Assembly (NCBI GenBank): GCA_021292105.1
Contig: CM037861.1
Span: 53,160,920-53,224,919 of the forward strand
Length of the DNA stretch: 64,000 nt
Reading direction: 5' to 3'
Source of the DNA: Anadara kagoshimensis
Taxonomy: Eukaryota > Mollusca > Bivalvia > Arcoida > Arcidae
The position numbers and the translations under genes are program-made. The stretch's first letter is position 1; each line of letters begins with the position of its first letter. This document shows, piece by piece, positions 1 to 64,000 of the stretch. A model generated the notes under the pieces. The model made no database searches. It saw only the letters and a program-made list of their open reading frames with translations, and was not told where the DNA came from.

Positions 1-1051
1 TATGATCCTTTTATATTTCATTATGAAGGTATGTACAAGTTTTTATTCCACTTACGGTGATTTTGTTACATTTTTATGCCCCAACCATGACAGGGCATTA
101 CCCATGTCCATACACAGGTCCTAGAATCCATTGAGCTCTTTAACTTTTATGTAAAAAGAGGTATTAAAGTGCTAAAGCAAGAGATATACAGAATGGAAAA
201 AGGATGTGTCACATTCCAAATTAGGGTCATCAAGGTCAAGATCACTGGGCCATAAAAATGTTTGAAATTACACTTTTTCATCTGTGTCCGCTCTATAACT
301 TTTGTTTAAAAAGAGGTATCAAAGAGATATTCACAAGAGATGACGATGTGTTGCTACCAAATTTCGGTCACCAAGGTCAAGGTCACAGAGCCATAAAATT
401 GTGAAAATTGCACTTTTTCATCCGCGTCAGCTCTATAATTTTTGTATTAAAAGAGAAATCAAATTGGAGTCATTAAGGTCAAGGTCAAGGGGTTGAGTAC
501 TAACTTTTAAACTTATGAAATCCCTTGCCCCTAAACTTTATATTTCATGGTTCTATGTGAAAAAATTGATGAAGAACCTATGGGGTCATTTCAGAGGAGG
601 ATGGTGATAAGCAGATCTGGGTACTAACTTTTTAGATTACCTGAGCTCAGGTGAGCTATTACCATCTATCTTGGGTCTATCTTTGTCTGTCATCCGTTGT
701 GAATAAACTTTTCACTTTTTAAACAACTTCTCCAAAGCTACTTGCCCAAATTGGATTATATTTTGCAATAATGATCCCTATGTGAAGGGCTCTAAGACTT
801 GCACAAATGAAAGGGTTGTCTCTTTGGGGCTCCATAAAGGGGGAAGTTGTGGAAATCTTTAAAAATCATACCCTCTAAACATACAAAAGATATATCTTAG
901 ATATTTCATGTGAAGCATACTCAGATTTGCACAAATCATAGCTGTAGAGGCCAAAATGGGGAAATGGCAAGGTACTTAAAAAGGAAATTTCTAAAATTTA
1001 TCTATTTGTCGATAAATCTTGAAAACTTAAACTTTTTTTAGACATTTATTT

Positions 1052-1450
1052 TAGAATATTGTAATTAATGGCATAACAATCATTTTGATGTATGAATCAA
1101 AGCCATGACTTCAAAGGCCAAGGTCACAGATGCAACTGAATACTGAAACGATGGTTTTTTATCTTGAAAACTTTAAACATTTTGTATGAGCAAATATATT
1201 AGAATATTGTAGGTATTGGCCTAACAATCATTTTGATATATCAATATAGGTCATGGTTTCAAAGGTCAAGGTCACAGATGCAACCAAATATTGAAATGGT
1301 TAATTTCTCAAAAACTATAAACTTTTTGTATTGGCAAGTATATTAGAATATTGTTGTTAATGGCCTAACAATCATTTTGATATATGAATGGAGGTCATCG
1401 GTTTAAAGGTCAGGGTCACAAGTACAAACTACTGAAATGGTTAATTATCT
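1052..1450. repeat. Degenerate tandem repeat of about 140 bp with TCAAGGTCA motif
   Basis: Three successive copies share AGAATATTGT, then CCTAACAATCATTTTGAT, then AAGGTCAAGGTCACA, then a line ending in AAAACTATAAACTTTTTGTA. A longer set of the same family lies at 5940-6830. No coding potential is seen. Confidence 0.6.
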
Positions 1451-2589
1451 TAAAAACTATAAAGAGGTATGGCGGGTTTGATAGGCCCTGTTTTACATGC
1501 CCCCTGGTTGAACGAATGAATGACGTAACAGTGTATTTTTAAACACCTGATGATTTGGCATTCTATAATTAGACCAGGTCTATGAACAACAAGCGCTTTG
1601 GTTTTGTAAAATTTGTTTTCCTTTAAGAGCTGAGGGTAGTAAACAAACCTCAACATTCATAATCTCAATTTTTCTTCTTTATATAATAAACAGAAAACTA
1701 AAACAACAAAGTATTAACTAACATCGCCTTTTACTGATACAGTGTTCAATCTAGAGCAAGCCATGTGGTATTCCCGTGTTTTTTATAAGTTTGCCGAGAT
1801 AGGAAAGGTCCCCTGGGCCGAAATGGGTGCATTGAATTTTTACCTTCAGAGATCCCCCAGTCTTAAATACCAGAAAATTTTACCAAGATATGTATGGAAA
1901 TACAATTGTAGTTGCACAAAAATATATGACTTCATTGTTTTCTGTGGTTTGTCTTTGTCAGTAGTGTGCTTTATGTAAGGAAGTCATAGAAAGTCGTTTC
2001 CAAGTTTCAAAGTAATGTTGATGAATTTGGACGTCAAGGTGATTGGAAGTGTGACAGTAATGAAGCATATATTTACATATTTTGCTCCCATGGGAGAAAA
2101 CAAGACGAAAATCAAAATGAGACAGGTAGTAATTCAAAAACCACTCCACAAAATGACAATGAAACTTGGAGTGGCTAAATTATGACAAAAAATAAACAAC
2201 ACATGACTACAATTTTGTGTTTTTTGCCGTCTGCTTATCCTTACAATCACTTAGACTGTCACCTTATATACCAAAAAATGTGTGACATTGTTGTCTTCTG
2301 GTTAACATCACATCTGGCCCATTGTCTGAAGGCATTGACCCCTTACCTTAAGAATTAGCCCCCTCTCAAAAGTTGCCTTGGTCAGCATGACCCCTTGTGT
2401 CCAATTTCTAGATTGAACATTGGTGATATGTATGTAGTTTTATTGTATAAAATATAAACTGGCTTGATCTGCTAATAAGAAGTGTGTTTTGAAAGAAGAA
2501 AATGGTCATTTAAAAACACATACTTGTAAAAGAGGCAAAATTTAACAAAAATATTGTATAAAGATAAAAATTTAAACATAAAAATAAAA

Positions 2590-2665
2590 AGAGATCTCAG
2601 ATGGGATTTGAACCCACGTCATACAGGTTACAGATTGCCTCGCTATGCACTGAGCTACCTATAGA
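2590..2665 (-). repeat. tRNA-derived sequence (SINE head or tRNA pseudogene)
   Basis: On the minus strand there is an A-box-like TAGCTCAGTG and a B-box-like GGGTTCAAATCCC, with a T-arm that can fold. The segments where the two halves of an acceptor stem should be do not pair, so I do not call a functional tRNA. A run of T follows on the minus strand, as after a pol III terminator. Confidence 0.4.
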
Positions 2666-2969
2666 AGTTAGTGATGGTGGTGTTAAAATATAACATCAAT
2701 TATATGTGCTGTGGTCAGTTTTTATTTTCTCTATTTTTCAAAAATTGACCATTTTCTCCTTTTTGAAAACTCATAAAGATTGCGTTTTGAAAATACATTT
2801 TGTATACTTAGAAACAATAGTTTGTCTTCCGAGGAGAACACTGAAAAAAATTATCAAACAAACTTATTTTTAATATTTAAGGATAATAAAGCACAAAGAT
2901 GGGCTTAATAAGTAAAATGCTTGTAAAATAGACCTTTGTATGCACCAAACATATGAATACTATTGCTTT

Positions 2970-3460
2970 TTAGCTCACCTGACTCAAGGTCATGTGAGCT
3001 TATGGCATAGCACAGTGTGTGTGTGTGTGTGTGTCAACACCTATTTTCGACTTCTCCTCTGAAACTATCAGACACATTTCAATGAAACTTGGTCAGAAGT
3101 ATATATGGGCCAGTGCAATTCAGATTTGTTGCCATGGCTACCATAACTAAGTTAAGGTGACTTAGGGGTAAAAAAAATCATCAAAAATCTTCTCTGAAAT
3201 CAACGATTGGAGAAAAAATCTGATGTGATATTTGGCTTCTCTAGGGTTTTAAGCCTAAATTTTTGTTCATCTTTGGAAATTCGGACAACAAATTAGTTCA
3301 AGTTTTTGGGTTCATTTTTTTAAAAAAATCGTGAAATAGCTTCAAATTGTTATAAATAACTATTTGATTAGATAATGACATGCGGTTTTCAGTTTTGACG
3401 CATTCTTGCAATTTCCTTCAAAATGGGGTCAAGGTCAATATCTTTATGGAAATAAAAAAA
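2970..3460. repeat. Dispersed repeat, copy 1 (second copy at 5440-5915)
   Basis: The segment starts near AAGGTCATGTGAGCTTATGG, then CAACACCTATTTTCGACTTC, then GAAGTATATATGGGCC, and ends in a TCAAGGTCA-rich part. The same order of blocks recurs at 5440-5915 with about 80 percent identity by eye. Related ends (GGTGAGCTATT followed by a long A/T-rich part) appear at 640-730. The class is unknown to me; it is a dispersed non-coding repeat. Confidence 0.6.
3015..3034. repeat. GT microsatellite inside the dispersed repeat
   Basis: Ten GT dinucleotides in a row. In the copy at 5440-5915 the same place reads GCGTTTGTGCATGAGTG, so the run expanded in this copy only. Confidence 0.8.
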
Positions 3461-3701
3461 GTTTGTCAAACTTAATAATAACAGTTTATTCAAGTTTATA
3501 AAGTGACATAAAACATAGTGAATAATTGCAGAGAAATATTTTTGTGGACGAATATTGGGTTATTTGTTCTTTTCAGACAAGACTCTTGATTAAATAAATT
3601 AGATAAATTTGATTAACTATGAATACATTATAATAATTATAATGTATAAATACTATGATTTCTATGGTTTATGTTTTATTTTTGTTGTGATTGACCTATA
3701 G

Positions 3702-3822
3702 GAATGAAGATTAAACCAGATGGGATATTGCTTGTCAGTGATTCGCAGGCATATGTACAGTTTGAATCACAAGAGATTGCGGATAGAGCTTTGAAGAAAC
3801 ACCAGGATAAATTTCGTCAGAA
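3702..3822 (+). CDS. Exon: second half of a quasi-RRM
   Basis: Acceptor ACCTATAG, donor AA|GTGAGA. The frame starts with two bases that finish an upstream codon and gives GMKIKPDG then AYVQFESQEIADRALKKHQ, the third strand and second helix of a hnRNP H/F-type domain. It ends with two bases of a codon, matching the one-base start of the next exon. Confidence 0.8.
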
Positions 3823-6800
3823 GTGAGAGAATGGGCCTCTTGGGGCTTATCTGTTTAGAATTATTTAAGCTTTCATAAATGTGAAAAGTTAAAGGAGTGC
3901 GCAAGGGTTGGCTCATCTTGAGGGCGGATGGTTGGTTGGTTGATAGATGTTTATGAGGTGGGAGTCAGGACCAGGGAGGACCAATTACTATCAGGGTCTC
4001 ATTGGTTATGTTTCAAGTTCCACAGCTAGAGTTTTTGAGTATAAAATATAAAGATTTCAACTTAAAAGTTTGATTTAAGAAAAAAAATATTTTTTATATA
4101 ATAAAAAAATTAATGTGCATGATTTAACTAGACAATCAAAATGTAATTATAGTATTGTGAATAAATCAAGAGTTGGAGTAAAATGAACAATAAGTCAATA
4201 TTAATTTAGATAGTAGTAAATATATTTATTTTAAATAATTTTCTTTGATGCTGCAGTGTATATCATATATAACATGCTATTTCATTTCTAACACTGTCTA
4301 ATGTTATTAAAAAGGTACATACAAATCTACAGAAGTAGTTTAAAACATATGGAAGATGTTGCTGAAAATCAAATGGCGTGCAGTTTATATAACGATTCAG
4401 GTAATTTTAAAGGTATCTTCCTATTAATGTCAAATTGAAGTCATGTTAACAATCACCAGGGGGTGTGTGTGTTCATACTTTGCCGACCGGAAGTAAGGGA
4501 GTAACTTCTTCATTTTCACTTCCTTGTTTATCATCATCGCCTTCTCCTCAACTGTTTAATGTGTGATTTTCTTTCTTTAATTAAGATCAGTTAGTTTTAG
4601 AACTTTATTTGTTTTTATTTTGCCGACAAAAAATCATCTCATTTTGTCTCTATTCTGGTTACGCTTTTGATATTATAATCACTCCATACTTCCAGTTTTT
4701 GAGCTTGAGTCATGATCAATATGGCTTCGTCCATTGGTAGTGATGTTTAGCTTGGCAGTAATTAAACCTACATCTTTCCTATTGGAATAATTGGGTTTTT
4801 TTGCAAAGAAAATAATCAGTTTGATTAACGGAAGCCATAAAGTCAGTTTGAGATAAAAATTGTAGTTATTTATGACAAGAATATGCCAAGCTTCCAACAG
4901 TAGTTAAAAATTTTATTATATCACCTTTTTGTTACTTTGATATATGACAAACTCACTACTGTAATTGTTTCAAGCTAGAAGATCCTTAATTTTTGCTAGT
5001 ACTTATATAGTTGCAAGATAATACAATATACTATGTGACATGTTTTATTTGAAAGAAAATTTTTATAAAGTGTTTGTTTTAATATTTTTATAGATACATT
5101 GAGATCTCCTGATGGTTCTCAAAGTTCAAAGGGTCATTGGGTACGCATGGAAAACTTACCATATTATGTGGTGGATTCTCATATAACTAAGGTAATTGTT
5201 GAAAAAAAACAACAAAAAATTACTTTTACTTCATATTTTCTCATCTGGTTTAAAGAATTCTTACCCACCGCCACCGCAAATGTGGAGCAGGGGTTATGGA
5301 AATACCCTACGTTCATGTGCCTGTATGTGCGTCTGACACAAGCCTTGTGAATCAAAGTCCTCCTATATGATAAAACTCATTCTTTTCAAATGTTGCAGAC
5401 TTCTTCCTTATCACCTTCAGATGGTCCCATAATTTTAAGCTTACCTGACTGAAGGTCATGTGAGCTTATGGCATAGCACAGCGTTTGTGCATGAGTGTAT
5501 TTGAGTCAACACCTATTTTCGACTTCTTTGAAACTCACAGACAGATTTCAATAAAACTTGGTAAGAAGTATATATGGGCCTGATTAATTCTGATTTGTTC
5601 ATGGCATTGCAATGGCTACCATAACTAGGTCAAGGTAACTTAGGGGTCCAAAAATCATCTTCTCTGAAACCAACGATTGGATAAAAAAAATCTGATGTGA
5701 TATTTGGCTTCTCTAGGGTCTTAAGCTTATAGTTTGATCATATCTTGCAATACAAACAAAATGTAGGTTACATATTTTTGCATTCAATTTTGGAAAGTAA
5801 CTTCAAATTGTTATAACTTGACTGTTTGATCAGATAATAACATGGGTATTTCAGTTTTGACATATTCTTGTAAATACCTTCAAAATGGGGGTCAAGGTCA
5901 ATTGTGAAGGACATGACCTAATTTTGACCTTTCGGATTTTATCTGGAAAACTTTAAAAATTTCGTATCAGCATGTATATAAGAATAGTGTTTGCATGAAA
6001 ATAGCAGTCATTTTGAGGTGGTTATTACATCGCTTGTTTGGGACGAAATTGTGAAAAATTACGTGGGGGAGGTGTTACCGACGATTTGCAATAAATTGGG
6101 AGGACTTTACCTGGATGTGTGTAGCTATGCTAATAAGCCCATGAGATATAGAGTAAGGTCATATGTTCAAAGGTCAAGGTCACAGTTGCAAAATAATACT
6201 GAAATGGTTATCTTGAAAACTATTAACTTTTTTATAGGCATGTGTATTAGAATCTTCTAGGTATTGATACAATGGTCATTCTGATGTATAGAAAAATGGT
6301 AAGTTACCAGGAAAACTATAAACTTTTTGTTTAGGCATGTATATTAGAACATTGTAGGTAATGACACATCAATTATTTTGATATATAAATGAAGGTCATG
6401 GGTTCAAAGGTCAAGGCCACGGGTGCAAATGGATACTGAAATGGTTAATTACCTCAAAAACTACAAACTATTTGTACAGAAATGTATATTAAAATATTGT
6501 CGGCATTTGCACAACAATCATTGTGATATGTGAATGAAGGTCATAGGTTCAAAGGTCAAGGTCATAGATGCAAATGAATACTATAATATTTAATTATCTC
6601 AAAAACTATAAACTTTTTGTATAGACATGTATATTAGAATATTGTATGTATTGGCCTAACAATCATTTTGGTACATAGATAAAGGTCATTAGTTTAAAGG
6701 TCAATGTAATGGATGCAAATGAATACTGAAATGGTTAATTTTCTCAAACACTCATGTATATTAGAATATTGTAGGTATTGGCCTAACAATGATTTTGATG

Positions 6801-9800
6801 TATAGATGAAGGCCATAGGTTCAAACTTTTGTTTTTATTACGAACAGAGAGTAATCTCTGGAAGTACTGCCACGGGAGCCGTTTAAAATGCGGACAGGCT
6901 GAACAACCGCTAAATGACAAACCTTGCGCAAACTATAATAATGTAGTGCGGATATGTGAGTGTCATTTATCAGTGTACAAATAATCGATGTATACATTAT
7001 GTTGTATGGAATATGAAAATGAATGAGCATCATTGTTTAAACTATTTGGAACAAAGTTCGATGCAATGGTTATATTATAGTAGTTCTTACATTACTAGCG
7101 TATGAATTTTGAAAATACATCGTAACCGATTTATGAATGAGGCATTCATTCATAAACTCTTGATCATTAAACATAAGTGAGTACCGGACACGTGTTATAA
7201 GCCGTTATTTGATTGGTTAAATATTTCGTTTTATTCTGCTGTAGTTTCCACCACTATGGGCGAACCGCCGTCACGAGGCGAATAAAATGAATTCTCTATG
7301 TATAGCGTTAAAACTTAAAATAAAGTTGCAACTAAAACTGGGTGAAATATATCGTGTTTCACGTGGCGATAGCGTACAAGGCGAAGCAATGTTAGTTTTA
7401 ACTTCAAGATTATCAGACGTAGGAATATCGTTGTTTTTTTCATCAGTGCTCGTTTTCAGCTTTTTCATATGAAAATCGGCCCTGAAAAAAAAAAAAGACT
7501 TTTCAGGCGGCTTTAATCGTGCACCTTTACATAGACTTCCTTCCGGCATATACGCCAAAGTGTGAGAATACTTAGTGGTTTTTCACTGTACAGTACAACT
7601 TAAGTGGATACGTGAATTTCCACCTTAATCCGTGACAGCAAATTGACGGTGGGAATTATCTGACCACCGCGATTTGCGGTGGATGATTTTGCCAGTGGTA
7701 AAATATTGAAAGGACTTGTCCACCGCGGTCATCAGTTTTAAGGATTGAGTAAGTGTATTGTAATAGTTTGTGTTTTCAGTTACCCTTACAGTTAAAGATT
7801 CACATTCACAACAGATACACACACACACACACACACACACACATGAACAAGGTATCACTGCTGGCAAACAGTGACAAAACGCATGTTTCGCAATTATTCC
7901 TTCTTAAATTGGACATTTCCCCAATAGCTGGATGTGTAAAGTAAATTAGTTGGATTTTATTTAAGGACAAGCTGAGCCAACAGCAAGTAAACTGACAAAC
8001 TTCCCGTCGATTCGAACCTTGGCGGCGAAAGGTAGCTAGAGGATCACTTTGAAAAACTCGGCCTCTGAGGCCCCAACAAGCAGAGTTGAGTTGAGTAACG
8101 GTGTATAATGTTCCAGTCAAGAATATTTCACTTATATCGAGACGTCGCCAGCTATTGGCGAAGGTGCAGACATTTTGCCTGTGCGTTGCGCTGATGACAT
8201 TATACAGCAGGGTTCTTTAGGGTGCCTAGCCCACCGTGACACGGGACCTCGTTTATTTAAGGTTCCTATCTGAAAGAACCGTGACTTTCATCTCAGTCGT
8301 TTATAATAATAATAACTTTATTAGCATAAAGCAAATTACATGCTTGTACCCTAACTATTTACAATATTGGACTGATGGCGACAGAATACAAATATGAAGA
8401 CTATGAAGGTGGAAAACTAAATATAAATATTTGTAATAAATGACATAAAAAAAAATAATTATCACAGAGTAGAGAGTTATACTTATAATAAATATAGATA
8501 ATAAGTATTTAATATAATAATAATAATAATTATTATTATTACCATCACTATAAAAAAGGTAAACAACATTGACCTGTCCGTTTGACCCTTGATTTAGATA
8601 TTCATTATGGACAGGTAATTTTATATAATTAAGTAATAGGGATCACGCGTGTATAGTCGCCTATATGATGTGAACACTAATCATGGACAATGTGTATCTG
8701 TTTTAACTGCGAATCCTAACGCTATCTATGTATTGGGTGGACCCTCCTATATGAATATTCTTAATGAAAGGTCAATGTTGTTTGACTATACCATTGTCAT
8801 TAGTTTATCATTACTATTATTATTATAACATAATAATAATAGTAACAACAACAACAACAACAACAATAACAACAACAATAATAATGACAACAATAATAAT
8901 AATATTAAGTGGAGGATAGGATATTGGTTCTAATGTTCCAGGCTGCCAGACGGGACGTATTATGTTACGGTGCTGTCCGTCCGGGGGGGCGGGCGTCTGT
9001 TAACAATTTGTATTCCGTTCAATAGAGACCACAAAGATTTATGGATTCAAATGAAATTTGGTATACAGCTTTACCATGGTAATACCTTGTGCAAGTTCGA
9101 ATTACAACTTTTTCGGATTATTTTTGAAGGAGTTATGCCCCTTTTTTAACTTAGAAATTTGTGTATGTATGACCATGTGGTTTCCGATCATTAGAGCCTA
9201 CAACTATTTATGGATTCAAATGAAATTTGGTATACACATTTACGATGTTAATATCTGGTGCAAGTTTGAATTACAACTTTTTCGGATTATTTTTAGAGGA
9301 GTTATGCCCCTTTTTTAACTTAGAAATTTTTGTATGTATGACCATGTGGTTTCCGATCATTAGAGCCTACAACTATTTATGGATTCAAATGAAATTTGGT
9401 ATACACATTTACGATTGTATGTATGACCATGTGGTTTGTATTCCATAGGCGTAGGAGCAGGGGGGGGGCCAGCGGGGGCCGGGCCCCCCCAATGTCAGAG
9501 AAGGGGGGGCCAGGCCCCCGCAATATATTGTGTGAAATTTTGTATCATGCTAAAAAAAGAAAGAAAAAAAAAAAAAAAAAACAAGAGCTTTAACAGGAAA
9601 TGTCCATCTGGTAACCAATCAATTATCAATTTCATCATTATACTTGTAAAAGTGTGTCAAAATTTTCCGGGGTACCCCATATCCAGTGGCGGATTCAGCG
9701 GGGGGCGTATGGGGAATACGCACCCCCCTTTATGTTGCTAATAATACATATTGTTCAGCTCAGATTGCACCAGAATGCAGGATTTTTGCACCACTTTTTC

Positions 9801-12800
9801 AAAATTTCCGGGGGAGCATGCCCCCGAACCCCCTAGAAGGTTCCAGCCTTCAAATCTCACATTATACGCCCCTTTCTATAATTCTGGATCAGCCTCTGAT
9901 ATCCATCTCCAATGAGGGGATGATTATGGAACTAGTGTCATACGGTTATTTTTTATAATCTTGCCTTGATATCACAGCATTTTAAACCTATCAAAACAAT
10001 GCACAATACATTGAAAATGCGTCTAGACAGGATTTAGTTTTGAAAATTTTCCGGTGGGAGGCCCCCCGGAACCCCCACCTATGCGAGGGATTTAGCATCC
10101 CTCTCATACTCTCCCCGCCTCGTGCCATAGACAGGAGGTCGTACCTGCGGCACGACTTAAGACATAGCTTCGGTTTGGCCCCCCCAATATTAAAAACCCT
10201 CCTACGCCTATGTATTCCATTCAGTAGACAATACAAACATGGATTTAAATGAAATTTGTTATACAGTTACACCTTAATCATGGTAATATTTCGTGCAAAT
10301 TTGAATTACAACTTTTTTGGGTTACGAGTTATGGCCCGAACACGGAGTTGGTAATATATTTTTACATACATATATCCTAGTTGTACTTATACTTCTCAGT
10401 AAATAGTACTACTCGATCAATATAACACGGGCGTATAATGCTCCGCTCGGCGGTGCTCTTGTTTCTCTTTTCATCCAGTCCCTGCGCCTCCCGACCCGTA
10501 TTATTTAAAGCAGTGTGTGCATTTCATTTTGCATTTCTCCTCGTCAAATTGCAACCATGGTCGCCCCTCCATTCAATGCTACTTAAATTTTCTTTCACGT
10601 TTTGCTTCATAATTTGCGCCTCCTGTAGCTTTCCGTTTTATTGGTTTCCCTGGAATAGCTCCAGGAATGTATTTCAGGTGAAACATTTTTGTAATAACGG
10701 AAGTCCGATGCCAATAATAAATTCAAATCGGATCGGAACTATAAATCCAGATTTTTGGCGCTCTTTTTTTCCGAACTGGTTACCGGACAAATGGTCCGGA
10801 AAAATCTGATTTTTTATTGGACCAGCGGTTATTTCACAAGACTAGTCCGATGGTCCGATGAAGTTTGGCATACACTGCTAACTGCTTCAAATTTAAACAG
10901 TCCCTTAATAAATGTAATTGTCCATTGAACTTCTGCCTGAGATATAGCATACCCATAGGTGAGCCTTAAGGCCCATGTCCCTCTTGTTTAATATTGAAGA
11001 CAAACCTTGTGCATTAAACTCCTCCTACACAACTAAACCGATTCTTTTCAAACATTGCAGGCTTCTTCCTTATCACATGCATGCAGATCATTCCATGATT
11101 TTCCGCGTTGCTGTCAATTTTTTTTAAGAGTTGTTTCCCTTTGTAGAATTGAATTTTTCAACATTGAAACCAACCTTGTGCGTCATACTCCTCCTACACA
11201 GTTAAACTGATTCTTTTAATACATTTCAGGCTCTTGCTTATCACCAATCTTTACGTAAATCTTCTCTTACATTATTGCATTGATTTGTTTTTAACATATA
11301 TCATATACAGATGACACCTGGCTGTTGTGTATTCCTGTGATAATATTTAGGAGTTGTCTCCTTTAAATTAAAATTTTTAACATTGATCTTGATCTGTTTG
11401 TTGCTATAAAGTGACAAAGGCCTGGGATAGAATATATACAGCAGTTAAATCTGGAAGAATGAATGTCAGCTTATTTTGTTGAATAGTTTCAGCCTATGAG
11501 TTATGAGTATCGTGTATTTTCTCAGTCAAACCTGACACATGGTCATATCCTGCCTATGAGTATCGTGTATTTTCTTGGTCAAACCTCCTGCCTATGAGTA
11601 TCGTGTATTTTCTTGGTCAAACCTCACACATGGTCATATCCTGCCTATGAGTATCATGTATTTTCTTGGTCAAACCTCACACATGGTCATATCCTGCCTA
11701 TGAGTATCATGTATTTTCTTGGTCAAACCTCACACATGGTCATATCCTGCCTATGAGTATCGTGTATTTTCTTGGTCAAACCTCACACATGGTCATATCC
11801 TGCCTATGAGTATTGTGTATTTTCTTGGTCAAACCTTACACATGGTCATATCCTGCCTATGAGTATTGTGCATTTTCTCAGTCAAACCTGACACATGGTC
11901 ATATCCTGCCTATGAGTATGGTGTATTTTCTTGGTCAAACCTTACACATGGTCATATCCTGCCTATGAGTATTGTGCATTTTCTCAGTCAAACCTGACAC
12001 ATGGTCATATCCTGCCTATGAGTATTGTGTATTTTCTTGGTCAAACCTTACATATGGTCATATCCTGCCTATGAGTATTGTGCATTTTCTCAGTCAAACC
12101 TGACACATGGTCATATCCTGCCTATGAGTATTGTGCATTTTCTCAGTCAAACCTTACACATGGTCATATCCTGCCTATGAGTATTGTGTATTTTCTTGGT
12201 CAAACCTTACACATGGTCATATCCTGCCTATGAGTATTGTGCATTTTCTCAGTCAAACCTGACACATGGTCATATCCTGCCTATGAGTATTGTGCATTTT
12301 CTTGGTCAAACCTTACACATGGTCATATCCTGCCTATGAGTATTGTGCATTTTCTTGGTCAAACCTTACACATGGTCATATCCTGCCTTTGAGTATTGTG
12401 CATTTTCTCAGTCAAACCTGACACATGGTCATATCCTGCCTATGAGTATTGTGTATTTTCTTGGTCAAACCTTACACATGGTCATATCCTGCCTATGAGT
12501 ATTGTGCATTTTCTCAGTCAAACCTGACACATGGTCATATCCTGCCTATGAGTATCGTGTATTTTCTTGGTCAAACCTATCCTGCCTATGAGTATTGTGT
12601 ATTTTCTTGGTCAAACCTCACACATGGTCATATCCTGCCTATGAGTATCGTGTATTTTCTTGGTCAAACCCCACACATGGTCATATCCTGCCTTGAGTAT
12701 TGTGTATTTTCTTGGTCAAACCTAACACATAGTCATATCCTGCCTTTGAGTATTGTGTATTTTCTTAGTCAAACCTACACATGGTCATATCCTGCCTTTG

Positions 12801-15800
12801 AGTATTGTGTATTTTCTTGATCAAACCCCACACATAGTCATATCCTGCCTTTGAGTATCATGTATTTTCTTGGTCAAACCTCACACATGGTCATATCCTG
12901 CCTTTGAGTATGTGTATTTTCTTGGTCAAACCCACACATAGTCATATCCTGCCTATGAGTATCATGTATTTTCTTGGTCAAACCCCACACATGGTCATAT
13001 CCTGCCTATGAGTATGGTGTATTTTCTTGGTCAAACCACACACATAGTCATATCCTGCCTTGAGTATGTGTATTTTCTTGGTCAAACCACACATAGTCAT
13101 ATCCTGCCTTTGAGTATTGTGTATTTTCTTGGTCAAACCTCACACATAGTCATATCCTGCCTTTGAGTATGTGTATTTTCTTGGTCAAACCTCACACATG
13201 GTCATATCCTGCCTTTGAGTATTGTGTATTTTCTTGGTCAAACCTCACACATGGTCATATTCTGCCTATGAGTATCATGTATTTTCTTGGTCAAACCTCC
13301 TGCCTATGAGTATGGTGTATTTTCTTGGTCAAACCACACACATAGTCATATCCTGCCTTTGAGTATTGTGTATTTTCTTGGTCAAACCCCACACATGGTC
13401 ATATCCTGCCTATGAGTATCGTGTATTTTCTTAGTCAAACCTCTCACATAGTCATATCCTGCCTGTGTATTCTGTTGTTTTGAGAAACTACTACAATTAC
13501 AAAATTGAAAAAATTTAGACATATGACACATCATATTAAAAACAAATTTAAAATGTCATCCCCTTTCTCATATCCCATTTCAAAACAGGTGACATCGGAT
13601 ATAGTCACATATGTGATAAACTCTTGTTTTGACTTATTTTGTTCTTGCAGCTGAAAAAACAGTTTTCTTTGCATAATAAATCATATTCTTACTTGGATCT
13701 AAATTTTAAGAGGTTTTGCCATTTTAATATTTTAACAAATAGATAGGTTCTTTAGCTTTGATCAACTACTGAAGCTGTCTACATTTTAAAATAAATGTGT
13801 ATACATGTGAAGATTAAATTACAATTTTACTTTATTTTACTGTTGCAGTTCTTTTTACCTAATTTCCCATCAAGAATAGAATTTGGATATTCATCTGGTG
13901 GTCAAATGTCTAGGATTGCTGATGTAGAATTTAAAACGCATCGACAAGCTGTAGAAGCCCTTAAAAGAAACAACAGTTTTATGTGTAAGTCCAGAGTAAT
14001 CTCTTATATTTGTACCGGTATTAGAATGGCAAATTTCACTGAACTCCTTGATGATTGTATTTATATAATGTTTTAGCTTGCCTGTTTGAAGTACAGGACA
14101 GTTTTTTTCATGTGCACTAACTATATTGGTTATAATGAATGTGTTTAATTTTGAAGTATTTTTAGGTCTCCTGAGCCAAAGGCAAAGGCTTGTTGTTTGT
14201 TTGTCGCTGTGCATTGTAAATTGTGTGGCGTAAACGGTTTAGTATTTTTAACTTCTTCTCCAAAACCAGTAAGCCAGTTGTGGAAAAACTTGATATCGGG
14301 AGTTCCTTGGGCCTTTTTAAGTTTGCAAAATTTGTTGATCTTGACTGCATTCAAGGTCATTGTGGCCTATAGTAACAAAACCTATTCATGAACCCATTGT
14401 CCTATGACCTTTAAACTTCATATAGTGTAAAAGTGGTTATTTTTGCGATGGGGAAATTTTCGCTATTTTTCGCAAATAAAAAAAATCGCGAAAATTACCT
14501 CCTCGTGAATATTTCAACAAAACCCAAGTACACTATAGCATGCTACTTACCTCATCAGAAGCATGAAGACTACATTTGCTGCTCTCATATTAATAATCCA
14601 ATATTTGTTATATTGATAAAATACCTCGCTAAATACAATTAAACTTATTTTATTTTATTCAAAACTCAAATGACTATAAAAAACACATCTTATCCGGGTT
14701 ACTAAGTGTAACTTTGACCTAGTCCTTGTACACCTTGACCTGTGAATTATAATAACTAGTAATCGTTACAGAAACAACTTTAATTATCCGCTGGGTGTTT
14801 AATGCCAGCTGAATGGAAATCACCAAATTATCTACAATTACCGGTCTATATACAACACAATTAGTGTAACTTTGACCTTGTCCCAGTTAAAAATGACTAT
14901 GTACACCTTGACCTGTGAATTATAATTAACCGTTAAAGGGGAGTCCATGGTAGGAATACCGACCTAAAATGATTAATGGCTTTCTGTCAGATGACAAGAG
15001 GGTGAAGCTAATAATAGCAACACATTGTGTTTGTAAACATTAAGCACATGGGTACACAGACCAATATAAAGGGGTATTCAGATACAGAGCAAGTACTGTG
15101 AATGGTCTTATTATATAGCATGATAAAATAAAACAGTGAAATTAAAACTTTTGAAGCAAAATAAAAATAAGTTTTCAAATTCAATTTATTTTAATTGCAC
15201 TAATTGAAGTGATTTATATCCATAAAATAAATAAAACATGTTACCTATTTAAGGAAAAGTTTTGCCTTCTAGCTGTGGATTGTATACATTGGAATTTTTT
15301 AAGATAAATAAATAAATAAATAAATAATTTGCATGAAAGTCCAAACTGTTTTATTTTTATCATTTCAAATGTTAAGTTTATTTTCAGAAGATGTCACATT
15401 TTTAAGTTCAGCTTGATATAATGCATATTTTCTAGTGTCATTTTAATAAAAATGTTTACCAGAATATATTTCCTTCATACTATTAATAATTATATTCTGA
15501 TTTTCTCAATTGCTTCTACCCTACATTTTTGCTGAATTCATTATTCAGAAACAGATGGATCACATATTATAATCTTTAATTTGTTGGTAATAACAATTAA
15601 GAGGATTTCATTTCTGTTTTCATTCCAACTGTTTATTTCAGTACCAATTGTAATCTTTTAGAAATTCATTTCCCTAGGTAAAACCACTTTCTAAACTTTG
15701 TAAATAGCAGTAAGAATGATTTATGTCCTCATTGTATGGGTAACACCAGCTGACCAGGTCAACATCCATTTTAGGCGGGGAAAACTATTGAATTGTCCAG

Positions 15801-18800
15801 TGTGTATTTGTAAAGTTTATTTGTCATTTATTTAAAAAAAATAATGGATTATATAGACTTTAGAAACAGAAGATAAGAAAGGAAACTAACTTATTCAATA
15901 AGTTATGTAATTTTTTAATGTACCATTTGTTGTTAAATAATTCAGTGTCAGGATTGGAATTTAATCATTTAGAAATTAAAATTGTGCGATCGAACAGAAT
16001 TTGATATGTTCTACAAGATATAGATTTGTGAAACTTAATGCCTTACCATAATCCAGTGATAATATACTATAGGAATGTTTAGGGATGATGTAGATGACAA
16101 AAACAATATTAAAGAAGTCAAGTTATTGTATACTCAGACAGTGGAACTTTGTCACAATAGTCATTGAATATACAATTAAAAAAGCAATGTTTTTATGCTG
16201 CTAAGGTACTGGACAGTCTAAAAACAGGTAATTTGAATGTGTGATGTCCAGGAATTTGTATTGAAAAATCACATCTTAATCAAATTCTAACTTAATTGTG
16301 CAAAACACAAACCATTGTTGATATCACTGCAAGGATGACAACGGTTTACTATCATAAATTATATAAATAATAACCATAAATGGATCTATACATAAAATTT
16401 GGATTTCTCATTGGTGAGTTGTTTATATACATATATTTGTATTATAAATTTAGTGTATTGATTCTGTTTTTAGTCAATCAGTTATTGTCTAGAAAGCACA
16501 TGGTGTTGTTTTGTTCACATGACCTAGTTGAAAGTTCACATATCCCATATATGGAATGGGTTTATTTGAATCATCTCCTGCTTCAAATGTTTACAGTGTG
16601 ATTACATTTTAATTACAGAATTTTCAAAAGTATTTTTTGTCATGATGTGCAACACATTCAGATGAGTTTGCATGCCAAAAATTGAAACTATGAAAAATTT
16701 TTGACAAAAGTTACTGAAAAAAATCTTGCCCTGTCATGAAAGGTGCAAGAAACTGCAACATTTTCAAATTAGGCTCCTCCCATTTCCTTTTATACTGCTG
16801 GCCCGGCTTTAAAGAAACAACTTTAATTGTCCGCTGGGTGTTTAATGCCAGCTGTGTGGAAAGCTTTGATCACAAAATCATGATCTTTTTCAAATTTTTG
16901 ATGTGTTTTAATAACCCATCTCGCATATAAAGGTTTCATATGTGAAGTTGACATATCTATTTCAGATAGATGAACATTTTTGGTCCAACCACTCTTTTTC
17001 TGACAAAGTTTGTCCTTAACTGAGTGCCAATTGAGGAATTCAGATTTTATTTCGTCTTTAATTTTTTTGTTAATAGTCTGGTTCAATGGTTGAAGTTTGT
17101 CAGTGCAGCCTGCTGGAACAAACACAACACGGATATTGGATGTTTTAAGTTTGTCTTAAACTTTCTCACTACGATGTGCGGCAAACACATCAAAAATGGC
17201 TAAACCTGCTTGATCACATTGTCCAAGAAATCCATCATAGTGTCCTCAATGCTCCAGTGATTAGGAGAATGAATAATGTCCCACTCAGTCGGAAATGTTA
17301 TTTTAGGATGGCATTGGTTTGTAATACCCTGGTATATGAGCTAAGGGGGTAACAGTTTACCAGACAACGTACAACTGAGAAGTGCTGTTATTTGAGGCTT
17401 GTCTCCAGATCCAACAAATGTTTTTTGTTTAGAACCCTGTTGTTCCATTGTCCATGAACATTGTGGAACCATATTTAACCCAGTCTGATCTCAGTTTATA
17501 ACTAAATTTGATGTAATTTTATTTTCAGTAATGACATTTTCTATATGTTTTAGAAATTCACTTTTCTTTATATCAAAATCCTCGGGAATATGCTTAATTC
17601 CTTTCGTTGTCGAATGCTTAGTAAAATTCATACCATCAAGGATAGATCTTGCCCATTCCCTAGTAAGACTAATGTGGCCCCCATTCTTGGATAACATGGC
17701 AACACCAAGACAACACCTCGGCCGATACTTAGAACTATATTGCTATTTATTACGCCACCTGCATATCTCAAATCTCTCGTATATCCCATAAGGTCAGAAT
17801 CCAGTTCATCGCCTAACAGTTTAGGCCCGCCACGTTCTTTAGGAGTAAGTTCAAATACATTATCTTCTTTGGATGCTTGTTTTTGTAAAATGTATGCAGC
17901 TTTGAACCCAAGTACTGTGCTTTCACTATTTTTTTCTGTAAAACAGTTGAATAATGCTATGCTGCTTTAACTATTAGTTTAGTACAATTTTGACATGTAA
18001 AGTTGATTATATTGCTTCTTTAAAAATTTTAAAATCAACTTGACATAGCACAAATAACATAGGAAATAGACTATGTGGAAGTAAAAAAATAAGGAAACGT
18101 AAAGAAAACCAATCAAGTAGGCTGTATTTGACTTGGTTAACAATTTAAGAGTTCATATTCTAATGATAAAATACAGATCTTAAAATGTTTCAGGATTGCA
18201 GCAATTTCTATAAAATGTGATAAATATTTTTATAAATTTCATCTTATTTCTGGAAAACTCATGGTAATTCTTCTGATAATTACATTAAGAAGTAAGGTGG
18301 AATCCATTACATAGTACAGTATATCCAAATGGCCATTATTATTTTGAAAGAATTAAAAATAATTCTAGCACACTATTCCAGATTTATTGGTTTATATAAT
18401 TAAACTTCTTTTTAAATTAATTTTGTATTACCTTTCTTTTGAATTAACTTATTGTCATACATTCGCTATGGGCAAATTGACGGGAATGATTTTACCCAAT
18501 GAAAGTGGGAGAATCCTCGTGACTTATCATGTAAAAAATATCAATGAAGCAGGTTTGGATATCTCAAACATGTTGATGTTTGCAAAATATTACTGCACTG
18601 CACTGCACTGATAAACACTTGCAATAGAAAAAATATAAACATACATCGACCTATACCAACGAGGACCTATCTTACCACTTGAACACTGAAATACTCCTTG
18701 CAGTTAACACAATTAACTTTTATCTAGACATTAAAGCATCTAACAAACTATTTATTTCTCGAACAGATAAAAGTCAAAGTAGTTCTTCAGTGAATCGATC

Positions 18801-19342
18801 TCAGATTTTTCAAGCCCTATACCATTACTTCCAGGGAAGTCACTTCCCTGTTTGTAAAAATTGGTTTTTTGTCAGAAATTTTGCAAACTCAATTTTGGCC
18901 AATGACTGTATTTCCTGTTTCTATGTGAAAAGTTAAGAGAGATTCAAAAGAAAGAAACCCTGACTTATAGGAATGGAGTGGTAAACAGTTTTGTCCTTCC
19001 CAAACAAATGTGCTGTACAGTAAAACATGAATATAACGAACACGCTTACAACGAATACATGCATAGTACGAAGTCAAATATTGGGCCCGACTGTCCTCTA
19101 TATATGTCTATTGATAACAATATAATGAAGTCGCTCAATAACGAAGCTCAAAAAAGAGTACCCAGGGCTTTGTTATAAACGTGATTTTCTGTATTTTATA
19201 CATGTATTTAAAATCATCAAGCTTAGTTTAGCTCTAATTGTGTTGTATATTTTCAGTTACTCACCCAATTAAGTTGTCCTTGATGGATGAAAGTAGTACA
19301 GATAGTGAAAACACGGTAAAAAATAATGGTGACAAATCTTGA
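3702..19342 (+). CDS. hnRNP H/F- or GRSF1-like RNA-binding protein, 3' part of the gene (five exons)
   Basis: Coding exons are 3702-3822, 4315-4400, 5094-5191, 13849-13984 and 19257-19342. All four introns are GT-AG, and the phases agree at every junction (2, 1, 0, 1). The product begins inside one quasi-RRM (AYVQFESQEIADRALKKHQ, then a YIQIYRSS strand), has a short linker, then a full next quasi-RRM: HWVRMENLPYYVV, FFLPNFPSRIEF, ADVEFKTHRQAVEAL and a last strand HPIKLSLM. It stops soon after, at 19340-19342. From family knowledge, hnRNP H/F and GRSF1 proteins carry such domains in tandem and bind G-rich RNA, acting in splicing or RNA processing. The order and wording of the blocks fit the second and third domains. 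No glycine-rich tail follows, which is closer to GRSF1; the assignment between these relatives is inference. The 5' exons are missing from what I can read. Confidence 0.82.
4315..4400 (+). CDS. Exon: last strand of the quasi-RRM and linker
   Basis: Acceptor AAAAAG, donor CAG|GTAATT. The frame gives YIQIYRSSLKHMEDVAEN, the family's usual RYIEIFxSS strand followed by an acidic linker. Confidence 0.75.
5094..5191 (+). CDS. Exon: linker and start of the last quasi-RRM
   Basis: Acceptor TTTTTATAG, donor AAG|GTAATT. Serine-rich linker, then HWVRMENLPYYVVDSHITK, the first strand and first helix of the last domain. It ends in phase 0. Confidence 0.8.
5440..5915. repeat. Dispersed repeat, copy 2 (see 2970-3460)
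   Basis: Same block order as the first copy, from AAGGTCATGTGAGCTTATGG to the TCAAGGTCA-rich end. It lies just inside the intron, 250 bp after an exon. Confidence 0.6.
5940..6830. repeat. Degenerate tandem repeat, about 100-145 bp period
   Basis: At least six copies of a block holding AGAATATTGTAGGTATTGGC, an AATCATTTTGAT part, GGTTCAAAGGTCAAGGTCAC and GAATACTGAAATGGTTAATT. It belongs to the family at 1052-1450. The open frame at 5991-6260 lies inside and is not a gene. Confidence 0.6.
7817..7843. repeat. AC microsatellite
   Basis: A run of about 13 AC dinucleotides. It explains the Cys/Val-rich and His/Thr-rich open frames around it. Confidence 0.85.
8091..8300 (-). repeat. SINE copy lacking its tRNA head
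   Basis: Matches the tail and body of the fuller copy at 53143-53481: GTTCCAGTCAAGAATATTTC, GAGACGTCGCCAGCTATTGG, CGAAGGTGCAGACATTTTGCC, CAGCAGGGTTCTTTAGGGTG. It breaks off at 8300, where a TTATAATAATAATAACTTTA sequence begins. Confidence 0.75.
8301..8450 (-). repeat. Possible 3' end of a LINE, antisense
   Basis: Read on the minus strand, the segment ends in AATAAAGTTATTATTATTA, like the polyadenylation signal and short tandem tail of a non-LTR element. No coding part is attached. This is a weak call. Confidence 0.3.
8510..8905. repeat. AT-rich inverted repeat with AAT/AAC triplet runs
   Basis: AACAACATTGACCT near 8566 is met in reverse complement by AGGTCAATGTTGTT near 8768, and both are flanked outward by ATT/AAT triplet runs. 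The right side continues as an AAC/AAT triplet run (8830-8905). The layout suggests a MITE-like foldback, but I could not fix its ends. Confidence 0.4.
8944..10475. repeat. Dispersed repeat with internal 169-bp tandem unit, split by an inserted element
   Basis: It starts near CGGGACGTATTATGTTACGG and ends near CTCGGCGGTGCTCTTGTTT. The block ATGGATTCAAATGAAATTTGG occurs at 9041, 9210 and 9379, exactly 169 bp apart. The same block, slightly changed, resumes after the inserted element at 10240. Open frames here are products of the repeat. Confidence 0.6.
9446..10210 (+). mobile_element. Non-autonomous inverted-repeat element (TAGGCGTAGGAG ends), copy 1
   Basis: The element begins TAGGCGTAGGAG and ends CTCCTACGCCTA. 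Both sides carry the direct repeat TGTATTCCA (9437-9445 and 10211-10219), a 9-bp target-site duplication if the ends are drawn symmetrically. The interior is GC-rich at the ends with long G and C runs, has an A run near 9560-9580 and codes for nothing recognisable. It sits in a copy of a 169-bp repeat whose uninterrupted copies nearby read TATTCC(G)TTCA, which supports the empty site. Relatives are at 44062-44678 and 46506-47281. Confidence 0.8.
10476..11491. repeat. Dispersed-repeat sequence before the satellite
   Basis: Blocks like CTCCTCCTACACA followed by an ATTCTTTTCAAACATTGCAGGC part occur near 11010 and 11175 and, changed, at 5345-5420. An open frame at 10438-10809 (123 codons) overlaps the end of the preceding repeat and has no recognised relative; I treat it as chance. 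Confidence 0.4.
11492..13464. repeat. 53-bp satellite array, about 37 copies
   Basis: The unit runs CCTGCCTATGAGTATTGTG, TATTTTCTTGGTCAAACC, TTACACATGGTCATAT. Variants alternate CTTGG/CTCAG and TATGAG/TTTGAG. Several units lack the CACATGGTCATAT part. As 53 is not a multiple of three, the open frame at 12449-12820 only cycles through three readings of the unit. The array lies wholly in the large intron and ends 385 bp before the next exon. Confidence 0.92.
13849..13984 (+). CDS. Exon: body of the last quasi-RRM
   Basis: Acceptor TTACTGTTGCAG, donor T|GTAAGT. The frame gives FFLPNFPSRIEFG, then ADVEFKTHRQAVEALKRN. The family's usual form is FFxPLxPxRVxxE then ADVEFxTHEEAVAAM. The fit is close and the start phase continues from 5191. 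Confidence 0.88.
14780..14820 (-). pseudogene. Fragment of a pogo-like transposase C-terminus
   Basis: The minus strand reads FHSAGIKHPADN and stop, nearly the same as the C-terminus of the longer pseudogene ending at 16823. The match fades upstream. It shows a second copy of the same transposon about 2 kb away. Confidence 0.6.
16823..17965 (-). pseudogene. Broken pogo/Tigger-like DDE transposase
   Basis: Read on the minus strand from about 17965: ALFNCFTEKNSESTVLGFKA, KERGGPKLLGDELDSDLMGY, AGGVINSNIV, then a frameshift near 17705, SKNGGHISLTREWARSILDG, DQTGLNMVPQCSWTMEQQGS, PTEWDIIHSPNHWSIEDTM, AIFDVFAAHR, then PAGCTDKLQPLNQTINKKIK and the end at 16823. This block order is that of the DDE_1 transposases of the Tc1/mariner-pogo group. 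The NxDQTG and IFD motifs would carry catalytic aspartates. Stops interrupt it (just before DQTG, in the LLPP-LIY segment and after HRSEKV), and compared with relatives about 25 residues are lacking between the DTMMDFLG and AIFD parts. It is therefore inactive. No terminal repeats were identified. Confidence 0.85.
19018..19191. mobile_element. Mariner-like MITE
   Basis: TA at 19016-19017 and 19192-19193 flanks an element with imperfect inverted ends: CAGTAAAACATGAATATAAC on the left, and CAGAAAATCACGTTTATAAC as the reverse complement of the right. Length 174 bp, no coding. TA duplication and CAG ends fit Tc1/mariner-derived MITEs. It ends 65 bp before the terminal exon. Confidence 0.7.
19257..19342 (+). 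CDS. Terminal exon of the RNA-binding protein with stop codon
   Basis: Acceptor TATATTTTCAG. It completes a codon begun by one base at 13984 and reads THPIKLSLMDESSTDSENT, then a short hydrophilic end and TGA at 19340-19342. HPIKLSLM aligns with the last strand (HRYIELFLNS) of hnRNP H/F domains, so the exon finishes the fold. Only about 20 residues follow. Confidence 0.72.
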
Positions 19343-19376
19343 AGCAACGACAATATTGATGCTCATGAAGGTAAAG

Positions 19377-19377
<1 letters not shown>

Positions 19378-19421
<44 letters not shown>
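19378..19421. repeat. AC microsatellite in the likely 3' UTR
   Basis: A pure run of about 22 AC dinucleotides followed by CCCC, 35 bp after the stop codon at 19342, so probably within the transcript's 3' untranslated region. It explains the Cys/Val run in the minus-strand frame. Confidence 0.85.
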
Positions 19422-19422
<1 letters not shown>

Positions 19423-19739
19423 CAGTGAAATTAAAATAATTGGGGTCGTAGGGCCATTTAATAGGTCTAAAACCACACCAATGGGCATTTACTACATACA
19501 ATGTCTGTCCAGAAAATTTATAAGCACACTTATTTATTTCGAAATTTTAGTGTTGTCTTGTTTGCTTGGATTGTCATTTGCTGCCATTTTATTACCACCC
19601 AAGGATCTTCCAAGCCAATTTTTGTTTCAATTGACCAAGTACTTTCAGAGAAGATTTAGGCTGAAATACACCTTATTTTCATATTGTATAAATATTACAG
19701 AAACTATAATTATGGAAAAACATGTTACATATGTTTAAT

Positions 19740-20739
19740 NNNNNNNNNNNNNNNNNNNNNNNNNNNNNNNNNNNNNNNNNNNNNNNNNNNNNNNNNNNNN
19801 NNNNNNNNNNNNNNNNNNNNNNNNNNNNNNNNNNNNNNNNNNNNNNNNNNNNNNNNNNNNNNNNNNNNNNNNNNNNNNNNNNNNNNNNNNNNNNNNNNNN
19901 NNNNNNNNNNNNNNNNNNNNNNNNNNNNNNNNNNNNNNNNNNNNNNNNNNNNNNNNNNNNNNNNNNNNNNNNNNNNNNNNNNNNNNNNNNNNNNNNNNNN
20001 NNNNNNNNNNNNNNNNNNNNNNNNNNNNNNNNNNNNNNNNNNNNNNNNNNNNNNNNNNNNNNNNNNNNNNNNNNNNNNNNNNNNNNNNNNNNNNNNNNNN
20101 NNNNNNNNNNNNNNNNNNNNNNNNNNNNNNNNNNNNNNNNNNNNNNNNNNNNNNNNNNNNNNNNNNNNNNNNNNNNNNNNNNNNNNNNNNNNNNNNNNNN
20201 NNNNNNNNNNNNNNNNNNNNNNNNNNNNNNNNNNNNNNNNNNNNNNNNNNNNNNNNNNNNNNNNNNNNNNNNNNNNNNNNNNNNNNNNNNNNNNNNNNNN
20301 NNNNNNNNNNNNNNNNNNNNNNNNNNNNNNNNNNNNNNNNNNNNNNNNNNNNNNNNNNNNNNNNNNNNNNNNNNNNNNNNNNNNNNNNNNNNNNNNNNNN
20401 NNNNNNNNNNNNNNNNNNNNNNNNNNNNNNNNNNNNNNNNNNNNNNNNNNNNNNNNNNNNNNNNNNNNNNNNNNNNNNNNNNNNNNNNNNNNNNNNNNNN
20501 NNNNNNNNNNNNNNNNNNNNNNNNNNNNNNNNNNNNNNNNNNNNNNNNNNNNNNNNNNNNNNNNNNNNNNNNNNNNNNNNNNNNNNNNNNNNNNNNNNNN
20601 NNNNNNNNNNNNNNNNNNNNNNNNNNNNNNNNNNNNNNNNNNNNNNNNNNNNNNNNNNNNNNNNNNNNNNNNNNNNNNNNNNNNNNNNNNNNNNNNNNNN
20701 NNNNNNNNNNNNNNNNNNNNNNNNNNNNNNNNNNNNNNN
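19740..20739. other. Assembly gap, 1000 N
   Basis: Exactly 1000 undetermined bases, a size commonly used for gaps of unknown length. The right edge falls directly inside the 1.6-kb tandem array, so the array probably caused the break and its true length is unknown. Open frames across it are meaningless. Confidence 0.95.
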
Positions 20740-21315
20740 TTTTCATGGCACTATTCAACATCTTGGTCTCAGTAATAAGTGGTGACGGTCAGACACCCCT
20801 GAATGCAAAAGGCTGCGCCCAACGCTGTCGCCAACATCTGGTGCATCGTCGCACCCCTGAATGCATAAGACTGTGTCAAACCTTGTCACCACTGTGACAC
20901 GCCTGAATGCATAAGGTTGTGTCAATTTTTTTCGCCACAATTGACTCCTGAATGCATAAGGCTGTGCCCAAATCTTGTTCCCACTTACAAGCAAACAATG
21001 AAGAAACATGACTGCTTCATTCTTTATGAATTCATATGGTTACTTTCTCCAGGTGGGTCCATCTGTTGTCTTCATCTGTGCTGGTCCAGGGTCCATCTGT
21101 AGTCCTAATCCATTGGCGTCAGGTCCATCTGTTATCCTCTTGGTGCCGGGGTCCATCGTCCAGGTTCCTATGTAAAAGAAAAAGTTAAAATATGTGCATC
21201 TAATCTTATTATTAGATTGTTATTACCCAGTAGTGTAATAAACTTTTTTTAATTAAGGTATGTTCTACAGGACTTTCATCACATTGGATCCTTTTTTCCA
21301 ATCAACCTCTTAATA

Positions 21316-21494
21316 CAGTCAAACCGGTCTATAAAGGTCACATAAGGGAACCAGTAAGAGTGGCCTTTATGGGCAGGTGGCCCTTACATACAGGTTCAAA
21401 CAACATGAATAAAGAACCACTGGGATACAATTATACTGCTCTTTAAAAGCAGGTGGCCCTTTTAAAGAGGTGACATTTAAGACAGGTTTGTCTG
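21316..21494. mobile_element. MITE carried in every unit of the array (first copy given)
   Basis: CAGTCAAACCGGTC at the left and GACAGGTTTGTCTG at the right are near-perfect inverted ends with TA on both outer sides (21314-21315 and 21495-21496). Length 179 bp. The same element, with the same position in the unit, recurs in each full-length unit (for example from about 22907, 24893 and 26489), so it was inserted before the array amplified. Inner sequence repeats a GCAGGTGGCCCTT motif. Confidence 0.75.
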
Positions 21495-23901
21495 TAAACA
21501 TTTCCATTTAGCTAAAGCATGTTGATGTTTTCTTGCATGTTAAGAGGTCAATAGTTTTCATTCAAACTCACTTGAGATCCTATTAAAGTTCTGTCTAGGA
21601 AGAATACAAGGCCAACAGCTAATTATTCTTCACTGTTGCAGAACTGACCACCTTGGCATAAAACTTTACCGAGACAAAACACTACAACAACCACTCAGGT
21701 TGTATGGTCCATTAAACTAAATCAATAAGTTCTTACAGCAAAATAAAAATAGCCTAGCAAACTATTGCAAAGGTAGGTGGATTGATTTGGTTGATGTCAC
21801 AAAAATAACCATGTTTACAGTATTGCATTTATACCTATCTGGCTATCCAATAAAATGGTTTTTCCTTGGTCGTCTTCTTCATCTTCCTGGTTACATCCTT
21901 CAGATCCTGCAGAGCTGGTTATCCATGCTGGCCTACTACTAGAAATCACATGTACAGACATTAATTGCAATTGAAAACAAATGATTTATCATGATATAAG
22001 TGAATGAATCGTTGACCAGGTGAGCATTTCTGCTCAGCCAATGTAAAAGTGTGGCAATGGCCGGACACCTCTGAATGCATAAGGCTGTGTCCAACACTGT
22101 CGCCAACATCTGGTGGCGATGGTCGGACACCCCTGAATGCATAAGACTGTGTCAAGCCTTATCACCACAATTTGGTGGCGTTGTTTCACATCTAGCCATA
22201 ATAGGTAGCGATGGTCGGACACCTCTGAATGCATAAGGCTGTGTCCACGCTGTCGCCAACATCTGGTGGCGATGGTGAGAGACCCCTGAATGCAAAGACT
22301 GTGTCAAACCTTATCGCCTACTTTTCATGGCACTATTCAACATCTTGGTCTCAGTAATAAGTGGTGACGGTCAGACACCCCTGAATGCAAAGGCTGCGCC
22401 CAACGCTGTCGCCAACATCTGGTGGCAATCGTCGGACACCCCTGAATGCATAAGACTGTGTCAAACCTTGTCACCACTGTGGACACGCCTGAATGCATAA
22501 GGTGTGTCAATTTTTTTCGCCACAATTGACACTCCTGAATGCATAAGGCTGTGCCCAAATCTTGTTCCCACTTACAAGCAAACAATGAAGAAACATGACT
22601 GCTTCATTCTTTATGAATTCATATGGTTACTTTCTCCAGGTGGGTCCATCTGTTGTCTTCATCTGTGCTGGTCCAGGGTCCATCTGTAGTCCTAATCCAT
22701 TGGCGTCAGGTCCATCGTTATCCTCTTGGTGCTACGGGGTCCATCGTCCAGGTTCCTATGTAAAAGAAAAAGTTAAAATATGTGCATCTAATCTTATTAT
22801 TAGATTGTTATTACCCAGTAGTGTAATAAACTTTTTTTAATTAAGGTATGTTCTACAGGACTTTCATCACATTGGATCCTTTTTTCCAATCAACCTCTTA
22901 ATACAGTCAAACCGGTCTATAAAGGTCACATAAGGGAACCAGTAAAGTGGCCTTTATGGGCAGGTGGCCCTTACATACAGGTTCAAACAACATGAATAAA
23001 GAACCACTGGGGATACATTATACTGCTCTTTAAAAGCAGGTGGCCCTTTTAAAGAGGTGACATTTAAGACAGGTTTGTCTGTTAACATTTCCATTTAGCT
23101 AAAGCATGTTGATGTTTTCTTGCAAGTTAAGAGGTCAATAGTTTTCATTCAAACTCACTTGAGATCCTATTAAAGTTCTGTCTAGAAGAATACAGGCCAA
23201 CAGCTAAATTATTCTTCACTGTTGCAGAACTGACCACCTTGGCATAAAACTTTACCGAGACAAAACACTACAACAACCACTCAGGTTGTATGGTCCATTA
23301 AACTAAATCAATAAGTTCTTACAGCAAAATAAAAATAGCCTAGCAACTATTGCAAAGGTAGGTGGATGATTTGGTTGATGTCACAAAAATAACCATGTTT
23401 ACAGTATTGCATTTATACCTATCTGGCTATCCAATAAAATGGTTTTTCCTTGGTCGTCTTCTTCATCTTCTGGTTACATCCTTCAGATCCTGCAGAGCTG
23501 GTTATCCACTGGCCTACTACTAGAAATCACATGTACAGACATTAATTGCAATTGAAAAAACAAATGATTTATCATGATATAAGTGAATGAATCGTTGACC
23601 AGGTGAGCATTTCTGCTCAGCCAATGTAAAAGTGTGGCAATGGCCGGACACCTCTGAATGCATAAGGCTGTGTCCAACACTGTCGCCAACATCTGGTGGC
23701 GATGGTCGGACACCCCTGAATGCATAAGACTGTGTCAAGCCTTATCACCACAATTTGGTGGCGTTGTTTCACATCTAGCCTAATAGGTAGCGATGGTCGG
23801 ACACCTCTGAATGCATAAGGCTGTGTCCCACGCTGTCGCCAACATCTGGTGGCGATGGTGAGAGACCCCTGAATGCAAACTGTGCAAACCTTATCGCCTA
23901 C

Positions 23902-24306
23902 TTTTCATGGCACTATTCAACATCTTGGTCTCAGTAATAAGTGGTGACGGTCAGACACCCCTGAATGCAAAAGGCTGCGCCCAAGTGAATGATCGTTGAC
24001 CAGGTGAGCATTTCTGCTCAGCCAATGTAAAAGTGTGGCAATGGCCGGACACCTCTGAATGCATAAGGCTGTGTCCAACACTGTCGCCAACATCTGGTGG
24101 CGATGGTCGGACACCCCTGAATGCATAAGACTGTGTCAAGCCTTATCACCACAATTTGGTGGCGTTGTTTCACATCTAGCCATAATAGGTAGCGATGGTC
24201 GGACACCTCTGAATGCATAAGGCTGTGTCCCACGCTGTCGCCAACATCTGGTGGCGATGGTGAGAGACCCCTGAATGCAAAGACTGTGTCAAACCTTATC
24301 GCCTAC
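23902..24306. repeat. Internally deleted array unit (405 bp)
   Basis: The unit starts normally, then jumps at GGCTGCGCCCAA to GTGAATGATCGTTGACCAGG, skipping about 1.19 kb including the MITE. A similar short unit is at 29095-29497 with a slightly different junction (CAACGCTGTCGC joined to AATCGTTGACC). Confidence 0.85.
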
Positions 24307-27300
24307 TTTTCATGGCACTATTCAACATCTTGGTCTCAGTAATAAGTGGTGACGGTCAGACACCCCTGAATGCAAAAGGCTGCGCCCAACGCTGTCGCCA
24401 ACATCTGGTGGCGATCGTCGGACACCCCTGAATGCATAAGACTGTGTCAAACCTTGTCACCACTGTGGACACGCCTGAATGCATAAGGTTGTGTCAATTT
24501 TTTTCGCCACAATTGACACTCCTGAATGCATAAGGCTGTGCCCAAATCTTGTTCCCACTTACAAGCAAACAATGAAGAAACATGACTGCTTCATTCTTTA
24601 TGAATTCATATGGTTACTTTCTCCAGGTGGGTCCATCTGTTGTCTTCATCTGTGCTGGTCCAGGGTCCATCTGTAGTCCTAATCCATTGGCGTCAGGTCC
24701 ATCTGTTATCCTCTTGGTGCCTACGGGGTCCATCGTCCAGGTTCCTATGTAAAAAAAAAGTTAAAATATGTGCATCTAATCTTATTATTAGATTGTTATT
24801 ACCCAGTAGTGTAATAAACTTTTTTTAATTAAGGTATGTTCTACAGGACTTTCATCACATTGGATCCTTTTTTCCAATCAACCTCTTAATACAGTCAAAC
24901 CGGTCTATAAAGGTCACATAAGGGAACCAGTAAGAGTGGCCTTTATGGGCAGGTGGCCCTTACATACAGGTTCAAACAACATGAATAAAGAACCACTGGG
25001 ATACAATTATACTGCTCTTTAAAAGCAGGTGGCCCTTTTAAAGAGGTGACATTTAAGACAGGTTTGTCTGTGTAACATTTCCATTTAGCTAAAGCATGTT
25101 GATGTTTTCTTGCAAGTTAAGAGGTCAATAGTTTTCATTCAAACTCACTTGAGATCCTATTAAAGTTCTGTCTAGGAAGAATACAGGGCCAACAGCTAAA
25201 TTATTCTTCACTGTTGCAGAACTGACCACCTTGGCATAAAACTTTACCGAGACAAAACACTACAACAACCACTCAGGTTGTATGGTCCATTAAACTAAAT
25301 CAATAAGTTCTTACAGCAAAATAAAAATAGCCTAGCAAACTATTGCAAAGGTAGGTGGATTGATTTGGTTGATGTCACAAAAATAACCATGTTTACAGTA
25401 TTGCATTTATACCTATCCTGGCTATCCAATAAAATGGTTTTTCCTTGGTCGTCTTCTTCATCTTCCTGGTTACATCCTTCAGATCCTGCAGAGCTGGTTA
25501 TCCAGCTGGCCTACTACTAGAAATCACATGTACAGACATTAATTGCAATTGAAAAAACAAATGATTTATCATGATATAAGTGAATGAATCGTTGACCAGG
25601 TGAGCATTTCTGCTCAGCCAATGTAAAAGTGTGGCAATGGCCGGACACCTCTGAATGCATAAGGCTGTGTCCAACACTGTCGCCAACATCTGGTGGCGAT
25701 GGTCGGACACCCCTGAATGCATAAGACTGTGTCAAGCCTTATCACCACAATTTGGTGGCGTTGTTTCACATCTAGCCATAATAGGTAGCGATGGTCGGAC
25801 ACCTCTGAATGCATAAGGCTGTGTCCCACGCTGTCGCCAACATCTGGTGGCGATGGTGAGAGACCCCTGAATGCAAAAGACTGTGTCAAACCTTATCGCC
25901 TACTTTTCATGGCACTATTCAACATCTTGGTCTCAGTAATAAGTGGTGACGGTCAGACACCCCTGAATGCAAAAGGCTGCGCCCAACGCTGTCGCCAACA
26001 TCTGGTGGCGATCGTCGGACACCCCTGAATGCATAAGACTGTGTCAAACCTTGTCACCACTGTGGACACGCCTGAATGCATAAGGTTGTGTCAATTTTTT
26101 TCGCCACAATTGACACTCCTGAATGCATAAGGCTGTGCCCAAATCTTGTTCCCACTTACAAGCAAACAATGAAGAAACATGACTGCTTCATTCTTTATGA
26201 ATTCATATGGTTACTTTCTCCAGGTGGGTCCATCTGTTGTCTTCATCTGTGCTGGTCCAGGGTCCATCTGTAGTCCTAATCCATTGGCGTCAGGTCCATC
26301 TGTTATCCTCTTGGTGCCCGGGGTCCATCGTCCAGGTTCCTATGTAAAAGAAAAAGTTAAAATATGTGCATCTAATCTTATTATTAGATTGTTATTACCC
26401 AGTAGTGTAATAAACTTTTTTTAATTAAGGTATGTTCTACAGGACTTTCATCACATTGGATCCTTTTTTCCAATCAACCTCTTAATACAGTCAAACCGGT
26501 CTATAAAGGTCACATAAGGGAACCAGTAAGAGTGGCCTTTATGGGCAGGTGGCCCTTACATACAGGTTCAAACAACATGAATAAAGAACCACTGGGATAC
26601 AATTATACTGCTCTTTAAAAGCAGGTGGCCCTTTTAAAGAGGTGACATTTAAGACAGGTTTGTCTGTTAACATTTCCATTTAGCTAAAGCATGTTGATGT
26701 TTTCTTGCAAGTTAAGAGGTCAATAGTTTTCATTCAAACTCACTTGAGATCCTATTAAAGTTCTGTCTAGGAAGAATACAGGGCCAACAGCTAAATTATT
26801 CTTCACTGTTGCAGAACTGACCACCTTGGCATAAAACTTTACCGAGACAAAACACTACAACAACCACTCAGGTTGTATGGTCCATTAAACTAAATCAATA
26901 AGTTCTTACAGCAAAATAAAAATAGCCTAGCAAACTATTGCAAAGGTAGGTGGATTGATTTGGTTGATGTCACAAAAATAACCATGTTTACAGTATTGCA
27001 TTTATACCTATCCTGGCTATCCAATAAAATGGTTTTTCCTTGGTCGTCTTCTTCATCTTCCTGGTTACATCCTTCAGATCCTGCAGAGCTGGTTATCCAG
27101 CTGGCCTACTACTAGAAATCACATGTACAGACATTAATTGCAATTGAAAAAACAAATGATTTATCATGATATAAGTGAATGAATCGTTGACCAGGTGAGC
27201 ATTTCTGCTCAGCCAATGTAAAAGTGTGGCAATGGCCGGACACCTCTGAATGCATAAGGCTGTGTCCAACACTGTCGCCAACATCTGGTGGCGATGGTCG

Positions 27301-29094
27301 GACACCCCTGAATGCATAAGACTGTGTCAAGCCTTATCACCACAATTTGGTGGCGTTGTTTCACATCTAGCCATAATAGGTAGCGATGGTCGGACACCTC
27401 TGAATGCATAAGGCTGTGTCCCACGCTGTCGCCAACATCTGGTGGCGATGGTGAGAGACCCCTGAATGCAAAAGACTGTGTCAAACCTTATCGCCTACTT
27501 TTCATGGCACTATTCAACATCTTGGTCTCAGTAATAAGTGGTGACGGTCAGACACCCCTGAATGCAAAAGGCTGCGCCCAACGCTGTCGCCAACATCTGG
27601 TGGCGATCGTCGGACACCCCTGAATGCATAAGACTGTGTCAAACCTTGTCACCACTGTGGACACGCCTGAATGCATAAGGTTGTGTCAATTTTTTTCGCC
27701 ACAATTGACACTCCTGAATGCATAAGGCTGTGCCCAAATCTTGTTCCCACTTACAAGCAAACAATGAAGAAACATGACTGCTTCATTCTTTATGAATTCA
27801 TATGGTTACTTTCTCCAGGTGGGTCCATCTGTTGTCTTCATCTGTGCTGGTCCAGGGTCCATCTGTAGTCCTAATCCATTGGCGTCAGGTCCATCTGTTA
27901 TCCTCTTGGTGCCTACGGGGTCCATCGTCCAGGTTCCTATGTAAAAGAAAAAGTTAAAATATGTGCATCTAATCTTATTATTAGATTGTTATTACCCAGT
28001 AGTGTAATAAACTTTTTTTAATTAAGGTATGTTCTACAGGACTTTCATCACATTGGATCCTTTTTTCCAATCAACCTCTTAATACAGTCAAACAGGTCTA
28101 TAAAGGTCACATAAGGGAACCAGTAAGAGTGGCCTTTATGGGCAGGTGGCCCTTACATACAGGTTCAAACAACATGAATAAAGAACCACTGGGATACAAT
28201 TATACTGCTCTTTAAAAGCAGGTGGCCCTTTTAAAGAGGTGACATTTAAGACAGGTTTGTCTGTGTAACATTTCCATTTAGCTAAAGCATGTTGATGTTT
28301 TCTTGCAAGTTAAGAGGTCAATAGTTTTCATTCAAACTCACTTGAGATCCTATTAAAGTTCTGTCTAGGAAGAATACAGGGCCAACAGCTAAATTATTCT
28401 TCACTGTTGCAGAACTGACCACCTTGGCATAAAACTTTACCGAGACAAAACACTACAACAACCACTCAGGTTGTATGGTCCATTAAACTAAATCAATAAG
28501 TTCTTACAGCAAAATAAAAATAGCCTAGCAAACTATTGCAAAGGTAGGTGGATTGATTTGGTTGATGTCACAAAAATAACCATGTTTACAGTATTGCATT
28601 TATACCTATCCTGGCTATCCAATAAAATGGTTTTTCCTTGGTCGTCTTCTTCATCTTCCTGGTTACATCCTTCAGATCCTGCAGAGCTGGTTATCCAGCT
28701 GGCCTACTACTAGAAATCACATGTACAGACATTAATTGCAATTGAAAAACAAATGATTTATCATGATATAAGTGAATGAATCGTTGACCAGGTGAGCATT
28801 TCTGCTCAGCCAATGTAAAAGTGTGGCAATGGCCGGACACCTCTGAATGCATAAGGCTGTGTCCAACACTGTCGCCAACATCTGGTGGCGATGGTCGGAC
28901 ACCCCTGAATGCATAAGACTGTGTCAAGCCTTATCACCACAATTTGGTGGCGTTGTTTCACATCTAGCCATAATAGGTAGCGATGGTCGGACACCTCTGA
29001 ATGCATAAGGCTGTGTCCCACGCTGTCGCCAACATCTGGTGGCGATGGTGAGAGACCCCTGAATGCAAAAGACTGTGTCAACCTTATCGCCTAC

Positions 29095-29497
29095 TTTTCA
29101 TGGCACTATTCAACATCTTGGTCTCAGTAATAAGTGGTGACGGTCAGACACCCCTGAATGCAAAAGGCTGCGCCCAACGCTGTCGCAATCGTTGACCAGG
29201 TGAGCATCTGCTCAGCCAATGTAAACTGTGTCAATGGCCGGACACCTCTGAATGCATAAGGCTGTGTCCAACACTGTCGCCAACATCTGGTGGCGATGGT
29301 CGGACACCCCTGAATGCATAAGACTGTGTCAAGCCTTATCACCACAATTTGGTGGCGTTGTTTCACATCTAGCCTAATAGGTAGCGATGGTCGGACACCT
29401 CTGAATGCATAAGGCTGTGTCCCACGCTGTCGCCAACATCTGGTGGCGATGGTGAGAGACCCCTGAATGCAAAGACTGTGTCAACCTTATCGCCTAC
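29095..29497. repeat. Internally deleted array unit (403 bp)
   Basis: Second short unit, with its deletion joining close to but not exactly where the first does. Both belong to the left-hand subfamily. Confidence 0.85.
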
Positions 29498-32400
29498 TTT
29501 TCATGGCACTATTCAACATCTTGGTCTCAGTAATAAGTGGTGACGGTCAGACACCCCTGAATGCAAAAGGCTGCGCCCAACGCTGTCGCCAACATCTGGT
29601 GGCGATCGTCGGACACCCCTGAATGCATAAGACTGTGTCAAACCTTGTCACCACTGTGGACACGCCTGAATGCATAAGGTTGTGTCAATTTTTTTCGCCA
29701 CAATTGACACTCCTGAATGCATAAGGCTGTGCCCAAATCTTGTTCCCACTTACAAGCAAACAATGAAGAAACATGACTGCTTCATTCTTTATGAATTCAT
29801 ATGGTTACTTTCTCCAGGTGGGTCCATCTGTTGTCTTCATCTGTGCTGGTCCAGGGTCCATCTGTAGTCCTAATCCATTGGCGTCAGGTCCATCTGTATC
29901 CTCTTGGTGCCACGGGGTCCATCGTCCAGGTTCCTATGTAAAAAGAAAAAGTTAAAATATGTGCATCTAATCTTATTATTAGATTGTTATTACCCAGTAG
30001 TGTAATAAACTTTTTTTAATTAAGGTATGTTCTACAGGACTTTCATCACATTGGATCCTTTTTTCCAATCAACCTCTTAATACAGTCAAACCGGTCTATA
30101 AAGGTCACATAAGGGAACCAGTAAGAGTGGCCTTTATGGGCAGGTGGCCCTTACATACAGGTTCAAACAACATGAATAAAGAACCACTGGGATACAATTA
30201 TACTGCTCTTTAAAAGCAGGTGGCCCTTTTAAAGAGGTGACATTTAAGACAGGTTTGTCTGTATAACATTTCCATTTAGCTAAAGCATGTTGATGTTTTC
30301 TTGCATGTGAAGAGGTCAATAGTTTTCATTCAAACTCACTTGAGATCCTATTAAAGTTCTGTCTAGGAAGAATACAAGGCCAACAGCTAAATTATTCTTC
30401 ATTGTTGCAGAACTGACCAACTTGGCATAAAACTTTACCGAGACAAAACACTACAACAACCAATCAGGTTGTATGGTCCATTAAACTAAATCAATAAGTC
30501 CTTACAGCAAAATAAAAATAGCCTAGCAAACTATTGCAAAGGTAGGTGGATGGATTTGGTTGATGTCACAAAAATAACCATGTTTACAGTATTGCATTTA
30601 TACCTATTCTGGCTATCCAATAAAATGGTTTTTCCTTGGTCGTCTTCTTCATCTTCCTGGTTAATCCTTCAGATCCTGCAGAGCTGGTCATCCACACTGG
30701 CCTACTACTAGAAATCACATGTACAGACATTAATTGCAATTGAAAACATAAATGATTTATCATGATATAAGTGAATGAATCGTTGACCAGGTGAGCATTT
30801 CTGCTCAGCCAATGTAAAAGTGTGGCAATGGCCGGACACCTCTGAATGCATAAGGCTGTGCCCAACACTGTCGCCAACATCTGGTGGCGATGGTCGGACA
30901 CCCCTGAATGCATAAGACTGTGTCAAGCCTTATCACCACAATTTGGTGGCGTTGTTTCACATCTAGCCGTAATAGGTAGCGATGGTCGGACACCTCTGAA
31001 TGCATAAGGCTGTGTCCCACGCTGTCGCCAACATCTGGTGGCGATGGTGAGAGACCCCTGATGCATAAGACTGTGTCAAACCTTATCGCCTAATTTTCAT
31101 GGCACTATTCAACATCTTGGTCTCAGTAATAAGTGGTGACGGTCAGACACCCCTGAATGCATAAGGCTGCGCCCAACGTTATCGCCAACATCTGGTGGCA
31201 ATCGTCGGGCACCCCTGAATGCATAAGACTGTGTCAAACCTTGTCACCACCATGGACACGCCTGAATGCATAAGGATGTGTCAATTTTTTTCGCCACAAT
31301 TGACACCCCTGAATGCATAAGGCTGTGCCCAAATCTTGTTCCCACTTACAAGCAAACAATGAAGAAACATGACTGCTTCATTCTTTATGAATTGATATGG
31401 TTACTTTCTCCAGGTGGGTCCATCTGTTGTCTTCATCTGTGCTGGTCCAGGGTCCATCTGTAGTCCTAATCCATTGGCGTCAGGTCCATCTGTTATCCTC
31501 TTGGTGCCTACGGGGTCCATCGTCCAGGTTCCTATGTAAACAGAAAAAGTTAAACTATGTGCATGTAATCTTATTGTTAGATTGTTATTACACAGTAGTG
31601 TAATAAACTTTTTTTAATTAAGGTATGTTCTACAGGACTTTCATCACATTGGATCCTTTTTTCCAATTAACCTCTAATACAGTCCAACCGGTCTATAAAG
31701 GTCACATAAGGGAACCAGTAAGAGTGGCCTTTATGGGCAGGTGGCCCTTACATACAGGTTCAAACAACATGAATAAAGAACCACTGTGGGATACAATTAT
31801 ACTGCTCTTTAAAAGCAGGTGGCCCTTTTAAAGAGGTGACATTTAAGACAGGTTTGTCTGTATAACATTTCCATTTAGCTAAAGCATGTTGATGTTTTTT
31901 GCATGTGAAGAGGTCAATAGTTTTCATTCAAACTCACTTGAGATCCTATTAAAGTTCTGTCTAGGAAGAATACAAGGCCAACAGCTAAATTATTCTTCAT
32001 TGTTGCAGAACTGACCAACTTGGCATAAAACTTACCGAGACAAAACACTACAAAACCAATCAGGTTGTATGGTCCATTAAACTAAATCAATAAGTCCTTA
32101 CAGCAAAATAAAAATAGCCTAGCAAACTATTGCAAAGGTAGGTGGATGGATTTGGTTGATGTCACAAAAATAACCATGTTTACAGTATTGCATTTATACC
32201 TATTCTGGCTATCCATAAAATGGTTTTTCCTTGGTCGTCTTCTTCATCTTCCTGGTTACATCCTTCAGATCCTGCAGAGCTGGTTATCCACACTGGCCTA
32301 CTACTAGAAATCACATGTACAGACATTAATTGCAATTGAAAACATAAATGATTTATCATGATATAAGTGAATGAATCGTTGACCAGGTGAGCATTTCTGC

Positions 32401-35400
32401 TCAGCCAATGTAAAAGTGTGGCAATGGCCGGACACCTCTGAATGCATAAGGCTGTGCCCAACACTGTCGCCAACATCTGGTGGCGATGGTCGGACACCCC
32501 TGAATGCATAAGACTGTGTCAAGCCTTATCACCACAATTTGGTGCGTTGTTTCACATCTAGCCGTAATAGGTAGCGATGGTCGGACACCTCTGAATGCAT
32601 AAGGCTGTGTCCCACGCTGTCGCCAACATCTGGTGGCGATGGTGAGAGACCCCTGAATGCATAAGACTGTCAAACCTTATCGCCTAATTTTCATGGCACT
32701 ATTCAACATCTTGGTCTCAGTAATAAGTGGTGACGGTCAGACACCCCTGAATGCATAAGGCTGCGCCCAACGTTATCGCCAACATCTGGTGGCAATCGTC
32801 GGGCACCCCTGAATGCATAAGACTGTGTCAAACCTTGTCACCACCATGGACACGCCTGAATGCATAAGGATGTGTCAATTTTTTTCGCCACAATTGACAC
32901 CCCTGAATGCATAAGGCTGTGCCCAAATCTTGTTCCCACTTACAAGCAAACAATGAAGAAAACATGACTGCTTCATTCTTTATGAATTGATATGGTTACT
33001 TTCTCCAGGTGGGTCCATCTGTTGTCTTCATCTGTGCTGGTCCAGGGTCCATCTGTAGTCCTAATCCATTGGCGTCAGGTCCATCTGTTATCCTCTTGGT
33101 GCCTACGGGGTCCATCGTCCAGGTTCCTATGTAAACAGAAAAAGTTAAACTATGTGCATGTAATCTTATTGTTAGATTGTTATTACCCAGTAGTGTAATA
33201 AACTTTTTTTAATTAAGGTATGTTCTACAGGACTTTCATCACATTGGATCCTTTTTTCCAATTAACCTCTAATACAGTCAAACCGGTCTATAAAGGTCAC
33301 ATAAGGGAACCAGTAAGAGTGGCCTTTATGGGCAGGTGGCCCTTACATACAGGTTCAAACAACATGAATAAAGAACCACTGTGGATACAATTATACTGCT
33401 CTTTAAAAGCAGGTGGCCCTTTTAAAGAGGTGACATTTAAGACAGGTTTGTCTGTATAACATTTCCATTTAGCTAAAGCATGTTGATGTTTTCTTGCATG
33501 TGAAGAGGTCAATAGTTTTCATTCAAACTCACTTGAGATCCTATTAAAGTTCTGTCTAGGAAGAATACAAGGCCAACAGCTAATTATTTCTTCATTGTTG
33601 CAGAACTGACCAACTTGGCATAAAACTTTACCGAGACAAAACACTACAACAACCAATCAGGTTGTATGGTCCATTAAACTAAATCAATAAGTCCTTACAG
33701 CAAAATAAAAATAGCCTAGCAAACTATTGCAAAGGTAGGTGGATGGATTTGTGTTGATGTCACAAAAATAACCATGTTTACAGTATTGCATTTATACCTA
33801 TTCTGGCTATCCAATAAAATGGTTTTTCCTTGGTCGTCTTCTTCATCTTCCTGGTTACATCCTTCAGATCCTGCAGAGCTGGTCATCCACACTGGCCTAC
33901 TACTAGAAATCACATGTACAGACATTAATTGCAATTGAAAACATAAATGATTTATCATGATATAAGTGAATGAATCGTTGACCAGGTGAGCATTTCTGCT
34001 CAGCCAATGTAAAAGTGTGGCAATGGCCGGACACCTCTGAATGCATAAGGCTGTGCCCAACACTGTCGCCAACATCTGGTGGCGATGGTCGGACACCCCT
34101 GAATGCATAAGACTGTGTCAAGCCTTATCACCACAATTTGGTGGCGTTGTTTCACATCTAGCCGTAATAGGTAGCGATGGTCGGACACCTCTGAATGCAT
34201 AAGGCTGTGTCCCACGCTGTCGCCAACATCTGGTGGCGATGGTGAGAGACCCCTGATGCATAAGACTGTGTCAAACCTTATCGCCTAATTTTCATGGCAC
34301 TATTCAACATCTTGGTCTCAGTAATAAGTGGTGACGGTCAGACACCCCTGAATGCATAAGGCTGCGCCCAACGTTATCGCCAACATCTGGTGGCAATCGT
34401 CGGCACCCCTGAATGCATAAGACTGTGTCAAACCTTGTCACCACCATGGACACGCCTGAATGCATAAGGATGTGTCAATTTTTTTCGCCACAATTGACAC
34501 CCCTGAATGCATAAGGCTGTGCCCAAATCTTGTTCCCACTTACAAGCAAACAATGAAGAAACATGACTGCTTCATTCTTTATGAATTGATATGGTTACTT
34601 TCTCCAGGTGGGTCCATCTGTTGTCTTCATCTGTGCTGGTCCAGGGTCCATCTGTAGTCCTAATCCATTGGCGTCAGGTCCATCTGTTATCCTCTTGGTG
34701 CCTACGGGGTCCATCGTCCAGGTTCCTATGTAAACAGAAAAAGTTAAACTATGTGCATGTAATCTTATTGTTAGATTGTTATTACCCAGTAGTGTAATAA
34801 ACTTTTTTTAATTAAGGTATGTTCTACAGGACTTTCATCACATTGGATCCTTTTTTCCAATTAACCTCTAATACAGTCAAACCGGTCTATAAAGGTCACA
34901 TAAGGGAACCAGTAAGAGTGGCCTTTATGGGCAGGTGGCCCTTACATACAGGTTCAAACAACATGAATAAAGAACCACTGTGGGATACAATTATACTGCT
35001 CTTTAAAAGCAGGTGGCCCTTTTAAAGAGGTGACATTTAAGACAGGTTTGTCTGTATAACATTTCCATTTAGCTAAAGCATGTTGATGTTTTCTTGCATG
35101 TGAAGAGGTCAATAGTTTTCATTCAAACTCACTTGAGATCCTATTAAAGTTCTGTCTAGGAAGAATACAAGGCCAACAGCTAAATTATTCTTCATTGTTG
35201 CAGAACTGACCAACTTGGCATAAAACTTTACCGAGACAAAACACTACAACAACCAATCAGGTTGTATGGTCCATTAAACTAAATCAATAAGTCCTTACAG
35301 CAAAATAAAAATAGCCTAGCAAACTATTGCAAAGGTAGGTGGATGGATTTGGTTGATGTCACAAAAATAACCATGTTTACAGTATTGCATTTATACCTAT

Positions 35401-38400
35401 TCTGGCTATCCAATAAAATGGTTTTTCCTTGGTCGTCTTCTTCATCTTCCTGGTTACATCCTTCAGATCCTGCAGAGCTGGTTATCCACACTGGCCTACT
35501 ACTAGAAATCACATGTACAGACATTAATTGCAATTGAAAACATAAATGATTTATCATGATATAAGTGAATGAATCGTTGACCAGGTGAGCATTTCTGCTC
35601 AGCCAATGTAAAAGTGTGGCAATGGCCGGACACCTCTGAATGCATAAGGCTGTGCCCAACACTGTCGCCAACATCTGGTGGCGATGGTCGGACACCCCTG
35701 AATGCATAAGACTGTGTCAAGCCTTATCACCACAATTTGGTGGCGTTGTTTCACATCTAGCCGTAATAGGTAGCGATGGTCGGACACCTCTGAATGCATA
35801 AGGCTGTGTCCCACGCTGTCGCCAACATCTGGTAGCGATGGTGAGAGACCCCTGAATGCATAAGACTGTGTCAAACCTTATCGCCTAATTTTCATGGCAC
35901 TATTCAACATCTTGGTCTCAGTAATAAGTGGTGACGGTCAGACACCCCTGAATGCATAAGGCTGCGCCCAACGTTATCGCCAACATCTGGTGGCAATCGT
36001 CGGGCACCCCTGAATGCATAAGACTGTGTCAAACCTTGTCACCACCATGGACACGCCTGAATGCATAAGGATGTGTCAATTTTTTCGCCACAATTGACAC
36101 CCCTGAATGCATAAGGCTGTGCCCAAATCTTGTTCCCACTTACAAGCAAACAATGAAGAAACATGACTGCTTCATTCTTTATGAATTGATATGGTTACTT
36201 TCTCCAGGTGGGTCCATCTGTTGTCTTCATCTGTGCTGGTCCAGGGTCCATCTGTAGTCCTAATCCATTGGCGTCAGGTCCATCTGTTATCCTCTTGGTG
36301 CCTACGGGGTCCATCGTCCAGGTTCCTATGTAAACAGAAAAAGTTAAACTATGTGCATGTAATCTTATTGTTAGATTGTTATTACCCAGTAGTGTAATAA
36401 ACTTTTTTTAATTAAGGTATGTTCTACAGGACGTTCATCACATTGGATCCTTTTTTCCAATTAACCTCTAATACAGTCAAACCGGTCTATAAAGGTCACA
36501 TAAGGGAACCAGTAAGAGTGGCCTTTATGGGCAGGTGGCCCTTACATACAGGTTCAAACAACATGAATAAAGAACCACTGTGGGATACAATTATACTGCT
36601 CTTTAAAAGCAGGTGGCCCTTTTAAAGAGGTGACATTTAAGACAGGTTTGTCTGTATAACATTTCCATTTAGCTAAAGCATGTTGATGTTTTCTTGCATG
36701 TGAAGAGGTCAATAGTTTTCATTCAAACTCACTTGAGATCCTATTAAAGTTCTGTCTAGGAAGAATACAAGGCCAACAGCTAAATTATTCTTCATTGTTG
36801 CAGAACTGACCAACTTGGCATAAAACTTTACCGAGACAAAACACTACAACAACCAATCAGGTTGTATGGTCCATTAAACTAAATCAATAAGTCCTTACAG
36901 CAAAATAAAAATAGCCTAGCAAACTATTGCAAAGGTAGGTGGATGGATTTGGTTGATGTCACAAAAATAACCATGTTTACAGTATTGCATTTATACCTAT
37001 TCTGGCTATCCAATAAAATGGTTTTTCCTTGGTCGTCTTCTTCATCTTCCTGGTTACATCCTTCAGATCCTGCAGAGCTGGTTATCCACACTGGCCTACT
37101 ACTAGAAATCACATGTACAGACATTAATTGCAATTGAAAACATAAATGATTTATCATGATATAAGTGAATGAATCGTTGACCAGGTGAGCATTTCTGCTC
37201 AGCCAATGTAAAAGTGTGGCAATGGCCGGACACCTCTGAATGCATAAGGCTGTGCCCAACACTGTCGCCAACATCTGGTGGCGATGGTCGGACACCCCTG
37301 AATGCATAAGACTGTGTCAAGCCTTATCACCACAATTTGGTGGCGTTGTTTCACATCTAGCCGTAATAGGTAGCGATGGTCGGACACCTCTGAATGCATA
37401 AGGCTGTGTCCCACGCTGTCGCCAACATCTGGTGGCGATGGTGAGAGACCCCTGAATGCATAAGACTGTGTCAAACCTTATCGCCTAATTTTCATGGCAC
37501 TATTCAACATCTTGGTCTCAGTAATAAGTGGTGACGGTCAGACACCCCTGAATGCATAAGGCTGCGCCCAACGTTATCGCCAACATCTGGTGGCAATCGT
37601 CGGGCACCCCTGAATGCATAAGACTGTGTCAAACCTTGTCACCACCATGGACACGCCTGAATGCATAAGGATGTGTCAATTTTTTTCGCCACAATTGACA
37701 CCCCTGAATGCATAAGGCTGTGCCCAAATCTTGTTCCCACTTACAAGCAAACAATGAAGAAACATGACTGCTTCATTCTTTATGAATTGATATGGTTACT
37801 TTCTCCAGGTGGGTCCATCTGTTGTCTTCATCTGTGCTGGTCCAGGGTCCATCTGTAGTCCTAATCCATTGGCGTCAGGTCCATCTGTTATCCTCTTGGT
37901 GCCTACGGGGTCCATCGTCCAGGTTCCTATGTAAACAGAAAAAGTTAAACTATGTGCATGTAATCTTATTGTTAGATTGTTATTACCCAGTAGTGTAATA
38001 AACTTTTTTTAATTAAGGTATGTTCTACAGGACTTTCATCACATTGGATCCTTTTTTCCAATTAACCTCTAATACAGTCAAACCGGTCTATAAAGGTCAC
38101 ATAAGGGAACCAGTAAGAGTGGCCTTTATGGGCAGGTGGCCCTTACATACAGGTTCAAACAACATGAATAAAGAACCACTGTGGGATACAATTATACTGC
38201 TCTTTCAAAGCAGGTGGCCCTTTTAAAGAGGTGACATTTAAGACAGTTTGTCTGTATAACATTTCCATTTAGCTAAAGCATGTTGATGTTTTCTTGCATG
38301 TGAAGAGGTCAATAGTTTTCATTCAAACTCACTTGAGATCCTATTAAAGTTCTGTCTAGGAAGAATACAAGGCCAACAGCTAAATTATTCTTCATTGTTG

Positions 38401-39707
38401 CAGAACTGACCAACTTGCATAAAACTTTACCGAGACAAAACACTACAACAACCAATCAGGTTGTATGGTCCATTAAACTAAATCAATAAGTTCTTACAGC
38501 AAAATAAAAATAGCCTAGCAAACTATTGCAAAGGTAGGTGGATGGATTTGGTTGATGTCACAAAAATAACCTGTTTACAGTATTGCATTTATACCTATTC
38601 TGGCTATCCAATAAAATGTTTTTCCTTGGTCGTCTTCTTCATCTTCCTGGTTACATCCTTCAGATCCTGCAGAGCTGGTTATCCACACTGGCCTACTACT
38701 AGAAATCACATGTACAGACATTAATTGCAATTGAAAACATAAATGATTTATCATGATATAAGTGAATGAATCGTTGACCAGGTGAGCATTTCTGCTCAGC
38801 CAATGTAAAAGTGTGGCAATGGCCGGACACCTCTGAATGCATAAGGCTGTGCCCAACACTGTCGCCAACATCTGGTGGCGATGGTCGGACACCCCTGAAT
38901 GCATAAGACTGTGTCAAGCCTTATCACCACAATTTGGTGGCGTTGTTTCACATCTAGCCGTAATAGGTAGCGATGGTCGGACACCTCTGAATGCATAAGG
39001 CTGTGTCCCACGCTGTCGCCAACATCTGGTGGCGATGGTGAGAGACCCCTGAATGCATAAGACTGTGTCAAACCTTATCACCTAATTTTCATGGCACTAT
39101 TCAACATCTTGGTCTCAGTAATAAGTGGTGACGGTCAGACACCCCTAATGCATAAGGCTGCGCCCAACGTTATCGCCAACATCTGGTGGCAATCGTCGGG
39201 CACCCCTGAATGCATAAGACTGTGTCAAACCTTGTCACCACCATGGACACGCCTGAATGCATAAGGTTGTGTCAATTTTTTTCGCCACAATTGACACCCC
39301 TGAATGCATAAGGCTGTGCCCAAATCTTGTTCCCACTTACAAGCAAACAATGAAGAAACATGACTGCTTCATTCTTTATGAATTGATATGGTTACTTTCT
39401 CCAGGTGGGTCCATCTGTTGTCTTCATCTGTGCTGGTCCAGGGTCCATCTGTAGTCCTAATCTATTGGCGTCAGGTCCATCTGTTATCCTCTTGGTGCCC
39501 ACGGGGTCCATCGTCCAGGTTCCTATGTAAAAGAAAAAGTTAAAATATGTTTTTTAGCTTTTTGTCTCTACTGATTTTAGGCTCTTTGGTTACCAAGACC
39601 AACTAGCTATTTCACATTTTTGATCTGTCAAATTTTAAGGTACACTACTGATAAAATTACTGGTACACATTTTTTCATTAAAAATTGTGCCACTAGGAGA
39701 ACAGGAG

Positions 39708-39940
39708 TTGAGTAAGATGTTTAACCTCTCAGTTAAGAATACTTCACTTATATTGATAGGTCAGTAGCTATAACCTAAGGTGCAGAAGTTTTATCTGTGC
39801 ATTGGGCTGATGGCATTATACAGCAGGGTTCTTTATCATTACTACCCACTTTTAAGTCTTGGGTCAGACCCGGTCAGGGTTCGAACCCACAATCTATCTC
39901 GTAATGAGCGAGCAATGTACGAAGTGAGCTACCGCAGTGG
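39708..39940 (-). repeat. SINE copy with tRNA-like head
   Basis: On the minus strand it begins with CCACTGCGGTAGCTCACTTC and has a B-box-like GGGTTCGAACCC, then the body seen at 53143-53481 but shortened. Ends toward 39708 with the SINE tail (ATTCTTAACTGAGAGGTTAA on the minus strand). Confidence 0.7.
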
Positions 39941-40339
39941 ACTAGGAGATCAGGGTCTGTACAGGCTTCTGTAAGTATACATCCATACCTGCAAAACATA
40001 CCATCAACATACCTCCATACCAGTCAAACAAGATATTGGTCCATTTACTGTACACCTACTAATCTGTTGAAGATCCATGTAAAAGAAATCAATTACATAT
40101 CTATAGTATGTACTCAATTAAAACATGTACACCAGGTGATAAAAGAAGTCCAGCAACTTCTCTTTCTTGGTTATTCAGCAAATTCTTAATGCCCAGAATA
40201 TTTTATCAATGATAAAAAATGGGTAAATGATCTTATTCTATCTCTATCACCAACTTTCAAGTCCTTTAAGGCAACATGAAGATTCTCTTACTCCCAGATG
40301 ATGATGTTGATTTTGGAAGTTGACTGCAGCTTATATTTG

Positions 40340-40410
40340 ATTGAATGGGATTTTAAGTCCAAATCAAGAATATTTCACTTATACTATGAGGCACCAGTTG
40401 TATACATGGG
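40340..40410 (-). repeat. SINE fragment (tail only)
   Basis: TCAAGAATATTTCACTTATA followed by a changed form of the next block. Only the tail side of the SINE remains. Confidence 0.5.
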
Positions 40411-42379
40411 ACATCAGTTTCTAAAGTGTCTTCTTGTAGAGTGGTTGGCAAAAACAGCTATAATATAAATGTCCAATACAACCTATAATTTACCCCAATA
40501 TCAGATCATGTATAAAAGAGAGCTTACATATATATTCCTAAATTTATTTCACTTATTTAGCTTTTGTTATAGCTATTTGTTTAAATGCATGCAATATGAG
40601 TGTCTAATGATTGCACAGGTTAGGACTCATCAATTAGTCTGGTCTCAAGGTGTGTACTGCTGGTCTTTTCCTCGTCTCATGCAGTGGTTGATGCTTGACA
40701 ACTCTACTTCAACAATTTGATAACTGAACTCAGAAACCTTGATTGTGTCTTTTCAATTAACCCAGCTACATTGATGAATATAAAGACCAAAGTTAATTTA
40801 GTATGTTTCTCGATGAGAGCAAAAATACCATTTACAAATATTGACATGGATATTATGGGATATAAAAAAGTGAAAAAAAAGTGCAAAAATGCAGGATTAG
40901 CAACTTTAGAATTTTTATAAAATCATGCATAAAAACTCAAAAGTAACACATGACAAATGTAAGTAATGGACTGTTTGCCATTATTTGATCACCAATAACA
41001 TTTTTCTCTCCAAAAATTTAATTTTACAATACATCAATGATTCTGTTTTAATTAGAAAAATGTCCAAAACATGATAGTTTTACTTATAACATACAAAGAG
41101 GGATAATTCTTCTTGCAAAACTGGAGTGAGTTTGACAAAAAATTGCAACATGAGGTTTGTGGTCCGACAACTTTCACTATTGAATTCTTGAAATTCTAAG
41201 ACATTATTTAATTTTAATTCTATCTTTACTTTATAAGTATTATTCTAATTTTATTCATAATATATAAAAACTCAGTGTCTTTAAAAAATAATATTTCCTA
41301 AATTTGGTTACATCATTTGAATTTAAATGAAATTCAAATAAATCTGTTCAGATCATGTACTGAAAAACATAATATACTTCTATATAACTATTTAGTTTAT
41401 AATAAGCTATAAATATATTATTAATTATAAAATAATCAAAATGTTTATATTCCTGACCATGCACATAGTATATCAGGTTAATATTTTTATTCTGGAAAAC
41501 ACCATAATTTACCCACTACACATACGCATGTAACATTCCAAGGATCTCCATCATTGTATTTATATTTAAATGCAAGAAAAATGCTATTTTTTCATAAATA
41601 CTTTAATATATTTGCAGTGTAGATAAATTCAGTTCATTTTGTTATTAATTTTTTGGTTTTAATTTCAAATGGTTTTAAAATCATAGTTGAAATGGTTAAT
41701 TGTTTTAATCTCATTTTTCTGAAATAGACTATAGATATATTTTGAAATGCAATACATGTATACCGATATCACGCCTGGTTGACGGGTTTTTTAAGACAAA
41801 GAAATAGCAGAAACTCCGCCATAACGATTACGATTTTAAAGAATACTTCACATTTGTTAAAAATTCCGTAGTCCCAAAGCATTAGTGTGATCTATGTCCA
41901 TCGATTGATCTACTTTATTTTTATTTCCGTTTAGTCTCTACGGCAAATATCATCTTGCAGCGATGGACCCAAAATGATTAAAATTCTTGATTTCAAAGAT
42001 TTTTCAAAAATGATTGCGAAGTTTTTTTATCACTAAGTAACATATCTAGGCGTGTTAAAACTTAAAAATTGATTTAAATAACAAAAAATATTCCGTGTCC
42101 TAGGTATACAATGACTAATGTTTTCAGAAGAAAAAAATATCACAAAATTCCTGCAACAAAACATGTTGAATAAACTTGGATAAGAAGAAAAAACAAGAAT
42201 CAAGCGTATTATAATTCAGTGTTCTCAATGACTTTTCAGCAGAAAAAAAAACCTCAAATTTCTGATGCATAACATGCTAAATTGAACTTAAATATATAAT
42301 TGTCACATCTGGTACAAGTACAGGAAAAATGCATTTGTAGCAGCCTGAGTTTCCTAAACTTGATCATTCGTGTCCACTG

Positions 42380-42760
42380 TCAAAAATGGCGCCAAAATGA
42401 AAATGGAATTTTTATTTCTTTGGAAGCTTATTTTTAAACCATAAGATTTGTCTCAATAGTGATTTGTTATTTCAGATGCACTGCAGTTACAACCGGCTTA
42501 TTCGTGGAATCCGATTTCGCGCTATACTAATTTCAAAAGAATTTCAAAAAAATAAAATATGACGATAATCCAGAGGCGATTGTCAAAAATGGCGCCAAAT
42601 AATGTTGGAAAAATCAACTTCATATGAAATAAATTTTCATTTATAAAATTTCTCCGGATAGATTGGCATTCAATTGTTAATTCAGATCACGGTAGTTACA
42701 AACGGGTCATTCATGGAATCCGAATTCGCGCCATTTTCAAAAAATAAATCAATCAATCAA
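42380..42760. repeat. Diverged 200-bp duplication
   Basis: GTCAAAAATGGCGCCAAA occurs near 42380 and 42583, and GTTACAA, a TATTCGTGGAATCCGA-like part and TTCGCGC follow in the same order near 42490 and 42695. It is either two tandem copies or two elements of one family. No coding was recognised. Confidence 0.5.
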
Positions 42761-43760
42761 TTCACAGTAAAATATGAAGAAAATTCCTGACCGACAAAGA
42801 AAATACAAATTCTCTAAAATCGATTGAGACAATGATTTGACATCCGCATATTCTCTGTAAAATAAATCTTGACCTATGGGGGAAAACCCGCAGAAAAAAT
42901 ACACATGCTTGGACTTACCTGTTCGCTGTTGTTGTGATCACGTTCCCGAGTACCTGTGATTGTCTTTATGTTGACCGCGGGAAACCACCCGTTTGACATT
43001 GCCAGAGGCAATTTTCGTGTGCTTTATTGTTAGAAAGGGGGTTTGAAAAAATGTTGAAATCTGATTTTATAAAGAAAGACTAAGTTTTTGGTCATAAAAA
43101 TAATGTAACATTTGACATAAAGTCAAAAAAATATGCAACACGAATTCTGTGGTGATTTTTCGAGGAAATGTATAAACAATTAGCTGAATTCTAAACCTGT
43201 TACCCCTCTAAATATTAGTTGTATCCTAGTACATAGGTGCGCATGTTTGGTTTTTTTCTGCGTTCGAATGATCAAGATTTAGTTACGTACTCCGGGGACA
43301 TCTATAGAGCCCTTGTCAGAGGCCTGATTAAGTCATCCATGTGTTACAAGTCCCTCTTTTGCACACACTGTCATTCTGTTGTTATGGCATTTTTAAAGAT
43401 GCTACACGAATTTTTGTCGTGAATTTTTCGCAAAAAGGAATTAAGAACCTGTCGCTCTTTTACTGTGGGTTATATAACTATTGTGCACGCAAAGCATTTC
43501 TTTAACTAATAATATAAATATTAATTCCATGTACTACTTTTGAAGTTTCACGAATTTCCTTTCATTTTTTTAATTTGTAACCCACACACTTTATTTTATT
43601 TATTATTGCGTAAAACATGTAGGGTGCACTAATCCAATATATGAATCTAACAAAATGAAACACAATGATAATGATTACTAAACCAGTTTTAATTTTGCAA
43701 CACGAAAGTACTTATTTATTACAGTGGCATACAAGTGACATGGAATTTTATATTATTATT

Positions 43761-43783
43761 TTTATTTATTTATTTATTTATTT

Positions 43784-43814
<31 letters not shown>

Positions 43815-43815
43815 T
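43761..43815. repeat. TTTA microsatellite
   Basis: TTTA tetranucleotides interrupted once by TTATTATTT. Confidence 0.85.
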
Positions 43816-44061
43816 TTTGTTGTGTGAAAACAAAATAAAATTGTATTTAATTTCTTGCTACCTGCAATATAAATGTGAAACGATGTTATATAAGCAATTG
43901 CTCATCTCCGGAACCTCAGTATAATCATCCGGCAGTAACGTCGTACCAAAGTGATCCTGGTCCAATTCTGATGGGTTAATGGTTGCTCTTTTCTCCGACG
44001 TATCCCGAAGAGTGGATTATTGATTAATTAAAACACCTGGGCCCAGTTGTTCAAAGAAACC

Positions 44062-44678
44062 AAGAGCTTTAACAGGAAATGTCCATCTGGTAACCAATTA
44101 ATTATCAATTTTATCATTATACATGTACTTGTAAAAGGGCGTCAAAATTTTCCGGGGTACCCCATATCCAGTGGCGGATTAAGCGGGGGACATGGGGGGA
44201 ATACGCCCTCCCCCTTTATGTCGCTAATAATACATATTCTTCAGCTCAGATTGCACCAGAATGCAGGATTTTTGCGCCACTTTTTCAGAATTTTCAGGGG
44301 AGCATGCCCCCAAACCCCTAGAAGGTTCGAGCCTTCGACTCACACATTATACGCCCCCTTTCTAAAATTCTGGATCAGCCTCTGATATCCATCTCAAATG
44401 AGAGGGTTGATTATGGAACTTGTGTCACGGTTATTTCATATAATCTTGTATTTTAAACCTATCAAAACGATGCACAATACATTGAAATGGGTCTAGACAG
44501 GACTTAGTTTTGAAAATTATCCGGGGGAGGCCCCCGGGACCACTACCTTGCAAGGGGTTTAGCACCCCTCTTATACTCTCCCCGCCTCGTGCCTATGGCA
44601 CGAGGTCGTACCTGCGGCACGACATAGACATAGCTTCGGTTTGCCCCCCCCCCTATTTAGAAAACCCTCCTACGCCTA
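44062..44678 (+). mobile_element. Inverted-repeat element (TAGGCGTAGGAG ends), copy 2, left end missing
   Basis: It starts at AAGAGCTTTAACAGGAAATG, equal to an internal position of copy 1 near 9583, and runs to CTCCTACGCCTA at the right end. About 130 bp of the left end, with its terminal repeat, are missing. The left junction follows GGGCCCAGTTGTTCAAAG. It can no longer move as a paired-end substrate. Confidence 0.75.
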
Positions 44679-45628
44679 TGTATGATTAGCAGAAATTTAA
44701 AACATGAATAAAAGCAAAATATCATGATCAAATCGATAGTTCTATTACAATTTTTTAGTTTGATGGGATTTTTATTTATTTTCAACATTTCAACATAAAA
44801 TTTTCAATGTATCTGAAATTACGGAAAATTGAAATTTTGACTAAACAATTGATTAAACTAATCAGGCTTCGAACAACCGACCCCTGGCTTTGCAGTGTGA
44901 TTAAGTACAATCTTGCTTCATTCAAATCAACCTCAGCAAGGTGTAGTTACGCAGGAAGAACGTAATTAATAGTATTACATGAAATCGGGAACATCACCCC
45001 TACAGAACTGGGTTGTTATATTAACATGCGGGATCACAACAATCTCTCTCTCCCTTTTTTATGATGATATGGAACCGTTGACGACATAAATAATTCGGTC
45101 CAACTTGAGAGCTGCATCATGCATGAACATAATGAAAATATTAACTTGAGAATTTAGTACTGATTACTAACGTTCAGGGATTGAGATTAACAGGGGCCAT
45201 GGCCAACAGATATTTGTCTGGGCCCCCAAAATTTTTCGGATCTGTGCTATGTATTGCTATTGCAACTTCTCTTCAAAAGTGAGCTGGGCCCCTAACTCAA
45301 AAATAGTTAAGTTTCATCCCTGACGTTGATGTAGATTTGAATCCTTTGAATTATTTGGTTATCAAACTTATAATCCTATTCCAAATCTACTAAAAAGTGA
45401 TTCCCGTTACGTACATCGCCATACTGGCCTCATTAAGTCACCATACATTAGGCTACAGCGGCAATAATGGATTTAGTAACATGTACTTGTCGTGTAAATT
45501 AAGAAAAATATCTGAAATATGTTAATATTTTAACAGAGCAACACAAATACAATCAGTTTAAAACTAAAACATCACGTACCTTTACCTTTCTTTAAAAAAC
45601 AAGACAAATATTCAAGGTGGTGGCATGT

Positions 45629-47819
45629 TAGTCCGACTAATCAGTCCACTAAACCCCCATTTTAATTTTTTGACTTTTTGGAGGTTTGTGGTCTGACAGC
45701 TTCCATTATTGGATTCTTGAAATTTCTGGCGAAAACGGCAGAAACGAAAACACGCGTCGATAATTTCCATTATTTCCTTACCTCGCTCTTGTTGACAACA
45801 TGGAACACTTTCTAAAACATTATTCTACCGATCCATGCTTAATTTTTAATGAAAATCCATCGATATCGGTAGAAATATCGGTTTTCTGATGTCTCTTCAG
45901 CTCTCTGTCACTTTCACATCGTGAAGACATTACTAATTTGCATTGACCAATCAGATCGCGCGTTGCATTTGGTTGGTGAAACTCGCAGTTCTATCTTTAG
46001 AAAGCACATGGTGATGTTTATTTACATTGGTAATTCGCGTTATTAAAGATGTTTTACATGGTGTTTAATGCATGTACTTACAAAAGGTATTCAAAATATG
46101 TAGACTTTCAAATAGAGTAGTCGCGATCTTCTCTATATATTTTTATATTCTTGACCCCTCTCATTTTTTCTGAACTAGTATCCTAGAAATATTATTCCAG
46201 TAATTTTGGAGAGAAAAAATTAAGCACCTCACTGTATATATGTATATGTTCACGCAAAATACAGTTAAAAATTGAACCCTATGACAAAATTTACAGTGTA
46301 GTCGGGATAAATATGAGAATTAATTTTAATGACCTTGCAGACAAGTACTCTTGTGTTGAACTGTATATATTACAATTGGTTTAAAAACCTTTAATTCTAC
46401 GATCTACAAAATATTGGACAAAACTTGACAGCATTTCAGGAGAACACGCAAGTCCCAGATATGATAGAATATTACCCAATTTGAAAGAAAAAATAATTTA
46501 GATCATAGGCGTAGGAGGGTTTTTAATGGGGGGGGGGGGCAAACCGAAGCTATGTCTATGTCGTGCCGCAGGGACGACCTCGTGCCTATGGAACGAGGCG
46601 GGGAGAGTATGGGTGCTAAACCCCTCGCATATGTGGGAGTCCAGGGGGCTCTCCCGGAAAATTTTCAAAACTAACCCCTGTCTAGACGCATCTTCAATGT
46701 ATTTTGCAGCGTTTTGATAGGTTAAAATACTGTGATATCAAGGCAAGATTAAAAACAATAACCGTATGACACAAGTTCCATAATCAACCCTCTCATTGGA
46801 GATGGATATGGGGCTACCCAGAAAATTTTGCAGCGTTCCGAGTGAGAGACTGATTAAGACAAAATTGTACAAATAACTGCATGACATAATTAAGTCCAAT
46901 GATTAATTTTCAAACGTACGGTACTCAACTCACGACTTCTGGCTACATGGAGATTAAGAAGATTTGGTGCCATATAAATAAACTAATTAACCACACCAAT
47001 CTACATATTTACCTTTGATGTTCATCATTAAATTGGCCATGGGTCTAGCATTGATATAATTCTCGACCCCCCCCCCTTTCCTGGATCCGCCCCTGCCGTT
47101 GGAGGTGCTGTGAGTCATTTCTAAGGGTGAATTTCAAGACGCCCTTTTACTGTTTTACAAGTATAATGATGAAATTGATAATTGATTGGTTACCAGATGG
47201 ACATTTCCTGTTATGATACAAAATGCCACACAATATATTGCGGGGGCCTGAACCCCCCCCCCCCCCCTGCTCCTACGCCTATGTAGATATAAACGAGAAA
47301 AAAAACATGAGAAATCTTCACTGCAATTAGTACACGTCTTCACATGGTATTGATAAAAATAAAATAACTAAAATAATATGTTATACGCGTGAAAACATCA
47401 TTAATAATGCGAATCGTTAATGTAAATAAACATCGCCATGTGCTTTCTAAAGATAGAACTGCGAGTTTCACCATCCAAACGCAACGCGCGATCTGATTGG
47501 TCAATGCAAATTAGTAATGTCTTCACGATGTGAAAGTGACAGAGAGCTGAAGAGACATCAGAAAACTTTGTATTTCTACCGATATCGATGGATTTTAATT
47601 AAAAATTAAGCATGGATCGGTAGAATAATGTTTTAGGAAGTGTTCCATGTTGTCAACAAGAGCGAGGTAAGGAAATAATGGAAATTATCGACGCGTGTTT
47701 TCGTTTCTGCCGTTTTCGCCAGAAATTTCAAGAATTCAATAATGGAAGCTGTCAGACCACAAACCTCCAAAAAGTCAAAAAATTAAAATGGGGGTTTAGT
47801 GGACTGATTAGTCGGACTA
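45629..47819. mobile_element. Mutator-like inverted-repeat element inside the LINE
   Basis: TAGTCCGACTAATCAGTCC opens the element and its exact reverse complement closes it. The two arms (45629 to about 46058, and about 47393 to 47819) match for about 427 bp. GTGGCATGT stands on both sides (45620-45628 and 47820-47828), a 9-bp target-site duplication. Nine-base duplications with long inverted ends are typical of Mutator-like elements, so that class is my inference. There is no transposase inside; the middle holds another nested element. Total 2191 bp. Confidence 0.85.
46506..47281 (-). mobile_element. Inverted-repeat element (TAGGCGTAGGAG ends), copy 3, nested
   Basis: TAGGCGTAGGAG begins at 46506 and CTCCTACGCCTA ends at 47281, total 776 bp, opposite in orientation to copies 1 and 2. 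Flanks TTTAGATCA and TGTAGATAT agree at 6 of 9 positions, so the duplication has decayed or the ends have shifted. It lies in the centre of the Mutator-like element. Confidence 0.78.
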
Positions 47820-47828
47820 GTGGCATGT

Positions 47829-48349
47829 TTGTTATGATTAGAAACAATTTCACAAATATTATCAAAATCTGCGAGAACGTGTTAGATACATTTGTAGTTT
47901 TACAAATTGACAATTCTGCTTCAATTTTGAACGAACATGTTTACATAATTTGTGCTTATTTACCCCCGAATAAATCTTCTTTTTACGGGTATTATGATTG
48001 TGACATATTTTACGAACTCCAAAATTTGTTAGAAAAATATGGTGAAAAGGGTAAAATTGTTGTATTTGGTGATTTAAATAGTCGCACTGCTAGTTTGGAT
48101 GACTTTATTTCAGCTGATGCGGTACATAACTCAGTCGACAAACACGTGTCATGTTTATTTACTTATGCTAATGACATTCCTTTACCTGGTCGCACCAATC
48201 CAGACAAAATTACTAACACATATGGATCGAAGCTTTTAAAATTATGCAAATCAACTGGTATTCGAATATTGAATGGAAGACATCCCAAAAAGATGGACAA
48301 TGACTTTACGTACAACGGCTCGCGTGGATACAGTGTGATTACGTTTTAA
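47829..48349 (+). pseudogene. LINE endonuclease-domain part
   Basis: Continues the LINE frame directly after the target duplication: MIRNNF, VYIICAYLPPNKSSF, KIVVFGDLNSRTASLDDF, RILNGRHPKKMDNDFTYNG. GDLN and AYLPP are the usual endonuclease motifs. The open frame that begins at 47678 starts within the inverted-repeat arm, so its first 47 codons are not LINE. The frame breaks near 48345. Confidence 0.85.
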
Positions 48350-48360
48350 CAACGCCGGAC

Positions 48361-49728
48361 ATGTTTGAATGTATACGCGACTTCATTGTGTCAAATTTCA
48401 ATCAATACAGTGACCACGCCCCAGTGCACGCATGTATCGCTACCCGATTGGATAATCAATACAAACCAGCTAGTGACATTGACATTGACCGCAATCTTTA
48501 TAAACCACGTGTCTCCATGAGATGCAAAGAAGAAAATAATCAGGAATACACGAATTCCTTATTACACCATATTGATGAACTTAATGATTTTATCAATAAA
48601 GCAGATTTTTCTGATCAATATAACACAGACATAAGTGTCAATAACTTTAATGAAATTTTAAAAAGTGCATTTAGACCATATTGTGATATATACAAGCCGA
48701 ATTCAAGGGAACCGGGGTATAAATCTGATACACGTAAACACATGATCACTGATGACAAACCATGGTTTAACAAACATTGCAAAAGTGCACATCACAAATA
48801 CTTACATTCACTCTCGGAATTCAACAAAAATAAAAATTAATCAACTCACGAACAATTACTTAGGGACAAAAGGGAATATAAATTATTGGAAAATAAACTT
48901 AAGCGAACTTACTTGAAACAAGAAGGAAACATGCTATCCAGTCTACGTATACATAATCCGAAAAAGTTTTTCTCTATATTTTCACGACCAAAAATGCGGG
49001 CTAATCAAATTTCATTGGATGAATTCGAAAAACATTTCAGCGACCTTTTCAATAACAACACATCTACAGACCGTAAACATAGTGACCCAGAAATAGATTT
49101 TTTACCAGACTTCGAGGAACTGGATAACCCTATAACACCAGCAGAAATAGAAAAATGTATTAAATCATTAAAGAGGGGGAAAAGCTGTGGGGAAGATGAA
49201 ATTTTAAATGAATTTTTTATTGAATCTAAGTCCATTTTATTACCTTATTTAACTTTTATTTTTAACAATATATTTGATTCTGGTATATTCCCATCAGCAT
49301 GGTCTTCAGTCGTAATCGTACCTATATTTAAAAAAGGTCAACAGAATGATCCTAATAATTATCGGGGTATTAGTCTAATTAGTCATTTTGTAAGCTTTTT
49401 ACTAGTATTCTTAATAATCTGCTAGCATGGGCAGATAATTATGATACACTGACGGATGCACAGTTTGGTTTCCGTCCAGGTTTGGGTACACGTGATGCAA
49501 CTTTTGCACTTCACTCCATCATTACTAATTCATTGTGAAACAAAAATAGGTTGTACTGTTGCTTTATAGATTTTTGTCGTGCATTTGATTCTATTAATAG
49601 ACCATATTTATTTTACAAAATTTCGAAACTTGGTATCAAAGGCAAACTATTATCACTTATAAAATCAATGTATAACAATGTTAAATCTACGGTTTTTATT
49701 CACAACATTTTAGAAACAATATTGGTTT
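48361..49728 (+). pseudogene. LINE: end of endonuclease, linker and first half of reverse transcriptase
   Basis: SDHAPVHA is the last endonuclease motif. A stop near 48838 and a frameshift near 49390 follow. The reverse-transcriptase fingers read PAEIEKCIKSLKRGKSCGED, then WSSVVIVPIFKKGQQNDPNN, and the palm begins with FIDFCRAFDSINRP, the aspartate-bearing first catalytic motif. A stop lies near 49538 and the frame changes again before 49730. Confidence 0.85.
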
Positions 49729-49729
49729 A

Positions 49730-50647
49730 ATGCAAGGGGAGGTAATCTCTCCTATATTATTTTCATTGTATGTTAACGACTTTGAAGTTAATTTTTTTAA
49801 AAACACTGAATGTTGTTATGAACTACAGGATTTGTCCTTATTTTTGTTAATGTATGCAGACGATTTAGTTTTATTTTCCGAATCACAAGAGGGTCTACAA
49901 AACATGTTAAATGCTTTATATAAATATTCTGAAGAATGGGATTTGAAGGTTGATTTAAGTAAAACTAAAATTGTTATATTTCGTAATGGTGGTTATGTTA
50001 AAGAGTATGAAAAATGGTTTTATTGTAATAATGAAATAGAAATTGTTAATCAGTTTAATTATTTGTGTTTTCTTTTGACTTACAATGGTAAATTTCATGT
50101 AACACAACAACAGTTTGCATCACAAGGTAGAAAAGCAATGTATTCTCTTAAGAGTAAAACTAAAGATTTATTTTTAAATACTGAAACCATGTTATCACTA
50201 TTTGACACGTATGTGTCCAGTGTATTACTATATTCTTGTGAAGTTTATGCAATGCATGAAGGGAAATTTTTAGAACAGGTTCATTTAGATTTTTGTAAAA
50301 ATGTTTTAGGTGTGAAAAGTTCGACAACTAATGCTATGATTTATATTGAATTAGGCAGATTACCACTACAAGTTACTAGGAAAATTCGTATGTTTAAATA
50401 TTGGTTTAATCTTCTAAATTCTAAAAATTGTATATTATTAAATTGTTATAATGTTTTACTAAGGTTGGGTTATAAGCACATTTCAAATAGATTTATATGG
50501 ACAAATTTTATAAAGAAGGAGCTTGAGTCGCTTGGTCTTGGCCACATTTGGTATAATCAAAATATAATTAACGTAGATGTTGCTTGTGTGAGATTAGACA
50601 AAGGCTTGAAGATACTTGTAAACAACATTCATAATACTCCATGTTAG
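49730..50647 (+). pseudogene. LINE: reverse-transcriptase palm and C-terminal region
   Basis: Begins MQGEVISPILFSLYVNDFE. The catalytic YADD lies at 49853-49864, within LLMYADDLVLFSESQEGLQN, then YSEEWDLKVDLSKTKIVIF, the template-grip segment. The second half is a typical LINE C-terminal region (TYVSSVLLYSCEVY). Confidence 0.88.
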
Positions 50648-50966
50648 AAACCTCTACAAAGTCTTCAATATATAGATTTTTAACTGACAATTTTACTTTA
50701 CAATATTATTTATGTAAGCCTATTCCAAGTCATTACAAAAAAATCTTGTCTAAATTCAGGTTATTTTCTCATTGTTTATCCATTGAAACAGGTCGTTATA
50801 ATAACAAAAAACGAAATGAAAGATGTTGCATATTTTGTAACGGTGTTATTGAAGATGAATATCACTTTATTTTGGAGTGTAAAACATATACTAATATTAG
50901 AAAACAATTTATTAAACCATACTACTGGGTCAAACCAAGCATGTACAAACTTATACAGTTGCTCGG
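50641..50966 (+). pseudogene. LINE: C-terminal zinc-finger-like part, interrupted by an insertion
   Basis: RCCIFCNGVIEDEYHFILEC has the CxxC...HxxxxC spacing usual at the end of such LINE proteins. Reading stops making sense at 50967, where the foldback element enters after LIQLLG; the same frame resumes at 52851 (KQLCNLAKFLYNALNIRNN) and ends at 52924-52926. Confidence 0.85.
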
Positions 50967-52842
50967 ACGAGGCTAAAGTGAGCCGACAATAACAGCCGAC
51001 AATAACTTTGAGCCGACAATAAAGCCAGCCGACAATAAATAGGGTGCGTTCGGAAATCAGACTTTATGTACATAATAGAAATAACGTTATAAATATAAAA
51101 AAATATCTATATTTCTGGAAATTATACGTTATGATCTCTTAACATAATTATATAGAGTAATAGGTCCTCTATCAGGTATATACAGTCCGGATCCGGCAAA
51201 ATATGTTAGATAGATCCAACCCGTTACTTCAAATAGTCAAGATACAAGAAAATGTTTAGATACGTCTTTTTGAATGTGAATTTCTCGAAATTCTACGTTA
51301 TGATCTCAGCAAATTTGTGTATAGACAGTGTTAAGAGTCCCCTATTAGGTGTATATAGTCCGGTCCTGGCAATAATTGTTAGGGGGATCGAACACGTGAC
51401 TGCAAATTGTCAGAGGTAAAGATAATACATGATATGAACAATGAGATACGGCTTTTTGAATGTGAAATTCTCGAAATTCTACGTTATGATCTCTTAATAA
51501 ATTTGTGTATAGACAGTGTTAAGGGTACTCTATTAGGTGTATATAGACCGGTCCTGGCAATAATTGTTAGGGGGATAGAATCCGAGCTTCCAAATTATCA
51601 GAGGTAGAGATAATACATGATATGAACAATGAAGATACGTCTTTTTGAATGTGAAATTCTCGAAATTCTACGTTATGATCTCTTAGCAAATGTGTGTATA
51701 GACAGTGTTAAGAGTCCCCTATGAGGTGTATATAGTCCGGTCCTGGCAATAATTGTTAGGGTGATCGAACACGTGACTGCAAATTGTCAGAGGTGAAGAT
51801 AACATGAAATGAACAATGAGATACGGCTTTTTGAATGTGAAATTCTCGAAATTCTACGTTATGATCTCTTAGCAAATGTGTGTATAGACAGTGTTAAGAG
51901 TCCCCTATGAGGTGTATATAGACCGGTCCTGGCAATAATTGTTAGGGGGATCGAATCCGAGCTTCCAAATTATCAGAGGTAGAGATAACACATGAAACGA
52001 ACAATGAAGATACGTCTTTTTGAATGTGAATTTCTCGAAATTCTACGTTATGATCTCTTAGCAAATTTGTGTATAGACAGTGTTAAGAGTCCCCTATTAG
52101 GTGTATATAGTCCGATGCCCCTAACAATTATTGCCAGGACCGGACTATATACACCTAATAGGGTACCCTTAACACTGTCTAAAGACAAATTTGCTAAGAG
52201 ATCATAACGTAGAATTTCGAGAATTTCACATTCAAAAAGACGTATCTTCATTGTTCGTTTTATGTGTTATCTCTACCTCTGATAATTTGGAAGCTCGGAT
52301 TCGATCCCCTAACAATTATTGCCAGGACCGGTCTATATACACCTCATAGGGGACTCTTAACACTGTCTATACACAAATTTGCTAAGAGATCATGACGTAG
52401 AATTTCCAGAATTTCACATTCAAAAAGCCGTTTCTTCATTGTTCATTTTATGTATTATCTTCACCTGTGATAACTTGCAGCCCTGGGTTCGACCCCCCCC
52501 CTAACAATTATTGCCAGGATCGGACTATATACACCTAATAGGGTACCCTTAACACTGTCTATACACAAATTTGCTTAGAGATCATAACGTAGAATTTTCA
52601 GAATTTCACATTCAAAAAGCCGTTCTCTACCTCTGACAATTTGCAACCTCAGATTCGATCCTCCTAACAATTATTGCCAGGACCGGACTATATACATCTG
52701 ATAGAAAAAAAAATACATGCACCCATTGGTAATTTATTTTTCTGAATAACAGATCCGAACGCACCCTATTTATTGTCGGCTGGCTTTATTGTCGGCTCAA
52801 AGTTATTGTCGGCTGTTATTGTCGGCTCACTTCAGCCTAGTG
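50967..52842. mobile_element. Foldback element with inverted tandem subrepeats
   Basis: TTGCTCGG stands on both sides (50959-50966 and 52843-52850), an 8-bp duplication. The ends are inverted copies about 85 bp long, each with four AGCCGACAATAA motifs and the block AATAGGGTGCGTTCGG. Inside, a 186-189-bp subrepeat (TGAATGTGAA at 51271, 51457, 51646, 51832 and 52021) runs forward five times, then three to four times in reverse, with the centre near 52114. There is no coding: the 60-70-codon frames are the subrepeats. Length 1876 bp. Class is uncertain; an 8-bp duplication would fit hAT. Confidence 0.85.
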
Positions 52843-53142
52843 TTGCTCGGCATCAACAATGTCAAACAATTATGCAATCTAGCGAAATTTTTATACAATG
52901 CTTTAAATATTAGAAATAATGTTTAACTTTATATCATTATATTTATACTTTATATTTATTATCTCTCCTGGTACTGCTGTTTATTTATGTATACACATAT
53001 ACTGCTCACTGAACATTGTTTATATTATGTAATTATATATATTGTAAATCCAATATACGGAATAAAGAAATTGAATTGAAGTATCAAATAAAAACTAAAC
53101 ACTGCAACGGATAACGGATCGTCCCCATTCCGGAAACGATTT

Positions 53143-53481
53143 TGTTAAGTGAGTGAGTAATGGTGTTTAACGTCCCAGTCAAGAATATGTCACTTATATT
53201 GAGACGTCGCCAGCAATAGGCGAAGGTGCAGACATTTTGCCTGTGCGTTGCGCTGATGGCATTGCAGGGTTCTTTAACGTGTCAAGCCCACCATGACACG
53301 GGACCTCATTTATTTTAAGTTCCCATCCGAAAGAACCGGCCTTTCATTTCGTAATGCCGAGTGCTTGGCGAAAGAACAGTCACTACCCAATTTCAAGTCT
53401 TGGATTAGACCCGGTCGGGGTTTGAATCCACGACCTCCCACTTACGGAGCGAGCACTCTACCAACTGAGCTACCGCAGTGA
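53143..53481 (-). repeat. Full-length tRNA-headed SINE
   Basis: On the minus strand it begins CACTGCGGTAGCTCAGTTGG with an A box, then a B-box-like GATTCAAACC, then a long body (CTTTCGGATGGGAACTTAAA, AAAGAACCCTGCAATGCCAT, GCGCAACGCACAGGC, AATATAAGTGACATATTCTT) and a tail of ACTCACTCAC. The family has at least five other copies here. It resembles widely spread mollusc SINEs. I cannot give its published name with certainty. Confidence 0.8.
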
Positions 53482-53664
53482 TTTTGTAAAGAAAGATTCT
53501 TGTAACACTGAGCTACATAGATCTATCATGCATTTAGGTTCAATAATTGTATGGGTACTTTGAACGAAATCATTATAAATTAGACATAGACTAAGGCAGA
53601 TTTGTGTCTACTAGTACGGCGCCTCTGGAGACTGTTATGTGTTAACCGTTTAATCGCAAAAATT

Positions 53665-53760
53665 GCCTGATTGATTGATTGATTGATTAATTAATTGAAT
53701 GTAGGTTAACGTCCAAATAAAGAATATTTCAATTATATCGAGATGTTACCAGCTCTTTGT
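53665..53760 (-). repeat. SINE fragment with GATT tail
   Basis: GATTGATTGATTGATTAATT tail followed by the SINE tail-side block (AACGTCCAAATAAAGAATAT). Body and head are missing. Confidence 0.6.
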
Positions 53761-53922
53761 GAACTTGACTAAGAACACTAGACAGGGAAGTCATGTAGCA
53801 AAACAAACTGATAGCAGGAACAATTCAAAACGAACGGCAGAGAAGTCAAAATTACAGGTAAATTATATGGCGAAAATGAGCGGAAATAGAGTAAATGTTG
53901 ATATACTTGGGGGATAAGCACA

Positions 53923-54099
53923 CATTGTTTAGTTGATACAGGAGCGACAGTCAGTTGCTTGTCAATGCCCTTGTATAATAAACTATATGACAAACGTCCT
54001 AAGATCACTCCATCAGCAACTAGGATTTATGGGGTAGGTGGAGTAGGTTTACAGGTATGTAGTGAAGTTTTACTACCGGTCAAATTTGAAAAAAACTGA
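53923..54099 (+). pseudogene. LTR-retroelement protease part
   Basis: HCLVDTGATVSCLSMPLYNK contains the aspartic-protease DTGA motif. It continues with IYGVGGVGLQVCSEVLLPVK and ends at a stop at 54097-54099. A frame break precedes it (after LGG), so the start is lost. It stands just upstream of the reverse transcriptase in the order usual for Ty3/gypsy elements. Confidence 0.75.
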
Positions 54100-54270
54100 C
54101 AATTTCTCAGAAATTTTTAGTAGTAAATAATATTGAATATCCAGAAATTTTTGGGTCATGATTTTCTAAGTGAAAAATCTTGCTAATATAGATTAGATGA
54201 GAAATGTAATTTACCAGTCAGCAGTATTGAAAGTAAATCAGGTAAGAGGCAAAATAGCTTAAATTTTGAC

Positions 54271-55440
54271 TTGTCAAATTCATGTCTTTCAAAGAATGAA
54301 AAGGACAAATTATTGAAGTTCCTTAAAGGAAACAGACAAGTTTTCTCAACAGATTTATCTGAGATAGGTCTGACAGATGTATATAAGCATGAAATTGATA
54401 CAGTTGAGAACTCTCCAGTTAGCTATAGTTTGCCTCCGCACAAGGCAGCACCAAAGGTAAGACAAGAAATAGAAAAACAGGTAGAAGAAATGCTAAAAAA
54501 TAATATTATCAGTCCTTCTAACTCTATTTGGCATAGTCCAGTTGTAATGGTAAAGAAAGCAGATGGTAGCTTCTGGTTCGTTTGTGACTTTCGTCTTTTA
54601 AACCAGAAAACAAAACCAATGTCATTCCCATTGCCAAATTTAAATGATGTAATTGACACAATTGGAAAGAGGAAATCTCAATTTTTTTCCACAATTAATT
54701 TATCCCAATCTTTTTGGCAAATCCCTCTCCATGAAAATAGTAAGGTCAAAGCTGCGTTCATAACGCATTCAGGAATTTACGATTGGAACCGTATGCCATA
54801 TGGACTTATAAATAGCAGCATTTCTTTTTCTCAAGTAATTTCACAAGTGGTGAGAGGTTAGAACTGGAAAAATGTGTTATGTTACATAGATGATTTACTG
54901 ATCATGAGCAAGGTTTTCAATGAACATCTTGAGCATTTAGAAGAAGTTTTTGTTAGGTTAAGGACAGCAAATCTAACGCTAAAACCAGAAAAGTGTGATT
55001 TTGGTGTCACAGAAGTGAAATATTTAGGTCACCTAGTATCAAAAGATGGCGTCAAGGTAGATAATTCAAAAATTGAACTTGTCAGAAATTATCCAGTACC
55101 ACGAAATCAGCATGACGTAAGACAAATATTTGGACTATGTAACTATTATAGGAGATTTTGTATGCAAAAAAATGCTCTTCTTCAAAAAAGATAAACCTTA
55201 GTTTGGGATGATAAATGTCAGAAATCTTTTGAGGCTTTGAGAACTGCACTGTTCATACTTACAACTGACGCCTCAGGTTCAGCTATAGGGTACATTTTAG
55301 GTCAGTTAGATGATGAAAGTAAGGAACATGTTATTTTGTATGGTGGGCGTGCACTTAGAAATAATGAGAAAAATTGGACTGTAACTGAATAAGAATGTTT
55401 GGCTGTATTAGAAGGTATAAAATAAGGACGTCCGATTCGT
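54271..55440 (+). pseudogene. Ty3/gypsy-type reverse transcriptase and start of RNase H, degraded
   Basis: One frame is interrupted by stops at 54859, 55192, 55390 and 55423. Motifs in order: PSNSIWHSPVVMVKKADGSF, VCDFRLLNQKT, INLSQSFWQIPL, YDWNRMPYGL, catalytic YIDD at 54883-54894, LKPEKCDFG, VKYLGHLVSKDGVKV, LCNYYRRF, then TTDASGSAIGYILGQ of RNase H. The first catalytic aspartate, usual in the LDLxxGYxQI motif, is asparagine here. About 18 residues are missing between ALRTAL and FILTTDASG. Nothing recognisable follows 55440: no integrase and no LTRs, so this is an internal fragment of a dead element. Confidence 0.88.
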
Positions 55441-55615
55441 GTCATGTGTGAGTCTGACAAAAGAACGTTGTTCTGATCTGTATGTGTTGTTTGATTTTTG
55501 CATCCTCTAAAATATAGTCCTAGTTTTCATACTAAGTATGCTGGTAGCTATATTGTTACAATCGTTAATATGACTTAGAAACAAAATGCAATTGTCTGAA
55601 TGTTATATCATTCGT

Positions 55616-56960
55616 GCTTTAGATGTTGGTCAAATATATGTATTGACACTATGCTTTCGATGTTGGTCAAATACATGCATATATGTACTGACACTATGCT
55701 TTAGATGTCGTTCAAATACATGCATATATGTACTGGCACTATACTTTAGATGTCGTTCAAATACATGCATATATGTACTGGCACTATACTTTAGATGTTG
55801 GTCAAATACATGCATATATATACTGGCACTATACTTTAGATGTTGGTCAAATACATGCATATATGTACTGGCACTATACTTTAGATATTGGTCAAATACA
55901 TGCATATATGTACAGGCACTATACTTTAGATGTTGGTCAAATACATGCATATATGTACTGGCACTATACTTTAGATGTTGGTCAAATACATGCATATATG
56001 TACTGGCACTATACTTTAGATGTTGGTCAAATACATGTGTTGGCACTATGCTTTAGATTTTGGTCTAATACATGTATTGACACTATGTTTTAGATGTTGG
56101 TCAAAAACATGTACTGACACTAAGTTTTAGATGTTGGTCATATAGATGTATTGGCACTATGTTTTAGATGTTTGTCAAATACATGTACTGGCACTATGCT
56201 TTAGATGTTGGTCTAATACATGCATATATGTACTGGCACTATGCTTTAGATGTCGTTGAAATACATGTACTGACACTATGTTTTAGATGTTGTTCAAACA
56301 CATGCATATATGTACTGGCACTATGCTTTAGATGTCGTTCAAATACATGTACTAAAACTATGCTTTAGATGTTGGTCAAATACATGTACTGGCAATATGT
56401 TTTGTTCTGTGTTGGACTGATACATGTACTGGCACGATGCTTTAGATGTTGGTCAAACACATGTATTGACACTATGCTTTAGATGTTGGTCAAATACATG
56501 CATATATGTACTGACACTTTGCTTTAGATGTCGTTCAAAAACATGCATATATGTACTGGCACTATGCTTTAGATGTCGTTCAAATACATGTACTAGCACT
56601 ATGCTTTAGATGTTGGTCAAATACATGTACTGGCACTATACTTTAGATGTTATTCAAATACATGTAGTGGCACTATGCTTTAGATGTTGGTCTAATACAT
56701 GTATATATGTACTGGCACTATGCTTTAGATGTTGGTCAAAGACATTTGTTGATACTATGTTTTTGATGTTGGCCAAATACATGTACTGGCACTATGCTCT
56801 AGATGTTGTTCAAACACATGCATATATGTACTGGCACTATGCTTTAGCTGTCGTTCAAATACATGTACTGGCACTATGCTTTAGATGTTGGTCAAATACA
56901 TGTACTGGCACTATACTTTAGATGTTATTCAAATACATGTAGTGGCACTATGCTTTAGAT
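55616..56960. repeat. Satellite of 45-bp and 37-bp units
   Basis: The unit is ACATGCATATATGTACTGGC, ACTATGCTTTAGATGTTGG, TCAAAT, 45 bp; a shorter form of 37 bp lacks CATATATG. The first part (55660-56030) is nearly all 45-bp units. As 45 is a multiple of three, long open frames repeating 15 residues arise on both strands there. They fall apart where 37-bp units begin, and no promoter or family match supports a protein. Confidence 0.92.
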
Positions 56961-57979
56961 GCAGCTGAACCTCAAACGACGATATAAATACCTAATACAA
57001 ATAAATACTAAAGAACCGTTTCTTCACCATTGATACTATTTTAATTTTAATTTCAATAATTGAAAAAAGCCAATTCGAAATCAGTTTCTTCTCCAAAACT
57101 ATGAAGCACTTTTTCATAAAATTTGGTGCAAAGCATCAACATTAATAGATGTACATATCGTTACTCGAGTTGGTTTGCCCATTTCTTGGTTATTGACCTT
57201 TGAACATAAGTGCAGGCGGGGGATCCTAATCCACTGAATTTACTTGTTTGTATCAGTACTTTTAACGAAGATATACATCTAAACGGAATGTTTTTGTATA
57301 GCGGATAGGGATTCCAGATATGCCTCGACGTTTTTTGTCCTTCGTAAGCTTGGCGATATTGCTCACGTTTTCCTAGATGTGTCGCAGGGAGAGTGAGAAC
57401 TGGCATTCAATGCGTGTGCAAAGAAATGCTAAACTTAAATACATGAACCTAGTGTCGTAAGCCGATAGAAAAACATTTCGTTTTGTTATCAAAATGATTT
57501 ATTGTTGAGTACACACAGAATGGTTTCTGTAGAGCCAGGCTGTTATTTGAAACATAGCTAATAAGATCGATAGAAACTGTCTTCTATATTAGAAGTTCGA
57601 ACACGTATATGTATAAATATTGGGAAACATTATTGTTTTATTGGCTTTCTTAACCTTTTATCGTGCCCTGTGACAAAAGTGGACACGGTAGAACCCGTTT
57701 TCTTCATTAGAAGTAAGTATATGGTATAAATATTGCGAAACATTATTGTTTTATTGGCTTTCTTAACCTTTTATCGTGCCCTGTAACAAAGTGGAACATT
57801 TTGACATTAAGACCAATATGTAAAAGATATGACCACAACGAGTTCGTGCTTAATCGGTACATCAGGGGGACCAGTTCTTAAGATAAGATAGGTCAAGTTC
57901 CAAATCTAACACCACATTTTACTAATTTATTTCGTTTATTTTATCACTATCCGTCTAACGTTAACAATAGAGTAACAAC
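56961..57979. other. Sequence upstream of the secreted-protein exon
   Basis: I recognise nothing in 56961-57600. At 57617-57797 lies a duplicated block: ATTGTTTTATTGGCTTTCTT, then AACCTTTTATCGTGCCCTG, appears twice about 112 bp apart, each time preceded by a TATAAATATTG sequence. The second block ends about 180 bp before the start codon at 57980. It may belong to a promoter, but I see no proof. Confidence 0.45.
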
Positions 57980-58081
57980 ATGATGTTCCGTTTGGTTCTG
58001 GTATTGGCGTTTGTTTCTTTATCACAGCAGTGCTGTACCCCATCAGCATGGGATGGTGATCAACAAACACTTTTAACACGG
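57980..58081 (+). CDS. First exon of a secreted protein, probably ependymin-related
   Basis: The frame begins at 57980 with MMFRLVLVLAFVSLSQQ, a typical signal peptide, then CCTPSAWDGDQQ. Members of the ependymin-related family begin their mature part with a cysteine, a proline and then QWEG, so CxTPxxWDG fits. The proposed donor is CGG|GTTAAT; CAG|GTTACC at 58096 is another. Both end in phase 0, while the next exon needs a different phase, so either a small exon is missing or there is a base error. Ependymin-related proteins are secreted glycoproteins common in molluscs; their function is poorly known. Confidence 0.5.
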
Positions 58082-58188
58082 GTTAATAAGGGACAGGTTA
58101 CCCCCACAAATTTACCTATTCTGTTGAATTTTAAGAATTAGGAAACTATAGGTTACTTTGCTATTCTATTAAATTCAATCATTGAATT

Positions 58189-58410
58189 GTGTTCCAGTCA
58201 AGAATGTTTCACTTATATCCAGACGTCATCAGCTAGGTGAATTGGCAGGAATTTTTACTTTTGCAGTTCGTTCTAGACAATGTTCAGTGAGGGTTCTTTA
58301 GAGTGCTACACCTCAACTTCTATCGGTTTTTAAGGCATCTTTCGAAAGACCCGTTGCTTTCATTTCCCTACTACAGGACGAGCACTTTGTCATCTGAGTT
58401 ACCACAGTGG
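58189..58410 (-). repeat. SINE copy, diverged
   Basis: GTTCCAGTCAAGAATGTTTC and ACTTATATCCAGACGTCATC mark the tail side and CATCTGAGTTACCACAGTGG the head. It lies in the first intron of the proposed secreted-protein gene. Confidence 0.7.
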
Positions 58411-58702
58411 TCCTGCTGCATTGAGCCACAGACATACATTGAATTCTTTGTAATTTTGACTAAAGCGAAGTCGTTTATGGAAGATTTTGAAAATAGAGAT
58501 GGTGTTTCGAACCAGCAAATTCAATTTTTTAGCCCATCTATTTTTTTCTTTTGTACACATTCATGATTGTAGTGTAATGCAATTAACAACTGGTGCATTA
58601 CGTATAATGGTCTGGCCAAATTAATTGAAATGCATTCAAACACGCGAGAATCCCTATAACTTAATGTTTATCAAAATATATCTTCTTTTCGGGAAATTAT
58701 AG

Positions 58703-58802
58703 AACTTATCACGATGCAGCAAAACGAATGGTTTCTGTTAGAGGATACACAACTATAAACAATACACAGCACAATACCGTTACTATCCAAGATTATAATA
58801 CG
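58703..58802 (+). CDS. Probable second exon of the ependymin-related-like protein
   Basis: Acceptor GAAATTATAG, donor ACG|GTAAAT. Only one frame is open: TYHDAAKRMVSVRGYTTINN, then TQHNTVTIQDYNT. YHDAAKRMVSV resembles the family's YDAxNKRV segment. Two N-glycosylation-like sites (NNT, HNT preceded by N-Q) are possible. A MITE-like half starts only 7 bp after the donor site. Confidence 0.45.
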
Positions 58803-59022
58803 GTAAATACTGTAGATTACTTATTTTTTGCGAGTAGAAAATCTCCGTAAAGACCATCTTGGCCTTATTCGCGAATATTTGAATTCGCGTTTGGAATCTT
58901 ATTGAATACAACATATGTATGTCAACATAAAAATATCTGTGGTGGAAATATTTGCGTGATATTTGAATTCGCGAATGAGATGAAATCTCTTGTGGAATAT
59001 ATACGTGTCATATACCAAATAT

Positions 59023-59397
59023 ACCATTCATTTTCTTTTGTTGTGTGTGCAATATTCCATTTATTTTGTTTCTTTGTGCAATATACCATAATGCATTTTC
59101 TTTTGTTGTGTGTGCAATATTCCATTTATTTTGTTTCTTTGTGCAATATACCATAATGCATTTTCTTTTGTTGTGTGTGCAATATTCCATTTATTTTGTT
59201 TCTTTGTGCAATATACCATAATGCATTTTCTTTTGTTGTGTGTGCAATATTCCATTTATTTTGTTTCATTGTGCAATATACCATTTATTTTCTTTTGTTG
59301 TGTGCAATATTCCATTAATTTTGTTTCTGTGTGCAATATTCAATTTCTTTTGTTTCTGTGCGCAACGCAACATTCCATTTCTTTTGTTTTGTGTGCA
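59023..59397. repeat. 65-bp tandem repeat
   Basis: ATGCA(TTTTC) blocks fall at 59091, 59156 and 59221, 65 bp apart; each holds GTGTGCAATATTCCATTTAT and GTGCAATATACCATAATGCA. The last copies are shortened. The repeat is split by the MITE at 59401-59589, after which ATCCCATTTATTTTGTG resumes it. The hydrophobic open frames on plus and Asn/Lys-rich ones on minus come from it. Confidence 0.88.
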
Positions 59398-59400
59398 ATA

Positions 59401-59589
59401 CTGTAGATTGGGAAATTTTTCGCGTGAACGCACTTAAATATTTATTCGCGTCTTTTAATTTTCGCGTGATCGCGACTTTGAAGTTATAATTTTAATTATT
59501 TCTTATTTTTCGCGAAACTTTTATTTTCGCGACTTGTTTCACTCGCAAATTTACGCCAAAATAAAACGGTCGCGAAAATTTCCCAACAG
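59401..59589. mobile_element. MITE with TA duplication, inserted in the 65-bp repeat
   Basis: Left end CTGTAGATTGGGAAATTTTT then CGCG; right end CGCGAAAATTTCCCAACAG; TA on both outer sides (59399-59400 and 59590-59591). The interior is rich in TTCGCG and CGCGAA. Half-elements of the same kind occur at 58810-58980 and perhaps 14440-14520. Confidence 0.8.
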
Positions 59590-60159
59590 TATCCCATTTA
59601 TTTTGTGTACAAATGTATTAATATTATTTTTCAAACCAAACTACAACTTTCTTGTGAACTACACGTGTATGGTTTTGTTGATGGCAATCATCTAGTCTAG
59701 CAATTATGTAGTTTGGCTTCAAAATCATTGCACTCAAAGCGGCTGTGTCTAACTACACCAACGGTTTAATGTGTAAAAGTTGGTGATTATAGTATAATGT
59801 TGACTAACAATAATATCAAATTATCCATCCCCGGAGGTCGGCAACACAATGGTATGAATATTGCTCTCTGCATACACAATATGTAAGCTCCAAACAGTAT
59901 GCTGTGAAAGACTTTTTAATGCTCGATATCCCGACTCTCCTTCAAAAAACTCAAGACACTGGATTTTAAACTTTCGCTTTCTCTTTTTTCTGGATATCTC
60001 ATTACAACTTGCAAATCAATAAAGCGTGAAGATGAATAAAAGAAAGGAAAAGTTAAAGGTATTATATGTACCAAACTTCTAATCACAATCAGGCGGGTGA
60101 ACGCTCGCTTATCATTTGACCTACAGTGGCGATACTGTGGCTTATTTATAAACAGGATC

Positions 60160-60260
60160 ATCCGGCATCACTTCCCTGGTGGAAGTTCACATGTTTAACC
60201 TAACTTGCCGATTTCAAGGTTTTTACTTTGTTTTTGGATTGTGGTTCGGACATAGAATAT
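60160..60260 (+). repeat. Dispersed repeat, copy 1 of 3
   Basis: CTTCCCTGGTGGAAGTTCAC, ACTTGCCGATTTCAAGG, TTTTTGGATTGTGGTTCGGA, CATAG. Other copies: 61285-61405 on the same strand and 63640-63785 in reverse. Confidence 0.6.
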
Positions 60261-61284
60261 TATCTTTGTTTTTTATTATAATATTATGGTCTAATGATGT
60301 GCATAATTACGAAAGCCTATTAAGCTCATGAATAAAAAAATTTAAAAGGCGTAATAACGCGAAATAAAGGCGTTATAATGCGAAGTGAAAGGCGTTATAA
60401 TGCCTTTTTGTCTATATATAGAGCAGTCACTTCTCTGGAGAATGTTAACAACCCTCACCACAAACAGATTGGTTTTAGTTTGAATAGCTTAAGGCAACTG
60501 TCACAAATGTCATTTAATCATTGTTAAAAGTTAGCGATTGACAATTGGACAGGAACATTTTAATAAATAGCCATGTGTACATTGCCAATGTTTATCAATA
60601 TTTATATTTTTAAGATTACTTAAAAGATGTCCATCCCCATATATTACACTAAAGCCATGTAATTAAAATCTTATCACACACGTGTAAAATCGCGTTCGTG
60701 ATCTTGGTAGCCAGCGCGCGACATTCCAATATGAGCACGCTATGACACACATAGACAGACTGTTGATTGTTTCACTGACATACATCGTTTGGTGGCTTTG
60801 ATATCATAAAAATGATATAAATTGGAAAAATGTTGTTGTGTTTTTGTATTTTTTCTATGGATAATTTAATATTATATTTTTTATATAATTATATTCATAA
60901 AACATTAGCAGTGCTGTTTGGGCGTATGTGACACGCTTACATACATGACTTCTGTGTATTGCTTTTCTTATAGAGAAGACAATTTTCATTTTCATGATAA
61001 TAGTTTTTTCTCTGGATTATATATTAAATACTGAGAATCTTACATTTTTGTTTATGTATTATTGAATTTATAAACTAGTTGAATAATCTATTTATGGATC
61101 TCATCAAGTCTCGTTGCATAAAAATTATTCAGCTCATTCACAGTATGATATAAACACTCTGTAAGATCCTCTATACATTTGATTATGAGTTCGAATCCTG
61201 TCTGCATAGATATTTCTTTTTATATGCTCCATAAAGACAAAAATCCCAATACTTATTTAATTATTTTGACTGGTGTAGCTAGCT
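60261..61284. other. Unrecognised AT-rich stretch
   Basis: Apart from short GCGTTATAATGC direct and inverted repeats near 60345-60405, I see nothing recognisable. Confidence 0.4.
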
Positions 61285-61405
61285 AATCAGGAGGTGTTTA
61301 CCCTTCCGGAGCACCGGGCCTCACTTCCCTAGTCTAACCTGACTTGTCAGTTTCAAAGTTTTTACTTTTCTTCTGGATTGTGATTCGGACATGGGTTAGT
61401 ATGTT
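61285..61405 (+). repeat. Dispersed repeat, copy 2 of 3
   Basis: CAGGAGGTGTTTACCCTTCC, GGAGCACCGGGCCTCACTTC, then the shared TTCTGGATTGTGATTCGGAC. It lies just before the exon at 61454. Confidence 0.6.
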
Positions 61406-61453
61406 TGTTTTTGATTATAAAATGAATCTAAAACTATGTTTATTTTGTTTCAG

Positions 61454-61549
61454 GGAAGACCTACTGTTTCTCTGTGTACAGTCATAACGATGGAGATTAT
61501 AACGGTACTAAAGCCGCACATATCTGTACAAACAATGGCTCTACATCAG
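61454..61549 (+). CDS. Possible further exon of the secreted protein
   Basis: Acceptor TTTTGTTTCAG, donor CAG|GTAGAT, 96 nt. In the more protein-like frame it reads KTYCFSVYSHNDGDYNGTKA, then AHICTNNGSTS, with two cysteines and two glycosylation-like sites. That frame needs one base from the previous exon, which ends in phase 0; the phase-0 frame is also open but less natural. Whether it joins the exon at 58703 is inference. A C-type-lectin-like domain is another reading of the cysteine pattern. Confidence 0.35.
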
Positions 61550-62116
61550 GTAGATATACCACACAGAATACGACCACTTGATGGGATTCTGCCATAATGT
61601 ATTATTAGAATCTATCGTTACAGGACCAAATATATAAGACCTTGGGTTGAGATTTCGTTGTCTCATATGTCTAGTAGCGACTGATTTTTTTTCTAACACC
61701 TTATTGATTTTAAAATTTATTAAAAGCTTCTTGGGTCACAGAAAACAGTGTAGCATGTAGCCTGTATCAACCCTAGGGTGAGACAAGAAATCAAACATAG
61801 ATAAAAACGAAAGATTTCCATGTCACAGGTGTGAGAAAAATAAGTCAATTTTATGTATGGTCCTCTAATAGCATTACCGGTATAAGCAAACCACTGGACG
61901 TCACCTACAATGATTTGCTACTCAATGTAGATGGGTTAAATGACTTAGTTTGTATTTTTTAATGTGTGTATTAACTGTATTTATTAACTACAGCTTGTAC
62001 AATTCATTAAATGAGGGAACTGTGATGTGGTGCTCAGGTAGAATACCAATCTTCTATTTAGCTAGCTACACCCGCCAAATGTGAAATCGAAATTGAGAAT
62101 GAAAAAGAAAATGTAA

Positions 62117-62775
62117 CTATGGGGCGTCAAATACATGTATATCCAGGGTAATTTTAGATACAAAGACACACTTGTCAACAATATTGTGGTGACAGCCATA
62201 AAGCTTTTCCAAGGCTTTGATTAGCCTAGACTTGCAATATCCCTGCGTCAACAATCTATTTGTGATCAGCTTGCTTCGTTGTATGAAGTTCCCGTAGTGG
62301 AAACAAGATCCACCATAGACTATTAATAGAGAAACAAATCCATCATAAGCAGAAGCAGCAGGTAAATTGCTGAAAAGAAAAGGAACGTTGACAATAGAAA
62401 AAAAATCACGTTTGTCATAAAGCTCCAAAACGTAGCTTTTCGCTTGGGCGTCATAATTGAGGTATAAGTCAAAATATGAAGCAGCACTTAAAGAATCGGT
62501 CGTTTCCATTATTTCAAGCTCGCTAGGATAGATGGCATTCACATAATCTTCAAATTTAGGAATATTAAGAGATATAACTGCATGTGGAGTTGAATATTTA
62601 ACCAGGCTCTGCATCAATTCTGCTTCATACCAATATAGCAACAAAGAGCAATCAATGGTGCACATTTTGTACCCATTGGTATACCGATTGTTTGTTGGTA
62701 AATTTTAGTACCAAACACAACAAATATGTATTCTATCAAAATCTCTAACATTTTGTTGATGGTAACTTAAATATG
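62117..62775 (-). pseudogene. Reverse-transcriptase remnant of a retroelement
   Basis: Read on the minus strand from about 62775: MLEILIEYIFVVFGTKIYQQ, TIGIPMGTKCAP, a frameshift near 62665, then LLLYWYEAELMQSLVK, then directly KFEDYVNAIYPSELEIMETT, SYFDLYLNYD, YDKRDFFSIVNVPFLFSNLP, AYDGFVSLLIVYG, LLTQGYCKSRLIKALEKLYG. These blocks, in this order, form a family of RT proteins common in molluscs, amphioxus and corals, where a RYIDDV catalytic motif separates the YEAEF and YP(S/N)ELEI parts. That motif is missing here (SLNIPKFEDY spans the place), so the copy is dead. I believe the family is Penelope-like, but this is from memory. Confidence 0.75.
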
Positions 62776-62779
62776 CTTT

Positions 62780-63640
62780 TGTTTGCCGGCTGTATGGTGC
62801 TTGATTACAAGATCGGGCGGATTATGTTATTGTATTTGTAAAAGATTAACATCATTACCATGCCTTCTCTGTGAAAAAATGCTTCGAGCAAATATTATAC
62901 TAAAAAGTTTTTTTAAATAAAAATCATGTAGACGCCGTGGCGTACTGGCGTATAGGAAGCTGCGCGCCTGGCATTAACTGTCATAATTTGCCATTTGATG
63001 GGTTTGTGCTAAGTAAATAAGACTTAGTTTTTATTCTTAAATGTGTGCATTTATGAAGCACTGCTTCTACACTACGTTGCATACATTTTTATGAATGAGG
63101 TGCCAATGGGCATTCACTGCAATGATTTGCCACTCGATGTTGACGAGTTAAAAGGCTTAATTTCTATTTATAAATGTACATCTTTAGGGTCCACAGGTTA
63201 TATAATAAGTGACATGATTAAAGGTCCGTCATGTAAAAGTACTACATGTATAACCACACCACTTGTACATTAACTCTGGTAACCGTCCAAGCTGGGAGTC
63301 TGATATAAGCTGTGGTCTCAACATCTGTTTGTCCTTCCTTGTCGTGATTTGCTCTTTCTTGTTGAACGTGTTCTATGTTTGCGTCAATAAGTACATGCTT
63401 TTTAGTTATAAATTCATTTTTTCTCTTTTTAAGTCTAGAAGCAACATATGGTGACCAAAGGCCCCAATGACCATGCATTCACGCTGGGCAACCGCCTGAA
63501 CCGGTTTTTTAAATCAAGACCGACTGCAGTTATTCTATTATTTGGTCAGCTGATTACCGGCATCAATACTTCTCTTATATGACCATTCAATTAACTATTA
63601 CAATGGAACAAAAACCGCATATTATTTATCTTAAAAGTAG
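62780..63640. other. Unrecognised stretch downstream of the RT remnant
   Basis: It holds a diverged duplicate of 61881-61980 near 63110-63180 (AATGATTTGC, ACTCGATGTTGACGAGTTAA). A minus-strand frame at 63242-63478 reads SRLKKRKNEFITKKHVLIDA then NIEHVQQERANHDKEGQTDV. It is charged and protein-like, but I recognise no family and see no clear splice sites. Confidence 0.35.
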
Positions 63641-63785
63641 AAGTTAAAAACAAACATTCTCTACCATGTCCAAACAACAATCCAAAAACAAAGTATAAAC
63701 TTGCAAAACTGGTAAATAATTAAACACATAAACTTCAACAGGGAAATGAGACCGCGTGCTCCGGGAAGGTAAAGTACCTCCTGTG
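63640..63785 (-). repeat. Dispersed repeat, copy 3 of 3, inverted
   Basis: On the minus strand CAGGAGGTACTTTACCTTCC, CGGAGCACGCGGTCTCATTT, TTTTTGGATTGTTGTTTGGA, CATGG match copies 1 and 2. Together with copy 2 it flanks the RT remnant in inverted orientation. Confidence 0.6.
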
Positions 63786-64000
63786 TTGCTCGCTACATGC
63801 GCTACTTGTGAAAATAAAATCGGAAATTATTAAGAAAAAGATCATAAGAATAGTGCCCTGACTTCTGTCAAGGTTAGTCTTTTGAATAATGTTCCTTATG
63901 TGTTATAGATCTATTTTATTCTTAATAAGTAATTACTACCTAACACTGTTTGATAGGTACCTCCTTTCAGACTTGAAAATGAAAAATGACTATCTGGTCA

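Follow-up and report, generated by a model that had tools for sequence, protein, structure and literature searches.

Mutator-like elements (MULEs) are bordered by target duplications of 8-11 bp, and their ends are often hundreds of base pairs long, as stated in the available part of PMC6446971. Foldback elements have been placed in the same superfamily. Tetris, a foldback of Drosophila virilis, is associated with duplications of 8-10 bp, according to the accessible section of PMC4079207. For the root-knot nematodes, the foldback family Tm1 is described in the available portion of PMC3169594 as having mostly 9-bp duplications.

The DNA analysed here is a stretch of 64,000 nucleotides, hereafter called the window. 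The locus of interest very probably consists of a LINE, two separate non-autonomous DNA transposon insertions, and a third element inside the first of these. An earlier note on this DNA had proposed three-layer nesting in a LINE, which is essentially borne out: exact duplications border the elements, and the reading frame lends weaker support. The features are as follows.

45568-45628, plus strand: probable remnant of the LINE endonuclease region, left of insert 1, with a 20-codon open run in register with the right side
45629-47819, no strand: insert 1, a putative Mutator-like non-autonomous element of 2191 bp, with inverted ends and a duplication
46504-47283, no strand: inner inverted-repeat element of 780 bp inside insert 1, placed by its ends and duplication
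47820-50966, plus strand: LINE body, an endonuclease-like region and a reverse transcriptase, placed by RVT_1, PDB matches and frames
50967-52841, no strand: insert 2, a foldback element of 1875 bp, with outer inverted ends, internal units and a duplication
52842-53080, plus strand: LINE 3' part, with copy 2 of the insert-2 duplication (52842-52850), the last 24 codons to TAA and the 3' untranslated region
9444-10212, minus strand: family member of the inner element, both ends present, flanked by an exact 5-bp duplication (TATTC, plus strand)
about 44060-44680, minus strand: family member of the inner element, right end missing

Element boundaries, duplications, predicted empty sites and rejoined frames can be read directly from the bases. 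The locus is a clean worked example, in which the boundaries of three elements and as many predicted empty sites are readable to the base within 7.5 kb, and it is useful for repeat-family curation in a genome that is probably under-annotated. The repeat content gives the impression of a mollusc genome. The locus represents ordinary transposon nesting, its elements probably represent unnamed members of kinds already known, and its structure alters no view of how such elements work.

Insert 1 has the long inverted ends and the 9-bp duplication of the MULEs, including those of invertebrate clades, as far as the available part of PMC6446971 describes them. This copy, however, is without a transposase, and the likeness is structural only. 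Insert 2 and Tetris are both non-autonomous foldback elements with no coding capacity, to judge from the accessible section of PMC4079207. In both, the inverted ends are built with tandem repeats, of about 220 bp in Tetris (same section of PMC4079207) and about 188 bp in insert 2, and the 9-bp duplication of insert 2 falls within the Tetris range; the layout of insert 2 thus comes close to that of Tetris. Insert 2 differs in its 88-bp outer domain with four short motifs. The two presumably belong to different phyla and were compared by description, not by sequence. Tm1, in the portion of PMC3169594 that is available, combines 9-bp duplications with composite inverted ends and repeats of a motif of ~14 bp; insert 2 resembles it in the length of its duplication and in having composite ends. 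Some Tm1 elements encode a putative transposase, whereas none was seen in the inserts of the window. The LINE has a reverse transcriptase apparently of the non-LTR type in common with bivalve LINEs of clades such as CR1-Zenon and RTE-X, as presented in the available part of PMC10294476. An endonuclease-like N-terminal region, judged by motifs, also appears to be common to them, but the window copy is frameshifted and has no recognisable 5' part.

The host LINE and its rejoined frames

The host element is a degenerate LINE that is now dead and is split by the two inserts. Its body starts with copy 2 of the insert-1 duplication (47820-47828) and finishes with copy 1 of the insert-2 duplication (50958-50966). 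As read from frames and translations, at least four reading-frame changes are needed between 47825 and 50966, and in-frame stops occur at 48838 and 49536; together, these imply a dead copy. The 3' untranslated region contains AATAAA and a short TTGAA-repeat tail, and the 3' boundary (53080) is an estimate made by eye. Around the LINE, there is no convincing direct repeat that could be a target duplication, the longest match being 9 A-rich bases.

The LINE piece 49685-50644 matches RVT_1 in Pfam (E 5.9e-15), a family that also covers reverse transcriptases other than the non-LTR type. Its best PDB match is 6me0, named maturase reverse transcriptase (E 2.3e-4). The second is 8gh6, 'Reverse transcriptase-like protein' (E 5.6e-4), which we take to be an R2 protein, and further matches are to chains named R2 retrotransposon protein (E 0.0045-0.01). 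More reverse-transcriptase-like sequence, with one stop, is found at 49383-49727. The LINE appears to encode the non-LTR-type reverse transcriptase expected of an APE-type LINE. Its upstream pieces contain GDLNSR and SDHAPV, presumably APE-endonuclease motifs, and the region thereby resembles an endonuclease at motif level. Pfam at E 0.001 gave no match for three of the four LINE pieces. When matches up to E 10 were included, it gave nothing for the two endonuclease-like pieces or the middle piece and two matches for the C-terminal piece, both well below the cut-off. The endonuclease piece had no meaningful match in PDB. In tblastn searches, none of the pattern-matching stretches was confirmed, whether for the reverse transcriptase piece (3 in viral_contigs and 7 in genome_contigs) or for the middle piece (24 in viral_contigs). 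ARAGORN detected no genes over the window, and Rfam detected no families over 44000-54500.

When insert 1 and one copy of its duplication are left out, the LINE frame at site 1 reads ...KNKTNIQGGGMFVMIRNN...; with insert 2 and one duplication copy removed, the frame at site 2 reads ...YKLIQLLGINNVKQLCNLAKFLYNALNIRNNV, then a stop. The return of the LINE frame into register at both sites, noted previously, is thus seen, yet the rejoined runs are short (20 codons at site 1 and 24 at site 2) and are weak evidence alone. Among random stretches taken from the window outside 45400-53200, 0.314 of 51650 are open over 20 codons and 0.251 of 51666 over 24 codons. Frame restoration was rejected as the sole proof of the insertions because chance alone keeps runs so short open in 31% and 25% of random stretches. 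Stretches that are open and also have an equal or better LINE-like codon score are rarer (0.041 for site 1 and 0.047 for site 2). On the right side of site 2, each of the other two frames is broken by two stops within 26 codons.

The strong evidence is the exact 9-bp duplication that borders each large insert; the rejoined frame is weaker. Exact matches between random pairs of places in the window number 141 in 2,000,000 for 9 bases and 3050 in 2,000,000 for 5 bases; these figures are inflated by satellites in the window, and draws less than 1000 bases apart or with N count towards the total of 2,000,000, though they were not scored.

The left-hand open run of 20 codons, NITYLYLSLKNKTNIQGGGM, is in register with the right side of insert 1. 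It is very improbable that the sequence to the left is something other than LINE and that insert 1 landed at the LINE 5' boundary. Such an arrangement would agree with an in-register run of just 20 codons, a length that is open by chance in 31% of stretches, and with a second frame that is open on the left over 23 codons (score 0.170, against 0.217 for the in-register run). However, the right copy of the exact 9-bp duplication falls within the LINE frame, which makes at least the insertion site itself LINE, and no more than 4.1% of random stretches equal the left run in codon score. The left side is best regarded as a probable LINE remnant.

Two large inserts with 9-bp duplications

The Mutator-like insert of 2191 bp reported by the earlier note is confirmed, together with its exact 9-bp duplication, GTGGCATGT, at 45620-45628 and 47820-47828. 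Its inverted ends lie at 45629-46055 and 47392-47819 (427/428 bp); their alignment has 413 identical positions, 13 mismatches and 3 gap letters. The insert opens with TAGTCCGACTAATC and closes with the reverse complement of this sequence. It contains no open frames of at least 120 codons. The sole frame of that length overlapping it is the LINE frame, which enters across its right end. This fits the expectation for a non-autonomous copy. The long terminal inverted repeats and a duplication within the range of 8-11 bp are features of the Mutator superfamily, and by its ends and duplication length insert 1 resembles a Mutator-like element, a putative assignment. No second copy was found by blastn in the window beyond stretches of at most 46 bases, and a search for the exact end pattern outside the window yielded 0 stretches.

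Insert 2 is flanked by an exact duplication at 50958-50966 and 52842-52850, for which 9 bp, GTTGCTCGG, is the better reading. It had been described as a foldback element of 1876 bp with an 8-bp duplication; the foldback and the exactness of the duplication stand, while 9 bp and 1875 bp are preferred. Immediately left of the 8-bp copy stands a G, and the insert as first delimited likewise ends in G, which lengthens the duplication to GTTGCTCGG. Under this reading, the ends of the insert are ACGAGGCT... and ACTAGGCT... and line up symmetrically from their first base onwards. The 8-bp and 9-bp readings predict an identical empty site.

The outer ends of insert 2 are 88 bp long, match at 97.7% (blastn), and contain four GCCGACAATAA motifs each. 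Between them lie units of ~188 bp, of which a common motif marks six in forward and three in reverse orientation, plus partial ones, mirrored about roughly 52127. Six of the units are mutually 83-95% alike, and the outermost left one shows a likeness of 57-63% to the others. The two units beside the centre are 67-80% like the main six and 88% like each other; both were cut across the centre, so that the low figures are partly an artefact. Long inverted repeats containing tandem sub-repeats, here the ~188-bp units between the 88-bp ends, characterise foldback elements, and a duplication of about 9 bp is the length expected of the Foldback/Mutator type. By its ends and duplication length, insert 2 resembles Mutator/foldback elements, and this assignment is putative as well. 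The foldback holds no open frames of at least 120 codons. No transposase that could fix the superfamily was seen in either insert. In the window, blastn found no second foldback copy beyond stretches of at most 46 bases, and the exact foldback end patterns occur in 0 stretches of genome_contigs and viral_contigs.

P/Galileo-like and hAT-like elements leave duplications of 7-8 bp. There is a minor but appreciable chance that the foldback was moved by a transposase of such a non-Mutator family. The 8-bp reading of the duplication is formally possible, and foldback elements outside Mutator exist, as the accessible section of PMC4079207 indicates; the symmetry of the ends from the first base under the 9-bp reading speaks against it. 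A speculative idea, which we consider doubtful, would make the foldback the equivalent of Tetris in a mollusc, mobilised by Mutator, with ~188-bp units that are amplified in both arms and could seed satellite arrays elsewhere in the genome. In the window, blastn detected no such units outside the element.

The preferred explanation remains a LINE copy, now dead, that would have received two separate non-autonomous DNA transposons, each large insert leaving a 9-bp duplication. We infer both the transposase families and the mobilisation in trans: the two large inserts probably owe their movement to Mutator-superfamily transposases provided in this way. A third non-autonomous element, from a family that leaves 5-bp duplications, would have entered insert 1 before or after the latter landed in the LINE.

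The inner element and the order of events

The inner inverted-repeat element, previously given as 776 bp, is present but has a length of 780 bp and is flanked by an exact TAGAT duplication at 46499-46503 and 47284-47288. Its ends are CATAGGCGTAGGAG at 46504 and CTCCTACGCCTATG at 47270-47283. A 15-base form of the end occurs in 47 viral contigs, with one match each, which by our own estimate is chance level. A literature search with the inner-element end sequence returned no match, and searches with three other end motifs returned none with a transposon title among the matches listed.

Nesting makes two steps secure: the LINE is older than both inserts, and insert 1 had formed by the time the inner element entered it. 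It does not follow from nesting that insert 1 was in the LINE by then. The earlier order of LINE, two inserts and then inner element therefore holds for its first step, but nesting does not place the inner element last. That the inner element was necessarily the last event was rejected, as the Mutator-like element may have carried it on landing. The ends of insert 1 differ at 13/852 arm positions (1.5%) and those of insert 2 at 2/176; the intervals of these values overlap, and either of the two LINE inserts may have come first. Dating three families from this stretch alone, as had been suggested, is not realistic unless more copies and a substitution rate are available; dates of any sort, absolute or relative, would be inferred values.

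A special case of the preferred explanation, with a somewhat less than even chance, is that insert 1 already held the 780-bp element when it entered the LINE. Of the 281 columns that the three family members have in common, 12 (4.3%) carry a difference private to the inner copy, a larger share than the 13/852 arm differences (Fisher p 0.016), as would follow if the inner copy predated the outer insertion. This comparison assumes that the arms were identical at birth and underwent no later conversion. Moreover, the three copies compared have similar private counts, the two window relatives having 16 and 13 (with one three-way column). The inner copy is unlike both relatives throughout its middle, and the excess may be subfamily divergence that preceded the insertion. 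The divergence leans towards an older inner element, and pre-insertion divergence accounts for it equally well. Nesting of a similar kind occurs in Tm1, one example of which holds an unrelated nested inverted-repeat element, as described in the available portion of PMC3169594.

Relatives of the inner element

The inner element, an inverted-repeat element nested in the Mutator-like insert that interrupts the LINE, belongs to a family with two additional copies elsewhere in the window, both on the minus strand:

9444-10212, minus strand: family member with both ends present and an exact 5-bp duplication
about 44060-44680, minus strand: family member without the right end

Sequences near the LINE

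The minus strand of 53140-53490, directly downstream of the LINE (a dead retrotransposon copy), looks on visual inspection like a tRNA-derived SINE, in which GGATTCAAACC, also on the minus strand, resembles a box B. ARAGORN, run on the window, returned no tRNA gene. The open frame at 54187-54858 matches the reverse transcriptase model RVT_1 (E 5.7e-13), and its sequence, judged by eye, looks Ty3/gypsy-like.

Tandem arrays and a sequence gap

Two minisatellites and one long array are present in the window:

11502-13464: minisatellite array in which a 53-bp unit recurs about 33 times
22051-39330: long array with a repeat of ~1.6 kb, the period being judged from row spacing in the repeat listing
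55615-56961: minisatellite made up of about 31-33 units, each 37-45 bp long

A run of N, which appears as X in translations, occupies about 19740-20740. The 53-bp array contains a 124-codon open frame (12446-12820), and sub-repeats of 47, 62 and ~156 bp lie inside the ~1.6-kb units of the long array.
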